DNA from: Acytostelium subglobosum LB1
Lineage: Eukaryota; Evosea; Eumycetozoa; Acytosteliales; Acytosteliaceae
DNA length: 64,000 nucleotides
NCBI RefSeq assembly: GCF_000787575.1
Contig: NW_012236514.1
Location: 496,001-560,000 of the forward strand
Direction of reading: 5' to 3'
Positions 1 to 64,000 of the stretch are shown here, piece by piece. The notes under the pieces were generated by a model, which saw only the letters and a program-made list of their open reading frames with translations, ran no database searches and had not been told where the DNA came from. The position numbers and the translations under genes were made by a program. The first letter of the stretch is position 1. Each line of letters opens with the position of its first letter.

Positions 1-137
1 GCTAGGGTGTCGGTGACAGGTGCAATGGCCCAACCATCAATGGAGATGTCAAGCTGGAGGAGGTCTGTTTCAGAGCTCCTGGCCTTGTGACCTTTATCTA
101 CCCTCCATTATCATTCACAAACTTATGTTTATGTTGA
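1..137 (+). CDS. 3' terminal exon of an unidentified gene (partial)
   Basis: The window opens with CTAG followed by an open frame that starts at about position 5 (Gly-Val-Gly-Asp-Arg-Cys-Asn...) and ends with TGA at 135-137. This reads like an exon entered through a 3' splice site. A canonical AATAAA lies at 185-190, about 50 bases after the stop, which fits the compact 3' ends of the other genes here. The roughly 43 residues contain two Cys and an aliphatic/aromatic C-terminus and match no family I recognise. A frame with a Met at 20-241 also exists but is compositionally unconvincing. The call rests on the splice-like left edge and the poly(A) signal only. Confidence 0.3.
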
Positions 138-596
138 AACAAAAAGTTCCCTCTATGGGCATTGCTTGTTTGATCAATCAATCAAATAAATATCCAAAGT
201 GGGAATGGGCACCAACAACTACAAATAAATGGGTTCACTAAATTTATCATCACTCCAGCCCCTTGTAACACCATCACTTCTTTTAAAACTTTGGATGTTT
301 GTGGATATGATGGATGATGATGACGTTGTTGCCTGTTGCCAATCAAACATCACGACTGCTACTTCCCAAAAGAACAGGAAGTAGGATACATCAGTAAGTA
401 GATATCTATATTACCCAGGGGCACGCACGACCTTAATCAATAACACAACCACACACCATCTAAGTTGAACTTTAACTACATGACATCCAATATCGGGCAT
501 CGATGGCTACACTTAATGGGGTAAAGTACATGTTGTAGAAGGAGTTTATTGTGTTGTGTTGTGAGGGTAGGAAGAACAGGGAAGATGGAAGAGAGC
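138..596. other. Intergenic spacer between two converging 3' ends
   Basis: No supported gene. It contains AATAAA at 185-190 for the plus-strand exon at the left edge and the 3' flank of the minus-strand beta-lactamase-like gene. I see no RNA gene or repeat beyond short AT-rich simple sequence. Confidence 0.5.
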
Positions 597-2328
597 TCAG
601 TTGAACATTCTTCTGGCTGACATTGTTTTCTTCCTTGCCACAACTTCGTTGGGGTTGGTCGAGTACAATGGAGTGGTCTGACCCATGATCATTACAGAAG
701 TGGCACGATCATCACCAAAGTAGAAGTAGGCAATCTCGTAGTTCTCACCCATTGTCATGTACCAACAAGTGTCCAGCGAGGCATCGGCCACCTGTATCCT
801 CTTGAGAGTTGGTGTCTCTGAAGAGAACTCCGTCACGTTGAAGGTTCTGCCATCACAGAAGTCTGCAGTGAGTTGTTCTCCATTCTCCATCACACGGAAA
901 CATTCACCATTGATATCGTCCAGGTAGAGACCAACAAAGGCAGAGTTAGGGAGTGAGGCCTTGTGTGGAGAGGTGTTGACTGGCACACCTGGGATCTGGA
1001 TTGGTGATCCAGCCTCCCTCAATACAGCGTCAAAGGCAGGGATGAGGATGTCCATGGCATCCATCATCCAGACGTCCTCAGTGTTGATGAAGAGCATTGC
1101 AGAGATGAACACACCGAGACGATACTCTCTCACCAGACCAAGTTGTGAACGGTATCCATCAAGTGCACCGGCCTTCTCTCTAATCCAAAGGTTGTTCTGG
1201 GTACTGAAGAAGGTCTCCCATGGTGTTCCGTATGATGACTGGCCATCATTGACGAGGTAGACACCAGCTTGGATGGCTTGGTGCACAGTTGAGGAGTCAA
1301 GGATCACATTCTCCTCTGACAACCAGAAGGCAGCATATCTTGCCATGTCACGACCAGAAGAGTACAGTCCTCCCATTGGAGTACCCCAGCCAAGTGGGTA
1401 GATGTCGGCGGCAGAGTAGGTACCATTGTCCAAGTTTAGACCAACAGCCATACGGTCCTTGATGTCATCGTAGTAGTAGGATGAGTTCAGCATTCCAAGT
1501 GGATTGAGGATCTTCTCCTGTACATAGTCCTCGTACAACTTGTTGGCAGCCTTCTCACAAGTACGACCAAGTACAGACATTCCAAGGTTGGAGTAATGGA
1601 CATGGTAGTATTGTGGTAGGATGAGGAAGGTCTCGCCCAATCTCTCCAAGATAGTGGCTTCACTACACTTGGTTGGATCCTGGAGTTCATCAAAGTTACA
1701 TGGCACCTCTCTTGGCAAACCAGTCTGATGGGATGCCAATTGACGGAAGGTAATCTCTCGGGCAGTTCCATATGGATCACGAACGGTGAACTCTGGGTAA
1801 TACTTTGAGACAGGGTCATCAAGAGATATAATACCTCTATCCCTCAATTCATACATCATCAAATCAGTGAAGGTCTTTGTAATACTAGCAATTCTTACAC
1901 TAATCATTGTACAAAAAGACAGTTAATACCAGTAAGTATGATGTGAAGAATGATTAATAACTTACGTGTTATCAATGGTTAGAGGTGGAGACTTTGGATC
2001 CAGAGGATTAACTTGTCCATAAGCCTTGGACCAAACTAATTCATCACGATATGTGATTGTAGCCATGTAGTTAAGTACACCTGTTGCCTTCATGTTGGCC
2101 TCAAGCATTTGGTCAACATCATTGAATGCCTTTTGAATTGTTGGATGATTCAGATCAATTGGAATAGGTGTTGGGAATGAAGAACAACCTATATAATTTA
2201 TAATTATAACAATAATATTAATATTAGAGACAGTTTTGCCTCTTTGATTATATTAACTTACCTTGAGTTATTAATGCGTGCCATGTCAGTACCAACAAGG
2301 TAGTGATAAACAATAAAGAATGTTTCAT
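597..2328 (-). CDS. Secreted beta-lactamase-fold serine hydrolase (class C / penicillin-binding-like)
   Basis: Three exons on the minus strand: 2262-2328, 1966-2188 and 597-1899 (530 aa), with donors GTAAGT and acceptors TATAG and GATTAG. The N-terminus MKHSLLFITTLLVLTWHA is a clear signal peptide, so the product is likely secreted or lysosomal. The SxxK nucleophile motif is SITK (Ser about 102, Lys about 105), preceded by VRIA. The YxN motif is Y-S-N at about 199-201, and a KAG triad further on is a candidate third motif. The family (class C beta-lactamase, DD-peptidase, LACTB-like) uses an acyl-serine mechanism on peptides, esters or lactams. The real substrate is unknown. A role in digesting bacterial cell-wall peptides would suit a bacterivore, but that is inference. 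Joining exon 2 to exon 3 restores the typical sequence around SITK. Confidence 0.85.
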
Positions 2329-3339
2329 TGTTTGAATGGAGATATTTAATTATTTATATATATATATATGTATACAAGATTGAGATAGGATGAATCAAAC
2401 AAAGATATTACCTCTAATAAAAGTGATATGTTGTGAATGAATGATATGTTGTTGATGTTAAAACAACAACTATATTGTTTGATTGAGATTGACAAGTGGC
2501 ACTCAACAACAACACCGACATTCATTCATTCTTTCATTCAATTCAAACACCCTCCCTCATACACATAGATCTTCACACACACCTACTCGGTTACCCTATC
2601 CAAGTCAACACATCTTAAGCTTGACATGATGTGTGGGTTTCCAACTGCCATCCATCCCTTCATTCATTTGGAGGACTAAACGAAGGGGTACACCCTTCCA
2701 ATATTTCAAACACCTATCCAATCCTAAAACTGAAGTTTTGACGGCCAAGACAGTTCAACTGGACCTCCCTCTGCAGATTGGTTGGTTTGTCTATCTTAGG
2801 GAAATTCTGTCCAATCAAAAATAACTTTTAAGAAGTTTACCAAGTCTATAAACGGTTAATATAGACCAGTTGATCCCTATTGATATAATAATGAGATATT
2901 ATCAGTTTGTTAATCAATTGATTGTTTCACAACCATAATCAATCATTCAATCAATCAATTAATTGATTTTACAAGTCTATGTAATTCTTCCAAGTAAACA
3001 TCTACAGAACCTCACTTTTAAAGATCTAAACCATAAACTACAGATGAAGAGTAATAAAGATAATAGATGAATTTAGAAGACTGGACCAGTAGTAGTTACT
3101 ACTATATATAGTACTTTCTTTCCCAGCTCTAGTAAATATTACTACTCATACTATAAATTATATCTCTATAACCATCACCTCTCTTATGTTAACATCACAA
3201 TCTAATATAGTCTTCAAAATCATCAATGTCAACTTTAAAGATGATATCAGAATAATGTAAGTTATCAGTATCACTCTTCTGGTTTGACAATTTGTATTAA
3301 TCTTATGAATCATAGATCATACATACCAACATTGAAATA
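2329..3339. other. AT-rich upstream region with no supported gene
   Basis: This is the 5' flank of the beta-lactamase-like gene. It contains a TA microsatellite near 2352-2368, ATTG/CAAT tetranucleotide runs near 2935-2965 and long AT-rich stretches. A 63-codon plus-strand frame at 2633-2824 has no convincing composition or homology and is not called. Confidence 0.5.
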
Positions 3340-4095
3340 TGTTGACATTTGCAAACAACTTGTAGAGACATTCTCGGTTGGGCTTTCGAGTATCGAAGTA
3401 CTCAAATAACTTCATGACTCGGAATTGATCACAATAACCAATCTATTCTGCCAGTTCTGACTGGAGCAGATCCACAAATTGCATCAGAGGCAATAAACTT
3501 CTCCAAGATGAATCACCAGACTTTTCTCCTGGAAGCAATTCCCACAACTCTCTCTGAACAATTGATGGAACAATACTCAGACAATTGGAGGGTCCTCAGA
3601 GACTCAAAGTATAATCAATCATCATTAAATTCTATCTTGGATAGCTTGGGAGGTATACCAAGATTCCTGGAGTTGTTTTATGATCAGATCGCCAAACTGG
3701 ATCTCATACTGTCTTTATTTCGACATAATGCCCTACAAGATTGTATGAGGGAGACAACAAAGGTAGTCAAAAGGGTCTATTCAGTCGATAGGTGGGAGGA
3801 AGTAGTTGGTGGACCAATTGGACTAAGTCAAATGATCCACTATTCTCTCTCTGGCAAAGTTGTGACGAACCAAACCATGTTGAATGGTCGTACTATCGGT
3901 AAGATTACCTCATCAGGTATACTATTTCTGAAGCCAGTGAAGAATGAAACTCTACCCATGCCACCAACAATTTCCATTAATGACAACAAGGATGATGTAT
4001 ATGAGCCCATCTTGGATTGCTCAAAGGATTCTCCCAAGTCTTCTACCATCTACTTGCCCCTCATCTTAATTAGAGCTATTACCCTTGACATTTGA
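3340..4095 (+). pseudogene. Fossil fragment of a Crinkler-like (CRN family) P-loop ATPase gene
   Basis: The longest open part, 3508-4095, encodes a stretch with a GGIPRFLE motif and upstream residues reading ILPVLTGAD. This combination resembles the C-terminal half of the ATPase region in Crinkler-family proteins, which are abundant in oomycetes and also present in dictyostelids. The N-terminal Crinkler and P-loop regions are not visible upstream, and sequence similar to the family continues only weakly to the left, so the copy looks broken and truncated. Composition is AT-richer than the neighbouring housekeeping genes. Family assignment is from motif memory and is tentative. It could instead be a short diverged member that is still expressed. 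Confidence 0.4.
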
Positions 4096-4194
4096 GACCA
4101 TGGGTCAAAGCTTGATCAACGGGACCAGATCAGTTCACCACCATTTAATAATAAACTTGAATCAACCATCATTCATTTAATAGATAATCATTCA

Positions 4195-4926
4195 ATGGCA
4201 TCCAATAAGAACTTCTACGACATACCATTACTCTTCGAAAGGTATTCTCAGATATATCAACAGTATCCAGAGGCTGCAGTGGGCAATGAGTTGTTCTACT
4301 CACTGTTGCCAGATGTTAAAGATGCTACAGTGCTGGATTTAGGTTGTGGCGATGGTAACTTTGGAAGAAGATTGATGTCATTAGGTATTGCATTGGTCGA
4401 AGGCTACGATCTATCTCATCTGATGATCAATCGTGCTCGTGAGTTGGCAAATGGTGATCAAAGACAAGTCTACCAAGTCGAAGATATAGAGACAATGTCA
4501 CTCAAGAAGGAGAGATACAACCTCATTCACTCTCTCTACGCATTTCACTACGTTGTAGATCTTGACAAGTTCATGAAGAGGATGTACGATGCATTGGTAC
4601 CCAATGGCGTGCTGATGTTTCAAGTTGAGCATCCTGTTCGTACTAGCAACCCAAATGAACAAGACCTTGTAGAGGTCAATGGACGAAAGGTATTCCCATT
4701 GAGCAACTACATGGAAGAGGGTGAACGAGTTACAACATGGCTCGGTGTACCCAATGTATCAAAGCGTCATCACTTGATATCAAGCTACGTAAATAGTTGC
4801 ATCAAGAATGGTTTGCAGATCGAAGTGCTCAATGAGTGGGCGCCAGCCTCTCCTCCCGAGTTAAGTGTACGTCCATTGTCACTCATGATCAAAGCTAGAA
4901 AGGTAGTGACCAACAACAACAAGTAA
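4195..4926 (+). CDS. Class I SAM-dependent methyltransferase, bacterial type
   Basis: A single-exon 243-aa protein. Motif I (VLDLGCGDGNFG, about residues 44-55) is the SAM-binding glycine loop, an acidic residue follows beta-2 (GYDLS), and a post-motif region reads HSLYAFHYVVDLDKF. The C-terminal half with VEHPV and NEWAPA resembles bacterial small-molecule methyltransferases of the Methyltransf_11/25 type. The product probably transfers a methyl group to a small metabolite. The substrate cannot be read from the sequence. The gene has no introns, unlike most neighbours, which together with the bacterial-like sequence suggests horizontal acquisition (inference). The stop lies only about 90 bp from the 3' end of the converging VPS13 gene. 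Confidence 0.88.
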   Translation: MASNKNFYDIPLLFERYSQIYQQYPEAAVGNELFYSLLPDVKDATVLDLGCGDGNFGRRLMSLGIALVEGYDLSHLMINRARELANGDQRQVYQVEDIETMSLKKERYNLIHSLYAFHYVVDLDKFMKRMYDALVPNGVLMFQVEHPVRTSNPNEQDLVEVNGRKVFPLSNYMEEGERVTTWLGVPNVSKRHHLISSYVNSCIKNGLQIEVLNEWAPASPPELSVRPLSLMIKARKVVTNNNK

Positions 4927-5015
4927 AAGTAATAACAACAACTCATCATCAACGAATCAATCACTAATTCAATGTATGTATTGGTGGATTGGTGGATTGA
5001 TCGATCATTCAATCA

Positions 5016-8000
5016 TTATTTATTGAGATTGGTACTCTTGTCAGTGATTGTGAGCATGGCGGCATCTTCGTTGGCCTCTGCATCGAGGTCAATGTCGTAG
5101 GACTTGAAGAGACATGAACGGATCTTGCTGTCCAACTGAACAAGTACGGCTTCGTTGTAGCATTGTATGGATACCTTCTTCTTGCTTGAGCTAAACGTGC
5201 CGAATCTGAGGTAGCGCTTGAGATGGATGTTGAGGTAGGTCTTGCCTGACTTGGGATGTCCGATACGCGAGATCTCTGTCAATGGGAACGACCAGCGGTA
5301 TGTGCCCTTCTTGTTCAGACAGATCACCGACATGGACGTCAGCAGCACCGTGCATTCGGGCAGCGACAGATGGTACTTGTACTCGAGCTTCTTGACGCCC
5401 TGTTGTTGGATGATGCTCTCGCTGTTCTGGCGAAGCAGGAAGTTGCCTTCGCACTCCTCGACGACAAACTCGCGGATGGGCTCACGTGGATTGAGGTAGC
5501 GCGGCACACGTATCCTGAACTTCTCTGGATTGATGTTGGTGTTGTTCCTGATGCCTTCTGATGTCCTTGCGGCAAAGTCCAGCATGCCAGTGAATGGCTT
5601 GATTGCAAGACCTGCAATGCCCTTGCCAACGCCCTTCATGAATCCAATGGCGCCGTCCTCCATGGCACCCATTACAGGTTGCGTGATGATACCTGTGAAG
5701 CCCTCAAACACACCAATGGCCAAACCTTTGGTGCCAAGTATGATACCTTGACCAATGTGCTTTGCCTTGATACGCTCCTCAGCGTCACGTCTCCTGAGGT
5801 ACGTCTCGTCCATGGACCAGACTGCAAAGCCGTTGGAAATGGTACCAAACAGCTTGGCATAGCTGTTGGCCACGGCGTAGAGTATCCTCTTCATCAGTAG
5901 GATTGATCCCTTGATGGGCTCCTCAATGGCCTCTGTCATTCCAGTGCTGATTGTGTTGAACAACACAACGGGACTGCCAAAGATGCTGGACGATCCAAGA
6001 ATGATGTGAACCTGTCTCCTCATCTGCTTCGAGTAGTGTGCGTATAGCTGTTCCTGTAGTCTAGCATGAGTCGTGAACACATTCTTGATGCCAAGCTGAT
6101 TGATTGTGAGTGGTGCATTCTCAAGCTGTCCAAGTGACTTGCCAAGTGAAGGGACCAATAGTCTGAGTGCTGGGAGACGACTGTTGTGATTGAGTATGTT
6201 AGTATCATGATTAGATGTGTCATTGAGTTGATTGATTGATTAGCTTACTTGTAGTGGCTAAGGATACCATCTCTGGATATACTGAATGTCAGGTAGATCT
6301 TGATCTCTGCAAATATCAACCATTTGATATAGAACATGCTTGGTTGCTCGACGTTGGCCTTGGAGTTGGATCTGAAGAACTTGTCCAATGGTAGCTTGGA
6401 ATAGAAGGAGTAGAGATTGATCAATGTAATGTCATCAATCTGTACGTACAACTCGTTCATGTACAGGGCAATCAAGTCATAGTAGTCAAAGTTCTCTGTT
6501 AAAGTGATTGTTAGAGTGAGTGAGTGAGTGAGTGATCGAGCTAGATCAGGGCACCAACTTAACTTACTCTTGTTGAGCTTAATCGCAGAGAACTCGAGGA
6601 ATGGAAGACATTTGCCATCAAGCTTCTTCTCACACCAGAGCATGACTGGATAGTCAGTGTCTGGTTTTTGGTTGTCAACTTGGATGTCATCGACTGTGAT
6701 CCAGGTAGTGTGAGTGATGTTTGATGCGCTGTACCAGAATGAACAATCCTTCAAGAGGATATAGATCAACTCCTCTGGAACATCATTGATGAATGAGAAT
6801 CCAAGTCTTTCGAATGAGAACTCGATTGCGAATTCGATCATCTAAGTATGATTGTGTAAGTGAGCAGTTGAGGTTGAGTGAGTGTCCATGGACATTGTTG
6901 GTTGATCATTTCGATACATACATCAAGGACCTTCTCTTCCTCATGATGATGTGAAAAAGTGAGCTCACGAGTGATACCATTCACAGCCTGTGACACGGGG
7001 AATATGAACTGGTTCTGTATGATGGATAGGAGAGTTAGGACCCGATCTTGCGAGTGAGGGTGAAGGGAAGAGGAGGGTATGTACGTACATTGTACTTGAT
7101 AGGCTTGAAGGCTTTGATCTTGTTCAGATTGATCTCGATGGGCGTTGATGAACTCTCAATCCAAACAACCAGCTTCTGGTCGAGACAGGGATGATCCCAT
7201 GTGTAGTGTGCGCTCTCGCCAGGCTTGAGGATGTACTTCTTGGCCTGTGGACAGAGCTGCACGAATGAGATGGTGAGCTGTGTATCATTTTTGATGTGGA
7301 AGGGTAGCAGTTGATGATCAATCGCATAGAACACCACCATGGTGGACTCGTTGGAATCGATGACCTCGACCTTGATGGCTCGCTCAATGGTGCGATCCTT
7401 GGAGTTGAATAGCTTGAGGTAGTTGGTGCCGACCGTGTCGATGCGAACGCCACCTGACCATGTCCACTCGTCCTCCTCGAGCTTGATAGAGATCTGTTGT
7501 TCGTCAAAGCCGTTGAACCAGTGGAATGGCGTCTGATCGTCGGGACGCAGCACGTGGCGCTCCTTGGCCATGCGATTTACATCCTTTGAGTACTGGGTGT
7601 AGAAGATGGTCTCGGGGATCTTGTTGACCAGGCAAAAGCGCGGATAGATGTCGACACGACGCGTTCGGAAGTAGACGCTGTTGCCCGTGGACACAAACAC
7701 CTTGAATTGCAGCTGCATCGTGTCGTGGCCATGCAGCTGTAGCTCGATGATGTCCTCCTTGCCTAGCAAGATGTCAAACTCCCTCGAGTTGATGTCGGGG
7801 AACGATGGATGCGACAGGGTGAACTTGTCATGCGAGAGCATCAGGGCATTCTCATTGGACTCGAGAATGAGGATAGGGACGGTCTTGGGACCAGACACGG
7901 TGGGACGCATGACGAATGGGATCATCGTGTGATTGGTGATGGTGTTAGCTGCGTAGATAGTGGCAATGTGGCAGCCGCCCTCGAAACGATGGTCGATCTT

Positions 8001-11000
8001 GAGCACCAGTGGGTATCCCGTCTCGAGCATCGTGTACGTGACCTCCTGCGTGAAGTTGCTGTCATCCGACTTGTCAAACACATGTGGCGTCGTGTCGAGC
8101 ATGTAGTGCAGGTGGAAGTACTGCTCCTTGCCAAGGCCGCGCAACGATATGGTTACTCCGACATCATTCTCAGCGTGCGTGTAGAATGGGATCTGCTTGC
8201 CCGCCTGGATCATAGCGGGGGGATGCTGTTCGATTGATCGCTTGTAGTCGGACTTATTACGCTTGCGTTCGCTGTGGCTGTGGACACGCACATTGATGTC
8301 GCAGTACAAAGCATTCTCAATGATGACGGGTGGACACACAACGAGGGTGGTGGAGATCAGACCAGTCTTCTCGCAGCGAATGCCGGCCTGTATCAGCGTG
8401 GCCATGTGGAAACGATGGAAGATGCCCTGTAGCGAGGTGTATGAGTGGTGGCTGCTCGTGCCCACTGCTTTGTTCTCCTTGAATGGCGCGAACAGGTGGG
8501 CGGATGGCCAGGATGCCGAGTCAACAAGGTCGAGCGCGTGTGCCAGGTCAAAGTCAAAGTCCGTGCCAGCTGGGCGCATCGACAGTTTGCTGGTGTGATT
8601 GAAGAACTCGACGGGTACGTAGAAGTTCTCGTGTACAGCGATCGGGCCAAAGATGTGATGTTCCTCATTGTCTTCCGTGGCCAGCAGTAGCTCGACGGGG
8701 ATGGTGCATGAGTTCTTGACAATGACGGGTGAGCGCAGTGTGGCGATCTTGTTCTCGTTGGACTCGTTCCAGCCTACCTCGCACACGATGATGTTGGTCT
8801 TGTTGCCGTGCGGGATGAAGTAGAAGTTGTCGCCCATCATGTTGATCGACACGCCGTGTATCCACTGATCCTGCTCCGAGTCGGTGAACTTGAGCGCAAT
8901 GTGAGCGTTGAGGGAGCCCAGTGTGCGGAAGTCGCGCGTCTTGAACAGTACCGAGTTGAGCTCAAGTGGGCTCTTCTCCATGTTCTTGAGCACATGGATC
9001 TGGCGATTGGCCAATGACACTGATTTCCTGTTTGTCTTGCCTGAGTTGTTGCCGCTGCTGCTGCTACTGCCCGCATTGTCCTCGGGGATTGAGGGCAGGG
9101 AGACGGTTGAGCTGGACGCACTGAGGTTATGGCGACTGCCAGTGCGCATCAGATCTTGCTTGCTGGGCTGTTGTTGGAGTTGAAGCTCCTCCACGTAGTA
9201 CATGATGTCCTTGCCTGTGAGGTTGACAATCCAAATGACGTGTTGCGACATTGTATTGAACAACTGTTGCGCGTTGGACGAGCTGGACATTAGACGTCGA
9301 TGTTGCTTGGTGTTGATGTTGGATGCAATCACTGAGGACTTCATCGAGTCGCGGTTCCTGTGCGCTATGATCATCGATGAGAGCGATGGCTTCTCGATGA
9401 CGGCGGGCGCCACTTCCTGACGCTTCCATCGTACGGTCTCGATGGTCTTGGTCGGCGAGACCAGATCCATTAGCGAGCCAACGGAGCCAATGGATGACAT
9501 TGAATTGGTTCGCGAATGTGTTGGAGAGGTTGGGATGGATAGTGGCTTGGTCGATCGTGGAGACATGAGCTGTGGCTTGTCATGACTGGATGTGGAGCTG
9601 GACGATCCTTCGTCTGGATCACCTTGTTGCAGGTTGTTGTTGTTCTGTGGCGCATCAATGTGTAGCGACTTTCGCGAGGCAGACTTGCGCTCCTTCAACT
9701 CCTTCTCATTGGTCACCTGAATGTTCTCGTAGAATCGTGCGAACGATGAAATGAATGGATGTGAGATGTTGATGTTGACCAAGTCTGAGGTGCGCACGTT
9801 GATCTTGAGACGCGGGTCCTCGGACTGGAGTATGTGGATCTGCAGCGGGAATTGTTCCACGAGTGAATCGAATGCCATGTGCTTGTAATTGAACACCTCC
9901 ACCTTGAGCAGACACTTGATTTGCAGGAAGCTGTAGTCGGCCCAGCCCCAGAAGTCGCTGGACAGGTCGCCCATGGTCAGCTGCAGGAATGGGATGTCCT
10001 GGAGTGTGACTGCGTGCAGCTCGTCGAGCAGAGTGAGATTGACACGGCCAACAAAGTCAAGCTTGGCGCGAGTCTTGTGCATCAACTTGAATGAGTCCTC
10101 GGGCCGGACTGGCGCGCGAAGTGACCTGCCCTTGACTGGGCCCTTGGGGGCGTCACGCTTCCTGTTTGATCTCTTGGACTTGTCTGAGCTCGTGCTTGAA
10201 ATAGAGGGTGGCTCTTGCGCTGGTTCCTCCAACGGGAGAGGGTCAATGAACAAGTCGTCGGCAGCGAGGGGCGCGGGTACGGGCGATCCAACCTGTGAGT
10301 TGGGTGTGGACGAGCCGCCTGCCTGCTGGTATTGTTGCTGCAGGTTGCCACTACTGTTGTTCGCGGCCACATTGCTGTCCTTGACTGTAAGGTTGTTGAC
10401 GATTCGATTGATAAGCAGGATCTCCTTGTACGAGAGGAAGATGTTGAGTGGCTGGAAGGTGATCTTGATCGTGCGCTGATCATTCTCGGAGAAGTGCAAC
10501 AGAATGAAGTCGAATGAGAACTTGTTGGTGATGGGCGTGGACGATGTGCCCTCATTGTCTGTGAATGGGGTATTACGGAACACACGACACCTGGGCGCCT
10601 TCATCTCCATCGTCTGGTTCATCTCGGGCGATCGGGAGTAATGGAACTCAATTGGCATCTTGATGACGATAGCACGAGTGCTCTGCTGTGTCTCATTCTC
10701 CACAAGCAGCATCTTGGGCTTGGTTACCTTGAGGTACAGACGGAAGAAGTTGCCGGGCACGGTAGGAGGCGATGCTGACGACGATGCTGGACTGTTACTG
10801 TGATTTTGGTCCAACAAGAAACGATGATACTTGGTCGGCTTCTGGATAGAGGAGAAGAAGGCAAGAATGGGCAAGATGGAGTCGGGCGACACGAATAGCA
10901 TGGGGTGGTCGCAATGGATGGTGACAAAGTTCCTGCTCTTGCGCGAGTCGATCAGGGACTCGACGTAGAGGTGTGGGGCGTCGTAGTTGGCGTGGTACTT

Positions 11001-14000
11001 TCGAGTCAAGATCTCCTTGAACACAGAGTCAGAGGAGTGACGCTCATCAACCAGCTGCACTTGCTTCACAGTCATCTCCATGCGAACTATGCCATTGCGG
11101 AACATGTAATAGTTCAGATTGACCTGGCCAATCTCTAGCGAGGCGATGGGGTCGAGCATCGCGTCCAAATGGCTGATGGCCATCGACAGGTGTCCAATAT
11201 CGCAGAACATGGTCATTTGTCTCGAGTCATCCTTGGCAAGATCGATGAAGCCAACTGGCGAGGAGAACTGATTCTCGGAAGTGTGCATCTGATCGTCATA
11301 CTCGGGCGCTACGTACACCAGCTTGTGGCCAACCATGCGGGGCACGGGCGGTGCAATGGGCGGGCGCCTGTTTTGGTCGGTGGAAAATCTCATCCAATCG
11401 CTGGTGAACACAAAGTTGAGGAAGCGGTAGTCCTCCTCGCAGAGAATGAGCTCGAGAGCTGGGATGCGCACCAACATTCGCTGGTCCTCAATCACTCGGT
11501 TGTCAATTGTATACAGTCGCTCAATGTCAACAGTGCAGGTGGCGTGATTGGAAATGGTCACACGATTGCCTTCTCGTATTGTGAACAGGTCCAAACTGGC
11601 GATGTCTAGGTGAAGAACCTCCACGTTGTGAAGCTGCTGTTGCTGTGCGTCCTGACCGGCCAGCACAAAGCGGTAGAAGTTTGTGAGTGTGGTTGTGCCA
11701 AAGCTCATGGTGACGGCGTCGTGGCTGGTGTCAGTCGCAGGGATTAGCAGAGTCCAAGGCTCCATGTTGACGATCTGCTTCATGCGTGAAGGGCGTCCGC
11801 GCACTGGGGCGTGGGGCGGGGCGACGATGGGGGTGGAGAGGGGCTCCATGACAAAGTCCTTGACGCGCATGATGCTTCCAATCATCGAGACTACGTCGAT
11901 GGAGGACAGGTCGACTGAGTACTCGGCGTCCCAGTCAGAGCCCTCAGGCTGGCACAGTGGAGCATATGATATGTACTTGAAGGAGAAGAACTGCTTGCTC
12001 TTTGTAACCTTGGACAGAACCTCATTGTACAGACTGTTGAAGCCGCTGCCACATAGAATAGCGAGGTCCTTGGCGGTGCCACTCACTACCATCTTCTGTT
12101 GTGACATGTCGGCGCCAATGATCATACGCTTCAACATGAGCTCAGATGAGGGGTGGTGCTGGCTGTGCATTGTCATCTTGAGCATCTGGATGCTGCACTG
12201 AACATTCATCTCAATATGCGCGGGTAGTGTGTTGCGTCTATGCTCAGCATCAGACTCGGACAACACGATGGGCGCGCCATAAGGTCCATGCACATACTCA
12301 TAGTATCGCTTGAGTGTGGCGTTGATCACATTGTACATGAACAAGTATTCTTGACACGTGAAGTTGAAATGGATGTTGCCAAAGTCCAACACTGTGCACA
12401 GTGCGACGGGGATGGTACCTGCTGATTGTTGTTGAACTGGGTCTTGAATCACCGTTGTCGCCTTGGTAGCCTTGTTGGTGATGTCTAGATTGAGGTCGGC
12501 GAGGATCTTTGAGCTGATGAGTAGTTGTCCTGCGTCTTGGATGTGAGTGACCAGTGAGAACTTGTTGATCCTCATCGATGTCTGATCGGTGATGTAGTGC
12601 TGCTTGTCCAAGTATGCATTGGAGATGATCAACTCCTCGATGTCGGCATGCATGCAGTCCTCCTGCTCAATGTTCAGGGGCAGGATAATCTTGGCCGCTT
12701 GCAGAGTGACATCGAACTTGAGCTTGGACGATGAAGCTGGTACTACGGCCAGAGCTGCCTCATCTTCAATCTTGAAGCATGACTGGATGTCTGTGAACAG
12801 GCTGAACAATGGAGTGATGGTAAGGCCATGCAGATTGAGCTCGAGATGTTGCGTCCACAATGTGTCTGCGCTGTAAAGGTCTGGCTTGAAGGTGAAGTGG
12901 ATGGGCGATGATGTCTCGACAATCTTTTTGAACTTGGACTGTACCATCTCGCGTCGATTGTCTGTGAGTCTGAATGACTTCAACTGGCCAGTGATGGAGG
13001 TGGTTGATCCATCTGGTCGCGGAACCCGGAACACACGTTGGGTTGCTTCTATGTTCTTGATCGCCATCGTGGCCAGACCGTGCTTGCCATCGGTCAGTAC
13101 AACAGTGAATGAGTCTTGATGAAGGGTGACAATTGATGACATGGCGTCAAAGTGTCCCTTCTTCGTCTCGACCTTGCGCGGTGGGGGCGCAACAACATCG
13201 GTAGTGGCAACAGACCTCTGATAGCTGGTGTAGATGCGGTTGAGGAATGCACAGTTCTCCTTGGACAGCCTGAGATTGAGTGCTGGCAGTGTGATGTCCG
13301 TGGTGGATGTTGGCGGGATGGTGGAGGTGTCTGATGAGGACAATACGAGTTCCTCCATCGAACGCAGGAAGTCGTCGTAGTCTCTGATTGTGTCGGATCG
13401 CACAAGCATATGGAGGCCGTCCAATAACTTCAGGGAGGTGTCGCCACGACTCAAAACACAGGAGAGTGATGAGATGTTGTACGTCCATTGCTCGAGATCT
13501 ACTGGGATGTCGGCGAATGATTGTCTGACAGAGTTGTTGCTCAGCTCTAGCAAGGGGATGGTGATCTTGACTTGATCACGGTCCTGGTCCATATGTGACG
13601 GGTCGAACAACGTGATGGTCTTGTTCTTGATCTTGGTGGACATTCGCATGCGAGGTGCTGGGCGAACCTCGAGGGTTGGTCGCTGAGCCAATGGGTTGTT
13701 ATTGTAGGTGTCCACAATGACGCGCTTGACTCGCATCAAATGATCAAATGGCATTGATGATATACTGGCTCCATTGATGATGCACTCGAGCTCGCTGTCC
13801 CAACCATCATCCGAACGTTTGTTGTGTGTCTTGTAGGTGAATGAAAGGATGTTGGGAATGTCCATGATTGGCACGCGTGCGGGAGATGCTGTAGCGTTCA
13901 GAGTGTCATCCAAGCGCAGGCTTGATATTGTCGATACAACATTCAATCCCTTCTCAAACAGGATTGCCGTGTCTACCTTTAGGTCATTGAGTGTGAGAGT

Positions 14001-17000
14001 TGTGTGCACTTGGTCTGAGCCCAGCGGACACAGATCAAAGATGACAGATTGTTGCTGCAAGTCGATGAACATGTCTGTTGAGGCGATCTTGTGGTTTGGA
14101 CGCAAGAACACTGATTGGGTGGCGTGATCCAGTTGGTACTGACACTCAATCGAGTGATTCAGACAGCGATAGAATGCGTCAAACTGGCGCTCATCAACCT
14201 TGAGTCGCAATGTGTTGGTGTGGAGTGCGTATGAGTTCGAAGCATTCGATGTGATCTCTCCATAGTTGATCAGGGGTTTGGACTCCATGATGATGTTGAT
14301 GTCATAGTTTGTTGCACATACGATCTCTGAGTCGTTTGATTGATGCAACAGCAATGTAGTGTCCTGCAGGGTGACCTTCATCGTCTCTGAGTACTCTGAT
14401 TGGCGCATGAGTGCCTCAATGTCGCTCAACTTCTCAAAGTCATTGGTGAGCGATAGAGAGCGTGGTCGTGCCGTCACATACGGCTTGCGATCAGTCACAG
14501 CGTTGTAGTCTTGCAGCATCTGAATGACGGGATGATCAAAGTTCACGATCATCTTCATTCGACCAATGCTGCTACTGTCAGGTTCTCCTTCGATGCGGCC
14601 ATGGGCGTGATCAACAGTGTCGACAGGCTTGTACTTGTCCAGCTTGTAGCCACCGATACCAGATGTGAAGGACACGACTACGTAGTCCCAGACACGCAGT
14701 AGGAATGCGGGGTAGGCCATTGTGTGCAGGTTGTGCATGTTGAAGTTCATCAGTGTGGAGTGCTTTTGGGTATCGCGCGGGAACATTGGCGACTTGGTAT
14801 TGAACGAGAGATATGTGAAGTCGATCATCGAGGTGTCTTGATAGCTGTAGAACATGCGCTCATTGAACGAGGTGTCGTGATTGAACTGATGACGACGATC
14901 ATACACCTCCAACTGCTTGACTGCGCCTGCCACATGCATCTGTTTGAGTCGCGCGACCGTGGGCAGATCGACGTGAATGTCAACGTTGTGGAGGTTGACA
15001 TCGGCGAATGGGTCGCGTGAGGCGCCCTGTCCATGTAGCTGCAGAAGTAGTTGGTCAATGTGAAGATTGACCCGCATTCCATTGATGTCCAGGATTTTTT
15101 GTGACGTTGATTGTGCAGCCAAGGACAGGAGATGGTCGAGCAGGTAAGGGTTGGCGCGTCGCAGTTTGAGCTTTGGCATGTCGTCCATCGAGCGGAAGTG
15201 TTGTGCGGCAATGTCACAAACGAATCCAAAGTCGTGCTCGTTGACGTCCAGACACAGTGGCGATATGCGTACATCTACAACCGTTGGTTGTTGATCACTG
15301 TTGAGCACTTCAACAGTGTTGATGTATGTTTGATCGAGTGACTGCAGGTCTATGTCGATGGAGAATGGCTGAGTGGTGAGCATTAGGTCAACGGCGTGGT
15401 CAGCACGACGCGCCATCACCTTGGCTCCCTCAATGTGAACGAGCATCGACTCGACGGGGACAGGTGTTTCGCCAAAGTGCCACTCCAGGTATCGATTGGT
15501 GAGTCGCATCTTGTCCATTGGGACGGCCAATGAGTTCGGCGAGTGAGGTGACACGGGCAGCACGAACATTGGATTGTGGAGCGTAACATCTAGGTTCATG
15601 CGGGACAGCACAAACGAAGAGACGTCGGCAAGGGTGGGCAAGGCTTCCCATATCCTCAGGTATCATAGCCACGAATGGCAGCAGGAAGAAGTCCTTCAAC
15701 GCCAAGATGAATCCAGCGGAGGCGGTGATCGATGATGGTGCGATGTCCAGGGTAACTACAAGGACTGGGGCAGGGTCCTGCTGTTGTTGCTCCTTCATGC
15801 TAAAGGTCACATGGGGAGCGTCCTTGGGAGCGATTTCGCTGCTGGGCAGGGGCGAGAACACGCTGGAGAACAAAGGGAGATTGCGTTTATCTGGTCGCAA
15901 GTCGCTAAGACTGAAAGATTGAATGCTGCCAGCAAAGTTTGTGGTGTTGTTCTTGCTGTTGAAGCTCTTGAAGTTGAGATGTGACAGCGAGATCTGTGAG
16001 AGGTCAGAGTCGGCCGCCTGCAGTGATAGGGCAAAGCGACGCAGGTCCACATTAACGATTGAGGTGATGGCATCACCATCGACAACCTGTGGCTTCCTCT
16101 TGACGATGGCCGCTGCAGCCACCTTTTGTTTGTTCTGGCGATGTTCTTTGGTCCTCATTGATACCTTGTCGATCACATCTCTGGTGATGTTATTGATGAG
16201 TGCGTGCTCCAAGTCCTCAAACTCCAGACTGATCTCATTGATCTCCACATTGATCATGCGCTGTGTGGGCACCAGGTCCTTGGCCACTGGTCGTTGTGTC
16301 TTTGCCCAACACAACAATGTGTCTACGGTTGCATCGACCGATACGTTATTGAGCACCTGATGGTAACGACCTGCTTTGCAAGTCTTGAGATTCATATCGC
16401 GAAGTTTGGCTGAAATGCTCTCCCACTCGACCTCCTCGTCGCCCTGTGTCGCGCGTCTAAGCGTTGTGTCTACATGTATCGATCCCAGTTCGGCTATGAT
16501 CTTGTCGTCGTCGTCTGTTGACAGTGTGTCCTTGGAAGAAAGAACCAGCTGGGGTGACTCGAGGAACACCTTGAAGTTCGTCTTCTTGGCCTTCATATCC
16601 ATCAACTGATTCTGATGTTGCTGTTGTTGCTGCTGATGATTATTGGCATTGTGGGCTGCATCGTCGCTGCTGTCATCTGTTGTTGCCGGGCTGGCCTCGG
16701 AGGCCGAGGCCAAGGCTGATCCAGAGGCCTCTGCCTGGTTCTGATATCGATACAATGAGGCGTACTTGACATCCTTGAATGGTTGCTGAAGAAGGTACTT
16801 TGTGCGCAGAATGAAGTCCACCAGAACGGTGGCTCGAATGCTGCGAAGGTCCAGCTCGATCTCAGTGTCAAACACGCGCTTTGTCATTGCGCGTCCTGTG
16901 TAGGCGCGATACTTGAACGTAGCCATTGCGACGTCTTGATTGGCCGGCGTCAGGATCTTGAATGATTGACCTTCCACCATGCCGGGGGGCAGGTCTACAA

Positions 17001-20000
17001 ACGACTCGATGGTGATGCTGTCAAGACGACCCTCAATCTCAATGTGCGAGATCGATGTCGTACACTCACTGACCACCAATCGGTTGATGGACAGCAGTCC
17101 AATCTCCTTGCCATCGTCGTTGAGTGAGATCGACAGCGAGTGCACGTTGGCTTTGGCACGCAACACACTTGAACGATCGCGAGAGTTGGCCGGTACGCTT
17201 GGGGTGACTGCCAGTGCTTGTTGTTGTTGCTTTGCGAGGCTGACTGAGTTTGATCTTGGCTTGGATGGGGACGGTGATAAGGCAGCTGGCTCGCTCGATG
17301 TCGAAGTTGCAGGTGACGCTGGTGCCAACAGTGTGACTGCGCCTGCCTTGTCCGCAAGTGCTATCTCATCTTGTACGCGATACATGTCCTCAAGGCAAAA
17401 GTCCATGAAACTGATGACCTGTCCAATAGACTTGGAGTTGTAGTTGACGTTGAGCTCGCCAAAGTTGAAGTCGATAAAGACGTCGATGCCCTCGTATTTG
17501 GGCGAGTCCTTCTCGACGATGTGATGCGTGATCGATATCAGATTCTTTGATGCGTTGGCCTTGTTCCTGGGCTGAGATGTGACCAGACTAGAGAATCGCG
17601 TGTTCTGTTCCAGGCAGTCCTCAATCTCCATCTGTGACAACAGCAGTGTGCCCATGTAATCATATGTCTGCTTCTTGACCGAGAGCTGCAGCTCGTGGAT
17701 GCGCAGCTGTGTGAGACGGCTCTGTTTCTGCTTGCTACTGGCGCCAGAGATCGCTGCGTACCTGCTGCTCGTATGAACATTGACAAACACCTTTTGCAAC
17801 GTGAACTCGCCCTCGAACAGCTTGCGACGCGACAGCACCTGGCGGTAGGCCTCGGAGAGCTTGACCTCCATGTGGCTGAGGTCCAGCACCGACTCCTCCT
17901 GCTGCTTGGATGTGGTGTACAGTGTGTCCATGATCTGATTGTACGCGTTGGACGTGTGCGACGACTCAGTCGATAGGGTGCGAGCCATGCGATATAGTTG
18001 AACGAACGATGAGTCAGAGATGTTGACGCGCACCTCGGGCAGCGTGCCGCTGACCTTGAACAGGGCAAGAGAGAGCTCATTGGATTCGATACTGGTCTGG
18101 ATATGCAGGTTAATTGCCATCTCCTCAACGAGCGGGAAGCCATTGTTGTTGCTGTCATCGTCCACGCTGCCTGCCTTGACGTTCCACCATTGCTGGTCGT
18201 TGCGCGCTAGCTGCACCTTGATCGATGAAAGGTTGACGCGGTAGTGATCGTACAGGTCCGACTCGTCCAGGTCATGGTCCAGGTCCTCTTGCACCATCGT
18301 GGATGTGAGCAGGCGGCGGTCCAGTGCGGCGGTCGATCTCTTATTGCGTGCGGCCTTGGTATCGGCCACATCACTTTGCATCAGACAGTTGCCGAGGTCA
18401 ACAATGATCAGCGTGGTGTCAGGTCGGTTGGCGTGCTCGGGTATGATGACTGTGGGCGCTTTGGCGTCGACCGAGAGATCGATGGTCTTGTGATGATTGA
18501 TCACTTCTCGCAGCTGGAAGATGGTCATCTCCTTGAGCATGATCAGCTCCTCGACGGCCACAGATGACAGGGGGAACAGGTTGACGCTCTCCTCTGGCGT
18601 GGCAAACTCAATCAATCGCTCGATCTGTGGCTTGTTGATCACGACCTCCATCGTGTTGAGCAGCAACGAAAGTCGATAGTCATAGTTGCTCGCAATCGGA
18701 TTGGTTTCAAACACGATGTTGAACAAATGTTGCTGTTGCTTCTTGTTGGCGCCCTTGTGTTGGTGGCGCTCTTGGTTGGGTGGCGACATTTTGGCCACGG
18801 TCATGTCGTTGATGCCAAGTTTGTAGCGTGGCTTGGATGTGATGATGTAGGGGAAGAGGCTGTCGGGGCTAAAGTGATCGACCACGTTGAACGACTCGAG
18901 GTCCAGATCAAATCTAACACCTTGTTCGCGCTGTGACATCTTGAATGTTATATTGTTCAGGTAGGAGATCATCAAGGGATCCTCTCCCTTCCTGCTTCCC
19001 ACCACAGTGAATACAATGGCCTGTACCTTGACTTGGACAATGTGTTGTACGTACTAAGATGATTGTGTGGAATGAGACGGGTTAGGGATGGTCCAGGTCC
19101 TTGTCCATGTGGGTCCACTCGCACTTACATCGGCAGGCATCTCTACAGTAGCACTGAGTGCCACTTCGTCGTACTCCATCGACTTGTAAATCTCGTCTTG
19201 TTGCTCCTTTGTCAGTTGGATGTTTAGGCGTGGCGTGCTGCCCGTGTTCCAAAAGCCAAACAGACTCCTCGTTCGATTGACCGAGCTGTAGAACTCGCCC
19301 TTCTTTGAGTCTGCAATAGCTTGCTCCTTCGCCAGCTCTCTTCTGGCCAATGATCTGAAACTGATTCATTTAGGCCGGCACAAGCAAGTGTTAGTTGATG
19401 AAATCAATGACGATCAATCATGATATACTCACTATACAATGTCCTCAAAGCCAAGCTCATCTTCCATTTCTTGCAGTCGCTTGGTCTCTTTGTCGCTGAT
19501 GGCATCGACCCATTCGACACCTTGAAGCTTCTTGAATAGTTGGACGTATTCCTTGCGATCCTGTCGTCGACGCTGAATGTAGCTCCACGATCGCTGCTGG
19601 ATCTTCTTGCGTATCGATTCCCTGTACACCTCGGCACAGTAGCGCCACCAGGCGCGAGGGTCCTGCTTGGGACGCAGCTTTGGTCGGTACTTGAGATACT
19701 TGAGCTCGTGTGCGTAGTTGCCTATCGTTGTCAGCAGCTTCAGGATGGTCTGGTACTGGTTCTCCTCGATGAAGAACGACACCTCCTCAAACTGGCACTT
19801 GATGCGCAGCTTGGGCACATCCATATCCATGCTCAAGTTCTTATTGATCTCTACCTTTAGTGTTACAGTGATTGGCTTCAAGATGTACCTGTGATCTCCA
19901 AGTGCCGTGCTTGATCCAGTCTGTGATGTTTATGTTAGTTAGTAGCTGCTTGGTCGAGCACGCGCGGACAACATCCATCATACCATGTTCTTGAGAGCTT

Positions 20001-20782
20001 GTTGGAAGTCTGTGTTGGAGAGGTCGCGAATGGAATGATCGTCGCTATTGAGATAGATGGAGAAGTCGGTCAACTCGACGTATTTGAATAGGGTGTCATT
20101 GTCGACGGCTCGCGACTCTGAGCTGTTGCCTACGTAGGCACGCTTGTAATGACGGTCGGTGGAGTAGGCCGACAGCGAGCCAAACGATAGGCCCAGTGAG
20201 TAGACCTTGCCATTGCGCACCTCTTCGTAGCGCAGGTGAAACGTGTTGATCTTGATCTCGATGTTGTTCAATATCTTGGACATGACGCCCGACATGAATG
20301 AGTCCTGGCGGCCCGCTCGTGCATCTGCCGCGCCGTCCTTCCACGTCCTAATCAACTCATACTTCTCCAACTTCTTTTGCTTCTCCAACTGCGTCTTTCT
20401 CCTCTCCTCCTCCTCATTATACTCGAATCCCGTCTGTGGTATCGCGTACAAGCATATCGAATCAATCTCCAATATTACCGGTGCAGACTTGAGGTTCTAC
20501 ATTGATTGAATGAGTGAGTGATTGAGTGAGTGAGTGAGTTGATGACGATGATGAAGGTGCAGTACATACAGTCCATGGTATCTTCAACTCGAGTGAACCT
20601 ATAATGCCCTTTTGAACATGTAATGGTAGTTTGAATGATTGTAATGCCTCTCCTTTGATCTCCAAGTTCTTCAAGACTACATTGCCAGAGAATATATTGA
20701 TTCTCAACTGTTCAGATGACAAGTTCTTAATATACTCTCCAATATATCTAACTATAATATCGGCTACAATTGACTCAAACAT
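5016..20782 (-). CDS. vps13: Giant VPS13-family lipid-transfer protein (VPS13 gene 1)
   Basis: Exons, in transcript order: 20570-20782, 19984-20496, 19433-19920, 19129-19360, 7089-19053 (contains an apparent frame change), 6922-7014, 6568-6841, 6249-6495, 5016-6180. The product is about 5060 aa. The N-terminal chorein domain begins MFESIVADIIVRYIGEYIKN and continues with the family-typical KIPWT / SAPVILEIDSI. A long hydrophobic-groove region with Ser/Gln-rich disordered inserts (about 9,480-9,660 and 10,170-10,340) follows. Then comes the VPS13 adaptor-binding region (about 7,300-8,950), the ATG2_C/VPS13_C helices (GKGIAGLAIKPFTGMLDF) and a PH-like C-terminus. Known family role: bulk phospholipid transfer at membrane contact sites, autophagy and endolysosomal function. 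The nine exons sum to a length of 3n+1, matching a one-base shift near 15.6 kb. Which dictyostelid paralogue it is cannot be decided here. Confidence 0.9.
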
Positions 20783-21140
20783 CTCTCTCTTCTAAGTATC
20801 TCTATAAGTGTATCTCTAAATCTTGTATCTCTATCTTGTGTGAAGTAGTATCTCTATCTCTTTGAATATCTATCTAGTCTTGTATGTATCTCAATGATTG
20901 AATGATTGAGTGAATGTGTATCTTTGTGTACCCTTTACTCAAACATACTTAAGAATAAAGATGAAGGTGTGCGATGGGAATTCGGATGCAGATCAGAGTC
21001 GACCTCCCACACACTTCACTTTCCATCGAAACTTCCATCAAAAAGAAATCGACGTGTTGGTCTAAAATTTTGGTGATTGTGATTGATTGAGTGCACTGAA
21101 AAAGTGATCAAATATCTGGTTGATTATATAAATATATATT
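20783..21140. promoter_or_regulatory. Upstream region of VPS13 gene 1 and 3' flank of the ComB-like gene
   Basis: This 358-bp stretch holds no gene. The part nearest VPS13 is rich in TATCTCT repeats on the plus strand (AGAGATA in the sense direction), probably a 5' UTR and core promoter region. A TATATA-rich segment near 21,125-21,140 precedes the 3' end of the next minus-strand gene. No specific factor site is recognised. Confidence 0.35.
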
Positions 21141-21998
21141 TTAATGTGGATACAGATATCCATCATTCGAATTCAATATTGGCAATACTGATACGCGGTC
21201 CAGGGATAGACAGTACTCAAGGTCTTTGTCGCAGCCAAGTTTGGAAAGTCGTTTGAAGTGTTCGGCTACTTGGAGATATTGATATATTGGATTGGTTGAA
21301 GACATGGCTACTCCCATTGCCGCAAGATATATTGACTCGGCGGCTTGTGCAGAGTCACATTGGATGTTGAATCCAATGTTGGAACTACGAAGGGCATTGA
21401 TCACGGCACCCGCGAACATCGTGTCCTCGAGACACATGGCGTCGCGCCAACCTGCACATGCCAACACCACGTTGTTGCGTTTGGCAATGAGGTGTGATAC
21501 TACCGCGGAAAGGTTAACAAAGGCGCCCGTCAGGATCTCGCCTGGTCCATGGGCAATGGCCATCGTCAGCAACTTGGTGCCATTGGTTGTGGTCAGCACT
21601 AGAGTCTTGTCGCGAACAAGTTCCGCGGGATACTCGAGTGGCGAGTTGCCGTGTAGCAGTCCTGGCGCCACACGACCCTCTCGCTCACCGGCTGCGATGG
21701 CGCGGTCTTCGCCAAGTTGTTTGACCAGCTCTATACACTCGGACACCTCGGCCACTGCCTTTACACGCGTGGCACCTGATGATAGTGCAGTGGCAATAGT
21801 CGAAGTTGCTCGAAGTACATCAATGATCACTATTGTTGTATGACTATCTATATGTGTGTTCTTTAACAACAATGGTGACAATGAACAATATACAGATGGT
21901 TGTTGTGTCGTCTTTGTCATGTTGTTCGTGTTAGTGTTCGTGTTTGTGATCGAGGGAGTCGTTGACGTTGCCGGCAGCTGTTGTTCAGCCACCACCAT
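21141..21998 (-). CDS. comB: 2-phosphosulfolactate phosphatase-like protein (ComB family)
   Basis: A single-exon 285-aa protein. After a Thr/Asn-rich N-terminal extension of about 40 residues come the ComB hallmarks in order: VIIDVLRATSTIATAL, GEREGRVAPG, GNSPLEYP, LTTTNGTKLL, and CAGWRDAMCLEDTMFAGA. In archaea and some bacteria ComB (EC 3.1.3.71) removes phosphate from 2-phosphosulfolactate in coenzyme M synthesis, with Mg2+. Amoebae are not known to make coenzyme M, so the substrate here is probably different or salvaged. The lack of introns and the prokaryotic family point to horizontal transfer (inference). The true start could be an internal Met (MTKTTQQ) rather than the first. It is transcribed divergently from the severin-kinase-like gene. 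Confidence 0.85.
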   Translation of the reverse strand: MVVAEQQLPATSTTPSITNTNTNTNNMTKTTQQPSVYCSLSPLLLKNTHIDSHTTIVIIDVLRATSTIATALSSGATRVKAVAEVSECIELVKQLGEDRAIAAGEREGRVAPGLLHGNSPLEYPAELVRDKTLVLTTTNGTKLLTMAIAHGPGEILTGAFVNLSAVVSHLIAKRNNVVLACAGWRDAMCLEDTMFAGAVINALRSSNIGFNIQCDSAQAAESIYLAAMGVAMSSTNPIYQYLQVAEHFKRLSKLGCDKDLEYCLSLDRVSVLPILNSNDGYLYPH

Positions 21999-22693
21999 AC
22001 CATTGGTGTGTTACTAATGTTAATGTTGTTGCTCTCTGTTGTTGACATTTACTTCTTCGTTTGTCGTGTATCGTGTATATCATAATATCATGTGATCATG
22101 TGATTGATTGATGAGTGGGTGAGTGTGTGGTGAAGTGATTGATTGGAGTGCACTCAAAATAGATCAGACACCTTTATCAATCAATCTTAGTGATCACACT
22201 TTAGTGTATTTATATGTATGTATGTGTGTATGTATGTTGTCCAATATTGAATGGATCAATAAATCAATCACTCTCACTCATTTGACAAGGCGAACGATAC
22301 TATTCGTACTTAGTTGACACACCCCACCACTAAAGGTTGGTCAGGTGATGAATGGATGGATGGATGGATGATGGGTGATGAGTATACATTGATACATATA
22401 TACATCTATTTTAACAATCAACACAACAACTAATTACATCTAAACACCATCACTCTTTATGTGTAATATATATATGTTTGTTTGATCAACAACAAACAGT
22501 TGCATCATATTAATATCGCATTTGACCTTATTGATTATTTGATTGATTGATTGATTTTATTATATATTTGGAATATAGGATATTAAGTAGTTGTAGTAGT
22601 ACTTTCCATTCAATAATATTATTATTTTAATTATTATTATTATTATATATATTATTTATTATTTATTATTTCCAGATTATTTAACACCAGAAG
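21999..22693. promoter_or_regulatory. Divergent promoter region, ComB-like gene / severin-kinase-like gene
   Basis: No gene supported. It contains an ATGG tetranucleotide run near 22,353-22,369, a GATT run near 22,537-22,555 and extended ATT/TTA-rich sequence up to 22,680 just before the kinase start, as in typical dictyostelid 5' flanks. A short frame at 22,123-22,317 is low complexity and not called. Confidence 0.4.
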
Positions 22694-24221
22694 ATGACTG
22701 TTTCAAACAAGATTGGTGATCCAGAAGAGTTATATACAAAGCAAGAAAGAATAGGTAAAGGTTCATTCGGTGAGGTATTTAAAGGGTAGGTCATCCATCC
22801 ATCACTTCCAAATTAGGAAGTTGACAACTCAACTGCAAACTCACACACATCCACTCAATCAATCATATGATCAAAGTATAAATAAGAAGACCAACGAAAC
22901 TATTGCGATCAAGATTATAGACCTAGAGGATGCAGAGGATGAGATAGAGGATATCCAACAGGAGATCAATGTGTTGTCTCAATGTGAGAGTCCATTCGTC
23001 ACAAAGTATCAAGCTTCCTATCTCAAGGGCACAAAACTGTGGATCATTATGGAGTATCTGGCGGGTGGTTCTGTGCTCGACTTGATGAAACCAGGCCCAC
23101 TGGACGAATCATACATCGCTATAGTGTTACGCGAGTTGCTCAAGGGCTTGGAGTACCTGCACTCAGAGGGCAAGATACATAGAGACATCAAGGCCGCCAA
23201 CGTGTTGCTGTCGGCAAATGGCGACGTCAAGCTGGCGGACTTTGGTGTGAGTGGCCAGCTGACAGATCAGATGACCAAGCGAAACACATTCGTTGGCACC
23301 CCATTCTGGATGGCACCCGAGGTCATCAAGCAGACTGGCTATGATTCCAAAGCTGATATATGGAGCATGGGCATCACCGCGCTGGAGATGGCCAAGGGTG
23401 AGCCTCCCCGTGCCGACCTACATCCAATGCGCGCACTATTCCTCATCCCAAAGGATCCTGCCCCAACGTTAGAGGGCAACTTCTCAAAGGCATTCAAGGA
23501 GTTTTGCAGCCTGTGCCTGAACAAGGACCCCAACCTGCGTCCCACCGCAAAGGACTTGCTCAAGAACAGATTCATCAAGACCGCCAAGAAGACAAGTTGT
23601 CTGACAGAGTTGATTGAGCGTCGACAAAAGTGGATCCACTTGAATGGCGCCTCAGCCGATGATGAGGAGGAGACCGACGAGAGACAGAGGACTATCATTA
23701 ATGACGACGGCGGCTGGGACTTCCCAACAATCAAGGGACCAAAGACTACCACCCCTGTCATGCCCGCCGCCAAGCCCGCGGCCTCAGCGACAAATGTTAA
23801 TGGCAAGGTTGACGAGTCGAGGTCGCGTTCCAATCCCACCACTCCAAGCGCGCCATCACCTTCAGTCACATCAAATGGACGTCCTGCACCCACCAACAAC
23901 ACACCAGTTGCCGCTGCACCTGTGGTGGCATCCACCACTACACCCGCGCCAGTATTGGCCACAAGCTCACCGACGCCCGCTGGAAATGGAGCATCATCGG
24001 ATAGACAGGTGACCGCCAATGGGGCACAACACCAGCCCAGAGCCAGCGCACTCACCTCTGTCATCTATCCCGTGCTCTCCAAGCTGCTAAAGAGTACACA
24101 GGATGAGAATGTCGTCAACGCATTGGCGCAGCTTAAGATGGCATTTGACAACGCCGAGAAAACCAAGCCTGGCATCACTCACATGATGATCGCTCAAGTG
24201 ATTGAGACACTCAAGAGATGA
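22694..24221 (+). CDS. svkA: Ste20-type germinal-centre kinase III, severin kinase homologue
   Basis: Two exons, 22694-22785 and 22877-24221 (478 aa). The first exon ends within codon Gly31 and the splice restores [17 protein letters not shown]. Kinase landmarks: glycine loop GKGSFGEV (about 21-28), catalytic Lys43, HRD 132-134, DFG 152-154, and the GCK activation segment [10 protein letters not shown]. The C-terminal half is a Pro/Ala/Thr-rich low-complexity linker followed by a helical tail. In D. discoideum SvkA phosphorylates severin and acts in cytokinesis and motility; the length recalled for that protein is the same. GCK-III kinases usually pair with a Mo25/STRIPAK scaffold through their C-terminus. 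The missed first exon matters because it supplies most of the glycine loop. Confidence 0.9.
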
Positions 24222-24658
24222 CCTTCCTGACATCATTCTTTCCTAATTTTGCTCTTGCTCTCTCTCGCTGGCTCGCTAACTTGTTTCAACTTGGGAGTCT
24301 ATGTCCGTGACACGGACGTCACTCCCATGTCCACATGGCATGGCCATATTGCCACTCTTGCCCCTGCTTGCTTGCTTGCGTCTTGTAATTACATCCACAT
24401 CAACTAATAAAACCTGCTGACCATGTCCATTCATTCAAACATTGCGATCGCTATTGTTAAGCAACACATGGTAGATAGATGTCTAGCCGACGGACAAAGG
24501 TTGGCTATCCTGTCCACATGCATGCACCTCTATACTTGAGGTGTTGCTGTGGATGGGGAGGTTTAATGAGAGTGTCGGGAGGGGACGTGTTGTGGCCACA
24601 GACAGCATGTCGCCGCCTGCCCTCAAACACACGCTCCTCCCGCCTATAACGAGAGTTC
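24222..24658. other. Convergent 3' region with a strong stem-loop
   Basis: This is the 3' flank of the severin-kinase-like gene (plus) and the TTBK-like gene (minus). An AATAAA lies near 24,405-24,412. Nested inverted repeats occur at 24,293-24,326: outer arms GGGAGT and ACTCCC, inner arms GTCCG and CGGAC. Frames crossing this interval look like chance. Confidence 0.5.
24293..24326. other. Nested inverted repeat (stem-loop) in the svkA-like 3' UTR
   Basis: Outer arms GGGAGT (24,293-24,298) and ACTCCC (24,321-24,326). Inner arms GTCCG and CGGAC around a TGACA loop. Unusually GC-rich for this 3' flank. Confidence 0.5.
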
Positions 24659-26183
24659 TTACATGATTGTACAACAATGAGTCTTCTTCTTGGTAGGGAG
24701 CACAGCGTGCTTGGTATCCTCTGGTCGCTGCTGATGGTTGAGACGGTAGTTGGACGTGTTGTTGGGATCGCCCTGCTGATGGGGTCGCAGCTGCTTGGCG
24801 TCGTCGTGAGGCTTGATGTGATGTGGACTGTGGATCACGCCCTGGTCCTTCTTTGAGCTCTTCTGATTCCATGAGCCCGACTTCTCGTTGTCGGACGACG
24901 CGGCAATCACCGACGCCGTCTCTGAATCCTTCGCGGGAGGTGGTGACATCTCATTGTCGATTGGTGAGTCTCTATTCTGTCTGTCATTTCTCGATCGACT
25001 GGCCTCGGCCTCCATCGTCGATGGTGATAGCAACACCTTGTGCATTTGTGGACCTTGGTTGGACACATTGACATTGGTCTGGGCGGCGGCTGCTGCCTCC
25101 CAGTCAAACATAGTAGCGTCGTTGCCTCCATGCTCCAGGTAGCATTCAGTCAGCAGGTTCTGTAAATATACATAGTTGGGTCGCTCTTCGTAGGTGAGCG
25201 TCTTGAGATGGTGCATGAACTGCTCAAACTGTCGCGGCAGATGCTTGACCAGCTCGGTCGTGTTGTACTTAATCTTCATCTCGCCAATCTGATCCTTATC
25301 CTTCAGCTTGCGCCACGGCAGCTGGCCCTCGGCAAACTCCACCAGCACGTAGAATATCGACCACAGGTCGTCGCGTCTGCCCAGATCCTTGGACTGATGT
25401 GAGTTGATCGAGGCGTAACGCGCCGTTCCACGGAAGCCCGTAAACTCACGTGCCTGTCTAACCTCGCCCGTTGCCAACACAAATCGTCTTGCCAGTCCAA
25501 AGTCGAACAAATATGTTATATGTCTCTTGTTGCTATTCAATCCAATTGCAAAATTAGACTGGATCATGTGGTTGATTGATTGGGGTATGGGTGAGTGAGT
25601 GGAATGAATCCATATTTGATCAATCAAACAAACATACAGGCTTAACATCACGATGTAGATAACCAAGATTATGGACTGCTTCGAGTGATTGGATCATTTG
25701 GATACCAAGCTTGAGTGTGGTGGTCATGGAGAACTTGCCATCGGACTGTCGTCTTCGGAGCTCCGAGAGGTTGTCGCCCAACAACTCCATCACCATATAG
25801 TTATAATCGTTGTGTCGCCCACATGTGATGAATCTGCATACATATGGACAGGCTTGGAGCTTCTTGAGCACGGCCACCTCGAGCTTGAGCACCTGCTTCT
25901 TGGTGTCGATCTTCTCCACTTTGATCGCCACCATCTCATTATTTATAATATTCTTTCCAGAGTATATCTCGCCGAATGCGCCCTGTCCAATCTTCCGCAT
26001 TACAGTCCATCGTCCCTTTATCAGGCTGTTGGTAGTGAAGCCAACTGTCGTAGCTGCCTGTTGCTGTGGTTGTTGCTACATTGATTGATTGTTTGGAATA
26101 TGATTGGGAATATGATTGGATTAGATTGATGGATCTGGATGGTCATCATGGGCAGATCCCATCACATGATCAAACCTTACCAT
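24659..26183 (-). CDS. Tau-tubulin-kinase-like (CK1 superfamily) protein kinase with C-terminal CaaX box
   Basis: Modelled exons: 26181-26183 (only the ATG), 25638-26075 and 24659-25558, giving 446 aa. Kinase landmarks: GQGAFGEIY (31-39), VAIKVEK, HRDVKP (142-147) joined to SNFAIG by the second splice, and DFG 166-168. RDVKPSNFA.G is characteristic of the TTBK/Asator branch of casein kinase 1. The C-terminal third is Gln/Ser/His-rich and disordered. The chain ends KKKTHCCTIM: a basic stretch, an adjacent Cys and a CaaX-type CTIM, predicting farnesylation plus possible palmitoylation and so membrane attachment (inference). Without the ATG-only exon the reading frame would begin at Met27, inside the N-lobe start, which is why the extended model is preferred. 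Confidence 0.82.
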
Positions 26184-27261
26184 TTATATTATGTTGTATA
26201 TATATATATATATATGTATATAGAGATGATCAATCAAACCTTTGGTTTGGTCAAGAGTAACACTGGACTGATCGACTTGTGTCAAGTTCCTAATCAATCA
26301 CTTCGCTCACTCTCACTATCAGGTGAAGCTCTTCGTGACTTAAGTGATTGATTGATTGATTGATTGATTGTGATGGATGAATACAAAAGGCGAATGAAAG
26401 AATGATTGATTGATTGACTGGACTGAATGAATGAACGCTGATGTATAAAGTAATGATTGCCTGTTGTGTATGTGTATGAGTATTGGTGTATGTGTATTTG
26501 AATGAATGAATGAATGTGTTTGAAATAGAGTGTATACCTTGTGCTACTTCCCTCCCTCACATCACATCACTGACACACACAGAACAGAGAGAGATAGACA
26601 CACACACACAACTTTGGTTGAGATTGAATGGCAATATGGGGGGTTATGCTTACATCCATCAATCCAATCCCTGACTGAATGAATGACAAACAGAACCACA
26701 ACCATCGCCCAATCTCGTCACAAAGGGTGCGATCACCATCATCATTCACAATTGTTGCTGTTTTTGTTTTGTTTGTTGATGCAAAGATTGTGATCCACTC
26801 AGATGGTCACCTTCATCATAAATTCGAACTTCTAAGCTCAACACTTGAGATTGGTTCACTGATACAAGTTATATATCATAGTTATAATAAACAATAATTA
26901 GTATAGTTAATATATATATAATAACTACCATCAAATGTGATAATTGATATATAACAATGAACAGTTTATACATATATTTGTTAATTACTATCTATCTTCA
27001 TTTCATGAGCTTTGATTGACTAAAAACACTTCTAAATTTCAATGAAGGGGGAGCTCTTGGTCAATTTGGATTGGGTTCTGCAAGACCCGCGGGTTTGATC
27101 AATTCCAACTCGTTTCAATCAATCATTTCTTGTGTGAACTAATGTCCAGACATCATTATTTAAAGGACAATGATCGTCCTATTCATTCCATAAACAAACA
27201 ATCAAACAAACAATCAATCTCAATCAATAGTCTATATATATTACCATTTATTCAATTAAAT
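26184..27261. promoter_or_regulatory. Divergent promoter region, TTBK-like kinase / cofilin
   Basis: About 1.08 kb without a supported gene. It holds a TA run at about 26,199-26,216, a GATT run at about 26,345-26,369, a short ACAC run near 26,599-26,609 and a strongly AT-rich stretch at 26,880-27,000. Several frames of 60-88 codons here consist of translated simple repeats and are not called. Confidence 0.4.
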
Positions 27262-27748
27262 ATGTCAACTGGAATTAAACTTGCAAACAACTGTATGGAG
27301 GTATTCGATCAGATGAAGATGAAGCATCAGTATGGTATTGTTTTCTATAAATTGAATGATAACAATACACAGATAGTTGTTGATAAGACCTTTGGTACTG
27401 GTACACCATTCAACACATTCCTCTCGGAACTTCCTTCCACCGAATGTCGCTACGCATTAGTGGATTTCACCTACACCGACAACACTCTCGAGAAGAAGAA
27501 GTTAGTCTTTGTATCTTGGTATGTCATCAAATCACGAAGCAATCCAATTAATCAATTCTGATATTAATTATAATAATCATTCTTTTTTTAGGTGTCCAAG
27601 CCAATCTAGTATCAAGTCCAAGATGATATATACAGCATCAAAGGATGCACTCAAGAAGGCTTGTGTTGGTATCCAAGCTGAGATCCAAGGATGTGACATC
27701 TCAGAGGTACAAGAGGAATGTTTCATCGAGAAGATAAATAGATTATAA
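27262..27748 (+). CDS. cof: Cofilin / actin-depolymerising factor
   Basis: Two exons, 27262-27518 and 27592-27748, giving 137 aa, the same length as I recall for D. discoideum cofilin. It is a single ADF-homology domain: MSTGIKLANNC start, STECRYALVDF strand, LVFVSWCP across the splice (TG|G codon), then the long actin-binding helix region SSIKSKMIYTASKDALKKA and ACVGIQAEIQG. The N-terminal Ser3-equivalent region (MST) is where ADF/cofilins are controlled by phosphorylation in animals. The intron is 73 nt with a T-rich acceptor. Known function: severing and depolymerising actin filaments in the cytoplasm. An AATAAA lies about 50 bp after the stop. Confidence 0.93.
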
Positions 27749-28093
27749 TAACTTGTTTTCTTTGACAATTCCATTCTTTATGGTCCACCTTATAAAATAA
27801 ATATGTTAATACATATACATGTATATTTATTACTTTGAATGAATGAAGATAGAGACACGTCAGTGTTGTTGTGTAAATAGTGTAGATCTACACTATTTAT
27901 TTGTTGCAAAATCTCAAGATTCAGTCGCCTCGGATTTTTGGTCTCCAAGAAACACAGTTCGCGCTTCTTTTTCGCATTATCCCCTCACTACTATCAACTC
28001 TTTGTTCGGTGTTCATGAACCAACTATCATAATAACTTCATAATAATAATAACAGATAATCATATATATTAGATACAATAGAATACAATAAAC
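27749..28093. promoter_or_regulatory. Spacer with a perfect 26-bp palindrome
   Basis: Between cofilin and the acidic-protein gene. A perfect dyad at 27,874-27,899 is centred on TGTAGATCTACA. The rest is AT-rich promoter-like sequence with AATAATAA near 28,040-28,055. No coding frame is supported. Confidence 0.5.
27874..27899. promoter_or_regulatory. Perfect 26-bp palindrome
   Basis: An uninterrupted dyad with centre TGTAGATCTACA and AT-rich arms, about 195 bp upstream of the acidic-protein ATG and 125 bp after the cofilin stop. It could be a dimeric-factor site or a 3' hairpin. Confidence 0.55.
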
Positions 28094-28750
28094 ATGTCAT
28101 CTATGGAAGAGAGAAAGAGAAAGATGGATGAGTTGGCAGCAAAGAAAAGAAGTGCTGCACCAGCTGTCGCATCAAAATCTGCAACTTCGTCATCGTCGTC
28201 TGGAAAATCAAAGCCAACGACGATGACCAAACCAAAGCCAGCGGCTAGTGGAAGAGTGGCATCTGAATCATTGTCATCAAAGAAGGCTAGACAGGAGGAG
28301 GCCGACGAGGACCAGAGTGGCAACGACAGCTACGACGAGGGCGACGGATTCATCGTCAAGGACAGCGAGGAGGAGGTGGTCAGCGACGACAGTGACGAGG
28401 ACTACGAGCCATCAGAAGAGAGCAGTGAAGATGAGAGGAGGAAGAAGAAGAAGTCAAAGAGCAGTCATTCATCATCGGCATCGTCAAAGAGCAGCAGCAG
28501 CAAGGGCAAGGAAGTGGCTGCCAAACAATCAAAGAAATCAAGGAGAGGAGGCGATGACAGCGACGAATCAGAGGACGAAGACGAGGCTGGCAAGCTCGAA
28601 TACCCATTCAAGGATATGCCCACAACAAGGACACGTCCCAAGCCAAACATGCTACAGTACAAGGCACCACCAGTGGATCTTGACAATGAAGACGACGAAA
28701 GCTACGAGGAAGAGGAGTCCGATGAGGACTACCAGAGTGATGATGAGTAG
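28094..28750 (+). CDS. Acidic Ser/Lys-rich low-complexity, probably nuclear protein
   Basis: A single exon of 218 aa. The first part is basic and Ser/Ala/Lys-rich (MSSMEERKRKMDELAAKKR). The middle alternates acidic blocks (DSEEEVVSDDSDEDYE) with Lys clusters (RRKKKKSK, KQSKKSRR) that look like nuclear localisation signals, and the C-terminus is almost purely acidic. DEGDGFIV followed by acidic Ser sites suggests CK2 targets. Similar charge patterns occur in histone chaperones and chromatin-associated factors, but I see no domain that proves one. The start could also be Met4. Codon pattern and sustained charge periodicity support real coding. Confidence 0.7.
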   Translation: MSSMEERKRKMDELAAKKRSAAPAVASKSATSSSSSGKSKPTTMTKPKPAASGRVASESLSSKKARQEEADEDQSGNDSYDEGDGFIVKDSEEEVVSDDSDEDYEPSEESSEDERRKKKKSKSSHSSSASSKSSSSKGKEVAAKQSKKSRRGGDDSDESEDEDEAGKLEYPFKDMPTTRTRPKPNMLQYKAPPVDLDNEDDESYEEEESDEDYQSDDE

Positions 28751-28951
28751 AGTAGAATAGAGACAAGAATGGAACTGAATGGCCTACCTACCTAACTCCC
28801 AACAACAACCAACGCAATACACAAACATCATCCCCTCTTTGAGATGTATATTATAATATTATATATATATATATATTTATATATTGATTGATTCTGGATG
28901 TTACATGTATATCCATTATTAATTGAATGAATCAAATGTGACTAACTAGTA

Positions 28952-31557
28952 TCACTTGTTGCCAGGCTCATTTGGAACCGGATATAAACCTCTGACTTGT
29001 TCATTACAGCTTAGACATCTAAATATTGATTGATTGATTGAATGAGTGAGTTAGTGAGTGATTGATTGATGTCATCGCCATCAACTTGACTTACCTGGTG
29101 GCCAGACCATCTGCCATTGCTTGACGAATCATTGCCTCTTGACAGTTCTCACAACAGGTGTGTCCACATGGTGCAATCATCTTGGTGATCAGACCTCGGT
29201 TGCACAGCCCACACATATGTACTCGGTTATTGTTGTTGTTGATGGCGTTGCTGATGACACCACCCCATGTGCTGCTGTTGGACAGCAATGGCATACTCCT
29301 GTTGTTGATGCTGTTGTTGATGTTGTTGTTGGGCAGCGAGATGTTATTGGCGCTATTGTTGAGTTGTCCTTTGTTGACAACTGGACCAACAACATTGTTG
29401 TTGCTGAGGACCGGAGAGGTGTTGTTGCTACCACTTCCAGTGCTACTGCCACTACTACTGCCGCCACTACTATTGAGCTCACTTTGGACACCGCCGCCAC
29501 CCTGGCTGCTATATAGTGTGGCACGATCATTGACGCCAACTCCACTTCCGCTGGCACCAAAGGGCGGTTGGGGCTTGCCATAGTTGACGCGGATGATTGT
29601 GTCACCAAGCTTCTTGCCGTTGAGTGATTGCAGCGCCATGGTGGCATCGGCGATGTTCATAAAGTTGACAAAGGCACAGGCCTTTTTGCGGAGGACCCGC
29701 ACCGACTCGATCTCACCGTACTTCTCACACTCCTTGCGGATCTCCTTCTCCGAGAGATTGTCGCTTACGTTGCCAATGTAGATTGCACGCGACAGTTGGT
29801 TGAGGGTCTCAGGGGTCGTAATCAGAGTGCTACTGCCAGTGGACGCGTCGTCCTTTTGATGGCGAAAGTTGACCACGATGAACTGGCTGCCAATTACCTG
29901 GTTGTGAAGGTTCCTGCGAGCGAGCACCGCGTGTGCGATCTCCTTGAAGTTGACAAAGGCGCAGAAGCGGTCATGTAGGATGCGTACCGATTCGAGCTCG
30001 CCAAAGACGCCAAACTCTGTCTTGAGGTCCTCCTCATGGACGTCTACACCAATGTTGCCAACCCAGAGGATGCGACTTGGTTGTTCATCCGAGACTGAAT
30101 CCGTTGCGTTGGCGGCAGCAGTGTTGATGGTGTTGTTGGTAGTAGAGTTGTTGTTGGTGTCCTGCTGCTGTTGCTGTTGTTGTTGGGTGTTGCCTCCATT
30201 GTTCATCGTCTGGAACTCAAACCATGACAGCTTGACCTTGTTCTCAGGTAGATTGATTGTGGCAGTGGAGTCTTGAGGCGACCTGATCTCCTTCTTTTTC
30301 TTGAGACGATCCTCTTGGGAAGCCGAGAGTCCCTTGGCGACACCTCCAGCGTTGTTGTTGTTACTGTTGTTGTTGTAGTCGCCACCAACACTCCTCTTCA
30401 AGTCTTTGGTTGAGGTGTTGAGTGAGGGGAAGTGTGTCTCGTCCAGGAAGTAGTTGGCATTGTTTGTGGACTGCTGCTGTTGCTGCTCTTGATGATGCTG
30501 GTGCATGACTGGCGGCTGGGGAATCAATGCGCATTGGGAGGCAGGTGTCACCATTGGTGGCTGTGGAGGTGATTGGCGTGCCATCATTGGCTGTGATTGC
30601 TGCACGGGTGTTGGGAGCGCCGAGTTGGACGTGGTAAGCAGCGGGGACATGGCTGCCAATGGAATAGAGTTATTCAATAGTTCACTAGACAGTGACTTCT
30701 TGTGTGAAATAGGTGGTTGTTGTTGTTGCTGTTGTTGTTGAAGTTGTTGTTGGAGTTGTTGATGAAATTGTTGTTGTTGTTGTTGTTGGAGGAGTGACTG
30801 GAGTTTGGATTGGGACGTGGAAAGGGAGTACTGTTGTTGTTGTTGTGGTTGCTGCTGCATTGGTGGCGGCATCTGATTGAAATATTGTGGCGAGAACGAT
30901 GGTAGATTGAGATCAAGCGAGCTCTTGAGGCCAGCCTGCAGACTGTACATGTCCAGGTAGTCGATGCCGCCGTTGGCCACCGAGGCCGGAGTGGAGGGCG
31001 CCGAGGATTGGAGCAGCTGATTGCCAGAGAACAGCTGGCTGAGGTGTGATGGCGACATGGGGTGGGCCATGCCAAGCAGTGGAGATTGCAATATATTGCT
31101 GTTGCCATTCTGGCCTGCGGCCGAAGTGTTGCCATTTATATTATTTACATTGCCCTTGATTCCAATGACATTGTTGTTGTTATTGTTGTTGTTGATTCCA
31201 TTTCCAAAGTGGTCAGTTTGGTTGTTGTTCATCAAGCCGCCAAAGCCTGATCCATTGGTGTTGCTGTTGTTGATGTTGATGTTATTGCCAGACATATTGA
31301 GACTGCGATGGCCACTGTTTTGGGAAATGTAGGGAAGCCTCCCTCCGTTGGTGAAGGAGTTTGAATCGTCATGTTGTTGTTGTGGTTGGTAGGAGTACCT
31401 GTCCACATGATCACTCTTGACCTGTTGTTGTTGTTGTACTCCATTAATATTATTATTATTATGATGAAGTCTAATATCAGATGACTCATCATATGATTGA
31501 TTATACAATTGTTGTTGTTGTTTCTGTTGTAAATGTAATATATATAATTGTTGTTGC

Positions 31558-31589
<32 letters not shown>

Positions 31590-31910
31590 TTGTTGTTGTT
31601 GTTGTTGTTGTCCACCAAAATATTGTTGTTGCTGTTGTTGTTGGAGCATCCTTGACTTTTGTTGTTGTAATGTATCATTCATGTAGAGGCCGCCACTTCC
31701 ATTTCCGCTATGCATCAAAGGGGATGTGATCGGAGGTGGTACACCACCAACATATCTTGATGATCCATTATTACTAATATTATTATTATTATTAATGTTG
31801 CCTATATCACTCCACATACCACCACCGCCAACAACACTGTTACTGTTGTTGATGTTGTTGGTGTTGGCATGATGATGATGTTGTTGTGCATCATGTAAAG
31901 GATATGACAT
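28952..31910 (-). CDS. Gln/Asn-rich RNA-binding protein with two RRMs and a C-terminal RING finger
   Basis: Two exons, 29095-31910 and 28952-29018 (960 aa). The N-terminal two thirds are Gln/Asn/Ser low complexity, with a poly-Gln tract encoded at about 31,545-31,612. RRM1 (about 611-682) has RILWVGNIG and FCAFVNF. RRM2 (about 707-778) has RAIYIGNVS and ACAFVNF. The pair resembles the Nrd1/Csx1-like RRM style. After an Asn/Ser linker comes CGLCNRG...CGHTCCENC, completed by RCLSCN in the second exon, which gives a full C3HC4-type RING. The short final exon carries two zinc ligands, so the splice is essential to the domain. The product is predicted to be an RNA-binding E3 ubiquitin ligase; neither activity is proven. 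Confidence 0.85.
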
Positions 31911-32516
31911 ATCTGTTGTGTATATGTATATATGTATATAAATAAATAACTTATTACTATGTATATGTATATGTATGTATGTATATGTATATATATTAAA
32001 AAGGTAATATGAATGTGTTGAATGGGATCAGTAATGATTGAGAAGGTACACCCTCATGAAGCAATGATTGCTCAAATTAAATGGAGTTGTGTAAAGGGGT
32101 GCGACTGAGTGTGTGTGTGTAGGAGTAAGGGATAAAAATAAACATTGAATGTAAATTTTGTGTTTTTGCATTCATGTGCCTTTTGACCTCTTTCTCAATC
32201 AAGTTGGGGGGAGGTGAGTGAGGGGGTGATGGAAACGGCGCGCCAAAGGGAGGTGCTGTGCGCCCCATCTTGATTTAGTCATGTAGCTGTTATGATGATT
32301 GATGGAGTATGTCGGAGAAGCTCATTGGCGTATACATACACAACCACAATCAAACTCAATACTCTACCTCTCTCTTATATCAATCTGAAAGGGAACGCAA
32401 CATTGAGAATATGTTTGAATTAATGATTGATTGATTGTGTGTTGTGTTGAATCAATCGATCTAGATCTTTGTTCCAAGATATATATGTATATTTGATATG
32501 TACAATGAATGAATGA
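31911..32516. promoter_or_regulatory. Upstream region of the RRM-RING gene and 3' flank of TFIIIC subunit 5
   Basis: About 600 bp without a gene. TATG/TA repeats lie at 31,920-31,995. A GGCGCGCC octamer palindrome occurs near 32,237-32,244, unusual for such AT-rich DNA. A 63-codon minus frame at 32,077-32,268 is not supported by composition. Confidence 0.4.
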
Positions 32517-34761
32517 TTATTTTGGTTGAGTCCTGGATTGTTGTTGTGACTCAAACTCATCATCTTCGTCATAATCATCTTCGTTATCGTCTTCAAAGTC
32601 ATCGTCATCCTCGGAATAGCCAAGACCTTCGCCATCATCTTCATCGTCATCATCGTCCTGGTCCAGCAGTTCGTAAGCTTCATCCTCTCCACCAGTGTCC
32701 ATTCTCGCAGCCTGTTGTAGTTGGAACATGAGGTTTTGGCCCATGGGTCTAAAGTCCTCGTCAAAGGCCTCATCATTGTCGGCATTGTCATCGTAGTAGT
32801 TGGAGTCGCCCATCATGCCATATTCGTCCATGTCATTATTGTTGTTCCCATTGTTGTTGTTGTTGTTGTTGTTGTTGCCATTGTTTGCATTGTCACCATA
32901 GAACACTGGCTTCAACTTCTTGGCCTTGGTGGACAATGTCATATTGTGTTTCAATTTGAGTTGCTGTTGGATGCATACCCAGTCATCCTTATTGAACCAA
33001 CCAAATTGTTTCACGCATATCGGACTCAGAGGATGATTGTTGATGTACTGCTTCATCTTCTCGTCGCCCAAGTCGCAAAGCTGGAAGTAATAAGAGCCCT
33101 TCAATGGCTTCTCTGTATATGTATAGTCATAGCGTGGCGGTATATATCCCCTATTTGATTGATTAATTGATTGAATGAGCGGGGAGTTAGTGAGTTGCCA
33201 GGTTTCAATCAATCAATCGTCCATGGTCCAAACATACTCGGTTTGGCTCTGTGCCTCTGGGCCTTGATGAGTGAATGTGTTCATCTTGGCTTTGAATCCT
33301 CGTCTTGGAGTCTCAAAGTTCTTGCGATGTCTCCATGGTGTCGGTGCTGGTGCTGACACGTCTATCTTGTCTGATCGGCACTCAAACACTTGATACCTAT
33401 TCGTTTGATTGATTGGATGAGTGAATGAGTGAATGAGTGTTCCCGGATCACGTGACTTGTTGATCTAGTTACATTCTTGATGCTGGTGATTGCCTTGGAT
33501 CATATCCAAGTCGACAGTATGTGAGCCTGAATGGGCCGTTTGAGAATAAGTATGAGATGGTGCCTAGCAGCCTGATAAAGAACTTGAGATGACCGCCTCG
33601 CTTCTGATAGTGGTCCTTGAGGACGATCGATAGCCATGAAGGTCGCTCCTTCAGCAGCTCCACAAGTATGGCATGCGACTCACGACACACCTTGTCGTTC
33701 ATGAGACCCTGTGGGACTGGACGACCAACGATTGGCACCTCGCCATCTTCAAACCTGATGCTGAACGGATTGTGGATGGTGTAGGTCGACTTGCGGGTGC
33801 TGAATGTGCGAGTGTCTGGATCGAATGTTGCCAGCGGGTTGGTGCGGAAGTGGTAGGGCTGCGGCTTGTCGACACGCGAGAAGATCGAGGGGATCACGTT
33901 GAGCTCCTCGTCGCGCATGTCCTTGGGCGTCTCGCCAGCGAACGAGCCGGCCAGGTCGTCGGTCTGTTTCTCGCGCACCGTGTACTGGAAGTCGGCCATG
34001 CCGTTGAACTCAATGGTCGAGGGCACGACCGCGATGATGTCCGACTCGAACGAGGCCGGCGCACCGGTGTCCTGCGCCGGCGTGGGTCGGACGCGCAGCA
34101 GCATGTGGCACGTGGGCACGCGGTCGCCAAAGGCCGCGCGGGTGTTGAGGTAGTCTGGGCGGTACTTGAGATGGAGGTACTGCTGCTCGGTCGACTTGAA
34201 CACCTTGGCGATGCTGTTCAGGCCGCCCACCATCTCGACGGCGCGGTCAGGGTTGACGACGTTGCCCGGGAAGTTGATGCCGTAGTACACGTTGGTGGGT
34301 ATGTTCTTCTTTGGCGCCTTGCTGTACTCGGGTAGCTTGGTGGCGTACTTCTTGCGGATGTATGCGCTTGGGTTCATTGACTTCTTCACACTGAGGTCAA
34401 AGTAGTTCTTTACCTCATCGCTAATATTCTCTCTCTCGTCGTCAGGTGAGTCATCGTCAAGTTGCTGTTGTTGCTGCTGTTGCTGCCTCTGTTGCTGTGT
34501 TGCCAACTTTGCATGTTGTTTGCCAATCTGTGATTCTATACGTCTCCTAAGTTCATCCAACTCTTGTTGTGTTGGTACTGCAGTCTTTGTTGTTGTCGTC
34601 TCAGTCGTAGTCTCAGTCGTCTCAGTCGTGGGAGCTGATTCTGTACTATCGATGTTCATGTTGTCATTATCATTGTCTATTGATGGACTATTGTCATTGT
34701 CATTGCCTCCCTTACTACTACCAGTACTACCTCTACCTCTACCTCTACCTCTACCTTGCAT
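32517..34761 (-). CDS. gtf3c5: Transcription factor IIIC subunit 5 (GTF3C5 / tau95 family)
   Basis: Three exons, 33473-34761, 33238-33396 and 32517-33150 (693 aa). The N-terminus is an RG repeat (GRGRGRGRG) followed by an Asp/Asn/Thr-rich and poly-Gln segment. The conserved core has YYGINFPGNVVN, LHLKYRPDY, LLRVRP, IEFNGMADFQYTV, IFSRVDKPQPYHFR and GPFRLTYCRLGYDPR, then YQVFECR across the first splice and YYFQLCDLGDE. Together these match the tau95/GTF3C5 order closely. The C-terminus is strongly acidic, as in the human protein. Known role: promoter (A-box) recognition within TFIIIC, which recruits TFIIIB for RNA polymerase III transcription of tRNA and 5S genes. Confidence 0.9.
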
Positions 34762-35231
34762 TGTTGTTGTTGGCTGAGAGACTAAATTACTACTGAACTT
34801 CTATTCATGAGCAACTTTGACTTTTGGCGCTTGCAAACAAGTCACCTGACATCTGAAGATGGTGTGATCATTTGGCGAAGTTCAAACATGTACAAAACAA
34901 ACAGATAAATAACATTTAATATACATTGCTTCGACGATGACATGAAGGCCAAAGGCCAGAGCAATTCAGGCGATGACACAGCAACAACATCAGCAACATC
35001 AGCTGACACGACATTCTTAACACATATCTCTTCTCATTCATTCTTTCACTCATATTACTATCACTAGCTAGCTTATATTCTTTGTTGTGAATGAACGAAT
35101 GAATGAATGAATGAGTGAATGAGTGTGTGAGTGAGTGGTGTTGGTGTGACATCGATCAACATCATGTGTTCAAGACAACAATGTTGCCTGATGTGGACAT
35201 CGGATGGAGTATCCGCATTCAACTATTATAA

Positions 35232-35253
35232 GTGTGTGTGTGTGTGTGTGTGT
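35232..35253. repeat. GT dinucleotide microsatellite
   Basis: Eleven GT units in the TFIIIC5/VPS13 intergenic region. Likely length-polymorphic. Confidence 0.9.
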
Positions 35254-35333
35254 TGTGGTTGGTAAGGAACACACATCAGCATCGGATGCGGACATGTCCC
35301 AAACACTCACGACTGTGAGAGTGGCAGTCAGAC

Positions 35334-35358
35334 ATGGATGGATGGATGGATGGATGGA
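35334..35358. repeat. ATGG tetranucleotide microsatellite
   Basis: About six tandem ATGG units in the same promoter region. Confidence 0.9.
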
Positions 35359-35672
35359 TAGTGAAGTCAGAGTTATGAAGTTGGCAATGACACATGACAC
35401 CATTTACACACTACTGCATCTACACTCACTACACTTTCATACAGATACTAATTATTATTATTATTATTATCTCATATCATTAATTAATTATATATCTCAA
35501 TCATAATATCTTGAGATTATTACATTATTTAATATATTATTAATTATCCAGGAAACATTTCCAATCAATTCCAGGACCAATCAATCAATCAATCAATCAT
35601 TCAATCAATCAATCAAACAGAATATAGCATAGCTTAATATATACAGACAGACAGACAGACAGCCAGGCGATA

Positions 35673-38600
35673 ATGGTATCCAAACTTCTGCCAAATATAT
35701 TGCAGAAGCTACTTGGCAGGTACATCGAGAACTTGGACACTTTGTCCATTCCGTTCTGGAAGGGCGAGATTGTGCTGGAGAACTTGAAATTAAAGAGCGA
35801 TGTGTTTGATACCGATCTGCCATTCCAACTGGTGAGTGGCGTGATCAAGCGTGTCGTGATCAATGTGCCACTGCTCAGTTTCCTCAAGGACCGCATCACG
35901 GTCAGCGTCGACGGCGTCTTCCTGCTCTTTGATCGCAAGGACATTGTGCAGGCGGCAGCCAGCGCGTCGTCCGCGGGCGATTCGCACGAGGACCTGCTCA
36001 CACAGATCTCCAAGTCGATGGACGTCAACGCCGGCGAGAGCGGTGACAGCATGGCATTCAAGATGATGAAGTCACTGGCCAAGTGTCTGCTGCTGCGCGT
36101 CAAGAACGTGCACATCTGCTACCAGGACTGCAAGACGTCGCCCAAGGAGCGCTTCTCCGTGGGCATCACCATCGAGGAGTTCAACTACGAGTCGACCGAT
36201 GAGCGATGGATCCCCCTGCCGACGGGCAGCTCGGTCAACGTGCCCGAGGCGCACAAGCTGTGCTCCATGTACAACTTTGCCATGTACTGGAACTCGGCGT
36301 TCCGCGAGACCAAGCTGGTGACCAAGGACGACATGGACGTGGTGCTGATGCACTCGATCAGTCGTCAGAACATCAAGATCGACAACAACTACATCATCGA
36401 GCCCATCTCGGGCTTCATCAAGATGTGCATCAAGGACGAAGCCAACGAGACCGTGTCGAACGAGGGCGTCAACCAGCAGATGGTGACCAAGGTCGAGGTC
36501 TACCTCGGTCTCAAGATGCTGGACGTGCGTCTCATGGACGTGCAGTACCGTGACATGCTCAATCTACTATTCTTCATTCACGACTGGAAGAATGTGTCGC
36601 GTTACAAGGAGTTCAGGCCCAAGGTGCCTGTGCATGGCAATGCATCAAAGTGGTGGCAGTTTGCCTACAAGGCCATCCTACATGACATTAGGAAGCAGAA
36701 GGATCAAGTGTCATGGCAAAAGATCGAAGAGAAGAAGTACCTGAGGAACTGCTACATCAAGATCTTCACTCAGAAGTTACAACACAAGCGTGTCACCAAG
36801 GTGGAGGAGAACATACTTGTTGAGATTGAGAAGAAGCTATCCTACGAGGATGTAATATTGTAAGTTATGATAGCATGGCTGATCAATGTGCATGCCCGTC
36901 CTGACCACCCTCCAATCAATCAATCAATCAATCTAGATTCCGCAACATCACTGAACGAAGTGTACATATGATGAAGATGAAGGAGGAGCGAGAGAGTCCA
37001 GAGGCGAATAGTGCACAGAGTTGGTGGAGTGGTGGCTGGATGGGCCTGTTGGGTATTGGTGGCGGCACCAATCAGATCGACTACGACAAGTTCATTCTGT
37101 CGAATGATGAACTGTTGTTCCTGGACAAGACACTGGGCCTCAACCTGCCTACGATGGTCACTGGTCGAGCAATGAACATCGTGGCCATAGACGCCAGTCT
37201 CAATCTCAAACATATATGTCTCAACATCATCGATTGGCAGAGTGAGGAGCTCCAATCTACGCTGGCCTCACTCGACGTCATTGAGGTCAATCTCGGCTTC
37301 ACATCCGATGGCCTTGGCAACACATCGATTACAACGTCCATCGATGGCCTGAACATCCTGGACAAGGTTAGCACCAACACCAAGTTCGAGAACATCGTCG
37401 TCGAGAAGAAGAACTTTGACTTCTCCGAGCACTCGTCGGCCTCGTCCATGCTGAACCACAGCACGGCCACCGGCTTCCACAGCAACAGCAGCAATGGCGT
37501 GACACCAATGTTATGGTTCTCATTCTCGGAGAACCCGCCCACGTCGATTACTGATTGGAAGATGGAGATGAAGCTGCAGCCATTCTACTTTGTATACAGC
37601 AAGTCGTTCTTTGACACGATGTTCCAGTTCTTCACGCATGCCAACCAGGAGGCGTTGAACGCACTCAAGTACTCCTTCCTCAAGAAGCTCAAACTGCTGC
37701 AGGATCAGATCATGAAGGAGTTGCGACAACTTGTGCGCAACCAAAAGGCTGCCGACTTTGTCTTTGATATCTACATCCCCAGCGTGATCCTGCCCGAGTC
37801 CATCGACAATGAGAACAGTCAACTGTTGGTCGTGAGCATGGGCCATCTGGTGCTAAAGAGCCAGCCGATCGACCAGGAGTGGGACTGCCACGCACTCATT
37901 GAAATGACTGACGAGGATTTGGACACTGAGAAGCATACCAAGTTGAACAAGATCCTGAACGACCGAATCAAATGGTGGCGCGATCACTGTATGATGCCCT
38001 ACGTCGAGGAGCCAGTCGATGTCGGTATCTTCTTCAAGCGCGAGCAGTGGCATCAGAAGTTCCTGGACGCTCTCACGCGTCACGGCGGCGAGTCCGACGT
38101 GGACCGCCCGTTCATCAAGGGCGACGACCTCAACCCGGACCACCCCACGGTGATCTTCCAGGAGGACGAGTGGAACTACGAGCAGCTTAACATCAACATG
38201 GCGCAGTTCTACGAGGGTATCACAGTGTTGCTGAGTAACACGTACCTCAAGATATGCAAGTTCTCCGAGCTGGCCAACTATCACTACATCGTTAACCCGT
38301 TCAACTTCCAAATGTTCCTGCAGCTGTGCTCCGACCCGTTCAACCTGTCGATCCCGCAGCTCGTGTGCAACTCGCTGCTGACCGACCTCAAGATGGAGAT
38401 CGCCGACACGGACATCTACGAGATCAGCAAGATCGTCGCCAAGTCGGGTCTGCTCGACTACTTTGTCGACATGGATACCAAGTCGTCCAAGGAGCTGGCC
38501 GAGCTTTACGACAACGTGCAGCTGGAGAAGCCCAGTAAGAAGACACTAGACATGCAGCTGCACGTGCTCTCCGACACCAAGTCCATCCTGCACATTCGCA

Positions 38601-41600
38601 AGATGACTAAGGAGATGCTGTCCAACTGCGTGTTGCTCAAGTTCATGTTCACGGCGTCCAAGATCGAGATGACACTCAACTACGAGACGACCGAGAAGCT
38701 TACCACCAACATCACCAACGTGCGTTGCAAGTCGCTGGCCAAGTACCTGCACATGGAGGTGTTGCTCAACATGGACCACATCAGCGTCACAGACACTCAT
38801 TCACTCATCCCAATGTTGTCGATCTTCCCCCTGCCCAGTGGACTGGGTGGCATTGCAATGGACTCGATACAATCACCCATGTTGCCGTCGCCCCGCATGT
38901 CCATTGGCATGTTTGACGATGACAACATACATCCAGTGTCAATCCATTTGGTGAGCATCAGCAAGGAGTCACTGGACTATGACTATGTTGACTTTGTCGC
39001 ATCGCTCAGCACACAGTGCGTGCGCGTCAACCTGCCCAAGGAGTGCATAATGTCGCTGATCAAGATGGGCGGTCGCACAGTGGCCGATGCCAATCGCTTC
39101 CACGAGAAGAAGAAGTCCATCCTCACGGTGGAGGGAGAGCGATATCAATCTGTAATGGATGAGGCGATGCACCCAAAGCCCACCAAACACAAGAAGCTCT
39201 CGGAGAAGTTGGACGCGGCAGAGTTCGATCCCAACGATCCCAAGTCCAAGATCACCGTCAAGATCCCCAGCTTCATGCTCATCCTCTGCTCTCGTAATAA
39301 CGACGTTGCCTCCTTCCAATTCGACGACATTCAAATATCCGGAGTCTTCCAACTACCCTTATATGACTTCACTGTATGTATAACAACAATCCATGATTGA
39401 TCCACTCAACCACACTGGAACTAATCCATCCATCAATCAATCAATCAATATCTAGCTCAAGCTTAGAGACATGAGATATCTTGCACTGGCAGAGAATGAT
39501 CGTATGCATCAGAGGATATTGGAGAGCATGCAGGGACCGACATCGCAGAAGCCATTGGTCAACATTCATATTGTTAGTCATGATATATCAAAGGCCAAGG
39601 AATGGGGCTACAACGTATTGCTCGGTGTGGCAATTGGCAAGCTACGACTCGTGTTGGTCATGCAGACCATTAACACGATACGTAACTTCCTGTTTGACAT
39701 CCAACTCTACATGAAGGAGCATTTGCCAACACTATACGTCGTAGAGACTGAGCCCGAGGCTGGCCCAGCAACAGAAGCCGAGGCAGCAGCCAAGGCCGAG
39801 GCCGACACCGACGACAGGCTGATCAAGCCTGACCAAGAAGTGGTCTTTAAACGTCGAGCCAGTATGTATCCGCGCGATTAGATTGACAACATTACCTCAT
39901 CACTAACTCACTCAAACAATCAATCCTAAGTTGTTCGACTGGACTTCTACCTTGAGGGAGTTGTCTTGGAGATACCAAAGAATCCAAGGTCAAGAGATAG
40001 TTTGATCTTGGATGTCAAGCCGATATCGTTGTGGATCGACCAATCAGACCCGACAGCAGATATCGTCCATGCTCGTATTGTGGGCGTTGACATTGGATCA
40101 GTTCGTGATGGTGGCAAGATCGAACCAATTGTATTGGTACCAATGAAGATTGATTGTACACTGATCAAGAAGTTGGAGACATCGTTGGAAGCACAGACAC
40201 TGTTGCTCAAGGTAGACTTGGACTTTGTTCGTCTCAAGCTCACTCAGTTCCAGTACAACCTAGTCTACAATGTCGTTTTCCAGAACCTCAATCAATCACA
40301 AGTACCTGCGCCCATCTCCACCACATACTCCATCGAGCGCCAGAGTAAAGTGATCGCCATCAATCTCAACATCAACAAGTCCACAAGTCTGGATCTAGTC
40401 GAGGTTGACAAAGATGCAAAGTAAGTACACTTTGGAACTATTCCATCACCCATTCAATCACTCACACATACGCTCATTCAATCACATTAGGGAGAGTTAC
40501 TTGATGTCGTTGGGAATGGATCAACTCAAGATGGACATTGATTACTTCAATAATGGTGATATTGAGTTGTTGATTAGTAGTCACTCGCTGGCCATCAATG
40601 ACAAGAACTCACTTGGTGGCAATAAGGCGTATGAACTACTGAGAGCCATGCCCGAGGATCACTTTGTCCAACAGTTCCCTATTATGACATACAAGACCAA
40701 CAATAATATCAGTGAGATAGAGATCAAGCTGGACAAGATGATCATGTTCCTCGAGTTGCAATGGCTGGACAAACTCAGTGTGTTCATGGTGCCACTCCAA
40801 GACCCCGACGTTGTATCCACCCCACCCAAGGTACAGGCGTATCGCGATTGGAAGATGGTCATGTCACTGATCATCTCGATCAAGGAGGCCGACATCATGA
40901 TTGGCTGCACCAAGGAGGCCAAGGGAGTAGTCCTGATGCTGTCGTCCGAGGTCAACATTGACATCAAGACAGGCGACGACGGACTCATGAAGATCTTGTT
41001 GGGATTCAAGTGCAACAAGGGTCTGCTGAGCAATCAGGACCAGCAACAGGACAACACATTGATGAAGCCCAAGTTTGTCACGCATCAGAGTCACACGACA
41101 CTTGGCCGATGGAACCATCTCAAGAAGACATCCAAGCTGTTCATCGAGGCATTCCACACGTCGCTCTACATGTGTCTGGTGCCCGAGGGCAATCAATTCT
41201 ATTTCTGCGAGTTGGACAAGATGCATGTGGTCTTCTCAGGTCGCGCCTATCGCTACCTTCTCGACCTCTACGAAAGCATCCAGGCCATACTCCTCACTCG
41301 CCAACAGGCGGCCCTGGAGGCTGGAGATGGTAGTGGCAGCAATACAAGCGGTCAACCAATCAACAAGAGTGTCTCCCCACTCGAGGTGCCTAGCTACCGC
41401 GCCACGATCTCCAAGTTCAACAATGTCCAGTCGACACCAATACCCGGTGTCATGATCAACAACATGGGATTGCCAATGTCTCCGCATATGCGGCCAATAA
41501 TGTCGCCCAGCCTTCTCCCCTCGCCACGCCACACGCGTTCAGTGTTCTACAACGCGTCGCCTTCGTCCTCCCCCGACCAGGTCAACAAGCTGTACCATCT

Positions 41601-44600
41601 CAAGTCGATGTCGGCCGAGATGATACGTACGCACCAACTGCGTCTGTCACAGAAGGCCATTGACACGGCGGGCCAGTCGGTGCTGGAGAAGAAGCAACTG
41701 TTCACAATGTTCTCGCTCAGTCTCAAGAACATCGAGGTGATGGTCGTCGACGACCTCAGCACCAATCAGATGAACTCCCCACTGTTCAACTTCCGACTCT
41801 CATACGGTTTCCTCAAGCTGTTGATCAAGACCAGCATGGAGATCGAGCTCAACTCGGTCATCAGTCTGAACTACTTCAACAATCGTATCGCCTATTGGGA
41901 GCCATTCATCGAACCCTGGCATCTAAACACTCGCGTGGTCTTTGGCAAGGAGCTGGACGTGGACATGGAGTCCAAGGACTTGCTCAATCTCAACTTCACC
42001 ATCCCGCTCATGGACAATGTCAGTCTGTTCCTGTTGACGTACAGCCAGGAGTTTGGTTACCCCTGGAACATGATAGCCAAGCCGCCCATGCAGGAGGAGG
42101 CCGACCAGAAGGTGTCGCCCAATGCCGTACAGCGCAAGTCCCTCACGGGCAAGATCCGCAAGATCAAGTCGATGAAGCGATCAACATACGCGCCATTCCA
42201 CGTGCGCAACCAGACAGGATCAAAGATTCGCTACAGGCTGGAGACACACGATGGCAAGCAAGTAGAGGGCATAGTCAATGAGGGCCGGAACAACGCCAAG
42301 CACAACATGGTCGTCGTCGAAGGCTATGGCGTGTTCTACGACTTGATGCCTGGCGAGTCCATGCCGATCAAGTTCTCCCAGGACGTCCAAGTGTCACTGG
42401 AGACGTTCAATCAACTTGTGCTCAGCGTAGAGTTGCTTGGCATCGAGAAGACAATTGGCGTGCCACTGGACAAGAACAAGACGTTTGAGTACCCCATCGT
42501 ACTCGACAGCACCACCTCATCCACGCTGCTCGTGGGCATTGGTATCAAGAACGGCACCAAGTACATCACTCTGCGTCTACCCGTCGTCTTCCAGAACTTG
42601 ACCTGCTTCTCCCTGGACATCGCCACGGTCAACACGGGTGTGGGCCGCACACAGCCACCCCATCTATCAGCCATCCTATCACAGCACCAGACCAAGTCAC
42701 CCGTCGCACTCAGTCGCATCAAGAACGCTCTGATCAAGCTGCGACCCTCTGGCGAGGACTTCAAGTGGAGTGAGGAGACCATCGACCTCACGGACCTGGC
42801 CGCCACTGGTCGCGCCACTTGCTACTCAATCAATGGCAAGCGCGTGGTCATCGTCCGCTGCTTCATCAAGGAGAAGAGATACGGTTGCACCATACTCAAA
42901 CTTTGCCCAATGGCCAAGATCAAGAACTTGTTGCCACATCCCATTTCTTACATCCTCAGCTCAAAGGTCGATGACAACATACCTCGCATTGAAGGTCAGC
43001 TCGAGGTCGAGACCAAACAGGAGATCTACGACCTTCCCCTCATGGACAAGTTCAAGGTGCAGCTGCGTATTGGCGATCCGGACAAGGCGGTGTGGAGCGA
43101 GGAGAAGTCGCTGGTCGAGCTGCTCAACTCACAGACGATCGACAACATCTATGTGCCTCTGGGCGAGCGTTCGATTTACATCAACATCGAGTTCGAGTCG
43201 AGCAAGGGCGTGCGCAAGATCATCTTCTACAACCAGTATTGGCTGTTCAACAAGACTGGCCTCAACCTGTTCTGCAAGAAGACCTACAAGACCAAGGACT
43301 ATTACGAGGGCTCGATCTCACTCAATCACAGCGGCGACGCCCTGGACAAGCACTCATGCGGTCCTATCGCTCACACCCCGCACGAATGGTACGCCGACCA
43401 CCTGAACAAGGTGGACCCGATCCTCTACTCATTCAAGAAGACCAAGGACATTGCTAACCTGATCCAACTTCGTGTTGGTGGCGACTCCGTATGGTCCAAG
43501 AAGCTGTCCATCGCGGCAATTGGCGATCGTGGCTGCGTCACCATCCTGTCCAAGAAGCCCAAGACCATGGGCTGCATCTCCAACGACAACATTGTCGAGT
43601 ACAATATCGGCATGTCCGTTGACCTGTGTCCCAACCTCAAGACCAAGATCGTGGTGTTGGCACCGCGTTACATCATCTACAACAAGTTCCCCTACCCACT
43701 CATCTTCCACCAGGAGGACACTGACCAGTACATCACCGTGCCTCAGGAGCAGAAGGTACCGTGGTACTACTTCATGGCCGGACCCAAGCAGTCGCAACTG
43801 GTTACCGTGCGACTGGATTGTCCTGGCGCGCGTTGGTCCAGCCCATTCGACATCAAGCATGTCGGCGACAACTCTTTCCGCATGTATACCCAGACCGATG
43901 AGCACGCGTCCGAGTTCAACTTTGCCCAGTTCATGAAGGTGCAGACGTGTCTGGAGGGTGCCACATTGTTTGTGATCGCAGCCGAGTTGCCCATCCCCCC
44001 GTACAAGTTCAACAATCAGACGCAGTTCCCCATCGTTGTCAATCAGAAGAAGTGTGGCACGCCATTGCGCATCGAGCCAAACGAGACGATACCCTTTGTC
44101 TGGGATGAGCCACAACAGGAGCACATATTGGAGGTCAACATACATGAGGGACACGCAGATCAGAAGACATCGATCAAGGTCGACAAGATCAAGGTGTTCA
44201 AGCCTATCGAGTTCCATCATGATGGCAAGGTCATTATGATTCGTGCGATCGTCGAGCCCGAGGAGTCGACCCGTGTGCTCACTCTGACCGACTCGACTTA
44301 TCACGCAGTGCGCAGTGAGGATCTCGAGGAAGAAACATCGAGACAGTTCTTCCGTATGCGATTCGCAGGCATTGGCATATCTTTGATCAATGCCAACCCC
44401 ACCGAACTGCTCTACGTCAGCATCAACGACATACTTATGGAGTACTATTACAGCAACTTTATTCAGTCGATTGAGATGAAGATCAGTGCCATGCAAGTTG
44501 ACAATCAACTCTCCAAGGTGACGCCATTCTCCCATCCAGTACTTCTTTTCTCGGAGAAGACTGAAGGTGAGATTGAGCACTTCCTTCTCATCAAGATAGT

Positions 44601-47566
44601 CAAGTCCAACAAGAGTAAGTACCAATACATCGTATCAACCATTGATACATCATGGACTAACCACCCACTCAATCAATCAATCAATCATAGTGGTCAACAT
44701 TGATTACTTCCATCAAGTCAAGGTTGAGCTACAAGAGCTCAATATTAGAGTGGAGGAGAGGTTCCTTTACGTGTTGATCGACTTCTTTAACAGTTTGGAC
44801 TTCTCATTCTGGACTGGAAACAAAAAGACAAAGAAGGCATTGCATAATATTGATATGCTCAAGCCAATCTACCATGATCACATTGGTGATGGCTTCATCG
44901 ATGGCATGCTCAACCGTGCCCTGCCCACCATCTACGGCAAGAAGCTCTACTTTGAGGACTTGTCCATCTCACCCATCAGCATGTTCCTCACATTCGACCT
45001 CTCCAAGACGGGTGGTGCAGCATTCCGTGAGATGGAACCACCCGTGGTCAAGGCATTCCGAAGGATTGGATTCGTGTTGGTCAGCTTCCAGCAGGCACAC
45101 ATCTTCCTCAATCAGTTCAACTTCACCCATGCCTTTGGCACCAACGAACAGCTTCTCAACCCGCTGTTTGGCCATTACATGTCAGAGGGTCTGTCCGAGG
45201 TCTACAAGATCCTGGGCACATTCAACTTCATTGGTAACCCCGTGGGACTTGTCAAGAACTTTGGCATTGGGTTCAAGGAGTTCTTTGTCACCACAGGCCG
45301 TGGCATCGTCAATGCCGACAACTCATTCGGTGGCGCCATCAAGACTGGCTCCAAGAGTCTGATGAAGCACACCGTCTATGGACTGTTTGACTCTGGCGCC
45401 AAGTTCACATCGTCCTGCGCCAAAGCCCTCTCATCCCTATCCATGGATGAGCAGTACATCTTGAAGCGTACGTTCATCACTGGTGAGATACCGCGCAATG
45501 CTATCCAAGGTATCTCACTTGGCAGTCGTCTGTTCCTCATGTCGATACAGCATGCTCTCAAGGGTGTGGTCTCACTGCCCTACATTGGAGGCAAGGAGTC
45601 TGGTACAGTTGGCACGATCAAGGGTATTGGAAAGGGCACGGCTGGAGTGGCACTCAAGCCTCTGGCCGGATGCTTTGACTTTGCAGGCAAGGTCACCGAG
45701 GGTGTCAAGAACTCGACCCATCTCAACATTGAGCGCACAAGGGTTCGTTACCCGCGACCATTGTTCTCAGACACACCTCTGCGCATCTATGATGATGGTG
45801 AAGCATTTGGTCACTTCTTGTTCCTCACCAACATCATCTCGGCAGGCAAGCTGCGTCATATTGGACCAACCCCAGGCTCAACCGGCCATGGTCAGACACT
45901 CGCCGAGATGATCTCCTCGAGCGAGAAGTATGTGTCCCATCTTATTTACAGGAACACAATGCAGACGGTACTGTTCACCAACAAGAGACTGGTGTTGCTG
46001 AAGGACCCCGATGGATTCAGAACAAAGTTCGACGTCAAGTACTCGGCCATCTTGCAGGTGTTTGAGGAGGACTTCTGTGTGCGCATCAAGGTGAGCCAGG
46101 CGCACAAGTTCCGTCTGGTCAATCCACGTCGACGCAAGTCGTACCGCATCAAGTGTACGGGTGAGGAGAAGCACTACATCTACAACAAGATCATTGAGAT
46201 ACTCAAGATCTACAAGCCCTACGAGAGTGATCAAGACATTGAGGGCAATGGAACACACATGCCCTATGTCGAGGATGTCCACAAGCGTGGTCTGGGCTCC
46301 ACCTCTGCCGCCGGACTCCAACTGCCCCAGAACAACAACAACGCATTGGTCAAGAAGCCCACCGATGTGTTCATCGAGTATGATCCAGTCAAGCCTGGTG
46401 AGCACATGATATTGCCAATCATTGTCAATGGCAATGGTGATCAGAGTGCCAACGAGACTATCAAGTATCTTCTCAAGAACTCACAGCGCACCAACATCGC
46501 TCAGCCCATCTATGTCACGCGTGGACACCCCAGAGACAACATACCATCTAGGATGTTTGATGTCTTGGACAACCCGATCATATCCACAGACAGCGCATTC
46601 GCTGCACAGCAGGCCCCACCACAGTACCCTTACCCGTATCCATATGCCAACCCATATGGATCAGCCTATCAGTACCCACCACCTCCTGCACAATATGCAT
46701 ATCCATACCCAGCATATCCTTACCCATACCAATACCCTCCAGGTATTGTCGCAGGTGGTGCTCCCCAGCTTCCACCTCCTCCACCTCCCACTCCAACCAT
46801 TATCTCGCACACTCCTTTGCCCATCCCTCCAACGCCGACCATTGATAGCAATGTGACCAAGCCCCCAGCCAATATCCCACCTCCCCCAGGTCCAGCTCCA
46901 AGGATAGCGGACCTAACTAAAGATGATGAGAAGGAGGTGACAAAGCCTACAGCCCTTCCATCCAAGTCCCCATTGAGACGCACCAGTTCCAAGGACTCGA
47001 TGGACGGCTCAAGATTGAGATACACACAGACCGAGTACAAGTCACCTCTGTCCAAGACGGCCATCATCCCAACCAAGCCTGTATTTGGCTCCAAGTACAA
47101 GAAGCCATTGAACGCACTGTACAACACCTCGACTTATGAGTCACTCAAGGCAGAGGAGCAGCCAGCACAACCGTCCTCACAGTACCGTCCCAATCCACAC
47201 CGATCACTCAAGCATCTGAACGACTATCCAACTTATGCGCAGAGCCTGGCCACAGCCGAACCCACCAAGGGCGACGGCGTGTCCGAGGAGCGTCTGCAAG
47301 GCTATCAGAAGCAGATGGAGAAGCATATGGACAACATGATGCATATTCAACAGATGCAGATTCAACAGATGCATCAACTACAGAAGAATCAGATCGAGTT
47401 GCAGAACATCATCTTCCATCAGATGATTCCCAATCGTGATGGTACCAGTGGTGGCAGTCAGGCGCCAGGTGTCAAGGTTGAGGAGTTAAAGATTGATCAC
47501 GATCAACTAGTGTCCTCAGCAGTACATAACATCAAGGAGAGTATAGGAGGATCTGCATCAAGATAG
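35673..47566 (+). CDS. vps13: VPS13-family lipid-transfer protein with Pro-rich tail (VPS13 gene 2)
   Basis: Six exons: 35673-36859, 36937-39373, 39456-39861, 39931-40420, 40491-44614, 44691-47566, giving 3839 aa with all junctions in frame. The N-terminal chorein domain reads LLPNILQKLLGRYIENLD and KGEIVLENLKLKSD. A long groove region follows. The adaptor-binding region starts near 42,180 (YAPFHVRNQTGSKIRYRLE). The ATG2_C helices include KGIGKGTAGVALKPLAGCFDF, and a PH-like domain lies at about 45,930-46,210. The C-terminus adds a Tyr/Pro-rich segment and a Met/Gln-rich coiled coil, not usual in VPS13. Length and architecture recall D. discoideum TipC (autophagy and morphogenesis), but that assignment is from memory and unproven. 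Expected role: phospholipid transfer at organelle contacts. Confidence 0.92.
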
Positions 47567-47590
47567 ATAGAGTGATATATGTATTCATCA

Positions 47591-48275
47591 TCAATTGAAC
47601 TTGGCTTGAGAGAAGTCCATGTTAGGGTTCTAAACATCATAAACAAAGAATAAGAATAAAGAATGATTAGTTAAACGTATACTACTACAACTCTACTTGA
47701 TGAGACATGTACTTACCTGCTCTTTGAACTGCTCAAAGATAGCTTGTCTTTGTTGCTCCTCAGATGTTGGCAGACCAGCGGCCTTCTGTCGTTGATCATA
47801 CATCATCTTCTCTACCATGCCCCTTGTCTCTCCATCAAGATCGGAGATGCTAGAGTTCTCAGGTACAATCTTTGTAACGTCAATAGTTGGATGTCCCTTT
47901 ATGACTGAGTCCCACCATTCCTGTCCTTTCAGCTTGAACAACTCTAATATGATTGACTTGCCATCCTCTGTAGGTTGTTGTTGACAAAGAATGTCAGTGT
48001 TGTGTTGTACTCTCTCGCTAGAACTTGCTCTCTGATACGTTACCAATCTGCCATAGACAATCAGACTTCTTTACTGATTTACTAAAGTCACCATCTATAT
48101 ATACAACGTTCAGTGTCTTGTTCTTGACGAATAGGTGATCCTTCTCTATACGTATCTCCAAGTCTTTACCCTTGACAGGTGATGTACAATTGATAGTGAC
48201 TGTCACATCAGCCAATGTCTGTGTCCAAGTATATGGTAACGAAGGATCTGAATTGATTGTTGTGCTGCTTGTCAT
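47591..48275 (-). CDS. nudC: NudC, nuclear distribution protein C
   Basis: Three exons, 48044-48275, 47717-47967 and 47591-47629 (173 aa). The CS (p23-like) domain begins YTWTQTLADVTV at residue 15 and ends LWQIEDGKSIILELFKLKGQEWW across the first splice. The NudC signature SDLDGETRGMVEKMMYDQRQ then follows, and the last exon supplies NPNMDFSQAKFN, nearly identical to the end of animal NudC. The short core form without a long N-terminal coiled coil is like the amoeba and fungal version. Known role: Hsp90 co-chaperone that stabilises LIS1 and dynein complexes, needed for nuclear movement. It lies only about 160 bp downstream of the FHIP-like gene on the same strand. Confidence 0.93.
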
Positions 48276-48435
48276 TGTTCCTGTATATCTATATCTGTAT
48301 CTGTATCGGTTGAGATTTCAACAAGTAAGTTCAAAGTGGCGAAGCGAAAGAATCAAAGACGAGGAAGAAGATTGGCTACACACACATGGAACTACCATGA
48401 GAGAGGGTTGTTATTATGAACAATATATATATATC

Positions 48436-51281
48436 TCAATAGTTGTGAGAGAAGATCACTCTGGCATGGATGATCGATGCCAACTCCTTGCTGAACTCTT
48501 GTAAGATAATGGTTGAATGTAAGAAGTCCAATTGTTGTTTGGATAATCCCTCCATCGTCGATGGTAAGGCAGGCGGCTCCTTAACTTGATTATCATCTTG
48601 TTCATGTGTATACAAGTTGGCCAAGTGTGATCTATATGTCTCAATGGACTGATCGAATAATTGAATATCCTTTGATCTCTCATTTATCTGATTGGATAAC
48701 TATGTTTGATGGGATGGTTGGTAAGTTGTGACGGATGGACAACAGTAGTAGTACTTACATCTTGAAGAACAGAGTGTAGTGATGGTATTGGAGAGTTACT
48801 TGAATGATTGGAAGTTGGTGTTGTAGAGAGCATTTGTTGTTGGCCGGATGTGGACACATGTACCAGGTGTGGATAGAGTTGTGGACATGGATAGTAGCAT
48901 AGTTTGGATATTATACCAGTGAGGACAGAGGTGATCTCAACTGGTAGGCTCAGAACATTGCGTAGCAACTTGAATATCTCTTCGAGGAATGGTCCCATGT
49001 TGTAATTGCTTAGTCCTTGTCTGTTATGACTTATGTGTAGACTCTCGAATGAAGAGGTTGGGGGTATGCCACGACCACTACTACGTTTGCCGCTGCTGTT
49101 TAGCCTTCCACTGCCACCATTGTTGTGAAGTAGCTGGTAGGCTTCCTTTGTGATGAACAGGTAGTTGTCTGGCCATGGAGCACATGCTGTACTGTAGAAT
49201 GATACTTGATAACGTGCGTCCACCAAGTATGATGCATATCCTTGTGATTGATTCATCTGATCGTTCTCACCTGGTGATGACGTTGATGTTGATGCTGTTG
49301 ATGCAGTCTGCGATGATGATTGAGTGTCTGCCAATGTAGAGCTGCTGCTGTTGTTGCCAAATCCAACAAACAATGATAGATAATGTTTGATTGATTGATG
49401 TGCAGCTTGTAGTGTGGCCAGGTTATGGTAGGAGAATGGTGTAGGGTCGATAGGTAGGTTTACAATGATCATATTATACAACACAACAAAGTTGTTCAAT
49501 GACAAAAGTGTCGAGAATAGTCGGAGACAGGACAGAGAGACCTAGAGTTTTGATGGCTGTGAGTGAGTGCTTGACCAAGACATGGACAAGGACAGGGATA
49601 CGTACTATTGGGTTTGGATGTGATATTCGATTGATTAGAGCTGTCCTGATTTGTAACTCATCGGTATCGTCATCTTTCTTGACTTGATGATGTTGTGCCT
49701 CTGGACGAATTGAGCTGCCAACTATGAATGATATTGTCCTGTGATAGACTGGACCATGTAGAAGTGGCAATATCTCTCTAAGATACAACATTGCCGTGGC
49801 AGCATGTAATTCATCATTGTCCAACAATGCTTGTTTGAGTGTAATGGCAATGAATTGCTCATCCCATAACCTTGATATATTCTCTCCAATGTCCTGTTGT
49901 GTTGGAATGATTCCATGTTAATTGTTTGAGTGATTAAGCTGAATGAATGAACATACATGATGTTTGATCGATGACAGTGAGCAACAGAATGATACACGAG
50001 CCTTGTAACACTCGAGGATACAGAGGGTGTCTTGGTCGATTGGTGGAAGGTCTGCGCCACATTGATCAGCTGATGACACTAGTTTGGATGGAAGGTAGCT
50101 GTATACCTTGGCCAGCTGTTTGATCTGTGTCACAACGAATTGAACACGATTTAGCAGTGCATTTGGATCAAACTCGACGATCTCTGGCTGGTCCTCCATC
50201 GATAGTTCAAGTGCCGATCGCTTCAGAGGTGATTGTGGCGGCGACCTGCTCGCTGAGCTGTCTCGACGTGATCGTTGCTCGCCTGCCTGTGATAGTGAGT
50301 TGTTGGTCGATGGCAACAGCTCCAAACATTGTAGTAGGGCCTTTCGTGCTCGCTCGCCGACCGAGCCCACAGTCCACAGATGTCTGGAGAGGCCGCGGTA
50401 GACGATGAACCTCTCGCCATGCATTCCACGCTCATCCTGGAAGAATCCCACCAGGCTTGGATTGAGCTTCAACTTCTTTGTGAGTGTCTCCAGCAAGTTG
50501 ACAAACTCACTCTCATCATTGGCTTGATCGCACACATGTGGATTGAGACTAGGTACCAGATGTTGAATCTCATGTGCCGAGCTATGTAGACTATGTTGTT
50601 GTTGCTGTTGTTGTTCATCATCATACTCGCATTGCTCGTGATCGTGATCGTGATCGTGACTATGATCATCATGATGAGTATCTTTGTCATCATCTTCGTC
50701 GTCACTGAGGTCTTGATCCTGTGCTTGATTAACAATCGAACTAATCAATCTACATATAGGTCTGTGAATGCTCATATGAGGTAACAATGGCATAGATACA
50801 TCACTTAACAGTATTGTAGTTGTTTGTAATACAAGTTTGCGTACTCCTGATGGTGTCTATGTTTGATTGATTGAATGAGTGAGCCGTGTGATTGATCGTG
50901 TGATTGATTGATTGATTGATGTCGACCTTACATCACGTTCACCAAGTAGACATAGTGTCTCGAGTATTCTATTCTTTAGGAAGAAGTCAAAGCATGGACC
51001 AGGTCGTCCAGTTGTTGGTGGCTGTGCCTTGCTCTCCTCTACAATCAATGAAACCATCGATATAATATGACCTGGTAATTGAAATTCATGAAAGCTCTCA
51101 AGGTCATCTTGATTGAGTATAAGTATTCATTCAATCATTTCATTCAATCAATCATGTATGTTAACATACCATTATTGTCATTGTAGAATGTCTTTATAGC
51201 ACGCCAATGATTCTTTAGTTCATCTAGTTGAGTATTTGATGGTGCCAATGCCTCACCAATTGTAGAGAGTAGTCTCTGCAT
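48436..51281 (-). CDS. FHIP / FAM160-family protein (FTS-Hook-interacting protein)
   Basis: Six exons: 51170-51281, 50932-51071, 49957-50856, 49606-49893, 48759-49541, 48436-48699 (828 aa), all junctions in frame. Family landmarks: PCFDFFLKNRILETLCLLGE, MPLLPHMSIHRPICRLI (matching the FHIP motif PLLPH.NVHRPVQKLI), ETLTKKLKLNPSLVGFF, AATAMLYLREILPLL, and LRLFSTLLSL reconstructed across the fourth intron. Low-complexity inserts include a His/Asp run and poly-Gln near 50,600-50,700 and a Ser/Thr stretch near 49,270-49,350. In animals and fungi FHIPs join FTS and Hook to link early endosomes to dynein-dynactin. Orientation and spacing suggest possible co-regulation with nudC just downstream. Confidence 0.88.
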
Positions 51282-51501
51282 TGTCTACCTCTCTATCTAT
51301 GTTATATATTATTACAAGCTGTAGTTATCAAGTCATATATGAGAACGATCCAATGAGTCCGATATTAGGATCTGAACCCAGCCTGGGAAATGAGACCTTG
51401 CTGAAAAAATCTAGCTTCTTCTCAAGCTTTGAGATGGAAGCAAATTTCTCCAAGACAATGAATGACGAGTCGAGACGAGTGAACATAGATAGAAGTAATA
51501 G

Positions 51502-52290
51502 ATGGATATCAACAACAACAATAATACTACTGATGATGATGGATTGAATGATGAGGTTGTTTCAACAAAGTGCCAAACTCATAACAGGAGGTCAGAGATG
51601 ATTTGCTTCGATTGTAGACTGTTGTTTGGTGGCCAAAGGTCATAAAGGTCATAACATCGATCAGATTGATAATATCAAACAGAGAATGATAGAGAAGGAT
51701 ATGGAGGGATTATGGTGTATGCCTAGGTTGGAGCATCTGTGGAAGACACTTCAACTGTGTGCTCAATCATATCAATCATTGCAACAGACACATTCAGAAG
51801 TCACTTCAACCTTTGAACAACTGATCAAGTTGATCATCGCTCAAGAGCACAAGACCAAGACACCGATCAATGCTCAAATGTCACATATACAATCGTTATT
51901 GAAAAAGGCGGATCTGGCTTCTCGCTCAATCTCAAGACATTGGACACCGACGTGCTCCTCGATGCCGACTTAAAGTATAATTATAATTATACCAGTTGCT
52001 TCGATGGCCATGACAACCTCTATTTGCTCGGCTATGATCGTAAGGGAAGTGAAGTCTCATTCTTTCGATACACACTGTCCACTAAAGAGAAAACCAAGCT
52101 CCAGGGTCATCCAAAAGATCTTTGTAACCAATATCGATTGGTGTATCATCCACTTGGCATCATGTCTGTTGGTGGCAACAAAAGGAATTATTCATACTCG
52201 ACCGATGATGACAAATGGACCTTGATCACAGATGACAATGACCAGGTAACAGACCGCTCATTTTATGATGCATGCTTGATTCTTGATTGA
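51502..52290 (+). pseudogene. B-box/kelch array copy 1, internally deleted
   Basis: This is the first member of the tandem array. It opens with a normal start (Asn/Asp-rich) and the first B-box zinc ligands (CQTHNRRSEMICFDC). The next ligand pair is deleted and the frame is lost within CFDCRLLFG, resuming as HKGHNIDQIDN. The helical region is present to QMSHIQS, after which a second deletion joins directly to the last propeller blades (SCFDGHDNLYLLGYD ... YDACLILD). Both deletions are clear by comparison with the intact copies. Two separate frames remain open, but no full-length protein is possible. AATAAA follows at 52,328-52,333. Confidence 0.8.
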
Positions 52291-52338
52291 TTGTCACATC
52301 ACTACATAAGTCAGTACAAGTGGTGTCAATAAACAACT

Positions 52339-52933
52339 TCCATTTACGATGGTGATAAGTACATCTACATCGTTGGTGGATTTGATCGGCAAGCATCACC
52401 ACCAACCTCGACTGATCAAGTTGTCCGCTTCGACATCAGCACGGAACAGTTTGAACAAATTGGATTCCTACCATACTCGTTGGACACGGTCTGCATCTGT
52501 GTCCACGACAACTCAATCATTATTGCCGGTCACAAGAAAGGTGTGCTCTCATTCAATCTCAAGACACTGACTACTGATCTTCTCTTTGATCAATCATCAA
52601 TCAACAAGGGATGTGGAAGAAGTACGGAGTATGCCAGTTGCTTCGTTGGTCAAGACAACCTTTACTTGATGTTCTTTGAAGATATGTTAGATGATGATGA
52701 TACATTCGTTCGATTCACACTGTCCACCAACAAAGAAGTTGACTCCATGTCCCAATAGATATGGAGAGTACTACCGCATCATATTTGATCAATCATTTGG
52801 CATCATGTTACTTGGTGGCAAAGATAATAACTATCGATACTCCATACAACTTGATCAATGGACACTTATCACTGATGAAAATGACCCTGTCAAAGACCGT
52901 ATATTGTATGGTGCATGTCTAATTCGTGATTAA
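52339..52933 (+). pseudogene. B-box/kelch array copy 2, 5'-truncated propeller fragment
   Basis: Only the C-terminal propeller survives. It begins abruptly at SIYDGDKYIYIVGG, six bases after the poly(A) signal of copy 1, with no B-box or helical region. A frame change occurs after TLSTNKEVDSMS (about 52,745), and the last blade continues in another frame as FDQSFGIMLLGGKDNNYRYS to YGACLIRD. AATAAA follows at the stop. It looks like the product of unequal recombination between neighbouring copies. Confidence 0.8.
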
Positions 52934-53067
52934 TAAATTTGGCAATAAGAAGACTGAAGTGATCACCATTTCTCGCGCCAAAATTGAGAAGTGACTTCAA
53001 ATAACACTTTGAATTCAAACAACATTACAAAGTAGTTTCTTAACAGATAGATAGGTAGAAGTAATAG

Positions 53068-54651
53068 ATGGATACAGAGACTAATCTTGTTGAGTCTTCT
53101 TTGTCGACTAGGTGCCAAACGCACAATAGGAGGTCAGAGATTATATGCTTCGATTGCAGAGTGATGTTGTGTCCTGTTTGTTCGGCAAAAGATCATAAAG
53201 GACATAACACCGATCAGATCGATAATATTAGAGAGAGAATCAACGAGAAGGATATGGATGGATTATGGTGCACTCCGAGGTTGGATCATCTGTGGAAGAC
53301 ACTTCAACTGTGCACCACATCATTTCAATCATTGCAACAGACACATTCAGAGGTCACTTCAACCTTTGAACAACTCTTCAAGATGCTCATCGCTCAGGAG
53401 CACAAGATCAAGACACCAATCAACGTTCAAATGTCACACGTTCAATCAACAATCAACAACATCATCAATGAGATCAAAGACATCAATCATATCATCAACA
53501 ACAAACAACCAACAGACAACAACAATAATGAGGTTGATGATTCAACACAATTGATTGAATCGATCACACAATGCACAACGATCGATGAGTTCATCAACAA
53601 GATCAACAACAACAACACTCAATCAGAAGATGTCAATATCAATGATGGTGAACTGATGTCAATGATCGTTCGTCATGTCCTACATGTTGAACAGGTGCCC
53701 TATGATGGTGTGGCTTCACTTCGATTACAAGCATGTCGGTTAAAGATTGATCTTGATCTGAAGGATGTCAAGGAGAAGCTCAATGATTGGTTCACAATCC
53801 TCGAACCTGGACGAGCAGGATCTTGGGCGGGAAACATCCTGTCACTTGGTTTCGGATCAAACGCATTGTTCTCACTAGAGACATCGGTGTGGAGAACCAT
53901 CGACTTCTCCGCTAGATCTTACAGTTGTGTGACAAACTCTGTAGTATATGCCCATGGAAATATTTACGTGTTTGGAGGCTATGAAGAGCCACAGTACTCT
54001 CGATACTCAATATTTGAGGAACAAGAACACACTGCCCCAATGACTGGCCTGCAGGCCAGTATAAATTTGTCAGCATGCTACAATGGAGACAAGTACATCT
54101 ACCTGTTCGGTGGAGATGATGAAACGGGCTACAAAGGAAATCAAGTGGATCGATTCAACATCTTCACTCATCAGTTTGAGAGTGTTGGAACTCTTCCTTT
54201 CCAGCTGTCCAATGCCTGCACACACTTCCACAAACAATCCAACTCGATCATTGTTGTTTGTAAAGATGGAACTGTCCACTCATTCAATCTCAACACATTG
54301 GCCACCGCATTGCTCATGGACCCCCCAGATGAAGAGGAGTATAATATTACCAGTTGCTTCGATGGCCATGACAACCTCTACATGCTAGCCTATGACTGTG
54401 ACGGTAATGGTGATTTCTATCGATACAAACTCTCCACCAAAGAGATAACCATTCTCAGCAGCTATGATAGAAGGCGTCTTCATCAAGAATTCCGAATCAT
54501 ATATCATCAACCGTTTGGCATCATGCTTGTTGGTGGCTACGGCTACACCCTTATATACTCTGTTGATGATGATGAATGGTCTTTGCTCGATACTGACAAC
54601 GACGAGGCAGGAAGCCGTGGAAGCCAAGGAGCATGCTTGGTCCTTGAATGA
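53068..54651 (+). CDS. B-box zinc finger / kelch-like propeller protein, array copy 3
   Basis: An intronless 527-aa protein. B-box: CQTHNRRSEIICFDCRVMLCPVC...DHKGH (about residues 16-46), a complete Cys/His set. A helical region (about 60-150) includes LWCTPRLDHLWKTLQLC and NNIINEIKDINHIIN, then an Asn/Asp linker. The second half is a kelch-like propeller with blades marked VYAHGNIYVFGG, CYNGDKYIYLFGG, SCFDGHDNLYMLAYD and IIYHQPFGIMLVGG, ending GACLVLE. The architecture is TRIM-like without a RING, so ligase activity cannot be assumed. More likely it is a scaffold or adaptor that uses the propeller for binding. Third codon positions are AT-richer than in the neighbouring housekeeping genes. 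Confidence 0.85.
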   Translation: MDTETNLVESSLSTRCQTHNRRSEIICFDCRVMLCPVCSAKDHKGHNTDQIDNIRERINEKDMDGLWCTPRLDHLWKTLQLCTTSFQSLQQTHSEVTSTFEQLFKMLIAQEHKIKTPINVQMSHVQSTINNIINEIKDINHIINNKQPTDNNNNEVDDSTQLIESITQCTTIDEFINKINNNNTQSEDVNINDGELMSMIVRHVLHVEQVPYDGVASLRLQACRLKIDLDLKDVKEKLNDWFTILEPGRAGSWAGNILSLGFGSNALFSLETSVWRTIDFSARSYSCVTNSVVYAHGNIYVFGGYEEPQYSRYSIFEEQEHTAPMTGLQASINLSACYNGDKYIYLFGGDDETGYKGNQVDRFNIFTHQFESVGTLPFQLSNACTHFHKQSNSIIVVCKDGTVHSFNLNTLATALLMDPPDEEEYNITSCFDGHDNLYMLAYDCDGNGDFYRYKLSTKEITILSSYDRRRLHQEFRIIYHQPFGIMLVGGYGYTLIYSVDDDEWSLLDTDNDEAGSRGSQGACLVLE

Positions 54652-54761
54652 TATGATAGTCAGTTATTCGCATGCATCAATAAACCTCGAGATGCCAAAG
54701 TTCAAGATAAATCTTCGCTTCGCTTTTTGATCATTATTTAGTTAACTTACTCGTCATAATA

Positions 54762-56377
54762 ATGGAGATAGATAATATTAATAATACTACAACAACGATA
54801 ACAACAAGATGTCAAGAACACAACAGGAGATCAGAGTTCATATGCTTCGATTGCAACACGCTGGTATGCCCTTTGTGTTTGGGAAGAGGACAGGCTCATT
54901 ATGATCACACGATAGATCATATCGATAACATCAAGAAGCGAATCGTCGAGAAGCATCATAGTGATATGTGGTGTAAACCAAGGTTGAGTCATCTCTGGAA
55001 GATACTTCAGCAGTGTGCAGCTTCATACAAATCATTGCAACAGACACATTCAGAGATAACGGGTCACTTTGAACAACTGATCAAAGTGATCATGGCTCTA
55101 GAGCACAAGATCAAGACACCAATCAATGTCCAAATCTTACACATTCAATCAACAATCAACAACATCATCAATGAGATCAAGGATATCCTTGCAGCAACCA
55201 ACAGACAACCACGACAGTAGTGAGGTTGATGATGTAACACAAGTTGTTGAATCGATCACACAATGCAAATCAATGGTTGAATTCTTCAACGCCATCATCC
55301 AATCTGATATTGTACAACAACAACACAAGGTCGATGATGATGAACTGATGTCAATGATCATTCGTCACAGCCAACACATTAATCAAGTGCCTTATAAGAG
55401 GTCTGATGAGACGATGTTTGAACCAAGTAGCATCGAGACTGATGTCAACAAGTTAAACGGTGTCAGGAAGCAGATCGAGTCTTGTTTCAAACTCATTCAA
55501 CCGGGACGCGCTGGAATATATGACGGCCAAATCATGTCTCTGACTGCCGATCGATGTTCACTGTTCTCACTTGAGACGTCCAGGTGGACACATCTCGAAA
55601 AGGCATTCAAGCGATCATTTAAAAACATAAACACATCGATGGCTTACGCCCGAGGCCATGTCTATGTGTTTGGCGGACCGGAATGGACGAATATGGCACA
55701 ACGTCATACTCTCGATACTCGCTGGAGGATGGTCAATGCCACAGTGCACCAATGCCAGATGTGGATGAGCCAGTGACCGGCATAGCTGCATGCTACGATG
55801 GTCGCAAGTACATCTACCTCATTGGCGGATATTGCAAAGATAACAAGTGACCGATGGTCTGTACCGATGCAATGTCCTCACCCAAGAGTGTGTCGAATTT
55901 GGAGCACTTCCATACCGTATGGCCTTTATCAGAGCCAACTTCATGGCCGACTCCAACTCACTGCTTATCGTTTGTGAAGAGAAAATCACCACATTCAATG
56001 TCGAGACCATGGACTCTGATTATAACTACATACCATCAGAGACTGATCCGGATGCGATCCATTACATTCACTCGAGTTGCTTCGATGGCCAAGATAGCAT
56101 ATACCTGATGACATCTATTGGCGATATCGATGACGATGAAGATATATTCATGCGATACTCATTGTCCACCAGGAAAATAACCAAGCTGGCCAAGAGTCCA
56201 ATCAGCAGTGATTACTCTCGCCTGATCCATGATCAATCGTTTGGAATCATCTATGTTGGTGGCAAAGGCAGGAACTATCGATACTCAATTCCAGATGATA
56301 AATGGACTCTGATCACTGATGATAACGACTCCATCACAAACCGTGCACAGTATGGAGCATGCTTGATTCGTGATTGA
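54762..56377 (+). pseudogene. B-box/kelch array copy 4, frameshifted
   Basis: This copy has the full layout of the family but is split into several frames. The B-box (CQEHNRRSEFICFDCNTLVCPLC...AHYDH) and helical region lie in 54,762-55,220. The linker and first blade (YARGHVYVFGG) continue in a second frame to about 55,776. The middle blade (CYDGRKYIYLIGG) is in a third, and 55,847-56,377 carries the last blades ending YGACLIRD. At least three frame changes are needed (near 55,190, 55,690 and 55,850). No splice-site pairs explain them, and intact copies have no introns here, so it is probably a pseudogene. Sequencing error is the alternative. Confidence 0.75.
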
Positions 56378-56712
56378 TTGTATTGAGTCAACAGACCCAT
56401 AAATAAACAATCATACCAAACGATTCTTCATTCATTCATCAATATATTGAAGCTGATGTCATATGTCCTCCACCATGATGGCGTCAGAGTTGGTCCTCAT
56501 GGTGTGATGCTTATGTTGGCATTGCCAGTGTTATTGACTGAGTTGCCAGCTGTTCGGGTTGTTGGTTGTTGTTGAGTATGGGGATGGTTGGGAGGTCCAT
56601 CATGTCTCTCCGTTCCGTTTGTGGCCATCAAGTCTGTTCTTCTTGTGAACGGGAGAGGATGTTGGTGATTTAGCATTGTCTATTGCTGTTGTTGTTGTTG
56701 TTGTGGTTGTTG
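56378..56712. other. Spacer after array copy 4, TTG-repeat rich
   Basis: Contains AATAAA near 56,400 for copy 4, then GT-rich sequence with TTG/GTT repeats to about 56,740. No supported gene until the minus-strand frames that end at 56,713. Confidence 0.4.
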
Positions 56713-57800
56713 TTATGTTGTTCTGGTTGTTGTTATGTTGTTCTTGCTCTTTGGGGTGTTTGTGTTGGATGGCGCTCTGGCTTGAGTGTCTAGGCCTGGT
56801 GGCGCTATGGGGAGCTCATTCATGGCTGCTATGGCATTCGGCTTGGCCCTCCATGCTGGCTCGAGTGGTGCTGACAGTTGTTGTTGCTGTCGTTCCTTGT
56901 GTAGTACATTCGCGAACTGAAGAAGATCTGACGTGGGCACTTTAGTCCAGTCGGCCGCACTAATGATGTCGAGGGCCCAGGAGCGTTCCTCAAGTTCCCG
57001 TTTGGCTGCCGTGATGGACGTGTCGTTTGAGTTCTTTTGTTGTGTTACACCAATTACTGTTTCTTTTTGTTGAGACCTGTTGTTGGGATGAGTGTCCTCT
57101 TGAGTTGTGTCACCCTTCGATGGCGCATCTAACTTGGACCAACTCCACGGCACTCGATCAACGTCAACAATCCCGTCTGGTCCGGTGGTGGTAGTGGTGG
57201 TGGCTGTGCGGTCATCGTCCTCGTCCTCTTCCTCATCCTCTGCATCTTTGGTTGTCTTTCGCTTGTTCTTCTTTCCCAGATCAAAGTCGGGGTGTGGCCA
57301 CAACACGTTGTCGTCCCTGGCAGCCTTGGTACTATTCGACACACCACCTTTCTTCGTATAAGTCAATAAGCACATTCCTGTCTTCGACACTGGTTGGACA
57401 TCTGAGTTCTACATCAGTGTGGGTGTTTATCTTGGGTACCAATCTCTTGATTGGGCCAACGAGCATCTTCATCGGACGTTGGAGCCCGGTGACTGTAACC
57501 TCTTCCACTCGGAACTCTTTATAGTTGTTGTCAATGTAAGATCCCAACTTATCGCTCATCACTGGCTTCTCCAGATTGCCATCATTGGAATGATCGAGTT
57601 TATCTACAATGTATTTGATGATATTGAACCTGGCGAAAGTCATATAAGAAATTGATTCTAGAAATTGACAACATTGCGATAACCCACGTCTTCTGTGATG
57701 ACATGTTAATGGTAAGGTTGTATAACAAGATAGCGTCGATGATGTTGTTATCATGGTTAGTATTTTGTTGGAGAACAAAAACAGTCCCATAAATACACAA
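56713..57800 (-). CDS. Unidentified minus-strand reading frames inside the B-box/kelch array
   Basis: Two open frames lie on the strand opposite the array: 57,332-57,790 (contains KLGSYIDNNYKEFRVEEV and VGPIKRLVPK) and 56,713-57,390 (acidic stretch DAEDEEEDEDDDR, poly-Thr, then ERSWALDIISAADWTKVP and a Gln-rich end). Both have protein-like composition and are unrelated to the B-box family. They could be a diverged host gene with an unrecognised exon structure or the remains of a mobile element. I recognise no catalytic domain, no terminal repeats and no clear splice pair. The GC content is higher than in the flanking array copies. Function unknown. Confidence 0.35.
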
Positions 57801-57871
57801 TCAAACCTAATCTAAAGTTGTGTTGAGGGTGATCTAATTCGTTCATCCATTCTACCAATTGAATCGCTCTG

Positions 57872-59548
57872 ATGGAGACAGATAATAACAATAATAACAA
57901 CAACAATAGTGTAGTTGCTGCTGCATCGATGACAACGACAATAACAATGACAACAATAACATGTCAAGAACACAACAGGAGATCAGAGTTTATATGTTTC
58001 TATTGCAACGAGTTGGTGTGTCCATTATGTTTGGGTAGAGGATATGCTCATTATGAACATGATGTAGATCATATTGATAACATCAAGAAGAGAATGATCG
58101 AGAAGGATATGGAGGAGTTATGGTGTACTCCGAGGTTGGACCATCTGTGGAAGACTCTTCAAAAGTGTGCAGGTTCATATCAATCATTGCAACAGACACA
58201 TTCAGAGATAACGGGTCACTTTGAACAACTGATCAAGGTGATCATCGCTGAGGAGCACAAGATCAAAACACCAATCAATGCTCAAATGTCACACATTCAA
58301 TCAACAATCAACAACATCATCAATGAGATCAAAGACATCAATCATATCATCAATATCCAATATCCGACGACAACAGATAACAACAACAGTGATAATGATA
58401 TAACACCATTAATTGAATCGATCACACAGTGCAAGACTATTGATGAGTTCACCAACATCATCACTCAATCTGATATTGATACACAACAACAACAACAACA
58501 AAACAAGGTCGATGATGATGATGAACTGTTGTCAATGATCATTCGTCACCGTCAACACATTGATCAGGTGCCCTATAAAGGGACGGATGAGATGATGTTG
58601 CAACCCAGCCGTATAGAGACTAATGTCATCGTGTTGAACGGTGTCAGGAAGCAGATCGAGTCTTGTTTCAAACTCATTCAACATGGAAGCGCTGGCATAT
58701 ATGATGGCCACATCATGTCTCTGACTGGCGATCAATGCTCAGTATTCTCGCTTGATACGTTCAAATGGACATCATTAGACAGGGCATTCAAACGATCATT
58801 CATGATCTCAGCTTTATCAATTGCCTATGCCCGTGGACATATCTATGTGTTTGGCGGACCGGACAAAAAGTCATACTCTCGATACTCTCTGTTCGATGGT
58901 CAATGCCACACTGCACCATTGCCAAGTGAGGATGAGCCATTTAACATCACAACTGCATGCTACGATGGTCAAAAGTACATCTACGTCACCGGTGATTATG
59001 TAACAAGAGAGAACGATGGGGTATACCGTCTCAACGTCTTGACTCAAGAGTGTGACATCTATGGAACACTTCCATGCCATTTGGGGTTTGGCAGAGCCAA
59101 CTTCAAGGCCGACTCCAACTCACTGGTTATCGTTGGTGAAGAGAAAATCATTATGTTCAATGTCGAGACAAAGGAGTCTAATTATTTCTACGTACCATCA
59201 GAGACTGATCCAACTGATGCCCATTACATCTACGAGAGTTGCTTCGATGGTCAAGACGACCTATACCTTTTGGCTGCTGATGGCGAAATCGAAGACGATG
59301 ATGCTGATCGATTCATTCGATTCACATTGTCCACCAAGAAAATAACCAAGTTGGCCATGTGGCCAAAGCACAAAAAATTCCATCGCTTGATCTATGATCA
59401 ATCGTTTGGAATCATCTATATGGGCGGAAGACAAAGCAAGAACTTTCAATACTCTATACCAGATGATCACTGGTCTCTGATCACTGATGGAAATCTCCCT
59501 TTAAAGGGTATTATACAGAATGGAGCATGCTTGATTCGAGATCACTGA
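57872..59548 (+). CDS. B-box zinc finger / kelch-like propeller protein, array copy 5
   Basis: An intronless 558-aa protein beginning METDNNNNNNNN. The B-box is CQEHNRRSEFICFYCNELVCPLC followed by GRGYAHYEH, a spacer variant shared with copies 4 and 6 (Gly-Arg-Gly-x-Ala-His) that differs from the DHKGH type. Helical region, then a linker with poly-Gln and poly-Asp. Propeller blades are marked YARGHIYVFGG, CYDGQKYIYVTG, SCFDGQDDLYLLA and IYDQSFGIIYMGG, ending NGACLIRDH. AATAAA follows about 30 bp after the stop, and the next copy starts about 100 bp downstream. Function unknown; a cytoplasmic or nuclear binding adaptor is the most that can be inferred. Confidence 0.87.
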   Translation: METDNNNNNNNNSVVAAASMTTTITMTTITCQEHNRRSEFICFYCNELVCPLCLGRGYAHYEHDVDHIDNIKKRMIEKDMEELWCTPRLDHLWKTLQKCAGSYQSLQQTHSEITGHFEQLIKVIIAEEHKIKTPINAQMSHIQSTINNIINEIKDINHIINIQYPTTTDNNNSDNDITPLIESITQCKTIDEFTNIITQSDIDTQQQQQQNKVDDDDELLSMIIRHRQHIDQVPYKGTDEMMLQPSRIETNVIVLNGVRKQIESCFKLIQHGSAGIYDGHIMSLTGDQCSVFSLDTFKWTSLDRAFKRSFMISALSIAYARGHIYVFGGPDKKSYSRYSLFDGQCHTAPLPSEDEPFNITTACYDGQKYIYVTGDYVTRENDGVYRLNVLTQECDIYGTLPCHLGFGRANFKADSNSLVIVGEEKIIMFNVETKESNYFYVPSETDPTDAHYIYESCFDGQDDLYLLAADGEIEDDDADRFIRFTLSTKKITKLAMWPKHKKFHRLIYDQSFGIIYMGGRQSKNFQYSIPDDHWSLITDGNLPLKGIIQNGACLIRDH

Positions 59549-59650
59549 TAGTAGTAGGCAATCAAACAAAACCATAAATAAACAACCAAACCTAACCTCT
59601 TGTGTGTGTGTGTTGGGATGAATTCTCTGATTCATTCATTCTTTCAATTA

Positions 59651-61369
59651 ATGACCTGGACAGAGATAGATAATAATACTAGTTATATTGACAGTGCCAA
59701 CAACAGTGTAGTTTCTGATTCGATGGCAACAACAACAACAACATTAACAACAACATGTCAAGAGCACAACAGGAGGTCAGAGTTCATATGTTTCGATTGC
59801 AACATGTTGGTGTGTCCAGTGTGTTTGGGAAGAGGATATGCTCATAATGGACATGAAGTCGATCATATTGATAACATCAAGAAGAGAATGATCGAGAAGG
59901 ACAAGAAGGATATGTGGTGTAAACCGAGGTTGGATCATCTGTGGAAGACACTTCAACTGTGTGCCGGATCATATCAATCATTGCAACAGACTCATGCATC
60001 AATCAGCAGTCACTTTGAACAACTGATCAAAGTGATCATCGCTGAGGAGCACAAGATCAAGACACCAATCAATGTTCAAATGTCACACATTCAATCAACA
60101 ATCAACAACATCATCAATGAGATCAAAGACATCAATCATATCATCAACATACGACTACCAACAAATAACAACGACAACGACAACAGTACTAGTGAAGTTG
60201 ATGATACAACACAATTGATTGAATCGATCACATCATGCAAATCAATCGATGAGTTCACAGACAAGATCACTCAATCTGATATGGACACACAGCAACAACA
60301 ACACAATGTCAATGATGATGAACTGATGTCAATTATCATTCGTCACAACCAACACACTCATCAAGTGCCTTATGATGAGAAGATGTTGCACCCAAGTCGT
60401 ATAGAGATTGATGTCAACTTGTTGACCGGTGTCAGGAAGCAGATCGAGTCGTGTTTCAAACTCATTCAACCTGGACGTGCCGGCAAATATGATGGCCATA
60501 TCATGTCTCTGGCTGGCGATCGATGCTCAATGTTCTCTCTTGATACGTTCAAGTGGACATCATTAGACAGGGCGTTCAAACGATCATTCGTGAGCTCACA
60601 TATATCAATGGTATACGCCCGAGGCCATGTCTATGTGTTTGGCGGATCGGACGAATATGACATAACATCATACTCTCGATACTCTCTGTTCGATGGTCAA
60701 TGCCACACTGCACCATTGCCAAGAGAGGATGAGCCATTTTCCGCCACAACTGCATGCTACGATGGTCAAAAGTACATCTACATCATCTGTGAATATCGAA
60801 CAAAAGATAACGATGGGGTATACCGACTTAACGTCTTGACTCTGGAATGTGACATCTATGGAAAACTTCCATACTCTATGATGATGGCCAGAGCCAACTT
60901 CAAGGCCGACTCCAACTCACTGGTTATCGTTGGTGAAGAGAAGATCCTCTTGTTCAATATCGAGACAAAGGAGTCCAATTATTTCTACATACCATCAGAG
61001 ACTGAACCGGGTGTAGTCCTTTATATCTACGAGAGTTGCTTCGATGGCCACGATAACTTATACATGAAGGCTGCTCTTGGCGAAATCGAAGACGATGATG
61101 CCGATCGATTCGTTCGAATCACATTGTCCACCAAGAAAATAACCAAGTTGGCCATGTGGCCAGAGCACAAAGAATACCATCGCTTGATCTATGATCAATG
61201 GTTTGGAATCATCTTTATTGGTGGAAGAGGCAAGAACTTTCGATACTCAATACCAGATGATCAATGGACTCTGATCACCTATGACAATGTCCCTTTTAAA
61301 GGTATTGCACAGAAAGGAGCATGCTTGATTCGTGATCGAATCGATGAAGTCAATTTAACAGAACCATAA
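59651..61369 (+). CDS. B-box zinc finger / kelch-like propeller protein, array copy 6
   Basis: An intronless 572-aa protein. I choose the ATG at 59,651 (MTWTEIDNN) over an upstream in-frame Met at 59,600 because it aligns with the starts of copies 3-5 (MDTE, MEID, METD) and the intervening residues are simple-sequence. B-box CQEHNRRSEFICFDCNMLVCPVC with GRGYAHNGH spacing. Helical region, Asp/Asn/Gln linker, then blades YARGHVYVFGG, CYDGQKYIYIIC, SCFDGHDNLYMKA and IYDQWFGIIFIGG. The conserved GACLIRD tail is followed by an extra dozen residues (ending NLTEP), unlike the other copies. Closest by eye to copy 5, including long identical stretches in the propeller. Confidence 0.87.
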   Translation: MTWTEIDNNTSYIDSANNSVVSDSMATTTTTLTTTCQEHNRRSEFICFDCNMLVCPVCLGRGYAHNGHEVDHIDNIKKRMIEKDKKDMWCKPRLDHLWKTLQLCAGSYQSLQQTHASISSHFEQLIKVIIAEEHKIKTPINVQMSHIQSTINNIINEIKDINHIINIRLPTNNNDNDNSTSEVDDTTQLIESITSCKSIDEFTDKITQSDMDTQQQQHNVNDDELMSIIIRHNQHTHQVPYDEKMLHPSRIEIDVNLLTGVRKQIESCFKLIQPGRAGKYDGHIMSLAGDRCSMFSLDTFKWTSLDRAFKRSFVSSHISMVYARGHVYVFGGSDEYDITSYSRYSLFDGQCHTAPLPREDEPFSATTACYDGQKYIYIICEYRTKDNDGVYRLNVLTLECDIYGKLPYSMMMARANFKADSNSLVIVGEEKILLFNIETKESNYFYIPSETEPGVVLYIYESCFDGHDNLYMKAALGEIEDDDADRFVRITLSTKKITKLAMWPEHKEYHRLIYDQWFGIIFIGGRGKNFRYSIPDDQWTLITYDNVPFKGIAQKGACLIRDRIDEVNLTEP

Positions 61370-61509
61370 ATAAACTACCAAACCCAACCTTGGTGTGTGT
61401 GTTTGGGATGTCCATCAGAGTCATTCTTTGAGTGACCTTGGCCGATCGAGATAAGATAAATAATAATACTAGCTCCAGTGTCAACAATAACAGTGTAGTT
61501 GCTGCTTCG

Positions 61510-63147
61510 ATGGCAACAACAACAACAACAACGACAACAACATGTCAGGAGCACAACAGGAGGTCAGAGTTGATATGTTTCGATTGCAGCATGTTGTTGT
61601 GTCCTTCTTGTTTGGGTAGAGATCATAAAGGACATAACATTGAACAAATAGATCGTATTAAACAGAGTATTAAAGAGAGGAATAAGGGATTATGGTGTAC
61701 TCCGAGGTTGGACCATCTGTGGAAGACACTTCGTCAATGCACTACTTCGTATCAATCATTGCAACAGACACAATCAGAGATAACAGCACACTTTGAACAA
61801 CTGATCAAGGTGCTCATCGCTCAGGAGTACAAGATCAAGACACCAATCAATGTTCAGATGTCACACGTTCAATCAACAATCAACAACATCATCAATGAGA
61901 TCAAAGATATCAATCTTATCATCAAACGCCAACAACCAACAGATAACAACAACGAAAACAATAGTGATGGCGGTGTCAAAGATGATACAACACAACTAAT
62001 TGAATCGATCACACAATGTACAACAATCGATGAGTTCATCAACAAGATCAACATCAACAACATTCAATCAGATGATGTTAACATCAATGATGATGAACTG
62101 ATGTCAATGATCGTTCGCCACAGCCAACACATTCATCAAGTACCATATGATGAGAGTGATGCTACTACATTACAGCTTAGAGCATGTGAGTATAATATCA
62201 ATGCTGACAAGTTGAAAGACATCAAGAAACAGATTGAATCATGCTTCAAACTCATTAAGCCTGGTCACTATACTCCTGGAGAGTACGAAGGACACATCAT
62301 TTCTTTTGATAACAATCCATTATCATTGTTCTCACTGGAGACTCAGAAGTGGACAACAATCAAACTCGATGGTGAATTCAATACTCAACTCAGTACGGCG
62401 CTCGGTTCGGTAGTCTATGCCCGTGGCAATGTCTATGTGTTTGGCGGTGCCTACGAAGAGGACGATGAAGGAGTTGAAACATGGACAAAGACATACTGTC
62501 GATTCTCCCTGGCCGAGAAACGAATCCACCATAATCCAATGACTGCGATGGAGGGTGCGTTTTTGTTTGCAACCTGCTACGACGGCGGAAAGTACATCTA
62601 CATCGTTGGTGGATGTGATGTGAAAGAAAAGAATCTGGACACCGTATACCGCTTCGACATTGACACAGGACAGTTTGAGGCGTTTGGAAAGATTCCTTTT
62701 GCGACATCTAATGCCTCCGCTCACTTCCACAAGGACAGCAACTCAATCATCATCGTTAGTGAGGACAAACAGGTCTCATCGTTCAGTGTGATCACACAGG
62801 CCACCAATGTTCTCTTTGAATATAGTAACTTTGCGGGCAACTGCAACTGTCAAATTAAAAGCAGTTGCTTCGATGGCCAAGACAACCTCTACCTTCTGTT
62901 CATTTATGACTGCACATTCATTCGATACACAATGTCCACCAAAGAGATCGTCAGTCTCAAAAAATGTCCATATACAATAGGTGTCCTGTTTTCCCTAATC
63001 TATGATGATTCATTTGGCATCATGCTCATTGCTGGACGAGCCCAGAACTATCAATACTCCACACAACATGATCGATGGACATTGCTTAACGATGATGATC
63101 CTAATGATTATCGTTCAGAACTGGGGGCGTGCTTGATACGTGATTGA
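61510..63147 (+). CDS. B-box zinc finger / kelch-like propeller protein, array copy 7 (shortened N-terminus)
   Basis: An intronless protein of 545 aa from the first in-frame ATG at 61,510 (MATTTTTTTTT). The frame is open further upstream to a GTG at 61,432. There the sequence (GTGACCTTGGCC...) aligns with the ATGACCTGGACA start of copy 6, so the ancestral ATG appears to have changed to GTG. The B-box (CQEHNRRSELICFDCSMLLCPSC, DHKGH) remains complete with the downstream start. Helical region and linker with poly-Asn and Asp. The propeller is more diverged than in copies 5 and 6 and has an extra acidic loop (YEEDDEGVETW). It ends GACLIRD. AATAAA follows near 63,172. Confidence 0.85.
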   Translation: MATTTTTTTTTCQEHNRRSELICFDCSMLLCPSCLGRDHKGHNIEQIDRIKQSIKERNKGLWCTPRLDHLWKTLRQCTTSYQSLQQTQSEITAHFEQLIKVLIAQEYKIKTPINVQMSHVQSTINNIINEIKDINLIIKRQQPTDNNNENNSDGGVKDDTTQLIESITQCTTIDEFINKININNIQSDDVNINDDELMSMIVRHSQHIHQVPYDESDATTLQLRACEYNINADKLKDIKKQIESCFKLIKPGHYTPGEYEGHIISFDNNPLSLFSLETQKWTTIKLDGEFNTQLSTALGSVVYARGNVYVFGGAYEEDDEGVETWTKTYCRFSLAEKRIHHNPMTAMEGAFLFATCYDGGKYIYIVGGCDVKEKNLDTVYRFDIDTGQFEAFGKIPFATSNASAHFHKDSNSIIIVSEDKQVSSFSVITQATNVLFEYSNFAGNCNCQIKSSCFDGQDNLYLLFIYDCTFIRYTMSTKEIVSLKKCPYTIGVLFSLIYDDSFGIMLIAGRAQNYQYSTQHDRWTLLNDDDPNDYRSELGACLIRD

Positions 63148-63252
63148 TTGATTGGTCAAATAGTGTGGTGATAATAAACCTTTCCAGCATTGTGTTTCAA
63201 TCATAATCATAAGGGAGAGTTATAATACATACATATATTTATAGACTTACTA

Positions 63253-64000
63253 ATGGATAATAACAATAATGTAGTTGATTCAATGGAAACATCAACAATA
63301 TCGACTACATGTCAAGATCACAACAGGAGGTCAGAGTTCATATGTTTCGATTGCAGCATGTTGGTGTGTCCTGTCTGCATTGGTCGACATCATAAAGGGC
63401 ATAGTGTGGACCAAATAGATAGTATTAAACTGAGTATTGAAGAGAGGAATAAGGATAGGCAAGCGTTATGGTGTACTCCAAGGCTGGATCATCTGTGGAA
63501 GACACTTCAACTGTGTACCAAATCATATCAGTCATTGCAACAGACACATTCAGAGATAACATCACACTTTGAACAACTGATCAAGTTGATCATCGCTCAA
63601 GAGCACAGAGTCAAGACACCAATCAATGTTCAAATGTCACACATTCAATCAACAATCAACAACATCATCAATGAGATCAATCAAATCAACCATATCATCG
63701 ACCTCCAACATCCAACAGACAACAATAATATTAGTGAGGCTGATAATATCAATCAAGATGATTCAACACAATTGATTGAATCGATCACACAATGCACAAC
63801 AATCGATGAGTTCATCAACAAGATCAACAACAACAACAACAATCAATCAGATGATGTCAATATCAATGATGATGAACTGATGTCAATGATCGTTCGTCAC
63901 AATCAACATACTCATCAAGTACCCTTTGATGAGAATGATGCTATTACATTGCGACTCAAAGCATGTGATTACAAGATCAATGACAAAAAGTTGAAAGACA
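63253..64000 (+). CDS. B-box zinc finger / kelch-like propeller protein, array copy 8 (runs off the window)
   Basis: The start ATG at 63,253 (MDNNNNVVDSM) is followed by an open frame to the window end, about 249 codons. B-box CQDHNRRSEFICFDCSMLVCPVC with RHHKGH, of the same type as copies 3 and 7. The helical region (LWCTPRLDHLWKTLQLC, NNIINEINQINHI) and Asp/Asn linker are present. The sequence ends just before the propeller. The array therefore continues to the right of this window. Confidence 0.85.
   Translation, partial: MDNNNNVVDSMETSTISTTCQDHNRRSEFICFDCSMLVCPVCIGRHHKGHSVDQIDSIKLSIEERNKDRQALWCTPRLDHLWKTLQLCTKSYQSLQQTHSEITSHFEQLIKLIIAQEHRVKTPINVQMSHIQSTINNIINEINQINHIIDLQHPTDNNNISEADNINQDDSTQLIESITQCTTIDEFINKINNNNNNQSDDVNINDDELMSMIVRHNQHTHQVPFDENDAITLRLKACDYKINDKKLKD

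Follow-up and report, generated by a model that had tools for sequence, protein, structure and literature searches.

Organization of the array

Positions 51502–64000 of the window (the whole 64,000-nucleotide stretch of Acytostelium subglobosum LB1 contig NW_012236514.1 that was analysed) hold eight units of one gene family, arranged head-to-tail on the plus strand. Four are intact, each a single ORF (c3, c5, c6 and c7), and four are broken (c1, c2, c4 and c8).

51502–52290, plus strand: c1, broken; tblastn pieces in two frames
52333–52934, plus strand: c2, 5′-truncated propeller remnant with a frame change
53068–54651, plus strand: c3, intact, 527 aa, with B-box, helix, linker and kelch propeller (ORF and Pfam)
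54762–56377, plus strand: c4, full length, with at least three frame changes
56713–57790, minus strand: ORFs outside the family that interrupt the array, without a Pfam match above cut-off
57872–59548, plus strand: c5, intact, 558 aa (ORF and Pfam)
59618–61369, plus strand: c6, intact, 583 aa counted from the first ATG (ORF and Pfam)
61510–63147, plus strand: c7, intact, 545 aa (ORF, Pfam and predicted structure)
63253–64000, plus strand: c8, open up to the window edge and continuing past it

In c1, a B-box with a frame change and a helix are followed by an internal deletion that joins the helix to the last propeller blades. Copy c8 carries an in-frame TAG at codon 345, past the window edge (locus L009), and was therefore counted as not intact in the assembly. 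It had been proposed for dN/dS analysis in the preliminary description, which had correctly recognized at least eight head-to-tail copies and a mixture of intact and broken ones. The spacing of about 100 bp given there applies to most joins, where copies lie 42–140 bp apart, but not to c4–c5, where 1.5 kb contains the minus-strand ORFs. A ninth remnant lies outside the window (C38:561007-561111). Alignment of the regions upstream of the copies revealed patchy likeness only.

Domain architecture

The unit comprises one B-box, a helical segment, a D/N/Q-rich linker and a six-bladed kelch propeller closed by a GACLIRD tail; much of this layout had already been proposed from the letters alone. Copy c7 served as the reference for structure and site maps, with the following features.

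61543–61635, plus strand: B-box zinc ligands, residues 12–42, C-x2-H-x7-C-x2-C-x4-C-x2-C-x4-H-x2-H
61645–61929, plus strand: helical segment, residues 46–140 (low-confidence models; lowest nonsynonymous rate)
61930–62274, plus strand: D/N/Q-rich linker, residues 141–255, with predicted short helices
62275–63144, plus strand: six-bladed kelch propeller, residues 256–545 (Pfam, predicted structure and Foldseek)
63118–63144, plus strand: GACLIRD tail, strand A closing blade 1 (predicted structure, strand 540–543)

Pfam zf-B_box scored above cut-off in c3, c5, c6, c7 and the first piece of c4. A set of 56 members was compiled from ORF matches in the fetched loci (profile start at or before 25, end at or after 440, ORF length 480 or more; remaining ORFs and duplicate entries excluded). 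Of these, five run past a locus edge, and a frame break removes the last strands from two. The zf-B_box family was matched in 55 of the 56 scanned members, in which a median of 17 residues precedes the B-box. Six of the eight zinc ligands were present in 100% of the aligned members, H15 in 98% and C26 in 93%.

Evidence for a coiled coil after the B-box was limited to a long helix at residues 88–140 or 64–141 in low-confidence models, with TRIM_CC matched only at E 0.07–0.7. Separate structure prediction of the N-terminal half was also of low confidence, without a confident fold. A W-x-x-L pair in the helix, W71/L74, could be read as an Atg8-binding motif; this candidate was set aside, since the pair is located in a predicted helix.

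The claim that the copies have no RING was borne out. RING was absent among the Pfam families listed for the window copies and for scanned members (25 of 27 families in the latter case), a pattern search for RING was negative in all 56 proteins and in up to 1.5 kb of upstream DNA, and none of the 149 genomic B-box sites lay within 3 kb of any of 52 PF13923 RING sites. Neither did the Pfam families listed for the window copies and scanned members include BTB or BACK domains.

Kelch motifs exceeded the Pfam cut-off in c3 and c7 and fell below it in c5 and c6, while the kelch profile PF24681 was matched at E 0.01 by 50 of 56 scanned members. Foldseek searches with the predicted propeller returned designed kelch proteins, KLHL3 and KEAP1, with a TM to target of approximately 0.7–0.8. 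The GACLIRD tail is similar to the A strands of other blades. In the predicted structure, the propeller is a six-bladed kelch fold whose first blade is closed by this C-terminal strand.

Distribution of the family

At least 149 B-box sites were found in this dictyostelid genome, and the fetched loci contained 50 intact and 21 broken full-length copies. For 38 of 43 array genes, the nearest neighbour in the tree came from the same array. Copies arise and decay in tandem, and the window array probably represents a single local burst within a family that has expanded in this lineage. None of the 149 sites had FNIP within 3 kb downstream (the comparison covered 119 of 207 FNIP matches), nor was FNIP among the Pfam families listed for scanned members. 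Searches of viral contigs and prokaryote genomes yielded no relatives confirmed by tblastn.

Large dictyostelid B-box families have already been published, grouped with FNIP repeats. Table 2 of PMC4334915 lists a 'zinc finger, B-box domain and FNIP repeat' group, OG5_126643, with 241 members in D. discoideum, 381 in A. subglobosum, 206 in P. pallidum and 55 in D. fasciculatum. As tabulated, it is a large dictyostelid B-box expansion like the present family; it is described with FNIP repeats, whereas the partner of the B-box half in the present genes is a kelch propeller. AreA of D. discoideum (DDB_G0279871), for which B-box, FNIP and DUF4559 and binding to Atg101 are reported (PMC4554924), is likewise a dictyostelid B-box protein whose description there does not name a RING, but by that description it has FNIP and DUF4559 where the present family has kelch. 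By analogy, AreA may serve as a functional precedent, the only one found. For D. discoideum, only one TRIM gene, TRIM37-like, has been reported (PMC5758549, PMC3503706).

TRIM/RBCC proteins have a B-box, a helical segment and a C-terminal interaction domain, as does this family, which differs in lacking a RING and in having kelch in place of NHL, SPRY or MATH. In the TRIM-NHL class, the closest of them to the present layout, the C-terminal domain is itself a six-bladed propeller. The kelch propeller is shared with KLHL proteins and KEAP1, but the BTB/BACK domains of these are absent among the Pfam families listed here. No dictyostelid B-box/kelch family was named in the titles or abstract openings searched (most subscription journals lay outside the search).

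Rates and selection in the two halves

Across the six pairs of intact window copies, identity was 0.71–0.86 in the N-terminal half and 0.39–0.77 in the propeller, in agreement with the greater conservation of the B-box and helical half first noted by eye. All rates were obtained by comparing paralogues within this one species. When dN/dS was computed separately for each half, the propeller value exceeded that of the B-box/helix half in 16 of 16 gene-disjoint pairs (32 of the 56 genes used, pairs with dS >1.2 left out, five of the pairs from C41), and in 14 of 14 without the two pairs holding a copy shortened at the last strands. Pooled pN for nine young pairs was 0.063 in the helix, 0.147 in the B-box, 0.138 in the strands, 0.110 in the AB and CD loops, and 0.266 in the BC and DA loops. 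The B-box/helix half is strongly constrained. The propeller evolves faster, and within it nonsynonymous change is most frequent in the BC and DA loops. These loops are longer than the AB and CD turns, and the face asymmetry may therefore be partly generic to propellers.

Site models M8 and M8a were compared for each half. For the propeller, twice the log-likelihood difference was 12.7 in six C41 copies, 14.1 in the window copies with C47, and 7.8 in the four window copies alone; for the N-terminal half it was 0.0–0.1 in the three sets tested. After gap trimming, M8 was still favoured for the C41 and window propellers (11.6, 9.1 and 9.2). The signal for C52 is unreliable, having fallen from 10.8 to 0.06 once columns near gaps were removed; two further C52 ORFs, whose profile matches were shorter, were included in set B. 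The observed value was not attained in any of 132 null simulations, which were made for untrimmed alignments and in some cases gave each propeller half its own tree; one series comprised 21 replicates for each of four nulls. The closest nulls gave 13.16 against 13.30 observed for C41, and 7.71 against 7.78 for the window copies alone. Splitting the C41 propeller in two gave 4.5 and 0.6, and the selected sites in C41 were not enriched in the BC and DA loops (Fisher p 0.27). Mean propeller omega was below 1. Uniform purifying selection over the whole protein is contradicted by the paired dN/dS values and by the site models, and positive selection on part of the propeller is supported, though not proven.

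Synonymous sites provided a further comparison. The N-terminal half was more alike than the propeller in eight of the nine pairs with p < 0.01 (79 pairs tested), c5–c7 and c6–c7 being among them. This suggests, short of proof, that 5′ halves are homogenized by gene conversion in some arrays, the window array included. Such conversion, which the preliminary description had not foreseen, is another candidate cause of the difference between the two halves.

It is a real possibility that the pattern reflects birth-and-death drift, in which redundant tandem duplicates undergo relaxed constraint on the propeller and purifying selection on the B-box and helix, with no need for an arms race. The 21 broken full-length copies beside 50 intact ones, the average propeller omega, the dependence of the C52 signal on columns near gaps and the two nulls that approached the observed values are all consistent with such drift. 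Relaxation is harder to reconcile with the preference for M8 that survives trimming in the C41 and window propellers, with untrimmed values above every simulated null, and with the constraint on the framework strands of blades 2–3 (pN/pS 0.37).

Proposed role and alternatives

The interpretation we favour, tentatively and at somewhat less than an even chance, is that the family encodes RING-less, TRIM-like adaptor proteins of the cytosol, in which the effector end is constant while the propeller, which would bind the target, varies. The B-box/helix half would assemble the protein and couple it to a common effector; candidates are a ubiquitin ligase acting in trans or, on the precedent of AreA, the Atg1/Atg101 autophagy complex. 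The target would change over time and would differ from one propeller to the next; the most plausible candidates are foreign molecules, from bacteria living in the cell, viruses or mobile elements. TRIM5, with its SPRY domain, is an example of a diversifying recognition family, a kind marked by foreign ligands and by positive selection restricted to the domain that recognizes them; a comparable restriction to the propeller is supported here in the C41 and window sets but is lost in C52 after gap trimming. An immune role, including self/non-self or pathogen recognition, is what we infer from this pattern. A fuller proposal is on the whole doubtful. It envisages an intracellular repertoire of at least 100 genes in which a signalling half kept uniform within arrays by conversion is joined to a kelch face diversified by positive selection, with kelch, in place of SPRY, LRR or NLR parts, as the variable receptor of an immune arsenal whose effector is constant.

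A somewhat unlikely alternative is that each propeller presents a different host protein for turnover by ubiquitin or autophagy, having diverged by ordinary subfunctionalisation. The machinery here overlaps that of the favoured adaptors; the targets differ. Expanded F-box or MATH-BTB families may diversify as substrate adaptors in this manner, and kelch propellers are classic substrate receptors, as in KLHL3 and KEAP1, both among the Foldseek matches. AreA is also described as an endogenous autophagy regulator (PMC4554924). Nevertheless, high turnover, the many broken copies and site-wise positive selection would seem more in keeping with external targets than with host substrates that stay fixed.

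Recognition of self and non-self at the cell surface is known in Dictyostelium for the tgrB1/tgrC1 pair, and it comes to mind when a social amoeba has a recognition-like domain that is diversifying. A hydrophobic 9-residue window does occur within the first 38 residues of 15 of 56 members, though this region overlaps the B-box. The B-box, a zinc domain typical of cytosolic proteins, begins close to the N-terminus, and a 19-residue hydropathy window above 1.9 was found in only one of 56 members, so that a surface location is highly improbable. Least credible of all is that the copies are products of misassembly, through collapse or false duplication, or are pseudogenes throughout: several copies do have frame changes or stops, but pairwise differences among the intact window copies amount to 14–61% over scored protein segments, and the retained zinc ligands of aligned members and low dN/dS of the N-terminal half contradict it for intact copies.

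The contrast between the halves suggests, without proving, that the favoured adaptors are receptors for changing intracellular targets. If their propellers bind foreign molecules, the family would amount to an extensive set of cytosolic recognition proteins in a group in which the model species, D. discoideum, reportedly has a single TRIM (PMC5758549). These tractable organisms, which eat bacteria, could then be used to study the sharing of one effector among variable receptors. With a non-immune role, the family would still offer a clear natural case of one gene whose two halves are under different selection.

Organization of the array and the family

The array at 51502–64000 (+) of the window, itself C38:496001–560000 in a genome of 30.7 Mb in 56 contigs, comprised eight units. 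Copies 3, 5, 6 and 7 were intact, each a single ORF; copies 1 and 2 were truncated, copy 4 carried at least three frame changes, and copy 8, which extended beyond the window edge, had one in-frame TAG at codon 345. A ninth remnant followed at C38:561007–561111 on the same contig. The preliminary description of a same-strand array mixing intact and broken copies was therefore confirmed. Its spacing of about 100 bp held for the intergenic gaps (42–140 bp), except that copies 4 and 5 were separated by 1.5 kb containing minus-strand ORFs.

48684–50793, minus strand: left neighbour of the array, ORFs matching RAI16-like (7.9e-20) and DUF5917 (3.2e-15) in Pfam
56713–57790, minus strand: two overlapping ORFs of 220 and 152 aa between copies 4 and 5, interrupting the array

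The left-neighbour ORFs perhaps form a single intron-bearing gene. The interrupting ORFs gave no Pfam match above cut-off; they may represent either a single spliced gene or an insertion. To the right of the array lay a 579-aa ORF (L009:3469–5208, +) whose start looked signal-peptide-like by eye, and a GC-rich part of the window (0.47–0.55) held a 2854-aa open frame at 7035–15599 (−). In the genome as a whole, the slime-mould spore-coat family PF04562 and the cAMP-receptor family PF05462 gave 10 matches each (best 4.8e-26 and 9.5e-111), marking it as that of a dictyostelid.

The B-box (PF00643) was found in at least 149 places genome-wide (150 of 186 candidates scored), and the copy 7 protein as query in at least 85 (80 of 311 scored). 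Profile chaining in the loci read, which contain 80 of the 149 B-box sites, gave 50 intact units, 21 broken full-length units and 35 fragments, the last including some edges of overlapping loci. The nearest tree relative lay in the same array for 38 of the 43 genes having an array neighbour, and the four intact window copies formed one clade (support 0.995). This tandem pattern is one of local birth and death. A bigger array of the family was present at C41:365–430 kb (loci L012–L017), with a minus block at 366–394 kb and a plus block at 420–429 kb. No relative was confirmed in the viral contigs and prokaryote genomes searched.

Protein architecture

Profile searches, as had been proposed, were run on 56 members selected by profile coverage and ORF length. 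A B-box matched in 55 and the kelch profile PF24681 in 50 (E 0.01). The layout has one B-box, of pattern C-x2-H-x7-C-x2-C-x4-C-x2-C-x4-H-x2-H; across the 56 aligned members, six of the eight zinc ligands were conserved at 100%, H15 at 98% and C26 at 93%. The absence of a RING was borne out: no RING pattern occurred in the 56 proteins or in the upstream sequence of their genes (up to 1.5 kb), and none of the 149 B-box sites lay within 3 kb of a PF13923 RING site (52 compared). None of the Pfam families inspected for the members (25 of 27) was a RING, BTB or FNIP family.

A structure model of copy 7, from an alignment of five window sequences (pTM 0.51), showed six blades. Confidence (ten-residue block means) was 52–92 from residue 261 on, with residues 286–297 below 50; residues 1–260 never reached 50, so nothing finer than 'helical' can be said of the front half. 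The best Foldseek matches were designed SAKe6 kelch proteins, KLHL3 and KEAP1. The described GACLIRD-type tail is explained by a predicted C-terminal strand (540–543) that closes blade 1, and the tail is similar to the A strands in the remaining blades.

Unequal evolution of the two halves

The two halves were under unequal constraint, as the separate dN/dS estimates called for by the preliminary description showed. The propeller exceeded the B-box/helix half in 16/16 pairs (each gene used once, dS ≤1.2; one-sided sign test 1.5e-5, pairs taken as independent), with bootstrap support of single pairs reaching 0.95 in 8/16; for the pair of copies 5 and 6 the values were 0.76 (propeller) and 0.24 (B-box/helix half). 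Five pairs came from contig C41 and two contained a copy without its last strands; leaving out these two, the propeller was higher in 14/14. Pooled pN over nine young pairs was 0.063 for the helix, 0.147 for the B-box and 0.138 for propeller strands, and 0.266 for BC and DA loops (pN/pS 0.80) versus 0.110 for AB and CD loops. In KEAP1-type propellers, partners bind on the BC/DA face. AB/CD turns are shorter, so the loop contrast may be partly generic.

Synonymous likeness, measured at codons of identical residues in 79 same-contig pairs within 60 kb (mutually non-independent, p uncorrected), differed between halves at p < 0.01 in nine pairs. The B-box/helix half was more alike in eight; one C41 pair went in the opposite direction. 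Mismatch was 0.15 in this half versus 0.44 in the propeller for copies 5 and 7, and 0.15 versus 0.41 for copies 6 and 7. Protein-level selection does not account for this inequality. Conversion of the 5′ half, or propeller exchange, would do so, and homogenization of the 5′ half is supported.

Probable positive selection on the propeller

Codon site models were compared using a purpose-written program (M8 vs M8a, twice the log-likelihood difference). The statistic was 12.7 for the propeller, 0.0 for the B-box/helix half and about 5.2 for the linker in six C41 copies; 14.1 and 0.1 for propeller and B-box/helix half in seven copies from the window and contig C47; 10.8 and 0.0 in six from contig C52; and 7.8 in the four window copies alone. 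When columns within 3 of a gap were dropped, these became 11.6 (C41), 9.1 (window plus C47), 0.06 (C52) and 9.2 (window); C52 was therefore not counted. When the C41 propeller was divided in two, the signal that was left lay mainly in the second half (4.5, against 0.6 for the other).

Null simulations were made on untrimmed data, part with separate trees per propeller half to mimic recombination. The observed value was reached in 0/48 and 0/84 across two runs, the closest nulls being 13.16 against 13.30 observed (C41) and 7.71 against 7.78 (window copies alone). Sites with posterior >0.8 fell in BC/DA loops in 7/8 cases for window plus C47 (Fisher 0.0017), 15/31 for C52 (0.018, in a set whose signal was lost on gap trimming) and 16/40 for C41 (0.27). 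Positive selection on the propeller is supported for the C41 and window sets.

Relation to known families and possible function

A dictyostelid B-box/FNIP expansion has been tabulated (PMC4334915, Table 2), so large dictyostelid B-box families were already known. That table groups B-box with FNIP, whereas here FNIP repeats formed a large separate family (at least 207 matches, 150 of 3777 candidates scored), and none of the 149 B-box sites had an FNIP site within 3 kb downstream (119 compared). D. discoideum is described as having a single TRIM, a TRIM37 orthologue (PMC5758549); TRIM37-like genes are likewise given as single in D. discoideum, and as RING-less in Trichomonas (PMC3503706). Titles and abstract openings in our literature searches named no RING-less B-box/kelch family with diversifying propellers.

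Hydropathy over 19 residues exceeded 1.9 in one of the 56 members, and 15 had a hydrophobic 9-residue window within the first 38 residues, overlapping the B-box; on sequence grounds a cytosolic place is favoured. The B-box/helix half would be a constant end coupling to an effector, and the propeller a variable binder of targets. The earlier suggestion that the propeller binds changing partners gains partial support from its faster evolution and the site-model signal; target binding itself is what we infer. The only functional precedent found is AreA of D. discoideum, which combines a B-box with FNIP repeats; it binds Atg101, and autophagic flux rises when it is lost (PMC4554924); human TRIMs can serve as autophagy receptors and as ULK1 platforms (PMC5758549). 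Lacking a RING, the family falls outside the TRIMs on that count, yet it may well act in the manner of a TRIM-type receptor. The selection pattern is clean, and the putative function is plausible.
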